From positions 12,684,580 to 12,748,579 of the forward strand of contig JASSKH010000011.1 in the NCBI GenBank assembly GCA_031763025.1: a DNA stretch of 64,000 nucleotides. Reading direction: 5' to 3'. Positions within the stretch are counted from its first letter, which is position 1; each line of letters starts with the position of its first letter. A program made the position numbers and the translations under genes. The DNA comes from Macrocystis pyrifera (Eukaryota > Sar > Phaeophyceae > Laminariales > Laminariaceae). Of the stretch, positions 1 through 64,000 are shown piece by piece. The notes under the pieces were generated by a model. It was not told the DNA's origin, did not search any database, and saw nothing but the letters and a program-made list of their open reading frames with translations.

Positions 1-141
1 TGTATTTTTTCATTCCAACTTTCTACTTTTTTGTGTTGCGAGTACTCCTTGTTATTTCGTTCCGTTTTCTATTTTATTTTTATTGTTTTATGGTCTGATC
101 GTGTTTCTTTCATAGCTGCTGTCGTTGCCACACCTTCAAAG

Positions 142-290
142 TAGTACCCTAAAAGATGATACGGCTGTAAAATGCGTACACGTGATTTGAGGCATGCTAC
201 ACCCTAGAATATGAGGCGGCTGTAATATGCATACTCGTGGTTTGAGGCATGCTACACCCTAAGATATGATACGGCTATAGCATCCGTTTC
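142..290. repeat. Tandem repeat, ~64 bp, 2-3 units
   Basis: The unit GAGGCATGCTACACCCTA plus a following GATACGGCTGTAATATGC segment recurs two and a half times. No gene seen. From 1 to 1748 I otherwise see only two MITE copies and a poly-G tract. Confidence 0.6.
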
Positions 291-486
291 ATTTTTGTTT
301 TTCACGTAGGCGTGGTACGACAGGAGTAGCAGATTTCGGCCACAAGTTTTTGGAGCGAGGGAGCATCCACGGAGCTCCTCGACTCAGGAGCTATATATAT
401 TTACCCATTGTGATGTCGCTGGCAACGCGTGCTACTGGTAGTGTTTTTTTTTCTGTCTTTTTTTCTCTTCGCTTTTACTACTAATA

Positions 487-593
487 TTACGGGGGGGACC
501 ATATCAACTAGGACCTACGGTACACACAAAAACTATGTTTTTCTCTGTTTTTACCAACAATGTTTGGTCTTATTTACTTTAGTCCCCCCGTAA
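487..593 (+). mobile_element. MITE-1 copy 1
   Basis: TTACGGGGG...CCCCCGTAA inverted termini flanked on both sides by TA. Forward orientation is defined as the strand reading GGACCTACGGTACACAC near the left end. About 107 bp, non-coding. Confidence 0.85.
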
Positions 594-1239
594 TAGCTTC
601 TCCCTTATTTTTTCTCTCCCCTTCCTCCATACGGTAGTCGTAACTCAGTTACGGGCTCACTATGTATCATATTGGCCTTATTCCTGTATCTGGGTGCCTG
701 GACAAGCGGGAAACACCCCCAGAAAGCTCATGCGAACGTGCTGAAAAGGGACTTTTTCAACTGACTCCAAATCCAACTGCATAAGAAGTGGCCTGAGTAT
801 CATAGTGGGCTGTTCTCCCTCCCTCCCACCACGGTTTGGGTAAAAACTCCAGCCCTACCCTAGCTTCCCTCGTCGTGTCGCGTCGAATTTGTTGCGCCTG
901 CCTACCCATGCTACTATCGCATCGCATTAATTGCTCTTACTCATGACAGTTGATTCCGTTTTTTTTACTTATTTTCGCGAATATACCTTAAGGTCCGACC
1001 CACGTAATAATATTCGAACTCCAACACCAACTCTTTTTAATAGTAGCATTGGAGGGTAACCACTATTCACAGCCCGCCGGGGGCGGCCATGTTGGGTTGC
1101 GTCTCTGAGGAGCTTTACGTCTCCCCGCGCCCGAAAACGGATGTTGTTCTTCGCGATGTACCCTAGGCCATGGGGCTGCTCGTCGGGTTATATCGCAATC
1201 AGTCTATCGGGTGGGGTGCACAGACCCTCGAAACAATTA

Positions 1240-1344
1240 TTACGGGGGGCCATATTAAATAGGACCTACGGTACACACAAAAACATAGACGTTTACCTAT
1301 TTTTACTAACAATATCTGGTCCTGTTTACTATGGTCCCCCGTGA
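1240..1344 (+). mobile_element. MITE-1 copy 2
   Basis: Same termini and AT-rich core as copy 1, flanked by TA. The right end has GTGA instead of GTAA. Confidence 0.85.
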
Positions 1345-1381
1345 TAGTTACCGCCCCTCTAAGGAAAAACCTCTACCGTAG

Positions 1382-1383
<2 letters not shown>

Positions 1384-1434
<51 letters not shown>
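1384..1434. repeat. Poly-G tract, 51 nt
   Basis: An uninterrupted run of G just downstream of MITE-1 copy 2. It lacks the GAGTAC/GTACTC junction that marks poly(C)-tailed retroelements elsewhere in this window. Confidence 0.9.
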
Positions 1435-1435
<1 letters not shown>

Positions 1436-1748
1436 GCGGTGCGATTTTCTCTTGTTTTTTTTTCAAGTGTGATCGTTTTGTTGTCACGCTTTTTTATGTG
1501 ACGTCACTTGGTTTTGGTTTTGGTTTTTTTTTTTTCTTGGGGCAGGTCGTCGGTAGCGGTCCGGTGCTGTTTTTTTTGTTCAAGATTTTGTTGGTTTTGT
1601 TACCTGCTCTTTTTTACAGATTTCCTTTTTTTTACTACGGTATCGTTTTACTTTGTCTCGTTTTTCTGTGTAACTGGTATCATCATGCGAAGTGTAATAT
1701 GTACGAGTATGTGTTCAGTCTTTTCATGGTTTGGTTCTTTTTTTTCAG

Positions 1749-1813
1749 AGGACCCGGTGGACGGAACCCAGGAGCAGCTCCTGGCGGGGGAAATCGACCA
1801 GCTCTTGTCTGCG
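1749..1813 (+). CDS. GOSR1: GOSR1-like exon a
   Basis: A T-rich tract ending TTTTCAG precedes the exon and GTGAGTA follows it. It encodes DPVDGTQEQLLAGEIDQLLS plus Ala, the start of the conserved Habc-region helix EIxQLL. It enters with two bases of a split codon and leaves in phase 0. Confidence 0.8.
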
Positions 1814-2006
1814 GTGAGTACGAGTACATACAGTAGTGCACAACAACAGCGGTAGCAGCAGCAGCACACCTAGCGGCAGCATCCCAATCGATGCTGCCGC
1901 AGCGTATCAGTGGGAAGGGGGGGGGTGTTGTACCCGGCCATTCGTGTTTCACTCTTCGTACAGTGTTGCCTTTTGTCCGATCTTGTTGTACATACGACAG
2001 TTTTGC

Positions 2007-2040
<34 letters not shown>

Positions 2041-3327
2041 ACTGCTACTGCTACTGCTACTGCTGCTGCTGCTGCTGCTGCCTTTTCACCACGTTGTGCG
2101 TAGCATGTATACTGCTGGGAGTACATTTGTCTCTTGTACCTTGGGCGTTGCAGTGTGTACCAGTTTGTATGACAATGCTTGGCGTACTCCATTAGCTGCG
2201 CTGTGGGTGTTGCTGCCGTACCCCAGACCAGACTCGTCTCGAGGCCCCTCTGTGCTCTACCTGGTGTCCTCTATGCTCTGCCTTCCCCGGGGGGGAAGAA
2301 GCTGCTTGCCCTTGCTTCTCTCTTTTTAGTTCAGTACGAAGTCGCCTGCTCTAACTACAGTATTACGGGGGTCCATAGTTTATAGGATCTATGGTGTGCA
2401 TAAAAACCTATATGTTTACCTATTTTTACTAACAAAAATTGGTCCCATTAACTATGGACCCCCGTGTAATAGGATACTTCGAAAGCAGTTCGACACTTAG
2501 CTTTGCAAGCGAACATTGTGGTGCTTCGTTGTTGCATCTCTTGATCCCGCTCTCTCTCGAGTTCTTTGCTATCTCTTGATCCCGCTCTCTCTCTCCCATT
2601 CTCTATCTCTCTCTCGGTCTCTTGCTATCTCCCTGTCTCGCTCTCTATCATATCCTTGCTGTCCTGTCGCGCTTTCTCTTCTCCCTCTCTCTCTCACACA
2701 CACTCTCAATCTCTCTCATTCTCTCTCTTCTCGCTGGTCTAGCTGGGGGAATGCAACGAGCGAATGGGAGCCCAGGTCGCGAAGGGGGGACGCAAGGCAG
2801 ACTCGGCCATGCTTCAGCGGTGAGTACTTGCTATTAGTAGCGTTTTGTAGGCCGGTACTCTCGCGGAGATGAGGGAGGGTGGCCGACGTTGGGAGGGGGG
2901 GGGGGGGATACTCACCATCATTCATGGTCGTAGTCGTATGACATGACCATAGACCCTCGAACCGCTGCAATGTCGGGACAAAGCACGTCGGGCTTTCGCC
3001 GACCAGGCAGACATTGCCCTGCACTAAACGCGGAGCGCCGTGAGGTGCTCGGCGAGACGCGTGAAGGGTGAGCTGCATTCTATAAGTACTCGTAAGAACC
3101 GCTTGTGAGGATGGGGCTTGCGCCAAGAAGTAAAAAATAGGGTAGGAGGGAAGGGGCGAGATTTTTTGCGCGAACCATTTACCTGATGTTGAGGTTATAT
3201 TGGCGCGGAACAAGTCAATATCCCCCCCCCCCCCCCATATATATTATATATGGGTTGGGTTGGCGTCGGTTGGCAACGACACTGTAAAACATGCCCCTCA
3301 CTACGTGAGCTAGACATCCAGGGTACC

Positions 3328-3371
<44 letters not shown>

Positions 3372-6300
3372 GCGGTCGCCCACAGCTGGTCGTCGAGCTA
3401 GATCATATGTGCGAGGTAAAGAACCTTTACTCTGCACAAAGGGAATTGATCGTATCACGTTGTGTTCAAGGTAAGGCACCCAAGAGGCAATTACATAGTA
3501 CTTCCATTGCTGTCTCTGGAAGTGGCTACACCGGAAATTAAACTAACTCATTGAAGCTGTCATCCATATGCAAGTCCGCCTCACAAGCGGTTCTTAGTGG
3601 GATGCAGCTCACCCTTTATGCGACTCGCCGGACACCTCACGGCGCTTCGCGCTTGGTGCAAGCAATGTCTGCCTGGTCGGTGAAAACCGGACATGCTCTG
3701 TCCCGGCATTGTAGGGATGCGAGGGTCTATGGTCATACGACTACGGCCATGCATGAGATCGAGTACATCTCTCCTATCGAGTACACCCCGCCCCCTCCCC
3801 AGGCGGCCAAACAGGAAGGGGATAAGATAGCAAACATTTTCCATGTAATATTTGGAAGCAACGTATTGAGCGCCCAATTGTTGGAGATTTCTCTATTTGG
3901 AGTAGGAACGGTGCTCTGTCTCGAAAGGGATGCGTGTTCAATGGTCAAATGACTTAAGGCAAGCAACAAATGAGTACGCCCCGCCCCCCCCCTGCTAGAT
4001 GCTCAAGCACAACTAGTAATACAGTATTGAGAGCAGAACTGGCAATGTACCCACTGAAGACAAATAGAGACATGAGAAAGTTGAAATGGCAATATAAAGT
4101 AAGGAACATGCCAAAAAAGAGGTTGCCAGCCATAGTTGATAGAGCTGTATGGGAGAAAGGATCAAAAGGGCGAGCTAGAATAAGGTGGGATGGCGTGGTT
4201 GAGAAAGTATGGAAGGATATTGGGGGAAACCAAGAAGAGGTGAAGTTTGGGAGATACGAGGCAGAAGAAAGGATAGAAAGAAGGGAAAGACGAGCGCTAA
4301 GAAACAAGGTGGAATCGGGAAAACATTTAGAAATATACGGGAGATTGAGCGAAGGAATAGGAATGAAGACGTATGCACGGTCCAATAGACTTCGCGAAAA
4401 CGCTGAAACTGCGATTTCGTGTAGGTGACCTGGACCTGCCAGAAAGAAGAAAGAGATATACCAGTAGCCAGGGGGGAAGTAGATGCACAGATGTGCCCGT
4501 GTGGCAAAGCAATAGAGAGTAGAACTCACATAGTAGGAGAATGTGAAATGTACAAGGAGGAACGGGTTGTGTTAGAAGAGATGAGAGAAATACACGAATG
4601 TGACATGGAGGGGTTTGATACACTGGATAGCAGCGAATTAACGATCGCTATCCTAGGAGATAGATGGTGACCACAGGCGGCCAGACAGGAAGGGGATAAA
4701 ATTAGCAAAACGTTTCTAGGTAATATTTGGAAACAACGTAATGAGCGCCCAATTGTTGGAGGTGTCTCTATTAGGAGTAGGAACGGTGCTCCGTCTCGAA
4801 AGGGATGCGTGGTCAATGGTCTAATGACTAAGGCAAGCAAAATGAGTAGCCCCCCCCCCCCCCCCCCCCCCCCTTCGCTCTCATCAATGAGTTCAACGCT
4901 GTCATCTGTATGCAAGAATTCTGCCTCACAAGCGGTTGCTAGTAGGATGCAGCTCACTCTTAGTGCGACTCACCCAACACCTCGCGGCGCTTCGCCTAGT
5001 CGGTGCAAGCAATGCCTGCCTGGTCGGTGAAAACTCGACGTGCTCCGTCCCAGCATAGTAATATGCGAGGGTCTATTGTCATACGACTACGGCCATGCGT
5101 GAAATGAGTACGCCCCCCCCCCCCCCCCCAGCTCTCCCCTCCCCTCCCCTCCCCTTCTCTACCCTACCCCACCCGACCCCACCCCACCCTACCCTACCCT
5201 ACCCTACCCTACCCCACCCTACCCTACCCTACCCTACCCTACCCTACCCTACCCCTACCCTACCCTACCCTACCCTACCCTACCCTACCCTACCCTACCC
5301 GACCCTACCCTACCCTACCCGACCCTACCCTACCCTACCCGACCCTACTCACGTCACGATTGTCTGGCGCATGAATGTACGCGCGTCCCGAATAAAGGTA
5401 TCGAGAAATCTTGTTCGATTTTTCAACGGAGTTCAAGAAGACCTCGGCGGCGATGCAGCGCAAGCGAGAAGCGACCGAGCTGTTCAAGTCATCCAGGTGA
5501 TGCCACGCGCGCGAAATGGTTTTCGCGTGTTTCACAGAGGGTGGGAGGGGGAAGGGGGAGGGGGGCGGGGGGGGTGTACTCCTTTGTTGCGTGCCTTAGT
5601 CATTCCACTTTTGACCACGCATCCCCTTTTGAGACGGAAGGGAGGGGGGGGGGGAGCTGTCATGTGTGTTTCTAAGAGAAGAGGGTGATGGGGAATGGGG
5701 GGGGGGGGGGGGGGTGGAGGAAGAGGAGGGTCGAGGGGTGGGGTAGGATAACTCAAATTTGTCAGTGATTCGGAGAGGGAATGTTAGGGGGAAAAGAGAG
5801 ACCGGTGAGGGGGGGTGATGGGGCGATGGGTGGGGTGGGTGGGATATCTGATAAGAGATGGGGAGAGGAGGCGAAGGGGGGGCGAGGGGGGTGGGGAGGG
5901 GCGGGGGGGGGGAGGGTAGAAAGGGTGAGGAAGGTGGGGAACGGGGGTCTATGTTTCATGTTTTACTTACATGTTTGAAGGTTACATTCTAAGCGGTACC
6001 TGATGGACGGACTTGCGCTCGCTACTATTAATAAGTGTTCTTTGTGTGTTTTTTCTATGATTGTTTTTTTTTGTGCTGGTTTTACATATATATATTTTTT
6101 AATCTACTTGATACACGTTTGTTTGTTTTTTCAATATGCTGACAGTTTCGGTTTTTTCCTCTGGTGACCGTCGCGGCGACTATTAATGTGAACAGGGCTC
6201 ATCAAGATAACCCGGGGGGGGGTGGTGACTACGAGCAAGAGCACTTGCTCCGGGAGCAGAACGCCATCCACAGCTCTCTACAGAGCGCCACAGGGGTGCT

Positions 6301-9300
6301 AGGGTGAGTTGGTCCAACAAGTGTCACCTTCAGTGCCCGTCCCTTCATTGCCACGCAGAGCTACAGAACTTGAGCTATTACGGGGGGTCCATAGTTAATA
6401 GGACCTATGGTAACATAAAAACCTATATATTTCCTTATTTTTACTAACAATGTTTGGTCCTATTTACTATGGTCCCCCGTAACAGTAAGAGGTGGATTAG
6501 TTTGGGCAACGGCGTGTGCTTGGCTACTGCGTGCCCAAAACATCTACGGTTGTATACGGGTGGATTTAAAATGAGTCGATTTATTGGCTTGATGTTCTAA
6601 GGGATTACCCCAGACTAGACTGGGTAATCGATCGATCTTTTACCCTTATAGCTCAGTAGGTAACACCTATCTTCACGTTTGACGTCGTCCAGGTTACGGG
6701 GTTCGAACCTCACTTCAAAACGTTTCTTTTACAGAAACGCCTGCTGCGCCTGCATCCCTCAAAGAAAGAACACATCTCCCTGGTTCCCCAGGCAACGAAA
6801 CGAAACGGGTAGTATAGTAGGTGAGCGTACAGACGATTTACGGTTCTGACGCCTCTGAGATCCCGCCGTTCAGAGGGGGAGAGGGGGGGGGGGTGTTGTA
6901 AGGATTACCCTGGGCTGGGTAATCGATCGACCTTTTTTACCCCTGTAGCTCAGTAGGTAACTCCTCCACACTTGAGCTGCATCGTTTGGAGTGGGTTAGT
7001 TTTGGCCGTAGACGGAGACCATAGAGCTGTGCTGCGGTGCCACTGCACTGACTGTGCTCATGCCAACCTCTCGGCGACCCCCACGTAGCGGCCATACTAT
7101 TGTACGCCATTTAGCGTCCCGGCGTGGTTGGTGATGAACACAATTAGCACGTTTGGTGTTCTCGGCCATGTAGGGGAAGGGGTAGGATCATCTTGCCCCC
7201 GCGCACCGTACCCCTCCTTGCGTTGTAACGTTACAGTCGATGGGACGCCAGTTTGTATCATCCGCAACGAAGCTGCAATGGTCAACGTTTTTTTTTTTAT
7301 CGTCAGCTTCTTTTTCCTCTCTGTTGAAGTCTGGAGAGGATGTAATTGACCGATGCTGCTGCATATGTACTACATACCAGCACCCAATTCCACACGTTTT
7401 TTTTTTGGTCGTTGTTCGATGTCGAAAAAAAATGATGGTCAGCTTTTTTTTCTTCTCTGAAGTCCCTAGAGGGGTACTGGACCGATACTGCAGTCTGTAC
7501 GTAAAACAGTACCCATTTTTACGGAGTTTTTTATTGTCTGAGTAACAGAGGCGACCGGAACGTTCTTTCCGGAACATTCTTTTCTAGACACCTCACATAA
7601 AAAACGGTCAGAATGGAAAACGAACTGGAGCGTTGTTATCACAGGACGATTTGAGAGAAGAATGCTCGGACAGGGGGGGGGGGGGGGGGGGCTCTCTGAA
7701 GCCAAGTGATCGAAAATTGGAAAAAATATTTTTTTTAAACATTTTGTTTCTTCTCTTGAATCGTCGTGTAAGAGCCCATCTTAACGGGGAACACTAAATT
7801 TCATTATTTGGAAATAAAATTTCAATTTCAATGAATTTTATTTTGATTTCGAAAAAAAACGTGTTTGTATCCTGTCGGGAAACGGCGCATTCATTGTCAC
7901 ACAATAAGGAAATCGAAACCACCTTGAATAACGCAGCGCGTCACACAACGCCCAGCCGACAAACAGCGACGAGCGTAGACGAGAGCGAAGGTTTGCGTTG
8001 TCGCGTGCGCGCCGCCGCCAGCATTTTTTTTCTTTTTGGTGGCGCAGGATAGGAAGCTATCTATCACTCTCAGGGTGTCTTGGGTGGGCAGAGGGAGCCG
8101 TCAAGCGCCACGTGCGGAACAGCAACGGTGGTGCAGCTATCGAAGTCTCGAACGTTTCGTCTGTTTTTTTTTGCTCGTTTGCTCGGTTTTCGTGATGGTT
8201 GGCCGATCGAGCAGGCCGAAAAATTGGGCTTGCGGCCGCCATGAATTATTTTGAGGCGCCACCGCCGGGGTACGATGTGCTATGGTCTGTGGCCGTGGGC
8301 GCGGCTATTGCTCCGGTCGCCAGTAGCTGAGGTTCGCTTTTTATCGCCTCGACGGTGGTCACCGAAGCGGCGAAGAATCATCCCAGACTTCACCGGGGGT
8401 GTTGACCCACCATGAACATGCTACATCAGGGCTGATCAACTCCCAAATTCGAAATTGAAACTAGAAAAATCACACGAAAAAAGTCCCAAAAGGCTTTTGA
8501 TTTTTTCTAATTTGCCCCTTCGAATCCTGCCTGGTCGTTCACTCTCCGGCCAATCAGATGCAAATTAAGTGAGAAAAAAAAAAAAAATGGAACTAAATTG
8601 AAAGGACCAAAAAGCCCTCGATAAGATGGGCCCTAATGACAGGGCTCCTGTTTGTTTTCCATTCTGACCTCCTTTATGCGAGGTGTCGATAAAAATGAAC
8701 GTTCGGGCGCCCTCGGAGCGATAGCTGTTGCGTGAGCACAGCTTGATCCAACTTCCGCTAGACGGTCGATAAGTGCCACACCAAAGAGGTGCTACGTAGG
8801 GTGGGCGAGAGAGGGAGGACGATATTTATTGGCAGATGCGACTATTAATATTCTATCACAAGACGTACCTGCACCGACTGCGACTGTCGGAGGGCTGCAG
8901 CAGGCTGCAACGCTTCCGATGATTGAAGTCCTCCCCCACTACAATGGTTGGAGCCCCACTACAATTCATTTTGTGTCCTTGTTTTCTTTTATTTTCTTTT
9001 TTTTTGCCGCCCGGCCCGTGCAAGGAGTTGGCTTTTTCGTCTTCGAGTGTTCGAGTGTTCGAGGCGTACGATGAGTTTCAACCGTGATATGTAACATGAC
9101 TGCTTTTGTGTCTTTTGGGTATTGACATGTGATTTGACTACGGTCTTTTCCTCAGGTATTATTTTTCCCCTCCAGTATGCCAGCTTCCCCGGTGATTCGG
9201 TAGGTGGGTCCGCCTGCCTATCAAGATCAAATTTCGTGGGTTTCGAGTCTCACCGAGTGCATGCTCGTAGGGACTTGTCCGTGCATAAGAAAATTGAATA

Positions 9301-11659
9301 GCGGAAGGCGCGAGAGCGCGAGTTGGCTTCTTTCGATGACAATCGACGACGAGCAGTGGGAATGCTGAACCCTACGCGCGACAAAAAGTAAAAGGGCACA
9401 TACCGGGGGGAAGGGACACGACACCTGTGACCACGGCTTGTCTAGAAGAAGGCCGCTGAGGGTAAAAACCTCCTACACGAGTTAGGCTGGAAAGCAAAAG
9501 TGACGACTAAAAAAATAATAAAAAAAAATGGTGTGACCAAGGGCTCGCGATTTCGGCCAGACGTTAACCCCTTTAGTGCCGCAGTCCCGATTTGGGGACA
9601 AACCAGTCTAATTCCAAGTCATTTGTCCCCAAAACGGGACTGCGGCACTAAAAGGGTGAACGTATCATACGAACAGCAACAACAACGACAGCTATTAATA
9701 GTGTGTACAGACTGCGGTAAGTGTGTGTGTTGTTCACATTAATTAACCCGTTAAAACCGTTCTTTCTACCCGTCGGTCGACATCCAGCACGACCAGTGTC
9801 CGTGCCGATTCTTCAATCCTACAACAGAGAGTTGCGTAATCTGTGGTCACAAAACTACGCCACGGCAGAGATACTGCATTGTTATCCAGTAAGCAGAGTA
9901 AGCAACACAATGCCATACCATCAATAGGTACTGAAGACGACAGGCACGACATACTATTACGGGGGTCCATAGTTAATAGGACCTATGGTATACATTAAAG
10001 CCTACATATTTAACTATTTTTACTAACAAAATTCGGTCCCGTTAACTATGGACCCCCGCAGTAGGTATATGCCAGGATTTGCTGTTGTGAGGGCCCATCT
10101 TATCGAGGACTTTCGGTTCTTTCAATTTGACTTGATTTTTTTTTTCTAATTTAATTTAACGGCCCATCTTGTTGAGGACTTTCGGTTCTTTCAATTTGAC
10201 TTGATTTTTTTTTTTTCTAATTTAATTTGCATGTGATTGAACGAGATTTAGTGTTCCCCGTTAAGATGGACTATTAGGGCCGACACGTGCATATTTTCTG
10301 AAGCTGTTTGTGAGCGAGTGAGTGATGCACCGTGAAGAGCGTTGACTTCGCACGGCAGAAAGAAGTGCGTCCGTTTTTCCAGCGCCCGTTTTCTCGACAG
10401 CGGCGGCAAGGGAGGGTGCTATTAAAATGCCCGATCTTTGATTATATTTTCGGACGGTTCTGAGCCAGATCTTTCCGAAAACACTTGACTAAATGTATTT
10501 TTGTTTATTTATTCATCCTCCGGTGGGTTGGTAAAAGTAAAGCTTAAGCTCAACACACTTCCACGTTCAGACTTCGTGTCGTGTGCCAATTTTAACCCAT
10601 TCCTCCCGTTGCAGCAGCTTGGGCGGTATTGTCAACCTTCCCGTTTCGGAAAATAGAACTAAAAACCGAGCTCTGAGCAATGATCGCACCCTGCCCGAAT
10701 CCGACCCTCTTTGCTTCTTTACGGTATGCCGATGTAGCGATAGTGTGTACGACCGGGCCCAGCGTGGACGAAATAGTTGGCAGTAGTGCACACAATAAAT
10801 AAATATAAAACTCGTCATTGGGCCCAGCGTGGACGAAATAGTTGGTAGTTGGTGTTGGTGCACACAAGAAAAAAAAAAGAGTCTTCATCGCAGCTCTGCT
10901 CCCGAGTTTTTTTTGTAGGCCGTCGGAGTTAGGGCTAAGGTTTTACGGTGTGTATACTGTCGACTGACATCTTCAGAAAACGATGTGGATCAGATCATCT
11001 ACCTGTTCCTGCTTGAGCTGCCCGATATGATATGTTGCGCAGTATCTGTGTACGGAGTAGGTCCACATACCACCCAGGAATCGTGTGCCGGGTCGTGCAG
11101 AATGTTCCGCTTGGCCGTATCGGCAAACGGGAGCTAGGGTAGGTCGCGCATATCAGGATTGTATCTACCCTGAAGGGATCTATCTATTAATAGATCACGT
11201 GAGGGAATAGATGATCTGTGTCCCGACTTGGGGAACCGTTTCATTTTCTCGGCCAAGTGGGAGAGAGAGCTAACACTTCCGGTTGCTGTCCGCACCCTAC
11301 CCCTACCCCTACCCCTACGCCTCCCTACCCCCGCCCTACCCCTCGCGATGGTGGCGTAACAGGCAAGCAGCGGAGGCGAGGGAAAGCTTGCGCTTGCAAC
11401 GGACTACGCTCGGAGCCGCGTCATCTACCTTGTCGTCTATGCAGGTCCGCGTCCGTGCAATATGCGTTCGTCCGGGGTGCTCGTATGATCGTTCGGTCGC
11501 GCCTTGGAGAAGTAGAGGGGCCGTGGGGGGGGGGGGGGGGGGGGGGGGGGGGGATACTCAGTGGCTTCTGTAGCTGATAACTGCTGTGTGTCCCTGTTTT
11601 CGTGTTTTTTGTGCGGGATACGCTCGTTCGACCAAGCGGGGGGGGGGGGGGGGGGGGGG

Positions 11660-11720
<61 letters not shown>

Positions 11721-12642
11721 GCGGCGGACGGCCAAGGGGCCGAACCGCGGTCTAGTAGTATTTTTAGTGTAGGGGCGGTCAGTGAAGCGATCAAACCGCG
11801 GTCTTCTTGTATTTCAATATACTATGTTTAATATGGGGCGGCCAGTCAAGGGGTCAGACCGCGGTCTCCTAGCATGTTGATGTACTATTTTTAGTGTAGC
11901 TGTCAGTCAAGGGGGCGAAACGTGGTTTCCTATGTAGCATCTTGATATGTTTTTTTAGTGTAGGGGGCAGTTAATCAACGGGCCTAACCGCGGTCTCGAA
12001 GCATGTTTGCCCTGCAAGTACTGTCGATGTCTGTTGAACATTGTGGTTGTGTATACCTAGTGTGGTGCTAGTATTGCTCTGTTGCGAGAGGTGTCTCTAT
12101 GTTGCCTGATATATGTTATGTTTTGACCGTTGACGGTGTGCTGATGTTTTCCTTCCTCCACGCACCCGTCCTGTCGGCGGCTGCTACTGCTGTTGCTGCT
12201 TCTGCTACTGCTACTGCTGCTGCTACTGCTACTGCTATCACCGCCATCGCTACATCTACAACACTACCCCTACTACTGCGGACACTACTGCTGCTGCGGC
12301 CACTACTGCGGCTACTGCTGCGGCTACTGCTGCGGCTACTGCTGCGGCTACTACTGCTACCGCTACTACGATTGCCGCCAACACCACCACCATCAACACT
12401 ACTACCTTACGACTACCAACACCTCTACGACCACCATCACCAACACCAACACCAACACTACCACCACCAATGTCACCACCGCCACCACCACCACCACCAC
12501 GGTTCGAAACAGACGCGTTTCCCATCGATCAACCGAGTGGTGGAGTCGATCCGGAAAAAAAAAGGCTAAGGACCGGTTGATCATAGCTGGGGTCATCGCC
12601 GGGTGCATCCTGTTCACGTTGTATTTCAAAGGGTTCTTGTGA
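1749..12642 (+). CDS. GOSR1: Golgi Qb-SNARE, GOSR1/GS28/Gos1 family (six exons, 5' part missing)
   Basis: Family members are tail-anchored SNAREs that drive vesicle fusion at the Golgi. Exons: 1749-1813, 2743-2819, 5398-5496, 6196-6303, 11363-11444, 12513-12642, all with GT-AG borders and matching phases (0, 2, 2, 2, 0). Read in order they give the family plan: an N-terminal helix with EIDQLLSALGECNERM, then MLQRYREILFDFSTEFKKT (family consensus LQRHRDILQDYTHEFHKTK), a middle DYEQEHLL block, the SNARE helix ARESLRLQRTTLGAASSTL with the zero-layer Gln in LQR, RFPSINRVVESIRKKK (family RFPxxNxLIxxI), and a C-terminal membrane anchor LIIAGVIAGCILFTLYFKGF before TGA. The last exon is out of frame by one base at A9 (12555-12563; A8 would restore it). 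The first ~60 residues of the family were not found; they may lie upstream. The donor at 11445 (GTCCGC) is weak. Introns carry most of the local repeats. Confidence 0.85.
2007..2081. repeat. (GCT)n microsatellite in intron
   Basis: GCT/ACT triplets within the first SNARE-gene intron seen here. The long open frames over it (poly-Ala, poly-Leu, poly-Cys) are an effect of the triplet repeat. Confidence 0.9.
2363..2469 (+). mobile_element. MITE-1 copy 3 (GTCCATAGTT subfamily)
   Basis: TIR variant with GGGGGTCCATAGTT at the left and AACTATGGACCCCC at the right. TA flanks both ends. Confidence 0.85.
2743..2819 (+). CDS. GOSR1: GOSR1-like exon b
   Basis: Preceded by a long CT-rich tract ending TCTAG and followed by GTGAGT. 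It encodes LGECNERMGAQVAKGGRKAD then SAMLQ. The split CG|G codon leads into exon c and forms the conserved LQR-x-REIL motif. Confidence 0.8.
2894..3110 (-). mobile_element. Poly(C)-tailed SINE, 5'-truncated
   Basis: On the minus strand it reads GCGGTTCTTA... to the end GAGTAT followed by poly-C. On the plus strand it appears as a G run then ATACTCACC. Confidence 0.8.
3237..3800 (+). mobile_element. Poly(C)-tailed SINE, near full length
   Basis: Begins ATATATGGGTTGGGTTGGCG and ends CGAGTACACC followed by C-rich sequence. It carries a poly-T tract at 3330-3370. The body is non-coding, and its last ~90 nt resemble the 3' end of the LINE at 3990-4873. Copies at 57774, 58373, 40322 (minus) and 60133 (minus) have the same full-length layout. 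Confidence 0.8.
3801..3989 (+). mobile_element. LINE 3'-UTR fragment with poly(C) tail
   Basis: AGGCGGCCAAACAGGAAGGG through AAATGAGTACGCCCC and a C run. It is the same 3' untranslated sequence that follows the coding relic at 3990-4670. Confidence 0.75.
3990..4873 (+). mobile_element. LINE (non-LTR retrotransposon), 5'-truncated, poly(C) tail
   Basis: The coding part, about 3990-4670, corresponds to the region after the reverse transcriptase. It has a KLKWQYKVRNMPKKRLP block and a zinc-binding MCPCGKAIESRTHIVGECEM motif (CxC...H...C), then GDRW and stop. At least two frameshifts break it: one upstream of 4428, since the conserved GDLDLPERRKR lies in the third frame, and one at the G6 run near 4471. 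The 3' UTR ends AATGAGTA followed by poly-C. No RT catalytic motif remains, so the copy cannot act on its own. Confidence 0.8.
4880..5129 (+). mobile_element. Poly(C)-tailed SINE, 5'-truncated
   Basis: Joins the family at the AACTCATTGAAGCTGTCATC region and ends ATGAGTACGCC plus poly-C, the same last bases as the LINE. Confidence 0.8.
5155..5345. repeat. (CCCTA)n array with CCCGA variants
   Basis: A pentamer array, one base short of a CCCTAA telomere unit. It ends 50 bp before exon c of the SNARE gene and supplies its pyrimidine-rich upstream region. Confidence 0.9.
5398..5496 (+). CDS. GOSR1: GOSR1-like exon c
   Basis: Acceptor ATAAAG, donor GTGATG. It encodes YREILFDFSTEFKKTSAAMQ then RKREATELFKSS, matching the HRDILQDYTHEFHKTKANF block of the family. 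It sits 50 bp after a (CCCTA)n array, so that array lies at the end of the preceding intron. Confidence 0.85.
5560..5638 (-). mobile_element. LINE 3' tail, short insertion
   Basis: A G run followed by TGTACTCCTTTGTTGCGTGC, the reverse complement of the LINE 3' end with its poly(C) tail. Confidence 0.65.
6196..6303 (+). CDS. GOSR1: GOSR1-like exon d
   Basis: Acceptor GTGAACAG, donor GTGAGTT. It encodes AHQDNPGGGG then DYEQEHLLREQNAIHSSLQS and ATGVLG, corresponding to the start of the SNARE motif (family ELFLKEHDHL...). A G8 run lies inside the exon. Confidence 0.75.
6378..6482 (+). mobile_element. MITE-1 copy 4
   Basis: TA|TTACGGGGGG on the left and CCCCCGTAA on the right with the standard core. 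The right TA is lost (CAG follows). Confidence 0.85.
6600..6730 (+). repeat. tRNA-like sequence, copy 1
   Basis: TAGCTCAGTAGGTAAC resembles a Pol III A box and GGGGTTCGAACCTC a B box. The acceptor and T stems pair poorly, so I do not call a functional tRNA. It is preceded by GGGTAATCGATCGA. Confidence 0.4.
6902..7000 (+). repeat. tRNA-like sequence, copy 2 (3'-truncated)
   Basis: Repeats the GGGTAATCGATCGACC leader and the TAGCTCAGTAGGTAAC A-box segment of the 6.6-kb copy but lacks the B box. Confidence 0.4.
7280..7530. repeat. Tandem duplication, ~140 bp unit
   Basis: Two diverged units share a GTCAGCTT-T-run start, a GAAGT...GAG...GACCGAT middle and a CAGTACCCA-like end. No gene. Confidence 0.5.
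7573..8710. repeat. Imperfect long inverted repeat
   Basis: GGTCAGAATGGAAAAC at about 7608 is mirrored by GTTTTCCATTCTGACC near 8660. The ACACCTCACATAAA and GCCCATCTTA segments are mirrored as well. This may be a decayed TIR element of about 1.1 kb; no coding sequence was recognised inside. Confidence 0.45.
9187..9530 (+). mobile_element. tRNA-derived SINE, copy 1
   Basis: The tRNA-like head has GATTCGGTAGGTGGGTC (A box region) and a slightly mutated B box TGGGTTTCGAGTCTCACC. The body includes GCGAGAGCGCGAGTTGGCT and ACCTGTGACCACGGCTTGTC, ending in an A-rich tail. Confidence 0.7.
9563..9661. mobile_element. MITE-2 (palindromic), best copy
   Basis: CCCTTTAGTGCCGCAGTCCC...TTTGGGGACAAA is inverted as TTTGTCCCC...GGGACTGCGGCACTAAAAGGG. 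About 100 bp, almost wholly palindromic, non-coding. Confidence 0.7.
9763..9860. repeat. Dispersed repeat, partner near 20097
   Basis: TTCTACCCGTCGG...CCAGTGTCCGTGCCGATTC...TCTGTGGTCAC recurs in diverged form at 20097-20190, immediately before SINE copy 2. Confidence 0.5.
9957..10061 (+). mobile_element. MITE-1 copy 5
   Basis: TA|TTACGGGGGTCCATAGTT left end. The right end is CCCCCGCAG|TA, slightly mutated. Confidence 0.8.
10087..10230. repeat. Tandem duplication, 69-bp unit
   Basis: GGCCCATCTT...GAGGACTTTCGGTTCTTTC plus a T-rich stretch occurs twice in a row. Related words occur in reverse near 8600. Confidence 0.6.
11363..11444 (+). CDS. GOSR1: GOSR1-like exon e (SNARE zero layer)
   Basis: Acceptor GCGTAACAG, donor GTCCGC (weak). 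It encodes QAAEARESLRLQRTTLGAAS then STLSSMQ. This aligns with the family SNARE core, where a conserved Gln is followed by R and a Leu/Met layer. Both phases fit the flanking exons. Confidence 0.75.
11522..11553. repeat. Poly-G tract followed by ATACTC
   Basis: A long G run then ATACTCAGTGG, the reverse complement of a GAGTAT-poly(C) junction. Probably a very short retroelement 3' insertion in the last SNARE-gene intron. Confidence 0.5.
11638..11719. repeat. Poly-G tract, ~80 nt with one C
   Basis: A nearly pure G run that abuts the GACCGCGG satellite array starting at about 11721. Confidence 0.9.
11721..12000 (-). repeat. GACCGCGG satellite array 1
   Basis: Four to five units of about 60-67 bp reading (minus strand) GACCGCGGTTTGAC...TTGACTGACCGCCC plus an AT-rich spacer with a TACACTA word. 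The same family occurs at 46040 and 49905 in the opposite orientation. Confidence 0.7.
12190..12500. repeat. Triplet microsatellite (GCT/ACT then CAC/CAA)
   Basis: Triplet-repeat DNA directly before the last SNARE-gene exon. Open frames here are compositional. Confidence 0.8.
12513..12642 (+). CDS. GOSR1: GOSR1-like terminal exon with membrane anchor
   Basis: Acceptor CGAAACAG. It encodes TRFPSINRVVESIRKKK, then AKDRL and a hydrophobic anchor of about 17 residues, stop at 12640-12642. An A9 run at 12555-12563 puts the two halves in different frames, and removing one A reconnects them. It may be a sequencing error or a real lesion. Confidence 0.85.
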
Positions 12643-13499
12643 TCGGTTGCTTGGTGCTGGTGTCGTAGGGGCTGTAGCGGCGCCTGCTCTCTCTGCGCCT
12701 GCTCTTTAGTTTGAGCTTTCTGGTATTTTCGTTTACGTTTGTGTCTTCGATTCCGTTTTCGCTTTCATTTTTGCTGTCGTTTTCGGTTTTCGGTTTTCGG
12801 TGTCCGCTTTCGTCTTCGTGGTCGTGTGTAATTCTCCGGATGGGTCGATATTCGATTTCGGTTTCGCTTTTCGATTCATTTTCGAAATTCATTTTCGTGA
12901 ACAATTTCGATTTTCGTTTTCGACGTTGACTCCAGATTCGATTTCTTTTTCGGTTTTGGTTTCGTTTTCGATATCGATTTCGTTTTCCGTTGACCGCGGC
13001 AGCGGCGGCGGTGGCGGTACGCGGTGGCAGCCGCGGGTCCTGCATGTGCCTGGTATAAAGGCGGCCTTTTTTTTTTTCCTTCCTTATTTTGCCTCTACGA
13101 CACGACGGCACCGCCACTACCCAGCCCAGACGGTGGTTGGTCGCCAGGCCAAAGCACCTTCGGGGGGTGCTACTTCCCGCTCCTTGCTCTTGTACGTTTT
13201 GTTTTTTGTCTTGAGTTTTTTTTTTTGCCTTCTTGGCTCACTGGTTATAGGGAAGGGGCACCGCCTGTTTTGGCTGCACTACAAAGGAGCTTCAAAGATA
13301 ATTCGCGGACCAGGTACTAATAGTTCTTATTCGCCATCAACAGGGGTTACCTGTGGCGGTTCGTTAGATCGAAAGTTGTTGGTTCTGCTTTTTCTGGGCG
13401 TTTGAACCCTATTAATAGTACGTACCACTGAAGAAGAGGTTTCATACACTACTGTAATTCCAAGTATTATATCCAATATAATTGGTCGCAGTTATCAAG

Positions 13500-14300
13500 A
13501 GGTTAAGGGGGCCTCCAAGAAAGCGCGGTAAGGCGACGAGAAAATAAGGGTATTGTACGTACGGAAGAAGTAGGCGAATCAGATGAACGCAGGGTGCAAG
13601 TGTACCGGGGAGAGCCTTGGACACCTTGGGTCAGTTTGTAGTAGCTGGCCTCTGAGCGTAGCATGCAGCGGAGCAGAGCCAGCGTCACAGGATCAAGGTG
13701 TGATAAAGTACTACATACAGTAGTAGTTTTGATTGCTTCCGGAGTTTTGGTCTTCTTTGTACTCCTGCAGTCCTTCGGTTTTAAGGGGCTTCGACGTGGG
13801 CGCTGATTGGAAGGTTGATATTATTGTAGTACAAGTGGGTATTGCTTGCTCCTCTTCGACTGAACGAGATGCTTCGCAAAACGGCGGATGGGGAGCCCTT
13901 GATGGATAAACGTTCCTTCCACTTTTGTTTGTCGGCTCACGAGGGGTGTCCAAGAAAGAGCGGATTGGAAAATTATTTATGAACACATGTCCCGTCTACA
14001 GTAAGTAGTGCTGCCTTTCTGGCTATATGAGGAGCTTCGAACAATTCGCAGATACATCCTCATTCATGTATTGTGCTTTGGTCATATTTATAGGTCGTTC
14101 TTTCCTGGCGCTGTCCAAGAAAAGCGCGGATTGGGAGGTTCTTGATTCAAGTTCGTACACGCTTCCGTCTTTTTTTGGGCTGAATGGGGGGCATGGAAGA
14201 AAGCGCGCGTTGGGAATTTCGTGTTCTCTGCCTGTGCTTCATAATTCTTCCTGCTGTTGGTTGTATGGAGTGCTTCGAAAAAGCGCGGATAACAAGGAGG
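13500..14300. repeat. Degenerate repeat, CCAAGAAAGCGCGGATTGG core
   Basis: Variants of GTCCAAGAAAGCGCGGATTG recur about every 100 bp (about 13513, 13950, 14110, 14195, 14275), each followed by a short TT-rich segment. Frames crossing it are not conserved between units. Confidence 0.5.
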
Positions 14301-14650
14301 CGTGCATTAACATAAAGTCTAAACTGCCGCGGCGACGGCGGTCTCCCCGGACAGCGTCCGCCATTTCTTTTTTGTGTGTCTCGAGCGGACGCACGTGTCC
14401 ATTACTATTCATAGAGGAGTAACTTGATTATCTGGTGCGCCGACTTCTTCTATTTCTCGGTTCGCAGCTCGCGAAGACTGTGTATATACACCTAGACCTT
14501 GGTCCAGCTGGGACGATTTGGTTGAAATTTCTTGACGGCAACCCCTAACTATAACCCTAAAACGACCACCAACCCCGATCATCGCCAGGGAAATTTGCTC
14601 GCGAAGATCCATTGAGGCAGTATTACAGAGCTCACCACTTATTCGAGATT

Positions 14651-14790
14651 TGGTCTGATTGGCTCAGGACCAGGGTTGCTCTGATTGGCCGAAGGGTCAG
14701 GGTTAGGGTTGCTCTGATTGGCCGAAGGGTCAGGGTTAGGGTTGCTCTGATTGGCTCCGGATCAGGGTTAGGGTTAGGGTTAGTTTATAT
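14651..14790 (+). repeat. 33-bp repeat with CTGATTGGC and TTAGGG
   Basis: CTGATTGGC at about 14655, 14681, 14714 and 14747, each followed by GGGTCAGGGTTAGGGTT or a variant, ending in three TTAGGG copies. ATTGG is the reverse of the CCAAT box. Confidence 0.7.
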
Positions 14791-16848
14791 TCGTCTCGTA
14801 CACAGTAGGGACCCTCAACCATTTTGATCGAATATGTGGTGAGCAGCCTTCCATTGAGGAGCGGACTATCGACCGCTTCGTCGAGGCGGAGCGAAGTCAA
14901 AAGCATCGGTGTGAGCTGCGTCATATATGGACCTTTGGCGAGTCATGTCGACTGAAAGTCGAGGTCGTTTCGCAAGGGCCGTTTGCGACCTGAGATCCGC
15001 GGCTCGGCAGGCTTATTCAGGCCGGAAGTTGAGGTATATACCCATCGGTGCATGCGTGACTCTGAGGTCTACGATATACCAGGTATACGTAACTACCCCG
15101 TCCTTGACATTTCGCCCAGCTTCGACCAAACGTGACGAGAGGACGAATTGATGGATGATCGGGACGATATCGGGATTGCTACATAATAATAGTGCCCCCC
15201 TGACCACTTACAAGACCTACCTACTTGTACTGTTCACTCCCCGTACATAATGCGCTATCGAAGCGTAACACCAAGCTTGCAAAGCTGAGTTTTGAGTTTT
15301 ATTCCTATATCACAGCTTCGGATTATTTTACCTTTTGTTTATATTATTAGTGCCCCATTCGGGTTGATGCTTGCACTGTATTACAGCATGGGCCCGTCAA
15401 ACAAGAACCAGCTACGTAATACTATTAGACAGCTTGAACCCTTATTGTGGGCCCAACCTTGAGCACCCTTGAGCTTCCGCTACTTGTATTAAGTCGGGGT
15501 TGGAGTTTGGTGGAGCGTTTGCCACTGAGCATGCTGCTTTCTTAATCCGAATTTCCTATTTAGTTGGTATCCCCCCAAAATTGAGCATGGCGTTCGGGGC
15601 TCTCTCTTGTTCCTACGAGTAGGCCTTTTGCACTACTCTATGGTTGTTGCGGGCGAGCGGGTGGTAAAACTACAAAACTCAGTTCCGCTTAGTCGGCTCT
15701 TCGCGTTGTCACAATTATTACATTATTACGTAACAATCTATATCGTCCCGATCACTCAATTCTTCTTTTCGTTGCTTCTTATTGCACATGCCCCGCGTAG
15801 TATGTTTTACACTACGCCCTCAACACCTGCCCCCCCCCCCCCCCCCCGCCAACACACAAACTAGCCCAAAGCGAAAATAACCGAGCACGCCACGGCGAGT
15901 TGCGAGCCTTCGCGAGACGGACTGCATCTTTTACACTGTACAGCTGCAGAGGTCTGGGAGCGCTATTGAAAGATACAACTGATGTAGTAGTAATATAGGT
16001 ACTACTGGAGGTGGTCTGGAAGCCTCCTTCTCCGCAAGAAATCTGCGTGCCGTTTTTTATCAGACCACACAACAATCAGAGTGCATGCTTGCTCACCGGT
16101 ATACCGGTGCTTAATAGTACTACCACGGAATGGAAATGAACCCCTCGTATTTCTCTACAAAAACAAGCGGCGCGGACTCCGTGTAGGTGTGTGGGTGTCG
16201 TTTTAGACGGAAGGGACGGGTCAGAGTCTGAAAAGTGGGCCACAACGACAATAACAACAACAACAACACGACAAAAATACCAGCAACAACAGCAGCGAGA
16301 CCTGAAAAATATCAAGTCAGGTATACCTTGTGTGGTAGCTAAGCAATGGGCTGTGGAGAGCTGTAGGTTGTGGGCCAAAGAGAGCTGCAGGTTGTGGGCC
16401 TTGGGGCTACCGGAGGCGCGCGAAACGCGAAAGTTGAAACGGGCGAAACGGTGGTGAAACTTCATGGATGCAAATGAAACCGTCACCGACAGCAACGAAC
16501 CGGTAGTAATCCCACCCTAAAACGCCTTCGAATACACGTCGCGGATTGGCCAATACAATAAGCCCGATTTGGTCTGCGGGGCTACGCGGCTCTCGACACC
16601 GGGGCGCAAGTATCGGGCTCACGCAGGCGGGAGACAGTTCGATCTCGGGCACACGAGATAAAAAGATACCGCAGGAGAACCTCGAGGGTCTGAGATATGG
16701 TGTAAGGACTGACAGAGGGCCGCGCGCACAAGCAAAAAAAGTTCAAAAATCGTCGAGGAGAGTAGTTTCAGAGAAAAAACTATCATAACTCGCTGCCCTG
16801 AGCGAGCCGATAACAAGTTCGAGAGGATCACATCACGCCTTGAGTGAC

Positions 16849-17322
16849 ATGCCTGGGAGGACTTCGTCGTCTATCGGAGGAGCTTCCACTCGGGGGGAGA
16901 GGCCGAGGTAAGCGCAAGGGAAGACCGTACTCTTGGTTAGTTGCGGTGCGAGAACCCCGAGGCTGAGAGTCTGGGCTTTTTGCGGAAAGGTTTTTTGCTG
17001 CTTCGCGAAGGCTTCGCCGTTGTTTTGGTTGCTGCTGTTATTGTCGAGGCTGGCTGGCTGCTTGTGCGGTGATGATTTGATTTTCACCCGCGCACAGCAA
17101 GCACATACGACGTTCTGAACACCCTGCAGGGATCCTCCCCCGCGCTTGTCCTGTATAGCCTTTCCGGGAGGAGCAGTGCGCAATGGTTGCATACAGAGCA
17201 ACCGCACGGGTACGACCCGCGCAACGCAGCCGCTGCTGCTGCTGCTGCTGCGCCTCGCAGTGCCAGCTTTATTATTTGATTGCCTTGTCGTAAAAAAAAA
17301 GAAGAGGAAAATATCGTCGTAA
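16849..17322 (+). CDS. Candidate two-exon small membrane protein
   Basis: Not recognised. Exon 16849-16907 starts with ATG after an in-frame stop and gives MPGRTSSSIGGASTRGERP plus a split codon at donor GTAAGC. After a 222-nt intron ending CCCTGCAG, exon 17130-17322 reads DPPPRLSCIAFPGGAVRNGC and onwards, through a hydrophobic LLLLLLRLAVPALLFDCLVV, then KKKKRKISS and stop. The phase-2 junction matches. The hydrophobic run overlaps a (CTG)6 repeat and could be accidental. The predicted protein is about 84 residues with a C-terminal anchor and a basic tail. Confidence 0.3.
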
Positions 17323-18156
17323 AATGAAGCACGAAGCTATTAAACCCAACATTCAAACAACACCGCTCTGCCGCGCTCCGCTGCTGCTGTGTCGCCCCGA
17401 ACTTTACAGCAGTAGTATCTGTTAGCTCTGATCGCGAGTTAGTGACGGCACGGGTACCGTGGTTTTTATTGAAAGCTGCAACTGCTGTAATGTAATAGCG
17501 TCCGGGCAACTATTGCTGCTGTGTGTGGTGTTGCTGCCTCCATTGCCGCTGCTGCTTCTGCTGTACAAGTAGGACTCTCTGGTATGTTGCACTTTTCATT
17601 TTTCGACGGACGGCATTCGACGCGGAACAACCCCCCGCGGCGCGTGCTTTGAGTTTTGGGAGTTCGGTGCTGGGTTCTGGTTGGCCTCTCCAAGTGTGCC
17701 TCTCGCTCGTACATGGGACTATTTTCCAGCCACGCCTGCGTTTACCTGTTACTGATAGCACGCATTGAGCACGCCTGCGTTTATCGGTACCGGTTACGTG
17801 CATGCTTCGTACCCGGGTATGTATGTATATTACACGAGGTACGAGTATATCCATACCATGCATGGTTCCTTGCATGTGTGGTACCGGCACGTACTATTAA
17901 TACAACACAAAAGCAGTACGAGTACTAGTGGCTACGTTATATGTCGTATCCAATACACGACACGAAATTGGAACGTGGAAGTCTGGTGAGCTCAAGCTTT
18001 ATTTTTACCAATCCGCCGGAGGACTTTATAAATTTTGAAATACGTCAGCTGTGAGTTCGACTGATTAAATAGTTGATACTCGGAGGATTTTATAAACTTT
18101 GAAATACGTCAAAAAAAAATAAAAATAAAAAAAAAAATCACTGCTGTAGCCTACGG

Positions 18157-18159
<3 letters not shown>

Positions 18160-18203
<44 letters not shown>
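18160..18203. repeat. (GCT)n microsatellite
   Basis: A pure GCT triplet run. Confidence 0.9.
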
Positions 18204-18204
<1 letters not shown>

Positions 18205-18314
18205 ACCTGGTCGGTAGAGTACAAGTGTACCCGAAGGAGTACCCTACCGAAAGGTAGAGGTAGAGCTCGTACATACTATTAATAGTATGGACTGCTGTTC
18301 GTCGTAGGCTACTA

Positions 18315-18370
18315 CTACGGGGGACCATAGTTAATAGGACCGATGGTACACATAAAAAAACCTATATAGA
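18315..18370 (+). mobile_element. MITE-1 copy 6, left half only
   Basis: CTACGGGGGACCATAGTTAA through the ACACATAAAAAAACCTATAT core, then unrelated sequence. The right TIR is missing. Confidence 0.75.
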
Positions 18371-18931
18371 ACTACTTGTAGATATCTCGGTCTCTGAGCG
18401 TGCTCGGTTGGTACATCCCTGGCCTCTCAGAGCTCCCACTTGGAAATCGCCTCCCTTTATTACTTGCCGGACCTTTCCAGCGGGTCTTTGTTTTCTCCAT
18501 TTCGCTTGGCACTTTCAGTCCTTCTTTCCTTTTTTCTCATTTCGTCTCGTGTGCGTGCGTGTACTCCGAGCACGGTTCCACGGGCGAGCGCGGCACCGTC
18601 GCGGGTTTCAGCGGGTGCTGGCGGGTAGACGGAGAGTTGCAAGGAGCGCGGTCGCCGTTTTCGTGGCTGGGCGTCGTGTGTGCCTCGAGACACGAGAGAA
18701 GCATGAATGGGCTCTGCCTGGCCTCCGTTTGTGATTATTGATAGAGTACGTACGAGTATTTAAGGGTCGTTCGGGATAGTCAGATAACTTTCAAGCAGTG
18801 CTTATTTTTGCGACCGGGCTGAAAACCACACTGGGAGGTACCCATGTTGAGCACTAACATTGTCGAGCTGGCGAACGACGGCCACGGTGAGCACCGGGTT
18901 TCACACGAGGCGGGCGACGGGGCTCACAGTG

Positions 18932-19051
18932 GAGGAGAGGGAGGAAATCTTTACCCGGACCGAATCGGTAGCGAGATGGCCGCGAGAGGGGCGGGCGGCG
19001 TACGAGGCTGAGAGAGCTTTGCTGTTAGATTTTTTTCTTTTTTCTTTTTGA
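18932..19051 (+). CDS. Candidate terminal exon, unknown protein
   Basis: After an acceptor-like GGCTCACAG it reads EEREEIFTRTESVARWPREG then RAAYEAERALLLDFF and stops at 19049-19051. The helical, charged reading is protein-like. No upstream exon was identified and an overlapping ATG frame at 18844 is also open. Confidence 0.25.
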   Translation, partial: EEREEIFTRTESVARWPREGRAAYEAERALLLDFFLFSF

Positions 19052-19538
19052 CCGGTGTAAGGTGTTCCAATCAGGCGGTAAATTATTACACGAAAGGGGA
19101 CGGGGATTTTTTTTTTTTGGGAAATTTTCGGTTTCATTTTCATCGTTTTCGCTGTGCTGCTCTGCCGTGCTGTGCTTTATTTATCTTTCGTACACATAGG
19201 AGTATACAGACACAGAGCACATCGAAAGAAGAAAGTAAGTACCCTACCTGGGGTATGTACGTACGTACGGTGTGTGAGCAAGCGTAGCGGGAAACCACCC
19301 CCGACGCGAAGCGTATGTGGCGTCCGAGCTGTTTTCTCCTGAATGAATGAAGCATGGCGGCGGGAATCTTGGCATTATCAAGTCGCCAGTTTGCACCTCA
19401 ACTGCTGTACATACACACAGTCATGAAAAAAACAATATCCAATCATGGACCTCCGTCCGCTTCGCATAATTTGATGTACTTTTCCTTCCTGAGCGAGCGT
19501 AGCGGGCGGCGCAGGCCGCCCGCGGAGCGGAGCGACTT

Positions 19539-19598
19539 GTATTTACTTATTTTTACCATCACTATCTGGTCCTATTTACTATGGTCCCCCCCCCGTAA
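19539..19598 (+). mobile_element. MITE-1 copy 7, right half only
   Basis: ATTTACTTATTTTTACC core and the right TIR GGTCCTATTTACTATGGTCC followed by C8 and GTAATA. Confidence 0.75.
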
Positions 19599-19755
19599 TA
19601 TTGATATTAATAGTATGGAGCCGTACTTGTAGATGAAACGTGAGGCGGTATGAGCGCCGTTACTTCTCTATTAATAGGCTCGTGCAGGTCCGACCGTCCG
19701 ACCTCCTATCTGCAAGTACCTGATTTTTCATTTTTCGGTGTTTCCCCCGTTACAA

Positions 19756-19829
19756 TGATCATGATGACGATGATGACGATGATGACGATGATGACGATGA
19801 TGACGATGATGACGATGATGACGATGATA
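19756..19829. repeat. (GATGAC)n microsatellite
   Basis: GATGACGAT hexamer/nonamer array. Confidence 0.9.
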
Positions 19830-20190
19830 TACTGTAGGTTATTTCCCTGAAATACTTTGTACTACTGCTGTATGTATACAAGCATGTACCATGTAGCTTA
19901 TTGCTACCCAACACTCTTGAAATACTGAGTATTCATATCGTGACAGATACCGGGTAACAACATTGGAGGGGCGGCAACATGGGCAACCTTTACCGGTTGG
20001 TGGGTTTGCCTGGGTAGGTTTCCTGGGCACCCCAAAGAGCATACCCTACCGAATACTTTTGAAATATAAAATGTGTATGTCGTGTTCACGATAGATCGTC
20101 CTTTCTACCCAGCAGCTTCATCAGTACACCCAGTGTCCGTCCTGATTCCTCATCCTAGAGAGATCATAATTCTGCTCTGTGGTCACAGAC

Positions 20191-20530
20191 GTCCCCGGTG
20201 GCTTGGTAGGTGATCCGCGTGCCTATCAAGATCAATTTGGTGGGTTGGAGTCTCTCCGAGTGCATGCTTGTAGGGACTTTTTCTTGCATACAAAAATTAA
20301 TTATAGCGGAAACCGCGAGAGCGTGAGTTAGCTACATTCGATGAAAATCGACGCGCGGTGGGAATGCAGAACCCTATGCGCGACAAAATAAAGGCAAGCA
20401 GTGGGGGGGGAGATGGGACGATACCTGTGACCACGGCTTGTCCAGAAGATCGCTGAGAGTAAAACCTCCTACGAGCTACGAGTATTAGCTGGAAAGTAAA
20501 TGTGATGATTAAAGAAAAAAAAAAAACTGC
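20191..20530 (+). mobile_element. tRNA-derived SINE, copy 2
   Basis: CCCCGGTGGCTTGGTAGGTG head, GCGAGAGCGTGAGTTAGCT body, ACCTGTGACCACGGCTTGTC, A-rich tail. The B-box region has lost a few bases (GGGTTGGAGTCTCTCC). Confidence 0.7.
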
Positions 20531-20809
20531 TGTGAAACAGAGTCTTTGACCAATACGTACAAGTATACCTGGTGGTACCTGATATTTTTTAGCCAAACAA
20601 CGATATACCTTCGATTTTTAGCCATTTAAAAGGTACAGTCGAGATATAGCCCTCGACAGGCCTCCTGGTCCTTTCTCTGATTGGCCAACGCCGCTTCGGA
20701 CTTAGTGTTGGCTAAAAAGGTCCAAGCATATATACCTCTCTGTATACTCAAGTTGGGCTTCTTACTTTTTTTGTCTTTAATTTGCCGTGGATTACCTGCG
20801 AATGGCTCA

Positions 20810-20995
20810 ACCTGAGCCTCGTGTTGGATATCGGATATCGATATCGGAATCGAGTTCGATATGATGCCGATAAACAAAAAAACATAGCGTGTTCGATACG
20901 ATGTCGATGTTTGGTACATGAAAGCTTTCGTTCACAGTCAGCACGAAGAACACGGGGATGCCAGGGGATGGAGGACGACACACCTTCGATATGAT
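20810..20995. repeat. TCGATATCGGATATCG repeat, copy A
   Basis: GGATATCGGATATCG... followed by GATACGATGTCGATG and AACACGGGGATGCCAGGGG. A diverged copy lies at 23915-24110. Confidence 0.5.
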
Positions 20996-22460
20996 ATCCA
21001 CATCGCTCATAATAGTCTAAACCCTAGTCGCCTTCATACGTGTTCGGGCATTTGACCGTTTGGATGGAGCACTTACTGTATTTTCGAGAGCACTCCTCGG
21101 GATGCCTTTTCGACTCCAGGACAACATCCCAAGGGAAACAGTTGCCCCGGGATTTCACGGTACTATCGCATCTGGCAACCGCGAGACGTCCCGGGACTGG
21201 ATTCAACAACCACGGGATTCAACGGGATATTTTGTACGGGATCTAGCCACGACGGGATTCGACGGGATTGTTGGTGCGGGATCCGGCCACCGCGGTACTC
21301 CCCGGCACGAAACCTAGCCACGCCACGACTTGACTAAATCCACTGGACAAATCTCGAGGAATGGCCTCAAAATGTTCCTTACATCACCGGAATTTTCAGT
21401 ATCTTACACGTACCAGATCTATAGTACCAGCACTTTTTTCATTTGCAAAAATAAACTATGAAACAGAAAAAAAGGAGACACAACGTAAGTGAACTCGGAA
21501 CCTGACGCTTGTGCGTTCGCCGTCATAACCCAACTGTCTGCTGGGGGGGGGGGGGGGTTGATTGCCATCTAGGCGTCAGCGGGATGTGGCGTTTCTCTAT
21601 TCACGGGGTTCGGGATGTTCTGAATTTTGCGGGACGTTTTTGTGTGCGAACGGGATATACGTGTGTTTGCGCGGGACTCCTTTGTGCGGGGACTGTGTCT
21701 ACACCTTCCTGCGAGCCCGGGAACAGCATATAAGCACTTGCGCGGGACCCATTTGTGCGGGAGCGATATTTCACATTCATCGCGGGACCACGGGAAAAAT
21801 CCCGAACCCGAACGACGGAAGAAATCCCGAGGGGATGCCCTGCTATATTCTATGTTCCCTCTCAATAATTCCTGCCATTCTTATTATTTGTAACTGGTGC
21901 TGAAAATAAAAACCGGAGACGTTCCAAGAAGAACAGCTTCCTTAGCCGCGTCCTTTTTTGCGAGAGGAACAAGAAAAAGTTGTTTGGCGTTTGTTGTGAA
22001 TTGAGAGCGATCGCTGCACTGGTCCGTAATGGCACGGACTTACTTTTGCGAGCCAACCTATCACGGACCGAGGCCCTAGGCCCTTCGTATGTACGCCCCA
22101 CGATAGGCCCGAAGCACCCGCTTGGATGCGTTTATCTCGAAATATTTTGAAAATGTCGTCTGCGTCACGTACGCGGTCGATGATAGGCTTTCCATCGACG
22201 CCACAATTGTATACTTCGGGAATAAATAAACTGGGAAGCCTCTCTCCCCCGTTTTGGGCCTGTATGTTTACAAAAGGGCAAATGCCAAAATCAGGTACAC
22301 CTGATCCGTTTGAGCCAAAAGGTACATACTAAAACCAAGTAAAAAACGCGCGCCACGAGCGGTGTGATGTCTATGACAAATCGGAAGAAAAAAAAGAATA
22401 CGCCTAAAGCATTAAGCGTGCCACATGGCCTCCAAAATCTGAATTGTCTTGTGTTCTTCA

Positions 22461-22706
22461 GGGTGTAGGTACCACGAGCTCCACTTGGACGTGCAAAGAG
22501 TCACTATTAATATGCTTCGTTTGTTTCGCCACGGCGGGAGCGCGAAGAGTTTTTTTACTCTGGCGCCCTCCCCCCGTTGACAGCTTTAAAGCTTCCAGAC
22601 CGTCCTCGCGGAACCGCCTGCTCGGCACGAAATTGTCTTGCCGTACCAAACCTGAGACCTCCTCGATGCGGGGTGGTGCAGACAAAAAACGCCGAGTGTC
22701 CATGGT
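22461..22706 (-). CDS. Candidate small protein, unknown
   Basis: Minus-strand ATG in an ACCATGGAC context, reading MDTRRFLSAPPRIEEVSGLV then RQDNFVPSRRFREDGLEALK and onwards to VVPTP and stop, 81 residues. No family recognised. A plus-strand frame over the same DNA is Cys-rich and also open, so the strand is uncertain. Confidence 0.25.
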
Positions 22707-23741
22707 GCTGTAAAGACTGCTGTGAACATAGAAAACAACAGAGCAGTACACACGACAACTATTAATAACTGAAGCACATGGCACACTTCAAAAGGAGAAA
22801 AAGTGAAACCAACGTACGCATGTATGCGTGTATATAGGTGCTTTTACGTACCTGGTACGACGTACGTACGAGTACAGAGTGTATACGTCAATATAGAAGA
22901 ATTTCAACCGAGGGAGGGCAGACGCATACGGAGAGAAAACACAGTGTACGTATGGCCTCTCTGATTGGTTCAAAGTTGGCCAGAATCAGTTGAAAGCTAG
23001 ACATAGTAGAAAAAATCAGGTGTACCTTGGCCTTTTCGTTTCTCGCCAAAATCAGTTACAATGTCAGCTTGGCCAATAGCAGGGCTCCTGGTGTGTGTTT
23101 TATACTTGATTTTAGTATGTAACTGTTTTTGGCACGAAAGTGGCCAGGTATACCTGATTTTGGCAAAAAAAAAAAAAAAAAAAAACCAAAAAAATAAAAT
23201 AAAAAATGAAAAAAACAGCTGTGAGATCGAGGATTTTGGTCGAAACTTACCTTCGCAAGCTGTGTGTGGTGCTTTGATGGCTCGTACTACGGGTTTATGT
23301 TAGGGACCACCGTTGTATGGCCGAACCATTGACCAAAATTAGAGCCAACAGAATCGGGGTGATATTTATTGTACGTATATTTATAATGAAGGGTACGCGA
23401 GAAGGAACAAAACAACGAACACGACACCTCACTTTTTTGTTTTTATTGAGTTCCCAGACGAAGGGGGAGGGATATACTAAAATGAAGTAAAACAGAACTT
23501 GAAGGGGGAAAAAAAAAAAAAAATCGTGATTCTGACGAAAATCCCAACCCGCTTCGTACGTACCAGGTACGAGTTAATTGTTTTCAATTTCTGACCCTGG
23601 TGGCGATAGTGGCTCCGTCTGGTCTTTTTTTCGTTTACCCCTGTTTTCAGTCAATAGTGTACCACTCTGCACTTAAGTACAAACACTAAATGTAGATTAT
23701 TTTTCATCACAACTGTTCTTATATTTACGGCCAGAACGGTA

Positions 23742-23846
23742 TTACAGGGGACCATAGCAAATAGGACCAAATTTTGTTAGTAAAAATAGATAAATATATA
23801 GGTTTTTGTGTGTACCCTAGGTGCTATTCACTATGGTCCTCCGTAA
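23742..23846 (-). mobile_element. MITE-1 copy 8
   Basis: Reverse orientation (GGACCAAATTTTGTTAGTAA first), TA on both sides, TIR slightly mutated (TTACAGGGG). Confidence 0.8.
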
Positions 23847-23914
23847 TAGTTATTTTTGGTAGGACCCAACAGCCCACTGAAACGCCTTGAGCGTGCTGCG
23901 ATTGGTGCCGGAAG

Positions 23915-24110
23915 CGCCACGACTATATCGTATCGGATATCGGATATCGGAATCAAGGTTGGGGTCGATACGATATCGATGGACGAACAAAGTTTCACTC
24001 CACATTGGTGATGTTTGATTCCTCGGTACATCGAAGCTCGATGTTTCACTCAGTTCTCGGCATGAGAAGCACGGGGATGCCAGGGGGTCGAGGTCCAAAC
24101 ACGTTCGATA
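23915..24110. repeat. TCGATATCGG repeat, copy B
   Basis: TATCGGATATCGGAATC, GATACGATATCGATG and AGCACGGGGATGCCAGGGGG in the same order as at 20810-20995. Confidence 0.5.
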
Positions 24111-24650
24111 GGTACGATGTATCGGGAATTTGATGCAATGTATCGAACCTTTCGATAATTTATCCATCACACTTCTACTGCTGTAGTTACGATATTTGGT
24201 GGGAGGCCCCTGGGGGGATGGGGAAACGTGAGTGGCAGAGAAGCACGCGATACGCAGTTTATAAGTAGAGACGCCAACCACAGGGTGTGGCCATGGCGTG
24301 ACCAGGAGGTCGAAGAAAAAACACAACAAACCGGGTGACAGACGGAACTGCTGTGCCGATAAGCAAAGCATATGTTTGGCAACAGTGTGGAAGGGGTCTG
24401 CGTAGAAATTCCAGGAGTTCTCGTCGAGTGACCACGGCGATATCGCAACCTCTAGATTTTCTTCGCGAAGCGGCCACCTGGATGGCTTGCTAGCGCCGCC
24501 TGCTCTACGGCAGTAAGACATACCTTGACATACCTTGCGCCATATTTGCGTGCGAACTTGTCTTCCGCGTCAAGAGAGCTCGCTGCCCACGCAATTTACC
24601 GCGTCGAATAAACGCGAAACATAATCGCTAGATCATCGACTCTTAACACG

Positions 24651-24852
24651 GTTCTTAGTGGGATGCAGTTCACCTTTCATGCGACTCGCCGAACACACCA
24701 CGGTGCTTCGCGCATGGTGTACACAATGTCTGCCTGGTCGGTAAAAACCCGACGTTCTCCGTCCCGGCATTGCACCATAGGGATGCGAGGATCTATGATC
24801 ATAAGCCTACGGCCATGTATAACATAGACGCACCCCGCCCCCCCCCCCCCCG
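24651..24852 (+). mobile_element. Poly(C)-tailed SINE, 5'-truncated
   Basis: CGGTTCTTAGTGGGATGCAG through CTACGGCCATGTATAACATA and a C-rich tail. Confidence 0.75.
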
Positions 24853-25150
24853 CTCCACCCTCCCGTCTCGCAACCAAAACTAACCACCATCACGCCGAAT
24901 GTATACAAAAAAGAGGGCACTAACCAAGACCCTCCCCGCCCCTCTCCCCTCTTCGCTTCCCTTGCCCGCTTCTCCTCCCGGCTCAATACCGCCACAACCG
25001 AAAACATGAAAATAACACATCAAAATGTAAATACCGAAACAACAATGAACGAAAAAATGTAAAAACCAAAACCTAAAAAAACAAACAAACCATGCAAACG
25101 AAAAAAATCGCAAACATTAAACAGAGGCGAGAGCGCTTCAAGGTTGGCTC

Positions 25151-25281
25151 ATGGAGCCCACCGCACGCAGGCGTTCCCTGTCAGCACCATCAGGAGCGTC
25201 CCGGGAGAGCCTGCAGCCTCCTCCATTGGTGGAAGGGGGAGGGGGGGAAGGGGACGGGGTAGGGGGCGTGGAGGGAGCGAG
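25151..25281 (+). CDS. Candidate first exon of the large gene
   Basis: ATG after an in-frame TAA at 25118. It reads MEPTARRRSLSAPSGASRES then LQPPPLVEGGG. The proposed donor GTTTCC is weak; other in-frame donors exist at 25228 and 25258. Phase 2 at the chosen end suits the next exon. Confidence 0.35.
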
Positions 25282-28200
25282 GTTTCCAGCTCTGCAGTGG
25301 CGGTAGCACCAAGGGGACGCCCGAGGGGACGCCCGAGGGGGAGCGGGGCGGGGGAGGGGAAGAGGCAGGGGGAGGGGAAGGGGAGGAGGGGGGAGGGGAC
25401 GCGGCCGTGACACGAGGTACGGTTGGTGTCAGGGGTGTGCGGAGGGGGTGTACTCATGTCATGGGTGGCCGTAGTCGTCTCGGGGGCGGGGGGAGGGGGG
25501 TAGCCGCCGCCGCCGCTGCTGCTGTTGTTGTTGCTTCTGCTGCTGGCAGTGGTGCTGGTGGTGCTGGTTCTTGTTGAGGGGGGGGGGGGGGTGTCGTTGC
25601 CGGTGTAGATGGTTGTTGGTCGTGTTGGTGGCGTGTTTGTCGGCGGTGGTGGCGTTGGGTGTCAGTGTCGGCGATGGTGTTGGGTGTCAGTGTCGGTGGT
25701 GGTGTTGGGTGTCAGTGTCGGTGGTGGTGATGGCGGTGTTCGTAGTGATGGTGTTGGCGGTGTTGTGTGGTATTGACCGTGTTGGTGGCGGTGGTGGTGT
25801 CGGTGTTGGTGGTGTTGGTGGTGTTGGTGGTGGGGTCGGAGTTGATGTTAGTAATGCTGGTGCTGTGGGATATTTGATGTAGGTATTAATGGTGTTGGTG
25901 TTGGCGATGTTGGCGTTTGTGTTGATGTTGGTTTCGGTATTTCCGGTGTTGGTATCGGTGCTTTTTTTTGCGTGTCGGTAGCATTGATTTGTGTTGGTGG
26001 TTTGTGCTTTGCTTTTCCTCCCTCTTGACCCCTTTCCTGGCCCCGCCCTTCATGACCCCCCCCCCATCCCAACCATTGCAGACCCCTTTCGAGCCCAACT
26101 GTCACTGACCCCTCCCCACCCTCACAAACCTTGCGATGACACTCCCCCCCGCCCTCAACCCTTTTGCTGGGGTGCAACAGCACTCTCCGAGAACCGCCGG
26201 AGGAGTCAGAGGGGAGGAGGAAGGTTGCCGATGGCGGCGGTGGTGGTGGTGGTAGCGGTCGCCTGACAGGTGAGCCTGGCGAGCGAGGTGGGAGGGGTTG
26301 CAGCAAACAGAAAGGCTGGGAAGGGCCGAGGGTGAAGGGGAGAAGAGGGTGGGGAAGGCGAAGGGAGGCGGTAACGAGGGGGGAGGGGAGAGTGGGAGGA
26401 GAAAGGGGTGGTGGGGGAGGGGAGAGGAGGGGGGGGGGGGGGTTGTACGGGGAGGGGAGGGCAGGGGGGGAGGGGGAGGGAGGGGGCGGAAGGGGGCAAA
26501 GGAAAGTAGGAGGACAGAGGAGGGGGGGGGAGAGGCAGGGTTATACGCATGCAGTATGGTATGGTACGGTAGGTATGTTTTGGGATTGATCGACACGATA
26601 TGGTATGGTATGGTACAGCACATTGTTGTACGGAATAAACCGCGGCCATATAGCCCCTCGACTGACGAGAGCCCCTACGCCCGTCGAGGAATGAAAGGCG
26701 AGCCAGATCAAAACTCAGCGCCCCCCCTGCTTGCGCGCCTGCGCCGGCAATACTACTACCTCGGCCGGCTTAACGAGGCGCGCGTTTGGGTGGGGGGGGG
26801 GTCGATTCGCCAGCTCAGATTACTCCGTCAGGGACTAGATGCGCCCTACTCGGTCACAGGCCAGCGATACATGCTCGAGAGATATATACCGGTATACCGG
26901 GTATTTGCTTTCCAGAGGTACAAGGCTGAATATTTCTTGTAGCCCTTCTATGGCAGCATCGGAAGTAGCTGCCCAAGAGCGCCCACGTTTAAGGCCTACT
27001 TGGTCCGATACAACAAGCGATGTGCCCTATAACACACCCTGCCCTCCTCGTGCCTCGGAACTCCTTCGCCCCCAAAGGCCGCGATGCTGATGATGATGAT
27101 GATGATGATGATGTTGCTGGCGATGCTAACGTTAGCGATAATGAGGCATTATCCCTGACGATGCGGAACGGGGAACTCCAATTCGTTGATGACGACGATG
27201 ATGAAGGTGATGATGATGACGATGGTGATGGTGATGATGATAGTGATTGTGGGGATGGTGGTGGTGGTGATGATGATGGTCACGACTCAGAACCAGCGGG
27301 TTCAGAAGAACTATCGGGGAGAGGCGGGAGCGGCGGCAGAAGCGACCCAATCTTCCAGCGGCGATGACGATGATGATAGCAGTGACGATGATGGTGGTGG
27401 TGGTGGTGATGAGGGTGATGATGGTGAGGGTAGTGATGATGTTGGTGAGGGTGGTGACGGTGATGGTGGTGGTCAAGATTCAGAGGCATCTGGGTCAGAG
27501 GTGTCAGGGGAATCAGCAGGTTCAGTGGCTGAGGCGGCAGCTGCAGCGGGAGCGGGAGCCGTACCGGCTCAATCGTCTGGCGGAGGGGGGGGGGGGGCGG
27601 GGGCCGGGGAGGTGGAAGAGGGGGGTGCTCTTTCTGATAGTGATGGTGGGCTGTCCGATGATGGCACGGACATAAGCGAAGACCAGGAGGAAGAAGATGA
27701 TGAGATGGAGGAGGAGGAGGAGGAGGAGGAGGAGGATAACGTGCGGGGAGGGGAGGGACAAGAGAAGGACGAGCGGGGGGGGGGGGGGGGGGGGAGACGT
27801 GGAACGTGGGGAGGAGGATGGGGTTTCCCAGTCGGATGAGGCGGTGTCGGACCGTGAGGGTAGGGGTGCGGCCGGTGAATGGGTGGGGTGGGGCGGGGTC
27901 GGGAAGAGGAAGGACCGACGAGCGGGGGGCGACGGTGTTGGAAGGCGTAGGTGGTGGTGGTGGCGGCGGTAGCGGCGGCGGTGACGGTAGCGAAGGGACC
28001 ATGGGGGACGTCATGGACGTGGAAGGAGGTGGAGAAGGAGGAGAAGGAGGGGAAAGGCGGGAGGGAGGTGGGGGGAGTGAGGATGATGCAGACAGCGAGG
28101 AAGGGCTGGACCCAGAGATTCTAAGCGGGATTATTCGGACGATGAAGCAGGGGCGGAAAGTGCAGCACCTCTACAAGGGCCTCGGACAGGTGACGCAGCA

Positions 28201-31200
28201 AGCAGCAGCAGCAAAGGCAGAGGCAGAGGCAGAGGCCGGAGCAGTATCTGGCAGCAATAGCAAGCAGCAGCAGCACGAGGCACATGTTGTTGTGTGTAGG
28301 TTTTGGTCGCGTCCTGTCCTTTCTTCTCTCCCGCTCTCACGTGATTGGATTCGATTGATGTTCATTCTGTGACTATTAATAAAACATGTACTTGAGCCAT
28401 CTCCAAAACGGTCATTAATGGTACTGTATCAAGCACCCCATCATATAGACTCAGCTCCTCCGAGGACCCCCGACATAGCGACCTAACCAATGGTTGGTAA
28501 CTCTAGTGCCATCAACCATCTACGATACGAGAAGCATTAGGCCCCAGAGGCACGGGCAGGATGATGATGCTGCCGTGCCGTACGACTCCTTGCGCCAACC
28601 ATCACCATTGCAAGCCAGACACCAGACACCAATCTCTATCGTCCCCCAATGGAGCGGTGATCGTTGCAGTACTTTCCATCCACGTTTTTATGGACAATTT
28701 TCTCCTCTGGTGGTGGCCAAGGGGGTCAAGGAAATATGGCGCTATTACGGGGGACCATGGTAAATTGAACCAAATTTTGTTAGTAAAAATGGGGAAATAA
28801 ATATGATTTTGTGCGTACCGTAGGTCCTGTTAACTATGGTCCCCGTATTAGCACCAGGTATGTACTTGCGCGCTTATGTAATACAACTCTGGCCGAAAAT
28901 AGAAGGACCGCGCGTGGTCTTCATATCAGTGTATAAAAGTCCTTGTGCTTCCACCTAGAGGGTACCATCTACCGCTCTGACCCGAAATATAGTGAACGTT
29001 AGCATATAATTACTCAATCCCAAAGGTGTATATATTGTGGGTCAGAGTGCTATTAATATTACGTTTAGTTTCCTACGGGGGGAGGCATGTAAACGAAACA
29101 AAAAAGAAACCACACTTCGTACCGAATTTTCGAGACCCGGACCGGGGAGGTGATTTTACTAAAAACCAAGTGAATTTTATAAGATTGAAAAAAAAAAAAA
29201 ACGACTTTCGTAAAATCGTCCAGAAAGCCCCCCACCCCACTGTCCTGTTCCTTCGTCCGGACTTTTTTTTAGGAGCGTGGTGTCGTCTTTCTCTTTTTGT
29301 CGTGCTCCCCTGCGCTTACTCGTGTATTTTGTGATGGGTGGATATCGAACAAATACGTATCGGCTTCGAATTCATGTATTACGGGGGTCCATAGTTAACG
29401 GGACCAAATTTTGTTAGTAAAAATAGGTAAATATATAGGTTTGTATGTATACCGTTGGTCCTATTAACTATGGACCCCCGTAATAGTAACATACCTGGTA
29501 CGTACGTAAAACATCGATAAACGATATATCAAAATTGATTTGACGTCCGTAAATAACGATAAATCCATTCGATACCGCTAAACGATGAATCGAACCGTTT
29601 TTCGATAAACAAATAACTGATTTTTTCGTTTTTTGGTTTGTTTTTGTCTATCGTCTGTTACGTAAGGGGTGGCGGAAGTACTGCACCGCTGCCAAAAAAG
29701 AAATTAAAGCCTGTCGCTTGCGCGCCGTTTCGAGCCTGAAACCCCTCGGAAACGGGGACGAACGGAGGCAGCCCCCCCCCCGCCGTGGTGGAGGCGGCAT
29801 CGGTGAAGAAGATGGCGGCGGCGGGAGCGGTGACGGAAACCGGAGCCGACATGGGAGCGTTGCTGCTAGCGGCGGTGGTGGTGTTGGTAGTGAGAAGAGG
29901 AAGCAGTCGAGGCAGAAGCATAGCGAGGGAGGAAGAAGAGGAACAAGAGGAGGGAGGGCTGGAGGAAGGGGGGGAGGAAGGGGAGGTTCAAGCTCTGGGG
30001 CAATGATCCCGACGACTACTCGTGTCGCCCGTAGGTCGACCATGGAGAGCAGGATCGAGGGCAAGCGGCCGGTGGGTCGAAAGAGAGCGAAACAGGAGCA
30101 GCAACAGCAGGAGCAGCAACAGCAGGAGCAACAGCAACAGCGGCAGCAGGACGGAGAGGAGGAGGAAGAGGACGAGGAGAAGGAGAGGGTGGGGGGACAG
30201 AAGCACGGGATAGGGGAGGCGGGAGTTTCTAGCGAGGAGAGTGGGGGGGGAGGGAGGCGGGAAAGGAGGAGCGGTGGCGCTAAGCAGGAGGAGAAGGAGG
30301 AGGGGGGGGGCGTAGAAGAAGAGGAGGAGAGCAAGGAAGAAGAAGAGGAGGAGGCGGCGGAGGAGGGAGAAGGGGGGAGAGAAGGGCATCCTGTAGGGGA
30401 GGAACAGGGAGGTCGGGGGGGGGGGGCGAGGGTAAGGGCGTGGCGGCGGCGAAGGAGGACCGCGGGAAGAAACGAGCCAGAAGCAAGAAAGAGAGAGGTG
30501 TGGATGAGTGTTTTTTTTGGGGGGGGTTCCTGCAGAAGTATGGTGCTGTCACGAGTATTCCGTCTTAACGTGGCCGTTGATAAGATCCGATTTTCGGCGA
30601 CAATTAAAATGGTGCTAGTATATCATGCTGCCGTAAGAAACGTTTAACAAAAGTTTAGAACGGAGGCTTTCCACATCCTAGGCATCGTCGACACCCTGGT
30701 CGCACTACCGCTTCTTCCCCACCCCCCCCCCATCCTGTGATGCCACTTTTTCCAGGTCGAAACCCCCTCCTCCCTGCTCCCTCCTTGATCACCTTCTCAC
30801 TTACTTGGCAGCTGCTGCTTATTGTTCATTCCCCTCCCACCGTATACCCCCCCGCACACCACACCCCCCCTTCCCCTCATTCTCTTATCATATCAACCCC
30901 CCCCCCCCCCTCTCCCCCATCCCATCTCCCCCCCCCCCCCCCCCCTGTCACACCGAAAAACAATTCAAAGAGTTCCACGCTGTCTTTCCTGTGCAAGCAA
31001 GAAAGTCCGCCTCACAAGCGGTCCTTAGCAGGATGAAGCTCACCCTTCATGGACACTCGCCTAACACTTCACCGTGCTTCGCTTGGTGAAAGCAGTGTCT
31101 GCCCGATCGGTTAAAACCTGACGTGCTCCGTCCCGGCATTGTTGGGATGGGAGGGTCTATGGTCATACGACTATGATCACCCACATCACATGAGTACACC

Positions 31201-34200
31201 CCCCCCCCCCCCCCGCCCCCTTCCTTGCCCCCCCGGCCCCGCCTCTATTCCAGCTCGAATACCCCCCCCCCCCCCCCCCGATCATGCGGCTACGGCCATG
31301 CATGGCATGAGTACACCCGCCCCCCCACCCGTTCCCCGATCCGCCCCTCTTTCACCTTGGACTCCCCCCCGCTCCCCCCACCCCTTCCCCCCTCCGCCCC
31401 TCTTTAATATTGAACTCCACCCCAACCCTCCGCCTCTTCTTCCTCGCAGTCGCCTATGGGCCCCGACGGGCAGCCACCCCCCGCACGAACACTGCTGGAA
31501 ACGCTAGCATTCCGCCTCCCCCAGTTGGTTCTCCCAGGGGAGTCGACCCTCCCCCCGGGGGGGTAGGGGTTGGCGTGGGGGTGAGGGTAGGCCCGACAAC
31601 AAGCCGGTACCCCATCGTCTCGGGCCGGGGGGGGGCTCTCCCCGCTCAAGACATGCCCGAAGAGGGACTGGAAAACCGTTCCTATGGAGATGGCGGGGGA
31701 GATAAGGGTGGTGGGGGTGGGGCGGGGGGTGGGACGGGAGAGGTTGGGGGGCGCGTCATGCTTCGGCCGTCGATCGTATTGGCGAGGAACCCGAACCGCG
31801 AGGGGAATCAGTGGCCGGCCCGGCTCTGCGACAGGGACGAGGTGGAGGAGAGCTTTGCACACTCGGCTCTGGGGGCGGAAGCGCGGGTGAGTGGGGATGG
31901 GGTGGGTGGGAGGGGGGTATGGTTGGGGTGGGGATAGCGGGGGGGGGGGGGGGGGGGGAGGTAGGAGGAGGGGAGGAAGCTCTTTGAATAGGGCACGGTA
32001 CGGTACCGTACGGTACGGTACGATGCAGTACGGAATTCCAATGAATGACTCCGCAAAGTACATTAGGGTACGGTAGGTGCAATTATTCGGGGTGCGGTGA
32101 TGTACGATACGGCGAGGTACGGTTCAGCGAAGTCAAGCTCGGTACAGCTTATACTACGATAAAGCTCATCACGGTATACATGTACGGTATGGTACGGTTT
32201 TACACGGTACGGTATGGTACAGTACGGCACGGTACAGGACGGTATGGTTCAGCACGGTACAGAGTATAAAATATTAGTTCACGATATGGTATGGTACGGT
32301 ACGGTACGGTACGTTGTTGTACGGAATAAACCGCGGCCATATAGCCCCTCGACTGACGAGAGCCCTACGCCCGTCGAGGAATGAAAGGCGAGCCAGATCA
32401 AAACACAGCGCCCCCCCTGCTTGCGCGCCTGCGCCGGCAATACTACTACCTCGGCCGGCTTAACGAGGCGCGCGTTTGGGTGGGGGGGGATCGATTCACC
32501 GGCTTAGATTACTCCGTCAGGGACTCGTTCCGCCCTGCTCGGCCACAGGCCGGCGATACACGCTCAAGACGTAACATTATCGATATACAGTAGGCGTACA
32601 GCAGTAATTGGGATGGACCATGCGCATAGCTGTAATTTTATGTTTTTGGGTGCTAGACAAAAACCGGTATATTGTGTATTTACCCAGAAAACGGTATATC
32701 TGGCATGGAATATCGAATACCCATCGATATTATATTTTCTAGGTTTTTGGGTATTCGACAAAAAAACGGTATGTTGTGTTATTTTTTCAGAAAACGGTAT
32801 AATGGGGGCTTTCTGCGGCAATTGACGGTATAGTGCAACTCCCTAGCAGGAAGCACCTTTTAGATATACGAAGGGCAAAAATCTTATCCCTCGTCACCAC
32901 TGCGAAAAAAAAAGAATGCTCTTTTGGTACTGCTGTTCCGTTTTGGCGACAAACTACTCAGAATTTGACTGGTTTGTCCCCTCAATGCGGCCGCGGTCCT
33001 AAAAAATGGTCAAGTCCCAAGTGGTTCACACCTTTAGACGGACCGTCGATTCGAACTTGATGATGTTGTACGTGGTACACCTTTTAGGGCCGACATGTTC
33101 CTGATCTGAGGGGTCAAAACTCGCGTTTCCGGATGGGAGCCGCATACCCTGCATTATCTACCGCATATATTGTTGCTTTGTTTTGCTGTGTTTCCTGGGT
33201 TTGATCTGTGGTGCTGGAGATCAATGTGTGTAGGTAATAATGACGACCGCTTAGGATATGCTGTAGGTGTGGTCTGTAGTATATCGTCATGTGTCCGACG
33301 TGTGAAAAAAAGATCAAGGGACACCTCAGATTGTGATACCGGAAGTTTTGTTCGGTGCAAGGACTGCGGTCCCGTTTCGCGGACAAAATACTTGGAATTT
33401 GACTGCTTTTGTCCCCCCAAACGGGACTGCAGCGCTGAAAGGGTTGAGAGGAGGAAAAAACGTCCTTGTCATACAAACCCCCCCAACGCGGTGGGTACCC
33501 CATGCGTGGAAAGAGTCCGTGTCGTGCACACCCTACCCCCCTACCCGTCAAACGTGATGTAGACGTATATAGATAGCTGTATAGATATATTGTACAACTG
33601 GTACCTGGTGTGTCGTACATTATTTCGATGCGAGTCGACGAGGGAAGAAAGGGCTGCAGTCTTCGCGCGATGAAAAAAAAAACAAGGCACGGACCATAGT
33701 GGGAGGCGGGGGGAGGGGGGGGATGCCTGCTGTGTGACCCCGGGTCTGGGTTACGACTAAGAGGCAGCGAGAGAATAAGGGCGAAGATTATCATTGGGAT
33801 GGAGAAATAGTATGTACGTACAGTAAGTATATATAAAAGAAGCAGAACAGAAACACAGAAAGTGGATTTATCTATCGGCCCGGAAAGCTTCAGAGAGCAT
33901 CGAATGGCGACATGGCGTGTCAGATGCGTGTAAGATTTTCTCGTCGCTAAAAAAAGACCCCCCCCGCGGTCAAGGAAGCAAGGGGAGGGAGCGCAGTGCT
34001 TGTGTACCGACACGGATGAAAGTTTTCTGTGTGCCCTGCACAAAGTTCCGCTTACGTTCGTGTCTTTTTTTGCGCGGGGATTGGGTAAGTCGATCGCTGA
34101 TTTCGTAGAGACAGGCCGCCCGGAAAGGCATGCAGGTAGGGCTGGGCACTGGCTGATTGCGTCAGCAGCGATTAGGAGACTGGATTGTAGCAGTGTAATG

Positions 34201-37200
34201 TCCCCTTCTCTCACCTCTCCTCCGGAAACGCACTTGGCGGGTTCTTGTACTATACTTTGGCGTGTTTCTTGGGCGTGCGCACGATGAAATGTACTGACGA
34301 ATATACTGGCGTGACCAATTTTTTTTTTTTTTTCTTCTGCCAGTACATGATGTGCCAGAGACCAGCCCTGCCTGTACGGCCGCAGTCCCTTCCTGAACGG
34401 TCTACCGAGCACATCATCGACTCTACACCCCTGTTGGCCCATGAAAAAGTACGACTAAGCGGAACGGTACGCCTGGTGCGCAAAACTCTTCTCCATGTGC
34501 CACAAGCACTGACTGCCACGTTGTCTTCATTTTCTCTTTTGTTTGCTTTTCACCGTGGGATGGGTTTCGACAGGGTACCAGTAGCTTTGCGCCAAGCCCT
34601 TTCTGGACGTTCTATCACGACTAACCCGCCGTCGAGTGTATACCGGAAATGTGCGCCTGGTGCGCAAAACTCTTTTCCATGTTGACACAAGCACTGACCG
34701 CCACGTTGTCTTCATTCTCTCCCCCTTTATTTTTCGCCGTGAGATTGATTGATTTCGACAGCGTACGAATAGCTTTTTTGGACGAAGCCTTTTTCCGGAC
34801 GTTCGATCATGCCAAACCCGTCATCGAGTGTTTGCCCGCGCTTGGTTCGTGGGATGGTAAAATGCATGATAGCGAGAGGGCGGGAGGGACCGTGCGCCCG
34901 CCTGGCGCGCACGGCACAAAACCTCTCATACATGTATATACATAAACCAGAAAACGTGTCCGAAGTGATGTAGATTGGAGGGACTCCACCGGGTAACGTG
35001 ATCTCGTACATATTGTATATATATATATATATATATATCCTACTGCTGTACGTAGAGATGAAGAATCTATAAGCCTTCTACGTAAGAGATCTAGATCGGC
35101 GATTTATCGTCGGGCAACTCACAGCAATCCTAGTAAATCATGGAACCCACCTATCGTCCCGGTGGCTTGGTAGGTGGTCCGCGTGCCTGTCAAGATCAAT
35201 TTCGCGGGTTCGAGTCTCACCGAGTGCATGCTCGTAGGGACTTTTTCTTGCATAAAAAAATGATGAGCGGAAAGCGCGAAAGCGTGAGTTGGCTACATTC
35301 GATGAAAATCGACGAGCAGTGGGAATGCTGAACCCTATGCGCGACAAAAAATATAGGCACGTACCGGGGGGGAGAAGGGACGACACCTGTGACCACGGCT
35401 TGTCCAGAAGATCGTCGAGGGTAAAACCTCCTTCGAGTGGGCTGGAAAGTAAAAGTGATGAAAAATGAAAAAAAGAACGAAAAAAAAAAATCATAGCCAA
35501 CCAATGACTGATCGATGATTTATAGTCAGCCAATTCAAAGCCCTTTATGCAATTCATGGAACCTACCTAGCCAACTACTAATAATAAGCAGCAGCAGGGG
35601 GCGACTTGCACGCACGAAGTCAAGGCAGCTCACAGCCCTAGTGCTGTTTTACGTTTTGCCTGCGTTTGCCGCTCGTGTTTTTTTTTTTTTTCTTGTGTGT
35701 TTTTTTGCCTCCTGCTATCTCAAAGGATCATTGCGCCCTCCTCGTGTTCCTGTGCGAAGGTGGCCATCATTATTTTTCCTGGGTCCCGGTGAGTGCGGTA
35801 TGTACAGCAGTGTGATATGCACAGCGGTGCGGTCTCGTACCGTGCGGCATGAATGTATAGCAGGGTGGTATGACACAGCGGACAGTGCAGAATGCTGTCG
35901 TAGTGGGGTACGTTGCGATACGGTACAGCTCTTACGTTTTCGTGGGTTCCGGTAATTGCGGTTCTGTAAATTCGCCATATAACGGTATGTTATGTTTTGT
36001 TGCCATAAAACGATATGCTGAATGTTTTTTTGACAAAAAACGGTATATCATTGTTTGGTGGCCATAAAACGGTGTAAGCTATGTCACTGGCCATCTGCCC
36101 ATGTACATCGTGGTTGTTTTGCAGGCTGGCGATGCCCGTGGAACAACCGTCGCTGTACAAATTTTGTTGGGTTTTGGCAATGAAACGGTATTTTTTGGGG
36201 GTATTTGCCAAAAACGGTATACCGTGGTTGTTTTGTACAGCAACTTAACGGTATACCATGTTTGAAGTACCAGGTAGAACTGAACTTGTATATATACGAA
36301 GTAGTATAAAATATATACGCTCTTTCTATACGTTCGTAGCACGCGCGATCGAAGGGCGAGATCGAAGTATCACACGCAGATAGCAGAGATGAGCTTCGTC
36401 GAGGCAGTTATCTCTAGTGTACTGTTTCCTGCTTTCGTCTTCCTTTTTTATGCTCTCTTTTAGTTAATTTCGTGCGTCTGTGATCACCTGTTGCTGCACC
36501 TGTTCTATTTTCGTTTCGCTGACATAAACTTACTCACATTTGTCTTCGGCTTTCCTTCAGTTACATGCAAGGGCCTGCTTCGCTCTCAGAGAGAGAGTCT
36601 ACGACAAATACTCGTCGCTTTTGCGATCTTTGCTTCCTTCGCGTTCTTTGGTTTCTTTCCGTGCTTGCTTATCTTATCGTGCCACACTTTTCTTCTCGCA
36701 CAGAGAAGAAAAAAAAATGTGTATACCTTTGGTGCCAGGCATATACTGCTGTACTTTGTTGACATGTTTGTTTGTGCCGGTACAATGCGCATAACGCATG
36801 TTTCCTTGTTCTGTTTCTTAATGCCAGATATTTGTTTCACGTTCTGAATATGTGAGATGCGTGTCGCTGCGTTCTGTCTGCTGAGTTATGATTTCTGTTC
36901 ACGGGGGACCATTCGTAGTAAATAGGACCAAATATTGTCAGTAAAAATAGGGAAATATACAGGTTTTTCGTCGTGTACCGTAGGTCCTATTTACTGTGGA
37001 CGACCCCCGTAATAGTTTATGTTCGCCTGCTTTCTGCTTTCAGGACTCGGACATTTCGCCCATGCCAGCTGGAGACACAGGATTGGGGGAGGAAGGGCGG
37101 GAATGGCCGGTAGACTTCGCAGCCGGGGTGATGTGGGCTCGACAGGTGCGCCGTGCAGCTCTGTGTTGTTGTTGCTGCTGTTGCTGCGGCTACTGCGGCT

Positions 37201-40200
37201 ACTACGGATGGTGCCGCCACAGTAGGGCGTACTACAAATGCTACTGCTGCACGCTACTGCTGCCAATCCTACTGTTTGATAGTAGCGGTAGGTCTACTCC
37301 TGACGTCTCTTTTGCACTACTACTTTCTGATCCTACTGTTACGGGGGTCCATAGTAAAAATTGATTAGCGGAAAGCGCGAGAGCGTGAGTTAGCTGTACA
37401 TTCGATGAAAATCGACGAGCATTGGGAATGCTGAACCCTAGGCGCGATAAAAACTAAAAGGCACGTACCGGGGGGGAGAAGGGACGACACCTGTGACCAC
37501 GGCTTGTCCAGAAGATCATCGAGGGTAAAACCTCCTACGAGTGGGCTGGGAAGTAAAAAAAAGTTAACAGGACCTACGGGATACCTAAATACCTATATAT
37601 TTACCTATTTTTACTAGCTATAGTTGGTCCTATTTACTATGGTCCCCCGTAATACTATTCATAGGGCGTACTACAATCGCTACTGCTGCATGCTGCTGCT
37701 GCTGTCAATCCTAGGGTTTGATAGTATTTGTTAGGTCTACTCCTGACACCTCTTTTGCACTACTATTAATACTTGCTGCTACTACTACTATTCATACTTT
37801 CTACTACAGCAGTACTACTGCTACTGCTACTACTACTACTACTACTACTACTACGACTACTACGATATACTACTACCTCGAAGACTACTGCTGAGGGTGC
37901 TAGTACTGATGGTGTTGCCAGAACGGTACCCCTGTAGAGCATACTATTACAGGGGGCCATAGTAAATGGGACCAAATTTTGTTAGTGAAAATAGGGAAAT
38001 ACATAGGTTTTTGTGTGTACCGTTAGTGCTATTTACTATGGTCCTCCGTCATACTGTACCTCTACTGCTGTCTCTTGTACTACCACTACCATGATATACA
38101 GTTTGGACTTCAATATTAGGACCGTTGAGGCGTTCCTATGAACACGAAACGGCCATTCCATTTCCGTCGTAACGTGGTGCGTATTAACCCCTCCAGTACT
38201 GCACAATTCCCTTCTTTTCAAAAACTACTTGGATAAAGAGTGCAGCTGTTTTTCGCATATACCAGCAGTAAAAAGTACAAAGGTCAAGCGCTTTCGACCA
38301 TATCACCTCGAACCAACCCCGCACGAGCATGACAACTTCCTCTCCCCCCCCCCCCCACCCCCCACCCCTTTCCCCCTTTTCTGAAACGCCTCTAGCTCTC
38401 CACCCTTCAAGCCGACGAAGAAAAAAAGGCATCCTCGGCCCGACCCCCTCGCGGCATCACCACCACCACCACCACCGCCAACACCACCGGAACTCCCACC
38501 GTCACCATCCCCACCGCCCTCTCCCCCACCTCTTCCACGGCCATATACTCCGGTCAAAACCCCCCCCCCGCCCCGGCCTTTCCCGGTCCCCCCCTGATCG
38601 TGGAAACCCTCGCGGGGGCGGGCGCGGGGGGGGGGCGCGGCACCTCGGGAAGAGGGGGGGGGGGGAGGGGTGGGGAAAGCTAGGGGGGGCGCGATGAAGT
38701 TGGGTGTCAAGCGGGGGAATCGCTGGACGCGTAAACCTGCTAGGCCTGCGTCGCCGGCGGCTAGCGCTCGGGCGGGGTGGGTGACAGTGCCCGTCGAGAC
38801 GACGGGACCTGGTGGGAACGGTGGCGCGGCAGGAGCCGCAGAAGGAGGACAAGGAGAAGGTGGGGCGGGGTGGGGGAGGGGAGGTTTGTATATATATATA
38901 TATGTGTTTTCTATGTTTTCAGTCGTATTTCTGCGATTTTTGTAGTTTGTGTTTTCGTCTTCGTGTGCTGTTGTGTTTTTGTGTTGCATGCTGCGTAAGG
39001 GTTTCAGCATACCTGCGAGGCAAGAGAGGATCAAGCCTGTTTCCAATGGCGTTTTTCGCTGTGGTTGTTGTTGTTGTTGTCCCGTTTTGCTTTCGTGTTA
39101 CCATCTCTTGTTCTTGCTCTTGCTTCTTAGCTCTTGTCCTTGATGATACGCTTGGTATTTTTTCATGACGTTTTTATGTTGTTTTTGCCCTTGCTCTTTT
39201 TTGTTTCTGTGGTTCTTGCTCTTGCTCCTGTTCTTCCTGTACGTATTGTTATTCTTATCCTTACCTTTGCTAAGTTTGGCCCTTCTCGTTTTCGTCTTGT
39301 GTTTGGAACGTTTCTGTGGTTTTGCAGTTTTTCTTTTCATGGTTATTGCTCTTGTTCTCGTTCTTCCTATGGACAACGTACATGTTTTGCATGTTTGTTA
39401 CTACTGTAGTTTTGTTTTCGTTCATTTTTATCTTCCTTTTTGCACGTATTATTTTTTCTATCCTCACTAATTTTTAGTATTGTTGTATTTCTGTTCTTGT
39501 CCCTGCCCTTGACCGTTTTGTTTCTGCAATAACTAGTTCCAAGTAGTTTTTCCTAAAAAATATTGGTACCGTTCGGAAGGGGATAGGTCGTATCAGCTTT
39601 TTTTTTGCCGTCGTTTTTTTTTTTCTTCTTCCCCCCCGACGTCAACATGGTCATACGACTACGGCCGTGCATGAGATCGAGTATTCCTATCGAGTACACC
39701 CCCCCCCCGACGTCAACATCGATATGCACTTCATCACCGCTAGCAGCGGCGTCATGTAGATGTATTTTAGTGTCGAGGAATCGTACGTGGACCATCATGC
39801 ATTTTTTGTTTGAGGACCCCGAAGGGAAGAAAACGCCATCCCTCTTTTGTTGGGAAAACCGGCTCGTCTTGTTAATTCTGTCCTTGGTCTTTTTGCTCTT
39901 TCAAACGTTTTTTTTTTCTTCATCATTGTTCTATAAACGGTAGATTTATTTCTCGTGGTGTTTTCGTTTTTGTTTTGCTTTTGTTTACGTATTGTTTTTT
40001 TGTTTTGCTCAAAATCACCAACCAGCGCCTCGCCCTTTTCCCCATCTGCAGAAACACGACCACCGCCGTCGACATCGATACCCACTTCGTCACCCGTGGC
40101 TGCGGCGTCGGCGCGCCAGGCGCACAACCGAGGGGTTAGACCAAGCGTACACCCCCTCAATGCCAATGCTCACTCCTTCTTCACCGACGAGCTGGAGTGC

Positions 40201-40928
40201 CCGTGGAGATGTGGGGGGTGCCGCCGGTTCACTCGGAGCTGCGGCTGCTCGAAGGGCCTGCCGGAGCAGATGCGGAAGCAGGGGGGGCGTTCGAGTGTCC
40301 GGTGAGTGGGAAGGGAGCGTGGAGGGGGGGGGGGGGGGGGGGGGGGGGGTACTCGATAGGAGAGATGTACTCAATCTCATGCATGGCCGTAGTCGTATGA
40401 CCATAGACCCTCGCATCCCTACAGTGCCGGGACGGAGCATGTCGGGTTTTCACCGACCAGGCAGACATTGCTTGCACCAAGCGCGAAGCGCCGGGAGGTG
40501 TCCGGCGAGTCGCATGAAGGGTGAGCTGCATCCTACTAAGAACCGCTTGTGAGGCGGACTTGCATATGGATGACAGCTTCAATGAGTTAGTTTTAATTTC
40601 CGGTGTGGCCACTTCCAGAGACAGCAATGGGAGTACTATGTAACTGCCTCTTGGGTGCCGTACCTTGAACACTACGTGATACGACCAATTCCCTTGTGCA
40701 GAGTAAAGGTTCTTTACTTCGCACAAATGATCTAACTAGACGACCAGCTGTGGGCGACCGCCAAAAAAAACGCAAACAAACAAACAAACAAACAAACAAA
40801 CAAACAAACGGTACCCTGGATGTCTAGCTCACGTAGTGAGCGGCATGTTTTACAGTGCCGTTGCCAACGACGCCAACCCAACCCATATATAATATATAGA
40901 AGGGGGGGGGGGGGGAGGGGGGGGGGGG

Positions 40929-41014
<86 letters not shown>

Positions 41015-44000
41015 GCCTGTGTTGCCTGCATATCCGCAATTGGTATGCAGCGGTAGGACGGTTGGATATTGTCAGTGCAGTAGACGGCAGGGCCATATTG
41101 GTAGAGTATGTGGTACAGCAGTATATGGCTTGAAAGCTCTAAAGGGCCTTTCGAAGCAGATGCGGAAGCGGGGGGGGGCGCTCTAGTCTTCGGCGAGGGG
41201 GGAGATCGGTGTCGCCTGTTTTGCCTGCATGTTGTACACCTGGTACACAGCAGCAGGACGGTGATTGGTGCGGCATACCAATGCCAGCCGGTGGATACCC
41301 CGGTTTAAGAGCGCCCAAGATTAGAGCGGTCAAGAAAGCGGCATGTCCCGCCTGCCCTAAAAGCAGTATATTGCCCACGACGCATAAGAGCGTTGTGTGC
41401 TGTAGTTCAGAGTGCCCCTTCTGGCCTTTGTCACGGGCCTCCTTGATCAACCACCTTATTAATTATTAATAGGGCAGCAGTCTCTTTAGATCAGATTTGC
41501 GGACGAACTACTCATAATTCGAGTGCTTTATCCCCAATACGGGACTGAGGTACGAAAAAGGTTACTTCGGGGTACCCACTGCTGTATACCTCTATTACGG
41601 GGGACCATAGTAAATAGGACCTACGGTACACACAAAATACTATATATTTACCAATTTTTACTAACAAAATTCGGTCCTATTTACTACGGTCCCCCGTAAT
41701 AGTAAATAAATATACCTACAAGTGTGGTGATCCTCAGCCTGATCCGGCCCGTTTTTGGTCGGCGGATCTCTCCCGCCTCTGACCGTCTTTCCGGCGCGGT
41801 TTCTCCGCCGGGGCGTGCCCCCTCCACGCTTGAACCGCCCGGCGTCGGAGGATCCTCCCGCTCAGCGCCGTCGCGCCCGCGCGAAGCCTTGACCTTGAGA
41901 TCTACGAAAGAATCTCCGAAAATATCTGCCCTGTCAGTGGTTTGGCCAATGGTCTCTCGACAGAGTGTATGCATTCGCGTGGTTCTTTCCGGCACGTCCT
42001 CTCCGACCTCTGACCCATGAGAAGGGTCAGCTTCCCGGCCGGCGTTGCTATTGTGGGGGCCTGCGCGGGTGGCTGTATCTGGGGTATATCGATGGAACGC
42101 CCCGATAGCACATGCCACCCAAGCTCAGTTGAGAACTGCCATCTATAAAATGTTTTGCCCCCCCGGGGATATATGAGAGAGATATTGCATGCCACCTACA
42201 GCCAGCAGCGCTTATGATGGCCAGCAGCAACTATGGTGTGTACGCTAATCTTATCGTACAGCGGCCGCTAGCTGCAGTGGAGCCGTACTACGTGGCTGCG
42301 GAGAATCTGATGTACAGCTACATACAGCTACATGCAGCGGTATTGCTGCTACAGCAGCTGCTGCGACGGCACCTTCCTACGGAGCTGCCGTGTCGGTCAT
42401 CGCGTGCTCCCTGAGTCAGGAGTTAGTTTTCACCGCCTACTAAATTTCCGCCGCCTTTCGGTCAATCGGGAAGTAATCGGCAGCATTCTGCCGCCTTTTT
42501 CCAACGTTCATGGAGTGTGGAAAGCACGCTCTCGATCTGTTGGCATCGAGTCTGAGCCCCCCCTCCTCCTCCTCTACGTACGTGTTACGCCCATCACGCA
42601 AGTCTGTCTGCGACCGGCGGCCGTCCAGGACGCCAGCGTAGCCCGTCGTTCCTTATTAAATAGGACCTACGAAACACACAACAATCTATATATTTCCCTA
42701 TTTTTACTAATAATATTTCGGTCCTGTTTACTATGCCCCCCGTAAATAGGCGGAAGTATCAGGACCTCTTTGGAATTAATTATAAAAGACCGAACGATCC
42801 TGATGTGCCCGCCCTTCAGAGGTCGGACTACACGGCCGGAAATATTAGGACCGTTTAGACATGAATATGAGTACTCACGGGTGCTTCTATTTATCCCCAG
42901 CAGCTCGATGTTTCCTCTTGCTTTTCCAAGAAACATGGGAAATATTTTCCCAAGTATGGCAATTGAACAGGGGGCAAGATATCAGGAATGCCTATGTAGC
43001 ATTCCAACAGTTGGAGAACCAAAAAAAACGAAAAATCTGGATTACGTACACCTGGTCTGTATTTATAGCGCAAAAACAAAATGTGGAAAATAGAAGGATT
43101 TTGGACAAAAAGTCCTTCGATGATGATGGCTCTGATGGCTCTAACGGGTGTCTTCCCTTCTCCCCCGCTATTGGTTGATTTTCTCGCCGCACCCGGCAGG
43201 TTCGAACGTTTCGCCTGCCGAAACGCCTCCTGTATATACTGCAAACCCCCCGGTCTGCCACTCTTCATGGCGGAGTGGGCTGTTTCCTCGTCAAGGTGAG
43301 CCAATCGAATAATTTTTGTATATACGCCAGGGTATTAAGTGCTGTAGTTCGAAAAAAAAAAAAACGGAACGAGGTGAGCAATCGTGATGATGGACATGTG
43401 CCTGTATTTTTTTTTTTTTGTATTTATTGCCATCATGAAAAGGGATATGAAATGGAAATAGTTTCAGAACACAGGTTCATTGGACCTTCTCCTTGTTAGT
43501 CTCCTCTTCACCATAGTAAACAGGACCAAATATTGTTGTAAAAATAGGGGAATGTATAGGTTTTTGTGTGTACCGTAGGTCCTATTTACTACGGTCCCCC
43601 GTATATAGATTGTTCGTCTCGGGGGGTCAGTTGCGCACTCTCTGTCCCAGTAACTAACTGCTGGTGTCTTTGTTGCTCTCTCTGTTTTCCTCAGTTTTTT
43701 GTTGACTTTCGGTACTTTACGTACGTTGACTGCTGATGTCCGGCTTCTCGCGTCACGATCTGATTGTGCAAGAGCCGCATAGTTTTTTACAGCGGTAGGA
43801 GAGGCACTACGTGTACGTCAGCTGTGAGTGGGACCGACTGAGCGCTTTTGGCTTTCAGTTGATGCCGGTGCTCAACTTTGCGAGCCGTGTGACAGTAGTT
43901 CGGGCGCGCTTGTTCTGTGCTCCGTTTAATTTTCGTTCGATGTGTTGATGTGGCGTTTGTGAACTCGACTCGGTTTCACAAAGCTGTATGTATGGTGGGC

Positions 44001-47000
44001 CTTTCGCGCGTGTCCTACTGTGCATTCAATGTGCACCTTGCGTGCACGCCTCTTTCCATGTGATTTTTGCGGTGAAAACCTTGACCAATCAGATTCAAGC
44101 TGAAGGACGGACAGCCCCCGCCGGAGCTAAAGGCCAAGAAACCTACCGTCGCTTCACGATGGGAGAGGGTGAGGGAACAGTCACACCGGGAAAATTAAAC
44201 GAAAATAAATAAATCTAATCACACATGAAGCAGACCACGATGTGGATAATCTATGCATATATCCTCTTAAGACCAATTATTATGGGAAAAATTTGAAGGG
44301 GTCTCAGAGCTGTTTTTTTTTTTGCCGACAACCGGCGATTTACTCGACGGGACTGTAAAAAACACCGGTAGACTCCTCAGGATGCTCCCCATAGTTTTCC
44401 GAGAGCTTTTCTCGAGCACTTTTTTTCCGTTTCTCCAGAGTCGTAGTTGGACTGTTCGTCCATATTTCCAGTTCTGAGGACATCATGATTTTTCATCAAA
44501 AATCTTCGAAGATCCAATATTTCTGGCCCTCCAGAGAAAACTGATTGGCTGCTCCCAAAAATTAAATTAGGACCCTGGAGAAACGGGAAATTGTTCCTGA
44601 AAGCTCGCAAGAAACTACGGGGAGCATTTTGAGGAGTCTATCGGTGCTTTTGGCTATCCCGCCGAGTAAAACGCGTATATTCGGCCAAAAAAAAACAGTT
44701 CTGAGAGCTCAGAAATAATTTCCCATAATATTACAAACTAATCACACAGTGACCAAATCATGATCTACAGCAGTGAATCATCTAAAATTAGTGGATCCTT
44801 TTCGTACCAACAATAATGAAACATCACGGTGGACCTACCTGTAGACCATGTGCAGTAGGTCCTCTTAACCAATATGACCGCACATCGAACACGTCACGAT
44901 CTGCTGCGGAGATCATTTAGATCCCCTAACAAATCTAACCACGCATCGGGCAGAGGATGATTTACAGTAATGGAAAGAGCCTTGATTTAGCATGATGATG
45001 ATGTGCGCGAAAGCCGTGTCGTACAGATAGATGGATCAGATAAAATACTATTACGGGAGGCCATAGTTAATAGGACCTATGGTACACATAAAAACCTATA
45101 TATTTCCCTATTTTTTTCTGACAATATTTGGTCCTATTTACTATAATCCCCCGTAATATCTGCAGTAGATCGGATATCATAGATCCTCTAACACATCGGA
45201 CTGACTGATCACGATCTGGATCACTTAGATCCTCCATCAAATATAATGCAGCATTGGACTGATCAGTTTGATCAGTTAGATCACTTGCTTTGTATAGAAA
45301 ATCTAGATCCTCTATTACGGGGGTACATAGTTAATAGGACCTATGGTATACATAAAAACCTATATATTTGCCTATTTTTACTATCGAAATTTGGTCCGAT
45401 TAACTATGGACCCCCGTCATAATTGCCTTTCCGAGATGTTGTGCAACAAATGGCCTTTTATGGCGTGATGTGCGCGAAAGCCACGTACAGGTAGATAAAA
45501 AAGATCAGATACATCAGACAGATCGGGTAGATCGGGTAGATGAGATAGATCAGATGCACCAGACAGATCAGATAGATCAGATACATCGTATACATCAGAT
45601 GTATCATCAAATAGGGATCTGATGTGTCCGATGTGAAAAATACCAACATGTCCCTAAGAAATGCCCGGTATAAGGATCGTTTATGGACAAGGGTACACGA
45701 AAAAACAAAGACACCCCACTTTTTGTTTCTAGTCCCAGACAGGAAATTCAATTTTATACTACTAATAGATTCAAGTACAACCAAAGCTGACATTTAATTT
45801 CTGACAAAAATCCCAAACCCGCTATTACGGGGGGCCATATATAATAGAACCTACGGTAAACACAATAACCTATATATTTACCTGTTTTTACTAACAATGT
45901 TTGGTCCTATTTACTATGGTCCCGGGTTGGACGAACGTGCTACAGGCGGCGGTTATACCGGTACTCGTTGCCTGGCCGCCCCCTGCGCCAAAAATCATTC
46001 AAATAAGAAAAGCCAAAACAGGCCTTGGCGCGCCCGAAAATACTTGGAGACCGAGGGTTGACCGATTGACTGACCGCCCCTCCACTACAAATAGTATATT
46101 AAGATGCTAGGAGACCGCGGTTTGACCTCTTGACTGACCGCCTACTACACTAAATAAAAGGCATTAAGGTGCGAGGAGACCGCGGTTTGACCACTGGACT
46201 GACGCCCCGACAATAAAGATAGCATACCAAGATGCTAGGAGACCGCGGTTTGACCCCTTGACTGACCGCCGTACACTAAACATGTCACAATACCATGCTA
46301 GGAGACCGCGGTTTGACCGCTTGACTGATCGCCCCTACACTATTAATAGTATATTAACATGCTAGGAAACCGCGGTTTGACGCCTGGACTGACCGCACCT
46401 ACACTAAAATCAGTATTATATAGCCCAAAGAAGCCTTGACGAGCCCAAAGATGCTGGGGTTTGATATCTGGGTACATCCAGAGTATATACCCTACTGTTC
46501 ATACCCGGATTGATACCCGGGTACACCCAGAGTACGTCGCTTGTTACGTACACCCTTGCTGATACCCAGGTACCAAACCTGGTTATGTTGGTAGTACCCA
46601 GGTTGATACCGGGGTACATCCGCAGTAGATACCCGACCACCATACCCGGGGTGATACCCGACTGCCGTACCCGGCGTGATACCCGGGTACATCCGGAGTA
46701 TTTGCCCGACTGCCATACCCGGGGTGATACCCGGGTACATCCGGAGTATATACCCTACTGCCGTACCCGGGGTGATACCCGGGTACATCCTGAGTATATG
46801 CCCGACTGCCATACCAGGGGTGATACCCGGATACATCCGGAGTAAATACCCGACTGCCATATCCGAGTAGATACCCGGGTACATCCTTAGTACGTTCCCA
46901 GCTGCCATACCCGGATAGATACCCGGGTACACCCAGAGCATGCTCCGTAATATTGCGGGAGACAATAGAAATCAGGACCCATTATATACTCAAAAAACTA

Positions 47001-47090
47001 TATATTCCAATATTTTTACTGAGCACACGCTTGGTCCGTGCCCTGCTGTAATGCGTGCAGGAGGCCATTCCGGACGGACGTGTGAGCGGG

Positions 47091-47123
<33 letters not shown>

Positions 47124-50100
47124 CGGGGGTACGGAGGACGCGGTCAGCGGCGAGGCAGCGCCTACAGACGCAGCGGCGGCGGTCGCGGCGGCAACAGCGG
47201 AGGCGCTGGAAATGTACAAACGGCAGCGGTGAGGGGTTTAGTTTTGTTTCGCGTTTTCGGTTTTTTGTTTTTTTAATCAACCGGACCGCCCGTGATAAAA
47301 ACGCCACGAGATCGTGGTACTTGTTTTGTTTTGAAATTGTTTGATTCGGTTGGGGTTGTGGTTTGGTCTGGGTTCGGTTCGGTTTGAGTTCTGAGTATTT
47401 TCAAACTTCAACCTCAACCTTACCCTACCTTTTGGAGACCTCGTAGCCTTCCGCTTGTCCTCCAGTTGAACCTAATCCTTTTACCATTATCCGTCACATT
47501 TCGGAAGAAATCGACCTTCGACGCGTGCTAGCGCCCCCGGGGTATTGACTAAACGCACCTGTCTCTTCTGAGGCTACTCACTTTATTATAGTACAGAAAC
47601 TCTATAAATTCGATAGTTGAGATGAGAAATGTGTGCGTAGTCCGATTGACGATCAATCCCACGGCCCATGGCCCCCAGGGTATACGTGACGAAAACTACA
47701 GCATTGCGTAACACAAGTGGGATTCTCTCAGTTGTGTCGTCAGTCATGGATAGGTTTTGTCAAGACGTTCCGCGGACTGCAGTGCCGCTTTGGGGACAAC
47801 CCACTCCTAAAATGGTTGAACTTCAACTTGAACGTCCGTCCGCCTTGCCCTAGACTTCAGCTTCGCCCTTCCCCTGAAGTTCAACGTAACCTTCGACTTC
47901 AACTTGAACCGAACCCTTGCCCTTGGCGCTTCGTGGACAGACCATCTTGATCTACAGCATTGAAAGGACGGGACAATGTTTGCTGGGGTATTGTATATTC
48001 CGTCTAGCCTTTGCCGTTTATTCACCCTCGTAACGTAAAACCTTCCCGGCTTCCCGAACACATCTCTTTCGCGTCGCTTTCCGTTCTCTCATCGCGTAAC
48101 TTATTTTTTGTGTCGTCTCTCGTCTCATTCTGCGCATCGGGGTCGCTTGGGGGGGGGGGGGGGGTTCTCCGTCCCTTTCCATACGACGGTGATTGCGCCG
48201 CGTCTTCCATACGACGGTGATTGCGCCGCGCTTTCCAAACGGTGGTGTTTTGGACCGACCGCCTATCAAACGGCGCTGATCACGCCGCGCATTCCAATCG
48301 GCGCGCCGTCCGAACGGCGGTGATTGCGCCGATCGCGTACTCAGGAGACGGCTGGGCGCCAGCGAACGATGCGGAGTGTGCATCGGTTGCACCGCACCCA
48401 ACTGCGGCAACTGTTGGTGAGCTACCTCCTACTCGGGCGACGAGAGAGATGGGTGCATGTAGGGGGGGAGGTGGGGGGGGGGGGCGTACTCATTTGTTGC
48501 TGGCCTTAGTCATTTTGACCATTGATCACGCGTCCCTTTCGAGACGGAGCACGGTTCCTACACCTAGTAAGAGACACCTGCAACATTTTGGGGGCTCAGT
48601 ACGTTGTTTCCATATATTATATAGAAACGTGTTGCTAATTTTTAGTTTAGTTATCCCCCTTCCTGTTTGGCCGCCTGTGGCCACCATCTATCTCCTATTA
48701 CGGGGGACCATAGTAAATAGGACCAAATATTGTTAGTAAAAATAGGTAAATATATAGATTTTTATGTATACCATCGGTTCTGTTAACTATGGTCCCCCGT
48801 AATAGGATAGCGATCGTTTTCTCGCTGCTGTCTACTGTAGTGTACCAAGCTCCCTCATCTCATCTAGGCGGGGGGGGGCGTGCTCATTATCATGCATGGC
48901 CGTAGTCGTATGACCATAGACCCTCGCATCCTTACATTGCCGGGACGGATCACGTCGGGTTTCCACCGACAAGACAGACATTACTGGGGGAGGGGAGGGG
49001 AGGCGGTAAACGTGCGTGAGAGGGAGATGGATGGGGCGCGAGGACCGGGAGGGGGGGGGGGGGGCGGGGGGCGGGGGGGGGGGGGGGCGTACTCATTTGT
49101 TTGGACCGGGGGGGGTGTGGAGAGTGAGGAAGGGGAGGTAGAGGGGGAGACCTTTGGTTGGTTCGTTTGTTGGGTCGGCTGGTGGTGTTGTCGTCGAGAG
49201 TGGTCTTGACGTTGAGGCCACGGTGGCCGAACCAAACTACCCACCGGACAAAATCAATCCAATCAAACCCGAAGGGGAATCCAATATCAAACTCGAACCC
49301 AAACCGAAGCAAATCGAACCAAACCAAAACCAAACACAATCGTACCAAAAACTTTTCGAAACACAAAAACAAAACCCAAACCCACAGCCCAAAATCAATC
49401 CCCAACACTCCAAAACACAAAATGAGGCCCACCTCCGAGCCTAAAGCCCCCAATCAAACCCAAACACAAAACCCGAAATCAGACCCAAAACCCAGACGCA
49501 AACCTGAACCAAAATCCGAAAACAAAAAACAAAACCAGGGGCTGTTCCCATCGTGTAGAGTCCGGCGAGTCCGGACATAGGAACCAGCCGTGTATCGAGC
49601 GCTATCAACCTAAAACCAATACCAATATCAAAATCAAACCCCAACCAAAAACCCAAAAGCAAACCCAAAACCCGAACGCCAGCACTAATCTAAACCTCAA
49701 CCCAAACCAAAACCGAAATCAAACCAGGGGGTGCTCCCACCGTGTGGAGTTCGGCGGGTCCGGGCAAAGGAACCAGCCTTGCATCGAGCGCTGGTGTCGG
49801 GTGAAAGCGGCCCAGCGCGCGTCCGACAAGGCGGACAGAGCGAGGCGGCAAGGGAGCAGCACCAAGCGGCCACTGGATTCGAGGTGGGGACGCGTGCTGA
49901 CTTTGACGCGCCCGAACTGACGGGATCGCGGTTTGACGCCATGACAGACCCGCCCGGTACACTGGAACTGGTTAATTAAGGAGAAAATAGATCTTGACGC
50001 GAGCAAAATGACGGGACCGTGGTTTGACGCCTTGACTGACACACCCGGTACAGTGCAACTAGTATATTGAGGAGATTATATATCGTGATGCGCCCAAAAA

Positions 50101-53100
50101 TGACGTGACCGCGGTTCGACGCCTTGACTGACCGCCCCGTACATTGAAACTGATATATTGAGGCGAAAATAGACCTTGATGCGCCCAAAATGACGGGACC
50201 GCGGTTTGACGTCGTGACTGACCGCGTCTTTACGCTAAAAATGGTGCGTTAGGCCAAGCTAGGCCTTGACGTGCCCAGAACGACTGGACCGCGGTTTGAC
50301 GCCTTGACTGACCGCCCCCTACGCTAAAAATAGTATATTTAGCATTGACGTACCCGATATGACCGGACCTCGGTCTAACGCCTTGACTGACCGCCCCATT
50401 GCCCTAAAACTACTGTGTTAATAGTATACCAGACTGATTGTAAGTATAAGGTACTTTTAGTCACATTGCGGCCATCGAAATGTACCTTATATTTTTTCGG
50501 CTGAAAAAGGCTTGCCTCCTAACGTGTGTGTTGTCGAGCGATCGGTCGATGAATACTTCCACGCGTTCGACAGATGACGATGTATCTGATCTATTCTGAT
50601 CTATGTCTACAATGAATCGTCTTAGATCGTTAGCTGTCGTCATGAGAGGTTGGGCAGGATCTGCAGAGTACATATCCAACCCATGGGGATACATGTCCTA
50701 GATCACGCAGGTCAGTTGCCCCCCAACCGGCAACATGAGCTAGATGATACAGACCATGCATCTATGTGCCCTGAGATATCTACAGTATATAGATCATGCA
50801 TCAAGTGGGAATGATCTGTAGATGAGTTGTCTGAGGTGTGAATGGCCGGTCCGCTAGTGTACGGGAGGGGTCGCTCGCCATGTCTGCGTATACTCGTACG
50901 CATCATACTACCGCAGTAGAGTCTATGTTTCGTTGATGTATGTTCCTGGTATTATTTGGTTGCAAGTGATGCGGGACGGTATACCACAGATCGTTAGTAC
51001 CGTTTTCCTTATGGACTTGTATGATACTGCAGCTGCCGTTCACGCTACCAGGTAGGTAAGTCGTTTGTGTGCACTTGTCTATTTTCTTCCATCGAGATGC
51101 ACTTTTGTTACAGCCTGTTTTGTGACCACAAGGCAGGACTTGAGGGAAAATGAGCTAATGCGATAACACCATCATCACATATATATATATATATATATAT
51201 GTATCAGGCTCGTCGCAGCCGAACGGACTACATGTAGTATTTTTTAATGACGTGATGCAGCGCATGACCATGTCCCTCACCCCCCCCCCCGCCCACCCTC
51301 GCGCGCGTCCCCCCCCCCCCCCCCCCCTTATTTCTTTACCCGTGTTCCCGGCCCTCGAACGACAACAATATGATCAACAACACCAACAACACCAACAACG
51401 ACAACAACACCGCTAACACCAACAACAACATCAACATCAACGTACCGCCACCATCATCAACAATGTACCATCATCATCTACAACCCCATCAACATTCAAC
51501 AACAACACGCCATCATCATCTACAACCCCATCAACATTCAACAACAACACGCCATCAACATCTACAACTCCATCAACACCGCGCCACCATCAACAACACC
51601 AAACCAACAACCCGAAACAATTACAACCCGCGGTGTACATGCCTACCATGCCTGCCCCTGATATACATGATATATTTCAACCAATCAGCGGCGAGGATTA
51701 CGAAGGAGAAGACGGAGCCGCATCGCCCGCCGAAGGCAACGGTACTATCAACGGAAATACCAAGGGGAACATCAACCGTAACGGTACTAGTTCCGCCGCC
51801 AAGCGATTCCGCCGCGCTCGCCGCGCTGGCGGCGTCCCTACCGGCGGTCGCGGATCAGGCGCCATATCGGCGGCGTCGGTGGCGGCTGCGGCCGCTGCAG
51901 GAAGGAGTTCCCCCGTCTTCGGACCCGGGAGAGACTCTACCCTCGCCTTTGTCTTTGCTGGAGAGGGACGCGATGGGGGACGTGGTGCTGGCGGTGGTGG
52001 TGGTGGTGGTGGGGTTGAAAATAACCGCGAGGCTATGCATGTGAGCTGGAGGGAAGGGAGGGAGGGAGCGGGGTTAGGGCGGGTGCACTCGACATCGTGC
52101 ATGGCCGTAATCGTACGACCATAGACCCTCGCATCCCTACAATGCCGAGACGGAGCACGCCGGTTTTTCACCGAGCAGGCTGACATTGCGTGCACCAAGC
52201 GCGGAGTAGGGGAGGTAGAGACGGAGGGGGGGGGAGGAAGAAAGGAGGAGGGGTGATGGGAGGGACGGATACCGTTGTACCCGACGACTATTTCACTACA
52301 AAATGTTTCTTTAATGGGATTGTGTGTGGGACTTAGCCTCAGAAATTTCTGAGGAAGTGCTAGGGCAGGTATTTAGGTCCTCCAGTGAAGATCCCCTTTA
52401 CAAATGTTACCCCTAACAAGAAACGCCTCTCATCCCCGCCACCCTAACCCTAACCACATCGAAGGGCCCCTAACAAGACACGCATCTCATCCCCGCCACC
52501 CCAAAAGTAACCAAATCGAAGAACACATTTAAAAAAGGGCTGTTGACGAATCGGGTCAAAACTCGCGGGTCGGGTCGGATGGGGTCTCTCCCAACCCGAC
52601 CCGACCCGACCCGGCTCAGTGAGTTTTTGAAGACCTCTTGACCTGTGAAACACCTCCGTTAAGAAGAGCCTGCATACATCACCGTCAAATCGCATCAACA
52701 TCACATCACATTTTCTACATCACATTTAGCAAAATTGCGGTGTACAGCATCACCTGATCTTTTTTGTTTTGATCTTGAAAAAAAAAAAAACAAACAAAAA
52801 CAAAAAACAGGTGTTCAGTGAATCCGCGGGCATAGTTTCCCCCGCCAGCGGCTGCGGCATGAGCGGCAGCGGCATCAGCGGCAACGGCATCGTCGTCGGT
52901 AGCAGTGGGGTGGGTACCGGCGCCGATGGCGGCGCCGGTCACGCAGGGGGTAGCGTTAGCAAACGAGGCCGACCCTCAAGCACCTCCAAAAAGTCGCGCC
53001 TGAAGGACCTACTCAGGAAGGGTTACCGCTGCCTCGCCCTGCTCGAGGAGGTGGGGGCGCAGCGCTTGCTAGAGGCTTCCGCAGACGTGTTGGTGGTAGG

Positions 53101-53960
53101 GGCGCGGGGAGGGGAGAGGGAGGCGACGCGGAACGGGGAGAGGGAGGAGGAGGAGGTAGGGGGGGGGGGGGGAGGGGGGGGGGGGGGGGGAGGGGCTGAC
53201 TTGGCGCGATGGACAGCTTGTGCTTGGGCAGGCAGTGAGGAGGCGGCTGGCCATGGTCGACCCGTTCCATGATGTGAGTCGGGGTTTCGTGGGGGGAGGG
53301 AGGAGGGGGGAGGGACGAGGGGGGGGGGCGAGTTGAGTATATGCTTTGGTTGGTGGATGGTGGTAGCGGGTTACCGTTTGGAGGGGCGTCGGCTGCTCGT
53401 TGCGATCGCCGCGACGGCGTGCTTTTGGCGTTGACGGGCAGGTTCACGTTTTGATTGACACTGAGATTGTAGTTTGGGTTAGGGTTAAGGTCCACCGATT
53501 TCCGTCCTACCCTACCCTACGCCACCCTACCCTACCCTTCTCTGCCCTTCCGTACGCTACCCTACCCTACCCTAACCCTACCCTACCCTACCCTACCCTA
53601 CCCTAACCCTAACCCTAACCCTACCCTACCCTAACCCTACCCTAACCCTAACCCTAACCCTACCCTAACCCTACCCTAACCCTAACCCTAACCCTACCCT
53701 ACCCTAACCCTAACCCTACCCTAACCCTAACCCTAACCCTAACCCTACCCTAACCCTACCCTACCCTAACCCTAACCCTATCCCTACCCTACCCTACCCT
53801 AACCCTAACCCTAACCCTAACCCTAACCCTACCCTAACCCTAACCCTACCCTGCGGTATTCACAAAAAGGAATGCAGCAGCACCACCACCAAGAGCACGA
53901 ACAATGGCAATCGAGACAACGCCAATAACGAAAGCAAAATCAGCGTCAGCGGCAACACCG

Positions 53961-54003
<43 letters not shown>

Positions 54004-54815
54004 CCCGGTCAACAAAGGGATTAACAGCGGCAGCGGCAGCGGCAGCGGCAGCGGCAGCGGCAGCGGCAGCGGCAGCGGCAGCGGCAACAGCGGCAGAAGC
54101 GAGGAAGTCGCTGGCGGCGCGTTCGCTACTGGCCCGCCCTCACCTAGCATGGCGGGAACGCTTCCATCTTCTCCTCGGCGTCCTGCTGCTGCTGCTGCTG
54201 CTGCTGCTACTGCTGATGCCACTGGTGGTGCTACTGGTGCTACTTCTGACGCCCCTACTGGTGCTACTACTGCAAGAAAGGCTTTTGATGCTCCTGCTGC
54301 TGCAAGGGCTGGTGGTACTGCCAGTGCTACTACTGCTGCCAGTGCTACTGCTACTGCCAGTGCTCCTGCTACTGCTGCGGGTGCGGTCAGTGTTGGCAGC
54401 GATGGCGCCGGTTTGCAGCCGTCGGCTCGGGCAACGGAGGAGAAGGGGAAGGGACAGGGGGGGCTTAAATCATCCGACACGCCCAGAGTTGGGGGCGGGG
54501 GTGGGGGTGGGAATGCTTTTGTCGGTGGCGGTGTTAAAGCAACGAAAGGAGGGGGCGCTGGGAGGAACGGCGGGGGAGGCGCGGGAGGGGAGGGGTCGAA
54601 GGATGGCAGGCGCGATTCAAAGTGAGACTGCCAGCCCTGAACATTAATTCCATTGGTGTCGTCGACGGCCGACGCGATTGACCATATTTTACGGCATCAA
54701 TTTTGACTGCGAGGGAAGTAGATATTTTACCAAACAAGAACAATATTTTCGATTTTCGTTTTCATCGGAAACGCAGTTCTCAATTAGAAAAATTAGAAAA
54801 ACCGGCTGTTTGTTG

Positions 54816-54847
<32 letters not shown>

Positions 54848-56109
54848 GATGGTGGAGTTGGTGGTGTTGATTGATGTTGATTTTGGTGCTACTGGTGTTG
54901 TTGCTGTTGCTGTTACTGCGGCTGCTGCTGTTGGTTATCGCCTATATTGGACAACCTTGCCCCCCCCCCCCCCCACACGGCACCTGCCCACAGAACAACC
55001 TTACCTCCGTTCGCACCGTAAGAGTTGCTTCAGTGCTGCAGCGCATTTCCACTGTTGTATTTTTTCATTTTCCATCAGATATATATACATATTTGCGTAT
55101 TGAACGCCCAACTGCTGGAGGTGTCTCCATTAGAGGTAGGAGCGGTGCTCCGTCCCGAAAGGGATGCGTGGTCAATGGCCAAATGACTGAGGCAAGCAAA
55201 CAAATGTGTACGCCCCCCCCCCCTCTCCCCCCTCTCTCTCCTCCTCCTCCTCCCTCGTCCTCCCCCCCTCCTAGCGTTCACCACTTCTGGACGATTATAT
55301 AAGGATCGCTTGGTCTTCATATTGATGTATGAACGATCCTTACTTATAGAGACAGCGGTGACGCGCAAGATTGCCCCAATTCCTCCAACGATTTTGACAG
55401 CTGATCTTTTCTTGAAAACGGGGAAGGCGCAAACGCCGAGCGAGGCAGGCGCCTGTGGACTTACATCTCGGCGATATGTTCCCGACCCCGCGACCCATTT
55501 TTCGCTGTGTGTGCGTGCCCCCTCAAGGCTTTTAGATTTGGAGAAAACTCGGCTCGGAAAAAATTGTCCCGCGGTGTGTCGAGTCTTGAGCGTGTCGTAC
55601 GGTATCACCTTCAGATGGGTATGTTGTGTTGATCCTAGCGTTTGCTCTTTTTTTTTTTTTTTTGTTCTCTCAATCCCATTTATTTTCCCCGCCCCACGTA
55701 CTCTCCCGCTCCCGCCCAGTATCAGCTCGGGTCCGGGCTCACATGGTGGGGCGCTCCACCCCCCTTCCCCACAACGCTCCGTGCCTTGTTTTTTAAGGCT
55801 TGCGGGACTGAACATTTTCTTCCCTCATCTACTCGCGTCGAACTTGGCTGACTCCCTTGTGTCTTGGCCAATCGTCCCTCTGTCTCCTACCGTCGTTCCG
55901 TTCGTGTCCTGCGTTCGACCCATCCCCTTTCGCCTGGCGTCCCCGCCCGGGACGACAGGTACATCGGGGTACGCCGGCAGGAGTCTCGGTGGGTGGCGCA
56001 CATCACGCGCCCTTCCGGCGCCGGAGAGACTATATTGGGCGTGTTCGACGAGGAAATTGATGCGGCCAAGCAGTACGACAAGTATGCCAAGGGTAGTAGT
56101 AGGTTGGGT

Positions 56110-56147
<38 letters not shown>

Positions 56148-57070
56148 CTGCTTCGGAGAGGTGGGCGTAGGGTAGAATAGGGTAGGGTAACGGTAAAGGT
56201 ATAAGGGTAACGGTAACGGTAACGGTAAGGATAAGGATAATGGCATGTAAAGAGGAGCGCAAAGGTAAGGGTTGCGATAGGGGTAGCAACAAAGGTAAGG
56301 GTAAGAATAAGGGTAAGGGTAAGGGTAAGGGTAGGGGTAAGGGTAAGGGTAGGGTAGGGTAGGGTAGGGTAGGGTAAGGTAGAATAGAGAAGGACAAGGG
56401 TAAGAGTAGGGGTAAGGGTAAGGGTAAGGGTGAAGGTATAAGAGTATACTGGTAAGGGTAAGGGTAACGCGAATGGGTATAACAGTAAGGTAAACGGTAC
56501 GGGTACGGGTACGGGTAAGGGTAACGGTAAGGGCAAGGATAAGGGTAACGGTAAGGGCAAGGATAAGGCTAATGGCATGTAAAGAGGAGCGCAAAGGTAA
56601 GGGTTGCGATAGGGGTAGCAACAAAGGTAAGGGTAAGAATAAGGGTAAGGGTGAGGGTAAGGGTAAGGGCAAGGGCAAGGGTAAGGGTAGGGTAGGGTAG
56701 GGTAGGGTGGTCGGGGGGTGGGCCGGGGGGGATTGAGGGGGTTGGCTGTGCTGTGACTGTGCACGTGCTTGCTGTGCCTGTAAGCTTCCCTGTATTTGTA
56801 TACGTACCTTCATTTTTTTTGTGCTATTCTTCTTATCGGTCCCCTTATGCGTGTGTTTCCGCAGATGTGGCTGGAAATCCCCGACGTGAACTTCCCCAGG
56901 CCAACGACCAACTCCCGCTTCAGGAGCTCGTTCGGCTTGGCCGGTACCTTGACACCACAGCAGCAGAAGGTCTATCTGCAGCAACAGCAGAAGCAGAAAC
57001 AAAAGCAGCCGCAGCAGGAGCAGCAGAGGCAGAAGCAACAGCAACAGGAGAAGGAGCAGCAGCAGCACAA

Positions 57071-57119
<49 letters not shown>

Positions 57120-60100
57120 GAGGAGGAGCAGGAGCAACAGCAACAAGAGCAGAAGCAAGAGAAGCAGGAGCAGCAACAACCCGGCTCTACCGCCACATCA
57201 ACCACCAACACCCAGCGACCCTCAGTACCGTCATCAGCACCAGTAGCAGCAGCAGCAGCAGCAGCAGCAGCCCCCTCCTCAACGGGCTCGACCAGCGGTG
57301 GCAACGAGTCGACCTGTCTGACATGCTCTGCCGCCAACGCTCCCCCTAACGAGACCGGCGGTTGTCGCGCGTGCGAGCTCAAGCGGGCGGGGTCCGGCGC
57401 GGCAGCGGCGGTTGCAGCAGGGATGGTGGTGGGGACCAAGGGGAAGAAGAGGGGAGGAGGAGAGAACGAGGAGGTGGAGGAGGAGGAGGAGGAGGTCGTG
57501 GAGAGTGCTGCGAAAAAGGTAAGGTTGAGCTATGTTCTGGTGTCAGTTGTAAAAAGCTTACGCGCAGTCACGCGAAAGGGTGGATGGGTGGGTAGACCCC
57601 CCAAATTACCTTTCGGATGACTCGCTCCGGGGCAGGGGCGCGGCAAAAGCGCCGTTATATGGATTTCATAACAACCAAACTTGGTAACATAGGACTACCC
57701 CCCATCCCCTCCCTTGCCCCCCCTCCCCCCTGCTCTTTAACCCCCCCCCCCTCCCCCCCCCTAGTATATCCCTGGTATATATAGGTTGGGTTGGCGTCGG
57801 TTGGCGACGACGCTGTGAGACACGCCCCTCACTATGTGAGCTAGACAGTCAGGGTACCGTTTTTTTTTTTTTTTTTTTTGGCGGTTACCACGGCTGGCGG
57901 TCAAGTTAGATAATTTTTTGTGCCGGGAGAAAATTCCCTTCGCACAAGGGGGATGATCGTATCACGTACGTAGTGTGTATAGGGTAAGGTACCCACGAGG
58001 CAGTTACATAGCAAACCCATTGCTGTTTCTGGAGGAGGCCACGCCAGAAATTAAATCAATTCATTGATGCTGCCATCCATATGCAAGAATATCCGCCTTT
58101 AAAGCGGTTCTTAGTAGGATGCAGCTCACCCTTCATGCGACTCGTCCAACACCTCACGGCGCTTCGCGCTTGGTGCAAGCCATGTCTGCCTGGTCGGTGA
58201 AAACCCGACGTGCTCCGTCCCGGCATTGTAGGGATGCGAGGGTCTATGGTCATACGACTACGGCCATGCATGATAATGAGTACACACCACCCCCCCTCCC
58301 CCCATCCCCCCCCGCGCTGCCTATGGTTATACGACTACGGCAAGGCATTATATCGAGTACACCCCCCCCCCCTATATTTTATATATAGGTTGGGTCGGTT
58401 GGCAACCCCACTGGAACATGCCGCTCACTGCTTGAGCTAGACAACCAGGGTGCCGTTTTTGTCTTTTTTGGCGGTCGGTCGCAGCTGGTGGTCGAGTTGA
58501 ATACGTGGTGCGGGGTGGAGAACCCTCACTCCGCACAAGGGGAATGATCGTATCACATAGTGTTCATGGTAAGGCACCCAAGAGGCAGTTACATAGTACT
58601 CCCATTGCTGTCTCTGGAAGTGGCCACACCGGGAAATACATGAACTCATTGGAGGCGGGATCCATGTGCAAGTCCCCCCCACAAGCGGTTCTCAGTAGGA
58701 TGCAGCTCACCCTTAATGCGACTCGCCGAACAAACAGCTGACGGCGCTTCGGGCTTGGTGCAAGCAATATCTCCTTGGTCGGTGGAAACCCGACGTGCTC
58801 CGCCCCCGCATGGTAGGGATGCCAGGGTGCATGGTCATACGACTACGGCCATGCATGATATCGAAACCCCTCCCTACCCCCCCCTTCCCCCACCCTCCCC
58901 CCGCCCATCGGTCCCGCAATCGCGCCGCTACGTTTTTATCTTGAAGGGTGTTGGTGTCGATGCCATGGAAGTGGACGACATTTCCGGAGGACCGCCGTGC
59001 TCTCCCAGCCCGATAGGCCCACCACCGTCTTCGCCCAAACAGGAACGGCCTCTTGCGGTATTGTCTGGAACCCCCCCCTCGAAATTTGCCCGAGGTGGGT
59101 CGTTGTCCGCGACGATGCCTGGGTCTGCGCGGCAGCTCGAGCCCGAGCCTTCGCGAGAGAGGGAGGGGGGGAGGAGGAGGAGGAGGAGGAGGAAGGAGAG
59201 GAGATGGTAGGCGGGGGGAAGGAGGGGGAGGAGGAAAGGGAGGGGAGGAGGAAGGAGGAAGAGTTGGGGGAGGGGAGGGGGGAGGAGAAGGAGGAGGAGG
59301 AGGAAGAGGAGGAGGAAGACGAAGAGGAGGAGATAGATGGCGTCCTCTTGGTACAGTACCTTTGGGGAAGGGAAAGGGGAGGCGGCGGAAGTGGCAGCGG
59401 CAGCGGGTGCGGCAGTGGTGGCGGCGGCGGCGGTAGTGTTAGGGGCCTTGATAGTCACCAGGACGGGAAGGAAGAGGAGGAGGAGGAGGAGGAGGAGGGG
59501 GAAGAGGAGAAAGAAGAGAGGGGTAAGAGGGGAAGCAACAGCGAAGCCGCTGCTGCTGCCGTCGCCGACAATGGTCCCTTCTCCTCGTCTTCTCCTTCGC
59601 CTCCTTCTGCCGCGGCGTCGCCAACGCTGAGACTGGCGGTGTCGCGAGACCTACGGCGGGGATATCTCGCCCAGAGCCTGGCCAGGGTTGTCGGCGCGGC
59701 CGGAGTGATCCGGGAAGCGCGGCGCGCGGGGTACTGCCGTGGCGACGGCGGTGGCGGCGGTAGTGGTGGTGGTGGTGGTAGTAGCAGGGGTGGCGGTGGT
59801 GGAGGAGGAAGTGATGCTAGTGGGGAGGGTGGTGGTGGTGGCGGGGGTAGGGGTGGGAACGGGGGTGGAAGGGACGATTCCGCGGGTGGTGCAAAGGGAA
59901 TGATGGACTCGGCTGAGGCCGGCCTGAAGGGTGGCGGGGAAGGGTGGCGTGAGGCGCAGGAGGAGTCTGCCGCCGCCGTGGAAGCGCTGGATGCGCTCGA
60001 TAGGGGCGTCGAGGAGCTGTTGGATGAGGTGGGTGGGGGTTTTGGTGCCTTTGTCTGGCCGGGGGGGTGGCGGGGGCGGTACTCGATCTCATGCTTGGCC

Positions 60101-63100
60101 GTAGTCGTATCACCATAGAACAGAGGAGATCGAGGGGGGTGTACTCAATATCATGCATGGCCTTACTCGTATGGCCATAGACCCTAGCATCCCTGCAATG
60201 CCGGGACGGAGCACGTCGGGTTTTCACCGAACAGGCAGACGTTGCTTGCTTGCACCAAGCGCGAGGCGCCGTGAGGTGTTGGGCGAGTCGCATGAAGGTG
60301 ATGAGCTGCATCCTACTAAGAGCCGCTTTTGAGGCAGATTTTCTTTCATGTGGATGACAGCACCAATGGTGTGGCCCCTTCCAGAGACAGCAATGGGTTT
60401 ACTATGTATCCGCCTCGTGGGTCCCTTACCATATACACATTACGCGATACGATCATCCACCTTGTGCGGAGTTGAGGTTCTCCCCGCTCGAAACGATCTG
60501 ACCCGATCGCTCGCCGTGGTGACGGCCTAAACCAACAAGAGAAAACGGTACCCTGGTTGTCTAGCTCATGCAGTGAGAGGCGTGTTTTACAGCGTCATCG
60601 CCAACCGACTCCATCCCAATCTATTTTTACCAAAGAATACGGTACCCTGGTTGTCTAGCTCACGCAGTGAGAGGCGTGTTTACGGCGTCATCGCCAACCG
60701 ACTCCAGCCCAACCTATTTTTACCAGGTGTGGTGGTCGTGTCGAGTTTCCGCCCCTGCAGTAATTCGGGCTGTGATCTGCGCGTGCGCCCACCGCTAGTT
60801 TCGGACCGGACCCACCGTGAGCTCCATCGTTATCGCCAACTGGTTCGTCGATACATGGTCAAAGGGTTCGCGCTGCGTTTCTTCGATTTTTTTTTGCAAC
60901 CGCTGTTATCACCCCCCTTTTTTCATCACGCCGCCAGAGTCTATCACCCCGGGGGTACTTTTTATATGATATCCCAAAAACAACCACCCACTGCATCACC
61001 CGGGTACGATGTGTATCACATACCCCGGGGAATACCACACCGGGTGATAAGTGTTTGGAGACCCAAATGTTTCCACGGGGGATGTAATAGGCACCGTCGT
61101 AACGGTAGAATGCTGCGAAGAAGGTCGTCGACGATACGACGCCAGGTGAACATCGCTTGCGGCGCATCTCCCGTCGTTGCTGTTAATACCCTTACCCTTG
61201 ACCCTTGCCTCATTTACCCATCCCCTCACCTGTATGCATTCTTATCCGTACCCTTTTGCCCTTTTACCCTTGAGCCCTGTTCACTTTTTTTTTTTTGTTC
61301 CAAATTGACATCGTCAAAATGAAAACAAAATCGCAAAAAACTAGTGTCAACGGTTTCTAGCTGGTAAAACGAAGAAAAACTCTTGAAAAAGAAAGTAGAC
61401 TTTAAAAAATTGGAAAAAATTAGAAAGTTGGAATTTGGAATTTTTGGAAAATTACGAAAACGAAAAAAAACTGTGATCACGACTTTTACCATTTTACGCT
61501 GCCCCTCACCCTTACCCTTATCATGCCCCTAATGTTGACATCGACAAAATTAAAACCGATTACAAAAGTGACGAACAGTTTTTAGCTGGTAAAACGAAGA
61601 AAAACTCTTCCTAAAGAAAGTGTACCTAAGAAGTTGGAGAATTTGGAAAAATTTGGAGTTTTTCGAAAGAAAAACTGTGACCACGGTTTATCCTTTTATG
61701 CTGCCCCTCACCCTTACCCTTACCCTTACCCATGCCCCTATCCTTTTCCAGACCCTTTTTGCTCTCCAATCCTTACCGATCTTTTTTGCTAAAATTCTTA
61801 CCCATACCGTGCCAATTGCCCATACCATAGCCCCCACCACAACCCTCAGCCTTCGGCTATTTCTAGTGTAGCTGCAGCTTATCAATTGCAATTAACAATG
61901 CCGCGTGTAACTGTCGCTCTTCGTATTGTCGTCGCTTTCCTCGCCGCTTTTCGCCGCTGGTCGTTCGCAGGACGAGAGGTCTCTCTTGAGACACGCGCGG
62001 TCCCTAGAGAGAAACGCCTGCCGCTTCGAGCGAGAACGCCTGCGAGAGGTGGAGAGAGAGGAGGCCAAGGGAGAGGTGCAGCTGATCAAGGCCACGGTGA
62101 GAGGCAATGGCTATTCTAACGGCTAGATACATACCTGGTTTATAGTGCATAATAGATGGAATTATATGTTTGAGATTGTATGATCGATGTCTAACGGTCA
62201 ATGTTTTCGCAACGCCCGAAGTGTAATGGTATTGAATAGTCGAGATTTTACCGTGGATATTCAACGGTCGATGTAGAACGGTCATTTTTTCCGGCGGTAG
62301 AGCAGGGTAGAGGCATAACCGTCATTCTTAAGTAGTCGAGATTTAACGATCGATATTCAACTGTCCAGATTATCCGTCGGAGACGGTAAGGTTCTCATAT
62401 CCAAATTTTTACGGTGGAGACTCATATCAAAATTTTAACGGTGGAGACCTAACGATTTTTTTCCAGTGATCGAGATTCAACCGCCGATATTCAACGGTCA
62501 ATATGATGTGATCAACATTAAACGGTCAAGATGTTGATGGTCGAGACCTAACGGGAAAAAAAAAGGTAATGGTCGAGAGGTTTAACCGTCGGTGTTCAAC
62601 GGTCGATATGAAAACAGTTGATATGCGACCGTCGAGGTTTTAACTGTTGGTATCCAACAGTCGATATCTTACTGTCAATATCCGAAGGTCGAGATTTAGT
62701 GGTTGGTGTTCGAATCTGGTCGAGATTTTTAAAAAATGTCGATATTCAACGGTCGAAATGATGAGATCAATATTGAAATGAACCGATAATGTTTTCAATA
62801 TTAAACGGTCAAGACTTACACCTAGCGGTCATTTTTTTAACAGTCAAGATTCAGCCGTCGATATTCGACGGTCGACATGATGTGTTTGAGATGAGTTTTT
62901 TTCAGTATTCGGCGGTCAATATTTGGTGGTCGACACCGAACGTCGTTTTTTTTTTGTTGAGGTTTAACCTTCGATACTCAACGGTCGATATATAAACAGT
63001 TGACATGCGAACGTTGAGATCAACTGTCGATATCCAAAGGTTCGAATTTTTAGCAGTTGCTATTCAACCATCGAGATCCAACGGCCGAAATCTAACGGTC

Positions 63101-63403
63101 GATAAGCAACGGTTAGATTTCAACGGTCGACATGCACCGGTCGGAAGGTAACGATAAAAAATTAACGGTTGATATGCAACGGTCAACATTCAACGGTCCA
63201 CTAACCCTATACCTGGTACCTGGTAGGTCATTGCTGATTCCACGATTCAATTGTCCAATGTTCCCGGTCAGTCCAATTATCCTTGAACAATATCTGTGCG
63301 GTTGCCATGTTCGTGTGAACAGGCGGAGGCAAAGGAGCAGAAGGCTGACCTCGCCCAGCTGGAGTTGATCGCGAAGAAGGCTTTCTCCGCTAAATCGGCC
63401 CTG
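25151..63403 (+). CDS. Very large CXXC zinc-finger / AP2-ERF domain protein (composite gene model, 3' end off window)
   Basis: Inferred exons: 25151-25281, 26181-26269, 27078-28189, 29667-30431, 31450-31886, 37044-37145, 38396-38859, 40052-40301, 42901-42953, 43200-43295, 44093-44168, 47137-47228, 48345-48416, 49728-49883, 51689-52040, 52811-53092 (or 53155), 53193-53273, 53870-54621, 55959-56091, 56865-57518, 58947-60028, 61971-62096, 63323-63403. Phases match at every junction except after the AP2 exon. The chain codes for roughly 2,500 residues: Ser/Gly/Asp-rich N part, Cys/His region, CXXC finger, Asn/Gly/Ser linkers, AP2 domain, poly-Gln with a CxxC pair, acidic stretch, coiled coil. CXXC domains bind unmethylated CpG and AP2 domains bind DNA directly, so a nuclear role is likely (inference). 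At least five single-base breaks lie in homopolymers. It could be two or more genes, since many junctions are phase 0. Confidence 0.5.
25440..25478 (-). mobile_element. Poly(C)-tailed SINE, very short
   Basis: GGGGGTGTACTCATGTCATG then GGCCGTAGTCGT, only the last ~40 bp of the element in reverse. Confidence 0.55.
25560..25970. repeat. GGTGTTGGTGGTG-type simple repeat in intron
   Basis: A G/T-rich short-period repeat with a TTGGGTGTCAGTGTCGG sub-repeat (about 30 bp, three units). Confidence 0.7.
26181..26269 (+). CDS. Exon of the large gene (Gly-rich)
   Basis: A pyrimidine-rich stretch ending GTGCAACAG, donor GTGAGCC. It encodes TLREPPEESEGRRKVADGGG and more Gly, then SGRLT. Phases 2 in and 1 out match both neighbours. 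Confidence 0.5.
26592..26880 (+). repeat. 270-bp dispersed repeat, copy A
   Basis: (GGTAT/GGTAC) pentamers, then GTACGGAATAAACCGCGGCC and a segment ~95% identical to 32279-32565. Both copies share an open frame with RLRRQYYYLGRLNEARVW. Confidence 0.75.
27078..28189 (+). CDS. Acidic low-complexity exon(s) of the large gene
   Basis: Starts after CCCAAAG with a split Gly codon, then RDADDDDDDDDVAGDANVSD and long Asp/Glu/Ser/Gly stretches. It ends with SEEGLDPEILSGIIRTMKQG then RKVQHLYKGLGQ at donor GTGACG. The reading frame changes near 27315 (GGGG), at the G run 27776-27794 and near 27900, each within homopolymers. Small introns are possible as well. No recognised domain; acidic tracts are common in chromatin proteins. 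Confidence 0.5.
28745..28848 (-). mobile_element. MITE-1 copy 9
   Basis: Reverse orientation, TA|TTACGGGGGACC at the left, CCCCGTAT|TA at the right. It lies in an intron of the large gene model. Confidence 0.8.
29379..29483 (-). mobile_element. MITE-1 copy 10 (GTCCATAGTT subfamily)
   Basis: Reverse orientation, intact TIRs, TA both sides. It lies about 180 bp upstream of the exon at 29667. Confidence 0.85.
29667..30431 (+). CDS. Gln/Glu/Gly-rich exon of the large gene
   Basis: T-rich tract ending TTACGTAAG, then GWRKYCTAAKKEIKACRLRA VSSLKPLG in frame, Gly/Arg-rich sequence, RKRAKQEQQQQEQQQQEQQQ, poly-Glu, and donor AGG|GTAAGG. Open for the whole 765 bp. The first ~30 residues are the only non-repetitive part; I cannot assign them. 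Confidence 0.55.
31005..31214 (+). mobile_element. Poly(C)-tailed SINE, 5'-truncated
   Basis: GTCCGCCTCACAAGCGGTCC to CACATGAGTACACCC plus a C run. A second tail fragment (CGGCTACGGCCATGCATGGC then ATGAGTACACCC) follows at 31279-31328. Confidence 0.75.
31279..31328 (+). mobile_element. Poly(C)-tailed SINE tail fragment
   Basis: Only the last ~45 bp of the element (ATCATGCGGCTACGGCCATG ... ATGAGTACACCC) between two C-rich tracts. Confidence 0.6.
31450..31886 (+). CDS. Exon of the large gene with a compact WPARL segment
   Basis: C-rich tract and CCTCGCAG, donor CGG|GTGAGT. It begins SPMGPDGQPPPARTLLETLA then FRLPQLVLPGEST. After a frame break in the G run near 31556-31562 it continues LPAQDMPEEGLENRSYGDGG, a Gly stretch, then RVMLRPSIVLARNPNREGNQ and WPARLCDRDEVEESFAHSAL. 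The WPARL part is faintly reminiscent of PWWP/Tudor-type folds, but this is only an impression. Confidence 0.6.
31985..32320. repeat. (GGTAC/GGTAT)n pentamer array
   Basis: Degenerate GGTACGGTAC pentamers leading into copy B of the 270-bp repeat. The same order occurs at copy A. Confidence 0.75.
32279..32565 (+). repeat. 270-bp dispersed repeat, copy B
   Basis: Near-identical to 26592-26880, including GAATAAACCGCGGCCATATA and the RLRRQYYYLGRLNEARVW frame. The copies diverge after the CGATACA segment. Confidence 0.75.
32640..32830. repeat. AAAACGGTATA repeat cluster 1
   Basis: AAAACGGTATA-like words about every 45 bp with GACAAAAA or CAGAAAA in front. A similar cluster lies at 35975-36265. 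Confidence 0.5.
32920..33010. mobile_element. MITE-2 copy, diverged
   Basis: CTGCTGTTCCGTTTTGGCGACAAAC... and GGTTTGTCCCCTCAATGCGG, the same palindromic plan as 9563-9661. Confidence 0.45.
33352..33447. mobile_element. MITE-2 copy
   Basis: GACTGCGGTCCCGTTTCGCGGAC... inverted as TTTTGTCCCCCCAAACGGGACTGCAGCGCT. It lies within a 442-codon minus-strand open frame, which argues against that frame being a gene. Confidence 0.55.
34390..34930. repeat. Tandem repeat, ~184 bp unit
   Basis: GCCTGGTGCGCAAAACTCTT starts at 34471 and 34655; the units share ACAAGCACTGACYGCCACG, TTTCGACAG and TTCTATCACG-like parts. A third, worn unit follows near 34900. Confidence 0.6.
35011..35039. repeat. (TA)n microsatellite
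   Basis: A pure TA run. Confidence 0.9.
35156..35490 (+). mobile_element. tRNA-derived SINE, copy 3 (best head)
   Basis: TGGCTTGGTAGGTGGTCC (A-box region) and GCGGGTTCGAGTCTCACCG (B box GGTTCGAGTCT) spaced as in a tRNA gene. The tRNA-unrelated body ends in an A-rich tail. No intact tRNA fold is kept. Confidence 0.8.
35975..36265. repeat. AAAACGGTATA repeat cluster 2
   Basis: Repeated AAAACGGTAT words with TTGTTGCCATAAAACG-type spacers. Confidence 0.5.
36898..37012 (-). mobile_element. MITE-1 copy 11, next to a splice acceptor
   Basis: Reverse orientation, small insertions in both TIRs, TA kept at the right end. It ends 30 bp before the acceptor AG of the exon at 37044. Confidence 0.8.
37044..37145 (+). 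CDS. Exon of the large gene
   Basis: CTGCTTTCAG acceptor, CGACAG|GTGCGC donor, 34 codons in phase 0/0: DSDISPMPAGDTGLGEEGRE then WPVDFAAGVMWARQ. No family recognised. Confidence 0.65.
37224..37330. repeat. Direct duplication unit A (partner 37666-37770)
   Basis: AGGGCGTACTACAA...GCTACTGCTGC...AGGTCTACTCCTGAC...TTTTGCACTACTA occurs before and after the MITE/SINE nest. Confidence 0.6.
37339..37652 (+). mobile_element. MITE-1 copy 12, split by a SINE
   Basis: Left TIR TTACGGGGGTCCATAGT at 37339-37355; the element resumes at 37563 with TTAACAGGACCTACGG and ends CCCCCGTAA at 37652. The 207-bp interruption is a SINE. Confidence 0.85.
37356..37562 (+). mobile_element. tRNA-derived SINE, copy 4 (5'-truncated, nested in MITE-1)
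   Basis: Starts inside the body (ATTGATTAGCGGAAAGCGCG) with no tRNA head and ends AAGTAAAAAAAAG. Its 5' truncation is typical of target-primed insertion. Confidence 0.8.
37666..37770. repeat. Direct duplication unit B
   Basis: Diverged copy of 37224-37330. Confidence 0.6.
37948..38051 (-). mobile_element. MITE-1 copy 13
   Basis: Reverse orientation, TTACAGGGGGCC left and GGTCCTCCGTCA right, TA on both sides. Confidence 0.8.
38396..38859 (+). CDS. Ser/Thr/Pro-rich exon of the large gene
   Basis: C/T-rich tract ending GCCTCTAG. It reads LSTLQADEEKKASSARPPRG, then ITTTTTTANTTGTPTVTIPT and SSTAIYSGQNPPPAPAFPGP, PLIVETLAGAG. The frame breaks in the G runs 38625-38685, after which MKLGVKRGNRWTRKPARPAS and VPVETTGPGGNGG are open to donor GTGGGG in phase 1. 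Phase fits both neighbours. The minus strand is also open here but reads as Pro/Gly noise. Confidence 0.55.
38890..40051. other. Intron with CTTGTTCTTG-rich DNA and a worn exon copy
   Basis: T/C/G-rich low-complexity sequence 38940-39540, a poly(C)-tailed SINE end at 39646-39709 and, at 39710-39765, a decayed copy of the start of the next exon. Confidence 0.5.
39646..39709 (+). mobile_element. Poly(C)-tailed SINE, tail only
   Basis: CATGGTCATACGACTACGGC ... ATCGAGTACACC plus a C run. Confidence 0.65.
40052..40301 (+). CDS. Exon of the large gene
   Basis: CCCCATCTGCAG acceptor, CCG|GTGAGT donor. It reads TRPPPSTSIPTSSPVAAASA, ARQAHNRGVRPSVHPLNANA, HSFFTDELE. One missing base near 40198 then leads to VPVEMWGVPPVHSELRLLEG and PAGADAEAGGAFECP. 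All three frames are open, so the path is my choice by composition and phase. Confidence 0.5.
40322..40902 (-). mobile_element. Poly(C)-tailed SINE, near full length
   Basis: A G run then GTACTCGATAGGAGAGATGT...GGCCGTAGTCGTATGACC, through the CAAACAAACAAA stretch (in place of the poly-A) to AACCCAACCCATATATAATA. Confidence 0.8.
40902..41012. repeat. Poly-G tract, >100 nt with a few A
   Basis: The longest G run in the window, abutting the 5' end of the SINE copy at 40322-40902. Its length in the molecule is uncertain. Confidence 0.9.
41471..41562. mobile_element. MITE-2 copy, diverged
   Basis: GCAGTCTCTTTAGATCAGATTTGCGGAC...TATCCCCAATACGGGACTGAGG follows the MITE-2 palindrome. Confidence 0.4.
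41595..41699 (+). mobile_element. MITE-1 copy 14
   Basis: Near-consensus copy with intact TIRs and TA on both sides. Confidence 0.9.
41684..42118 (-). CDS. Open frame of uncertain status
   Basis: Minus-strand 144 codons including GEDVPERTTRMHTLCRETIG, DIFGDSFVDLKVKAS and ETAPERRSEAGEIRRPKTGR. Its composition is protein-like, but the C-terminus runs into MITE-1 copy 14 and the plus strand is also open for 98 codons. Possibly a retroelement relic or an exon of a minus-strand gene. Confidence 0.25.
   Translation of the reverse strand: MACAIGAFHRYTPDTATRAGPHNSNAGREADPSHGSEVGEDVPERTTRMHTLCRETIGQTTDRADIFGDSFVDLKVKASRGRDGAEREDPPTPGGSSVEGARPGGETAPERRSEAGEIRRPKTGRIRLRITTLVGIFIYYYGGP
42651..42745 (+). 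mobile_element. MITE-1 copy 15, left TIR lost
   Basis: TTAAATAGGACCTACGAAAC core and the right end TTTACTATGCCCCCCGTAA. Confidence 0.75.
42901..42953 (+). CDS. Short exon of the large gene
   Basis: CTTCTATTTATCCCCAG acceptor, AA|GTATGG donor. Reads QLDVSSCFSKKHGKYFP plus a split Lys codon. Phases 0 in and 2 out are exactly those required between the exons at 40052 and 43200. Other frames over 42861-43180 are also open. Confidence 0.45.
43200..43295 (+). CDS. Cys-containing exon of the large gene
   Basis: Acceptor CCCGGCAG, donor AG|GTGAGC. Reads FERFACRNASCIYCKPPGLP then LFMAEWAVSSS. Together with the preceding exon it makes a C-x6-C-x4-H...C-x4-C-x2-C pattern that could bind zinc (inference). 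Confidence 0.55.
43510..43604 (-). mobile_element. MITE-1 copy 16
   Basis: Reverse orientation. The left TIR starts at CCATAGTAAACAGGACC; right end GGTCCCCCGTAT. Confidence 0.75.
44093..44168 (+). CDS. Exon of the large gene (basic)
   Basis: Acceptor ACCAATCAG, donor AGG|GTGAGG. Reads FKLKDGQPPPELKAKKPTVA then SRWER, phases 2/0, matching both neighbours. Confidence 0.55.
44280..44728. mobile_element. Foldback element with ~150-bp inverted termini
   Basis: TTATGGGAAA...TCTCAGAGCTGTTTTTTTTT...GACTCCTCAGGATGCTCCCC on the left is mirrored at 44600-44728. TA flanks both ends (44278-44279 and 44729-44730). The 150-bp centre has no convincing frame. Confidence 0.75.
44730..45050. other. Unique AT-rich intron sequence
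   Basis: No gene. GATC-containing words (TTAGATC, AGATCCTC) recur loosely through 44860-45600. Confidence 0.4.
45051..45156 (+). mobile_element. MITE-1 copy 17
   Basis: TA|TTACGGGAGGCC left, CCCCCGTAA|TA right, standard core. Confidence 0.85.
45315..45420 (+). mobile_element. MITE-1 copy 18
   Basis: GTCCATAGTT-type TIRs with two substitutions, TA at the left. Confidence 0.8.
45500..45612. repeat. AGATCAGATACATC short repeat
   Basis: 10-20-bp units rich in AGATCAGATA, CAGACAGATC and GGGTAGATC. Confidence 0.6.
45825..45924 (+). mobile_element. MITE-1 copy 19, right end cut
   Basis: Left end and core intact; it breaks at TATGGTCCCGGGTT. Confidence 0.75.
46040..46410 (+). repeat. GACCGCGG satellite array 2
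   Basis: Six units of 63-65 bp: GAGACCGCGGTTTGACC...TTGACTGACCGCC plus an AT-rich spacer with ATGCTAG. Confidence 0.85.
46450..46945. repeat. 48-bp minisatellite
   Basis: About nine units of TACCCGGGGTGATACCCGGG-TACATCCGGAGTATATGCCC-GACTGCCA. Because 48 is divisible by three, frames on both strands stay open with a 16-residue repeat (minus strand: VGHILRMYPGITPGMA). Confidence 0.85.
46949..47052 (+). mobile_element. MITE-1 copy 20, strongly diverged
   Basis: ATTGCGGGAGACAATAGAAA ... ACTATATATT ... TATTTTTACTGA ... TTGGTCCGTGCCC keeps the order of the MITE-1 blocks. Confidence 0.5.
47090..47130. repeat. Poly-G tract
   Basis: G run with one C, ending 6 bp before the next exon. Confidence 0.85.
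47137..47228 (+). CDS. Ala-rich helical exon of the large gene
   Basis: Acceptor ACGGAG at the end of a poly-G tract, donor CG|GTGAGG. Reads DAVSGEAAPTDAAAAVAAAT then AEALEMYKRQ. It is the exon directly before the CXXC finger and leaves in phase 2 as required. Confidence 0.55.
47229..48344. other. Intron with partial MITE-2 and 27-bp repeats
   Basis: A partial MITE-2 (47760-47825) and, at 48172-48340, repeats of ACGGTGATTGCGCCGCGTCT. No exon seen. Confidence 0.5.
47760..47825. mobile_element. MITE-2 copy, partial
   Basis: GGACTGCAGTGCCGCTTTGG then GGACAACCCACTCC, one arm of the MITE-2 palindrome; the other arm is missing. Confidence 0.4.
48345..48416 (+). CDS. CXXC zinc finger, first half exon
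   Basis: Acceptor GTACTCAG, donor TG|GTGAGC. Read in phase 2 it gives RRLGASERCGVCIGCTAPNC then GNC. This is the CGxCxxC...CGxC signature of CXXC fingers, which bind unmethylated CpG DNA. In another phase it also gives an open helix, but only phase 2 joins to the second half. Confidence 0.85.
48470..48840 (-). mobile_element. LINE 3' end with poly(C) tail, split by MITE-1
   Basis: A G run, then CGTACTCATTTGTTGC and the reverse complement of the LINE 3' UTR and coding end. MITE-1 copy 21 interrupts it. The paralog without the MITE is at 4625-4873. Confidence 0.8.
48698..48802 (-). mobile_element. MITE-1 copy 21 (filled site)
   Basis: Sits at a TA in the LINE sequence. Flanks read TCTCCTA|element|TAGGATAGCG, while the empty LINE paralog (minus strand of about 4645-4660) reads TCTCCTAGGATAGCG. 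This fixes element ends and a TA duplication. Confidence 0.95.
48870..48985 (-). mobile_element. Poly(C)-tailed SINE, 5'-truncated
   Basis: A G run then CGTGCTCATTATCATGCATG, GGCCGTAGTCGTATGACC, GACGGATCACGTCGGG. Confidence 0.75.
49051..49106 (-). mobile_element. LINE tail, minimal insertion
   Basis: G runs and CGTACTCATTTGTTTGG: about 20 bp of LINE 3' end plus its poly(C) tail. Confidence 0.5.
49200..49530. repeat. CCAAACC/CAAAACC-rich low-complexity DNA
   Basis: A-C rich imperfect repeats upstream of the CXXC second-half exons. Confidence 0.6.
49539..49600 (+). pseudogene. Decayed duplicate of the CXXC second-half exon
   Basis: After ACAAAACCAG it reads GCSHRVESGESGHRNQPCIE then RYQ. It keeps the acceptor-like sequence and most residues of the exon at 49728, but FGG is SGE and the last zinc ligand Cys is Tyr. 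It lies exactly 189 bp upstream of the intact exon, as part of a tandem duplication that includes the AC-rich flank. Confidence 0.75.
49728..49883 (+). CDS. CXXC zinc finger, second half exon
   Basis: Acceptor ATCAAACCAG, donor AG|GTGGGG. Joined to 48345-48416 in phase 2 it gives ...CGNC-WGC-SHRVEFGGSGQRNQPCIERC. Eight cysteines are present and the FGGxG loop and NQ-x-C (usual KQ-x-C) are recognisable. A basic tail follows: RVKAAQRASDKADRARRQGS, STKRPLDS. Without splicing the frame would stop at 49917-49919, within satellite DNA. Confidence 0.85.
49905..50405 (+). repeat. GACCGCGG satellite array 3
   Basis: Five to six units of 77-92 bp with GGGACCGCGGTTTGACGCC and TTGACTGACCGCCC, a longer-unit version of arrays 1 and 2. 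Confidence 0.8.
50410..51260. other. Unique intron sequence
   Basis: No repeats or exons recognised apart from (AT)n at 51180-51201. Confidence 0.5.
51261..51688. promoter_or_regulatory. AG-free stretch before a predicted 3' splice site
   Basis: After AG at 51259-51260 no AG dinucleotide occurs until the acceptor at 51687-51688. The stretch is C-runs then CAACAA/CATCAT-rich DNA. It fits an AG exclusion zone between branch point and acceptor, although the low G content makes it less surprising. Confidence 0.45.
51689..52040 (+). CDS. Ser/Gly/Asn-rich exon of the large gene
   Basis: Acceptor CAACCAATCAG, donor ATGCAT|GTGAGC, phases 2/0. Reads GEDYEGEDGAASPAEGNGTI, an Asn/Gly stretch, SSAAKRFRRARRAGGVPTGG (basic, possible nuclear localisation signal), then ISAASVAAAAAAGRSSPVFG and poly-Gly, ending ENNREAMH. 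An upstream ATG in the same frame (51639) is an alternative start if this is a separate gene. Confidence 0.6.
52078..52206 (-). mobile_element. Poly(C)-tailed SINE, 5'-truncated
   Basis: GGGTGCACTCGACATCGTGC then ATGGCCGTAATCGTACGACC and GACGGAGCACGCCGG. Confidence 0.75.
52400..52520. repeat. 57-bp tandem duplication
   Basis: CCCCTAACAAGAAACGCCTC TCATCCCCGCCACCC and its copy with GACACGCATCTC. Confidence 0.6.
52811..53092 (+). CDS. Exon of the large gene
   Basis: Acceptor AAAAACAG. Reads VFSESAGIVSPASGCGMSGS, a Gly/Ser/Val stretch, KRGRPSSTSKKSRLKDLLRK (basic, AT-hook-like RGRP) and GYRCLALLEEVGAQRLLEAS. Two in-frame donors are possible: 53093 (GTGGTA) and 53156 (GTAGGG, the better match). 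Confidence 0.65.
53193..53273 (+). CDS. Exon of the large gene
   Basis: Acceptor at the end of a poly-G tract (GGGGAG), donor CATGAT|GTGAGT. Reads GLTWRDGQLVLGQAVRRRLA then MVDPFHD, 27 codons, phase 0/0. Confidence 0.65.
53505..53852 (+). repeat. Interstitial telomere-like array (CCCTAA/CCCTA)
   Basis: About 350 bp of CCCTAA hexamers mixed with CCCTA pentamers, inside the intron before the exon at 53870. Confidence 0.95.
53870..54621 (+). CDS. Asn/Ser/Ala/Gly-rich exon immediately before the AP2 domain
   Basis: Acceptor CACAAAAAG. Reads ECSSTTTKSTNNGNRDNANN, poly-Asn, (GS)n, EEVAGGAFATGPPSPSMAGT, Ala/Thr repeats, Gly-rich, and SKDGRRDSK. The donor AA|GTGAGA hides an in-frame TGA. Splicing at it in phase 2 to 55959 makes DSKYIGVRR, the usual SKYRGVR start of an AP2 domain, which is strong support for this junction. 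Confidence 0.75.
54810..54940. repeat. (GTT)n/GGT microsatellite
   Basis: GTT and GGT triplets in the intron upstream of AP2. Confidence 0.8.
55098..55222 (+). mobile_element. LINE 3' tail with poly(C)
   Basis: TTGAACGCCCAACTGCTGGA ... GCAAACAAATGTGTACGCCC plus C run. Confidence 0.75.
55959..56091 (+). CDS. AP2/ERF DNA-binding domain exon
   Basis: Acceptor GGGACGACAG. Reads YIGVRRQESRWVAHITRPSG then AGETILGVFDEEIDAAKQYD KYAK. The YxGVR, RWxAxI, LGxFDxxxxAAxxYD landmarks of AP2/ERF domains are all present. The next exon supplies the closing NFP (WLEIPDVNFP). The 3' border is off by one: GCCAAGGGTAG has one G too many for an in-phase AAG|GTAG donor. With the sequence as given, the available donors lead into another open frame (Ala-rich) of the next exon. 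Confidence 0.9.
56110..56147. repeat. Poly-G tract
   Basis: G run at the start of the intron after the AP2 exon. Confidence 0.9.
56165..56715. repeat. (GGGTAA)n-type array with internal duplication
   Basis: GGTAAGGGTAAGGG and GGGTAGGGTAGG words. A 90-bp block (ATGGCATGTAAAGAGGAGCG ...) occurs at about 56239 and 56571. GGGTAA is not a rotation of TTAGGG, so this is not the same as the array at 53505. Confidence 0.85.
56865..57518 (+). CDS. Gln-rich exon with a CxxC-x13-CxxC motif
   Basis: Acceptor GTTTCCGCAG, donor AAAAAG|GTAAGG, phase 0/0. Reads MWLEIPDVNFPRP (end of the AP2 domain), FRSSFGLAGTLTPQQQK, long Gln/Glu/Lys repeats, Ala run, then STCLTCSAANAPPNETGGCR ACELKR, a possible zinc-binding pair, and an acidic end EEVEEEEEEVVESAAKK. 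An overlapping Ala-rich frame is open to 57349 but lacks these landmarks. Confidence 0.7.
57774..58313 (+). mobile_element. Poly(C)-tailed SINE, near full length
   Basis: TATATATAGGTTGGGTTGGC to GATAATGAGTACACACCACC; the internal T run is 19 nt. Confidence 0.85.
58320..58372 (+). mobile_element. Poly(C)-tailed SINE, tail only
   Basis: ATGGTTATACGACTACGGCA ... ATATCGAGTACACC plus C run, between two longer copies. Confidence 0.7.
58373..58890 (+). mobile_element. Poly(C)-tailed SINE, near full length
   Basis: TATATATAGGTTGGGTCGGT to CATGCATGATATCGAAACCC. The poly-T is reduced to TTTTTGTCTTTTTTG. Confidence 0.8.
58947..60028 (+). CDS. Acidic/Gly-rich exon(s) of the large gene
   Basis: Acceptor TTTTTATCTTGAAG. 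Reads GVGVDAMEVDDISGGPPCSP, SPIGPPPSSPKQERPLAVLS, then RQLEPEPSREREGG. One extra G in the G7 run near 59165-59172 would continue into poly-Glu and the downstream frame: IDGVLLVQYLW, poly-Gly, SNSEAAAAAVADNGPFSSSS, TLRLAVSRDLRRGYLAQSLA RVVGAAGVIREARRAG, Gly-rich, VEALDALDRGVEELLDE, donor GAG|GTGGGT. Small introns within the Glu-rich part are possible. Confidence 0.55.
60066..60117 (-). mobile_element. Poly(C)-tailed SINE, tail only
   Basis: GGCGGTACTCGATCTCATGC then TTGGCCGTAGTCGTATCACC. Confidence 0.65.
60133..60724 (-). mobile_element. Poly(C)-tailed SINE, full length with duplicated 5' end
   Basis: GGGGTGTACTCAATATCATG to AACCGACTCCAGCCCAACCT. The 5'-terminal segment GGTACCCTGGTTGTCTAGCT ... 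occurs twice (about 60547 and 60640). Confidence 0.8.
60725..61970. other. Intron sequence with a two-copy repeat
   Basis: Contains a ~225-bp direct duplication, 61298-61510 and 61533-61720 (CTGGTAAAACGAAGAAAAAC at about 61361 and 61586, each followed later by GCTGCCCCTCACCCTTACCC). No exon recognised. Confidence 0.5.
61971..62096 (+). CDS. Coiled-coil exon of the large gene
   Basis: Acceptor GTCGTTCGCAG, donor GCCACG|GTGAGA, 42 codons phase 0/0: DERSLLRHARSLERNACRFE then RERLREVEREEAKGEVQLIK AT. Strongly helical, charged. Confidence 0.75.
62110..63210. repeat. AACGGTCGATAT-type degenerate repeat filling an intron
   Basis: Dozens of CAACGGTCGATAT / AACGGTCGAGATTT variants in 1.1 kb at irregular 15-40 bp spacing. 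They occupy nearly the whole intron between two coiled-coil exons. Confidence 0.8.
63323..63403 (+). CDS. Coiled-coil exon of the large gene (last in window)
   Basis: Acceptor GTGTGAACAG, donor GCCCTG|GTGAGT, 27 codons phase 0/0: AEAKEQKADLAQLELIAKKA then FSAKSAL. The gene continues past the window. From 63404 to 64000 I see no further exon. Confidence 0.75.
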
Positions 63404-64000
63404 GTGAGTAGGAGAGACAGAATTGACCACTTTTAAAACAATCTTAAGACGGCACTCACGTTTTTTTGTCCAGAACTACGTAGCTTTACGATCTGGGCAA
63501 GCCGATCAACGGACAAAATCTTCCTAAAGCCGCATGTCGCGAACCACTGCATATTAGACTATGTACAAAAATTGGAAACACTAACCCTGACACACCACAC
63601 TGCTTGTGCCAAAGAAAAAAGTACGTAAAAGTTCCGACCTTTTTTTTTTCGAATCGATCTCGCCGGGATATCCGCGAAAACCTTTTTTGACACTAAATTC
63701 GTATAAAAATTGTCGTTCTCGATCAAAATGAAATTTGGTAGAGACTGTGCTGAAGACACAAGGAGATCTTTGATGTAAGTCTCGTTGCCCAATTCGCCAC
63801 GCATCAACAAATATTACCAGAATGCGAGCCCAAATACAAGTCAAGAAAAAAACGAAAAATATGGCATTTCTGCCATGCCCCGACCAATATTGAGAATTTT
63901 ACTCTGAAGTCAAGGATGGCGGACGGCAAGTGTGTTGGTTAGTACACGGTATATACTACTGTGTCCAAATTTCAGGTCCAAATGCGTAAAATTAGTCGGG

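What the first reader, a model, noticed from the sequence alone, without database searches (positions are those of the whole stretch)
48345..57518. A CXXC zinc finger and an AP2/ERF domain in what looks like one gene
The two-exon CXXC finger (all eight cysteines, FGGSG loop) is followed, through phase-matched exons at 51689, 52811, 53193 and 53870, by an AP2 domain whose first residues are completed across a splice (DSK|YIGVRR). I know of no standard family that pairs a CpG-sensing CXXC finger with an AP2 domain. If real, it would link reading of CpG methylation to sequence-specific DNA binding.
Basis: partly seen in the sequence, partly recalled or inferred. Interest (0 to 1): 0.88.

Follow-up and report, generated by a model that had tools for sequence, protein, structure and literature searches.

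The report
DNA-binding histone deacetylase of brown algae
The giant-kelp stretch looks like the front half of one long gene that joins two kinds of DNA-binding domain to a histone-silencing enzyme, suggesting a repressor that finds its own DNA targets in algae reported to lack the usual DNA-methylating enzymes.

Summary
Confirmed, and larger than reported. The window is giant kelp (Macrocystis pyrifera). Both CXXC exons are real (Pfam 40.3 bits). The AP2 domain is divergent (22.1 bits, under the cut-off) but matches plant AP2 domains by profile. A predicted Ectocarpus protein (P0001) carries CXXC and AP2 in one chain.

The new part follows. E. fasciculatus P0003 runs from the AP2 into the first part of a class II histone deacetylase, shown by its overlap with Ectocarpus P0004. 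In kelp the matching exons lie in order on one strand, 37062 to 83176, ending in a stop 19 kb beyond the window: Cys-rich domain, CXXC, AP2, coil-like linker, HDAC. Best reading: one 46-kb gene for a self-targeting deacetylase.

Methylation reading is not supported: brown algae are reported to lack DNMT1, 3 and 5, and the CXXC loop has QRNQ where the five solved CXXC domains I saw aligned have Lys/Arg-Gln. AP2-HDAC proteins are described in oomycetes; adding CXXC looks new.

Open: no transcript evidence, no single protein spanning all domains, four in-exon frame changes plus one ill-phased donor in the kelp assembly, and one Ectocarpus annotation shows the HDAC alone.

The parts
37062..37145 (+). 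exon 1, start Met, MPAGDTGLGEEGREWPVDFAAGVMWARQ
   Evidence: aligns to first Met of P0002, E 6e-8; followed by GT
38396..38864 (+). likely exon 2, low complexity, GC donor in the model, boundaries uncertain; one in-exon frame change in a poly-G run near 38672
   Evidence: KRGNRWTRK.. matches P0002, weak on its own (E 3)
40120..40301 (+). first part of conserved N-terminal Cys-rich domain (ECPWRCGGCRRFTRSCGCSKG)
   Evidence: tblastn E 2e-19 to P0002; all 8 Cys of the domain shared with Ectocarpus
43200..43295 (+). second part of Cys-rich domain (FACRNASCIYCKPPGLPLFMAEWAVSS)
44093..44168 (+). exon RFKLKDGQPPPEL..
   Evidence: E 0.002
47061..47235 (+). probable exon EAIPDGRVS.., low complexity, 3' end uncertain
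   Evidence: only
48345..48416 (+). CXXC zinc finger, first exon
49528..49605 (+). degenerate tandem copy of the second CXXC exon inside the intron (SGESG for FGGSG, last zinc Cys lost)
   Evidence: tblastn E 1e-5; DNA alignment
49728..49883 (+). CXXC zinc finger, second exon
   Evidence: tblastn E 3.5e-18 to P0001
51689..52040 (+). exon with SGEDYEG and basic KRFRRARRA stretch
   Evidence: phase 2 junction, SGEDYEG shared
52811..53095 (+). exon with KRGRPSSTSKKSRLKDLLRKGYRCLALLEEVGAQRLLEASADVLV (conserved middle region)
   Evidence: tblastn E 1e-16; the 42-base intron at 52905-52946 is probably an alignment artefact
53193..53280 (+). middle region, second exon, LTWRDGQLVLGQAVRRRLAMVDPFHD; exact start uncertain (53160)
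53870..54621 (+). low-complexity linker exon ending RRDS(K); split and shifted
   Evidence: open frame; its end is, weakly anchored
55959..56091 (+). AP2 domain, main exon (YIGVRRQESRWVAHITRPSGAGETILGVFDEEIDAAKQYDKYAK); donor one base out of phase
   Evidence: tblastn E 1e-17, 74% identical to P0001; Pfam AP2 sub-threshold; profile match
56865..56929 (+). AP2 domain, end (MWLEIPDVNFPRP); exon's 3' end uncertain, frame open to about 57620
59285..59837 (+). linker exon with IDGVLLVQYLW and AVSRDLRRGYLAQSLARVVGAAGVIREARRAG
   Evidence: 27 of 35 identical in the latter; P0003 matches in the genome lie here and in this locus alone
59943..60028 (+). linker exon WREAQEESAAAVEALDALDRGVEELLDE
63323..63403 (+). 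coil-like exon AEAKEQKADLAQLELIAKKAFSAKSAL; the gene goes on beyond the window through HDAC exons to a stop at 83174-83176 (window numbering; C191 position = 12684579 + x)

Best explanation
A single brown-algal gene of about 46 kb (window 37062 to 83176) encodes a class II histone deacetylase with its own DNA-binding front end: a Cys-rich (probably zinc-binding) domain, a CXXC finger, a conserved middle region, an AP2 domain, a coil-like linker, then the catalytic HDAC domain. Shown here: the domains, their order on one strand, and their conservation between kelp and Ectocarpus, with the HDAC motifs kept. Inferred: that it is one transcript; that CXXC and AP2 bind DNA and hold the enzyme at chosen sites, where it removes acetyl groups from histones and represses genes; that the coil-like part (judged by eye) may dimerise it. 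CXXC would be a general CG-type DNA contact, AP2 the more selective one.
For: Overlapping Ectocarpus predictions tile the gene: P0002 (Cys-rich + CXXC), P0001 (CXXC + middle + AP2; E 5e-74 to the kelp model, from which I had left out most of the low-complexity linker), P0003 (AP2 + linker + first part of the HDAC), P0004 (HDAC, 224.4 bits). P0003 and P0004 overlap at 140 of 155 identical, and the overlap reaches about 77 residues into P0004's Pfam HDAC match (103-431). In the kelp stretch 36901-83400, 23 of 23 tblastn pieces at E<=1e-3 lie on the + strand in protein order, one being the degenerate exon copy. Spliced alignment score 4156, against 494 (reverse strand), 582 (reversed protein), 2114 (halves swapped). 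Of 34 introns in the model 20 are GT-AG and well anchored on both sides, two of these flanking a doubtful micro-exon; the program allows only GT/GC-AG introns and penalises stops, so 33 of 34 GT-AG and the absence of stops are no independent proof. Linkers are conserved: middle 49 of 76, coil-like part 100 of 150 identical. Kelp HDAC: 221.1 bits, 291 of 328 identical to Ectocarpus, with PGHH, DVHHG, SAGFDA and EGGY aligned to HDAC6 (P0004). A genome scan with the HDAC family also rings here (C191:12757303 and 12759186).
Against: No transcript was seen. No single protein in hand spans CXXC to the whole HDAC; the chain is pieced from four Ectocarpus species or strains, three of the proteins being partial. 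Pfam did not list Hist_deacetyl for P0003 itself at E<=1, nor AP2 for P0001. P0004 is annotated as an HDAC alone with about 34 unrelated residues in front. The kelp assembly has four in-exon frame changes and one ill-phased donor in this gene. AP2 is below Pfam's cut-off, and the CXXC loop is unusual. No other brown alga appeared among the hits.
Confidence: 0.75

Rival explanations
1. Two neighbouring genes, a CXXC-AP2 DNA-binding protein and a separate class II HDAC, run together by gene prediction in some Ectocarpus genomes.
For: P0004 in Ectocarpus sp. CCAP 1310/34 is annotated as HDAC alone, on the longest contig of the four (128 kb). Introns between AP2 and HDAC are long (up to 3.3 kb). 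Pfam alone does not see an HDAC in P0003.
Against: P0003 runs on from AP2 into sequence 90% identical to P0004's HDAC start; the exons between them are conserved in kelp (coil-like part 100 of 150 identical); P0004's homology begins inside the coil-like stretch, which looks like a truncated model.
Confidence: 0.15
2. The kelp copy is a decaying pseudogene.
For: Four in-exon frame changes and a mis-phased AP2 donor; a dead duplicate of the second CXXC exon.
Against: 89% protein identity of the HDAC to Ectocarpus (291 of 328). One frame change lies in a long poly-G run, three beside runs of 3-4 equal bases, and the assembly was Canu plus Racon from PacBio reads, with no short-read correction named in the passages I saw (PMC10498591).
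Confidence: 0.07
3. It is one protein, but CXXC and AP2 do not select DNA: they are scaffolds or protein-contact modules, and the enzyme may act on non-histone targets as class II HDACs such as HDAC6 do (recalled).
For: CXXC loop is QRNQ where KDM2A, KDM2B and FBXL19 have RMKQ, CFP1 KIRQ, DNMT1 RSKQ; AP2 is sub-threshold and has Ile/Leu where the plant pieces have the Arg of YRGV; nearest solved HDACs include HDAC6.
Against: CXXC 39 of 51 and AP2 45 of 60 identical between kelp and Ectocarpus, and the loop is the same in both, so the domains are kept for something; basic, NLS-like stretches (by eye).
Confidence: 0.25

Closest known systems
Oomycete class II HDACs with PHD, two AP2 domains and C-terminal Med27 (PMC5112689, section 14 read)
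   Same: class II HDAC with AP2 in front, in another stramenopile group; possibly the same old lineage (inference)
   Different: no CXXC in the text (word search); here one AP2 found, no PHD or Med27 by Pfam. Sequences not compared
CXXC-bearing chromatin enzymes: DNMT1, KDM2A/B, MLL1/2
   Same: a CXXC finger in one chain with a catalytic domain (recalled); finger closest to DNMT1
   Different: catalytic domain is a deacetylase; CpG-contact loop lacks the Lys/Arg before Gln
Plant AP2/ERF factors (WRI1, ERF096, AtERF1)
   Same: AP2 domain by profile match
   Different: divergent; here in one chain with an enzyme
Class II HDACs (HDAC6, HDAC10, HDAC4, HDA15, HDA1)
   Same: catalytic domain and motifs
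   Different: those carry no CXXC or AP2 (recalled); in a 2010 survey Hist_deacetyl was one of 4 of 25 chromatin domains not found with a DNA-binding domain in human genes (PMC2993927, passages)
Apicomplexan AP2-HDAC3/MORC repressor complexes (recalled, not looked up)
   Same: AP2 proteins bringing an HDAC to DNA
   Different: separate proteins, class I HDAC

Membership tests
CXXC zinc finger (Pfam PF02008) | eight zinc Cys and curated score | tested here: met
   40.3 bits kelp; 32.0 and 31.7 bits Ectocarpus P0001, P0002; cut-off 26.5
CXXC zinc finger (Pfam PF02008) | FGG motif followed by Lys/Arg-Gln loop of CpG binders (role of the loop recalled) | tested here: not met
   FGG/YGG present, but QRNQ; RSKQ, RMKQ, KIRQ in DNMT1, KDM2A/2B/FBXL19, CFP1; MLL, MBD1 and TET1 were hits but not seen aligned
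CXXC zinc finger (Pfam PF02008) | binds unmethylated CpG | not testable with these tools
   needs binding assay
AP2/ERF domain (Pfam PF00847) | curated Pfam score | tested here: not met
   22.1 bits kelp with both exons, 16.2 bits P0003, none listed for P0001; cut-off 33.3
AP2/ERF domain (Pfam PF00847) | profile similarity to solved AP2 domains, with GVR, RW-A-I, LG-F, AA--YD, NFP positions | tested here: met
   hhalign probability 94.6%, E 6.7e-8, 3 against 3 sequences; five of six PDB hits at E<=10 are AP2/ERF proteins
AP2/ERF domain (Pfam PF00847) | three-stranded sheet plus helix fold, DNA binding | not testable with these tools
   structure prediction switched off
Class II histone deacetylase | Hist_deacetyl domain | tested here: met
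   221.1 bits kelp, read with X at two frame changes; 224.4 bits P0004; cut-off 27.9
Class II histone deacetylase | catalytic motifs and nearest relatives of class II | tested here: met
   motifs aligned to HDAC6; by molecule name the 60 of 136 PDB hits shown include HDAC6, 10, 4, 7, HDA15, HDA1 and no class I enzyme. No tree made
Class II histone deacetylase | deacetylase activity | not testable with these tools
   needs assay
Oomycete PHD-AP2-AP2-HDAC-Med27 type | AP2 N-terminal to HDAC | tested here: met
   one AP2 only; one-gene status rests on predictions
Oomycete PHD-AP2-AP2-HDAC-Med27 type | PHD and Med27 | tested here: not met
   Cys-rich domain gives no Pfam match at E<=10; P0004 gives Hist_deacetyl only at E<=1
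Oomycete PHD-AP2-AP2-HDAC-Med27 type | common descent with the oomycete proteins | not tested
   oomycete sequences not in hand; no oomycete protein among hits

The most novel reading that the evidence does not exclude
Brown algae, reported to have lost DNA methyltransferases and PRC2, silence genes with a one-piece DNA-guided deacetylase: CXXC (re-tuned by its QRNQ loop) plus AP2 read the site, and the fused class II HDAC writes the repressed state. It would be an ancient stramenopile AP2-HDAC to which a DNMT1-like CXXC was added, and it would stand in for the recruitment chains other multicellular lineages use. (Lowered from 0.30 to 0.27 on checking, for the report of low 5mC in Saccharina seen.)
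Probability: 0.27. Interest if true: 0.92.

Novelty: new variant of a known kind. Interest (0 to 1): 0.8.

Why it matters
How brown algae, an independently evolved multicellular lineage, direct repression to genes without DNMTs or PRC2 is an open question (setting from PMC13076208, section 6). A deacetylase that carries its own DNA-binding domains is a direct, testable candidate: its binding sites would show where it acts. HDACs usually reach DNA through partners (recalled), so a fusion of DNA readers with the enzyme also supports, as a natural experiment, the idea that AP2 proteins and HDACs work together in distant lineages. And it asks why a CXXC finger is kept in a lineage reported to have lost its DNA methyltransferases.

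Tried and rejected
Tried without result: Pfam and PDB for the N-terminal Cys-rich domain (nothing); structure prediction (switched off), so no fold search; six-frame family search of the genome for AP2, which at E<=10 found four weak exon-sized matches elsewhere and not this one, from 7 candidates (none at E<=0.001), so AP2 counts there are unreliable; the like search for CXXC missed this split finger too; Pfam on ten long frames from elsewhere in the window (nothing above cut-off); paper searches for CXXC with AP2 or with HDAC, whose listings and the passages I opened named no CXXC-AP2 or CXXC-HDAC protein; most listed papers were not opened.


Full report
Where it is. The window is C191:12684580-12748579 of a 537,376,219-base genome in 223 contigs. 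The giant-kelp paper gives 537 Mb and 223 contigs (PMC10498591, passages read), so I take it as Macrocystis pyrifera.

The observation. The two CXXC exons (48345-48416, 49728-49883) join in phase and give a finger with all eight zinc cysteines, 40.3 bits against a cut-off of 26.5, closest to DNMT1 among solved structures. The AP2 exon (55959-56091) is weaker: 17.4 bits alone, 22.1 bits with the next exon, cut-off 33.3. Five of its six PDB hits at E<=10 are plant AP2/ERF proteins, and a profile of kelp plus two Ectocarpus sequences matches a profile of three plant AP2 pieces at 94.6% probability, E 6.7e-8; both profiles are small. I accept it as a divergent AP2.

One gene in relatives. A search of 5.8 billion proteins with the kelp model gave 3 hits among 8000 scored candidates, all Ectocarpus. 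P0001 (Ectocarpus sp. 12, 744 aa, partial) has the CXXC and, in the same chain, DSKYLGVRKQGSRWVAYIIRPSVGGETNLGVFDEEVDAAKQYDKYANMWLKTPEVNFP, the counterpart of the kelp AP2, although Pfam does not list AP2 for it. P0002 (Ectocarpus sp. 8, partial) adds the front: a start Met and a Cys-rich domain. P0003 (E. fasciculatus, partial) adds what follows the AP2. A search with P0002 residues 168-400 returned only P0002 and P0001 among 1494 candidates. No other brown alga was among the hits, and I do not know how many are in that database.

The deacetylase. A search with P0003 residues 100-664 returned 3 of 8000 candidates: itself, P0001 and P0004. P0004 is a histone deacetylase (224.4 bits, residues 103-431) and overlaps P0003's end at 140 of 155 identical residues, up to its residue 179. 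P0003 thus contains AP2 plus roughly the first 77 residues of the HDAC match, though Pfam run on P0003 itself listed only AP2. By name, P0004's solved relatives are class II: HDAC6, HDAC10, HDAC4, HDA15, HDA1, with bacterial relatives (60 of 136 hits shown).

The kelp gene beyond the window. I fetched 39 kb downstream. The remaining parts of P0003 and P0004 follow in order on the same strand. A spliced alignment with my own program, guided by the pieced Ectocarpus protein, gave one model from the Met at 37062 to GGIDDD and a TGA at 83174-83176, the same C-terminal residues as Ectocarpus: 1734 residues, 992 of 1576 aligned positions identical. Controls: 4156 for the true pairing, 494 for the reverse strand, 582 for the reversed protein, 2114 when the two halves of the protein were swapped. 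Of 34 introns 33 are GT-AG, but the program allows only GT/GC-AG, so this is partly built in; 20 of 34 are GT-AG and well anchored on both sides, two of them around a doubtful micro-exon; many of the rest sit in low-complexity linkers. Identity by part: Cys-rich 72 of 95, CXXC 39 of 51, middle 49 of 76, AP2 45 of 60, coil-like 100 of 150, HDAC 291 of 328. A whole-genome search with P0003 found 6 places at E<=0.01, all in this locus. The genome's HDAC scan lists 30 exon-sized matches, by my count at 11 loci, this one among them.

Weak spots. Nothing here is transcript evidence. The long chain is pieced from four Ectocarpus species or strains, three of the proteins being partial; P0004 is annotated as an HDAC alone, with about 34 unrelated residues in front of a cut coil-like stretch. 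In the kelp assembly this gene has in-exon frame changes near 38672, 67015, 74691 and 74753, and the AP2 donor near 56092 is one base out of phase. The first lies in a poly-G run, the others beside runs of 3-4 equal bases, and the paper describes PacBio reads, Canu and Racon, so I think them assembly errors, but reads were not checked. There is also a degenerate copy of the second CXXC exon in the intron.

What the parts should do. The HDAC keeps the PGHH, DVHHG, SAGFDA and EGGY motifs (P0004; the kelp model shows the same letters; that these are catalytic is recalled), so it is probably active. The CXXC keeps its zinc sites but has QRNQ in the loop where KDM2A, KDM2B and FBXL19 have RMKQ, CFP1 KIRQ and DNMT1 RSKQ. 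Another kelp CXXC locus, on the same chromosome, keeps KQ and RQ in its two fingers. So CpG binding cannot be assumed. Kelp and Ectocarpus share the odd loop, which points to a kept function rather than decay. The most likely mechanism is a deacetylase held at DNA by CXXC and AP2 and repressing there; each functional step is inference.

Setting. A 2026 survey finds no DNMT1, DNMT3 or DNMT5 and no PRC2-specific subunits EED and SUZ12 in brown algae, with DNMT1 in the outgroup Schizocladia (PMC13076208, section 6 read). Against a total lack of 5mC stands a methylome paper reporting about 1.4% methylated cytosines, mainly CHH, in the kelp Saccharina japonica (PMC6916402; only the start of its abstract in the listing). 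Either way a CpG-methylation reader would have little to read. A DNA-aimed HDAC would instead offer a way to place repression. The 2026 survey's main text does not hold the words HDAC, deacetylase, CXXC or AP2 (its figures were not seen).

Known relatives. Oomycete class II HDACs with PHD, two AP2 and Med27 are in print (PMC5112689, section 14 read), so AP2-HDAC is not new in stramenopiles. Ectocarpus class II HDACs are listed by number in PMC3145265 (table passage); I saw no domain make-up there. In a 2010 survey, Hist_deacetyl was one of only 4 of 25 chromatin domains not found with a DNA-binding domain in human genes (PMC2993927, passages). My paper searches (open-licence PMC papers only; listings, few opened) named no CXXC-HDAC or CXXC-AP2 protein. 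I file it as a new variant: an AP2-HDAC with a CXXC finger.

Noticed in passing
window 53506-53852: Telomere-like CCCTAA/CCCTAC array inside the intron before the linker exon of this gene.
   Followed up: no
window 49528-49605: Degenerate tandem copy of the second CXXC exon; SGESG replaces FGGSG and the last zinc Cys is gone.
   Followed up: partly
L005, window numbering 68314, 68433, 68523: Short weak matches to the exon piece RLHAVPEDRLEQ (E 9.7, 1.7 and 0.002) ahead of the next HDAC exon, perhaps repeated local exon duplication in this gene.
   Followed up: no
L016 (C191:1314000-1323999), minus strand, 1317554 and 1321134: Another kelp locus with two CXXC fingers over the cut-off (RQ and KQ loops), nearest solved relative KDM2B; its partner domains were not looked for.
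   Followed up: partly
window 40120-43295: Conserved eight-Cys N-terminal domain (CPWRC..CRNASCIYC) with no Pfam or PDB match, perhaps a new zinc-binding module.
   Followed up: partly
window 52958-52990: KRGRPSSTSKK in kelp looks like an AT-hook (recalled motif); Ectocarpus has SRARPSSRSRR, so it is not strictly kept.
   Followed up: no
window 1686-2270, minus: Open frame with a sub-threshold match to Pfam Salyut (16.6 bits, cut-off 27).
   Followed up: no
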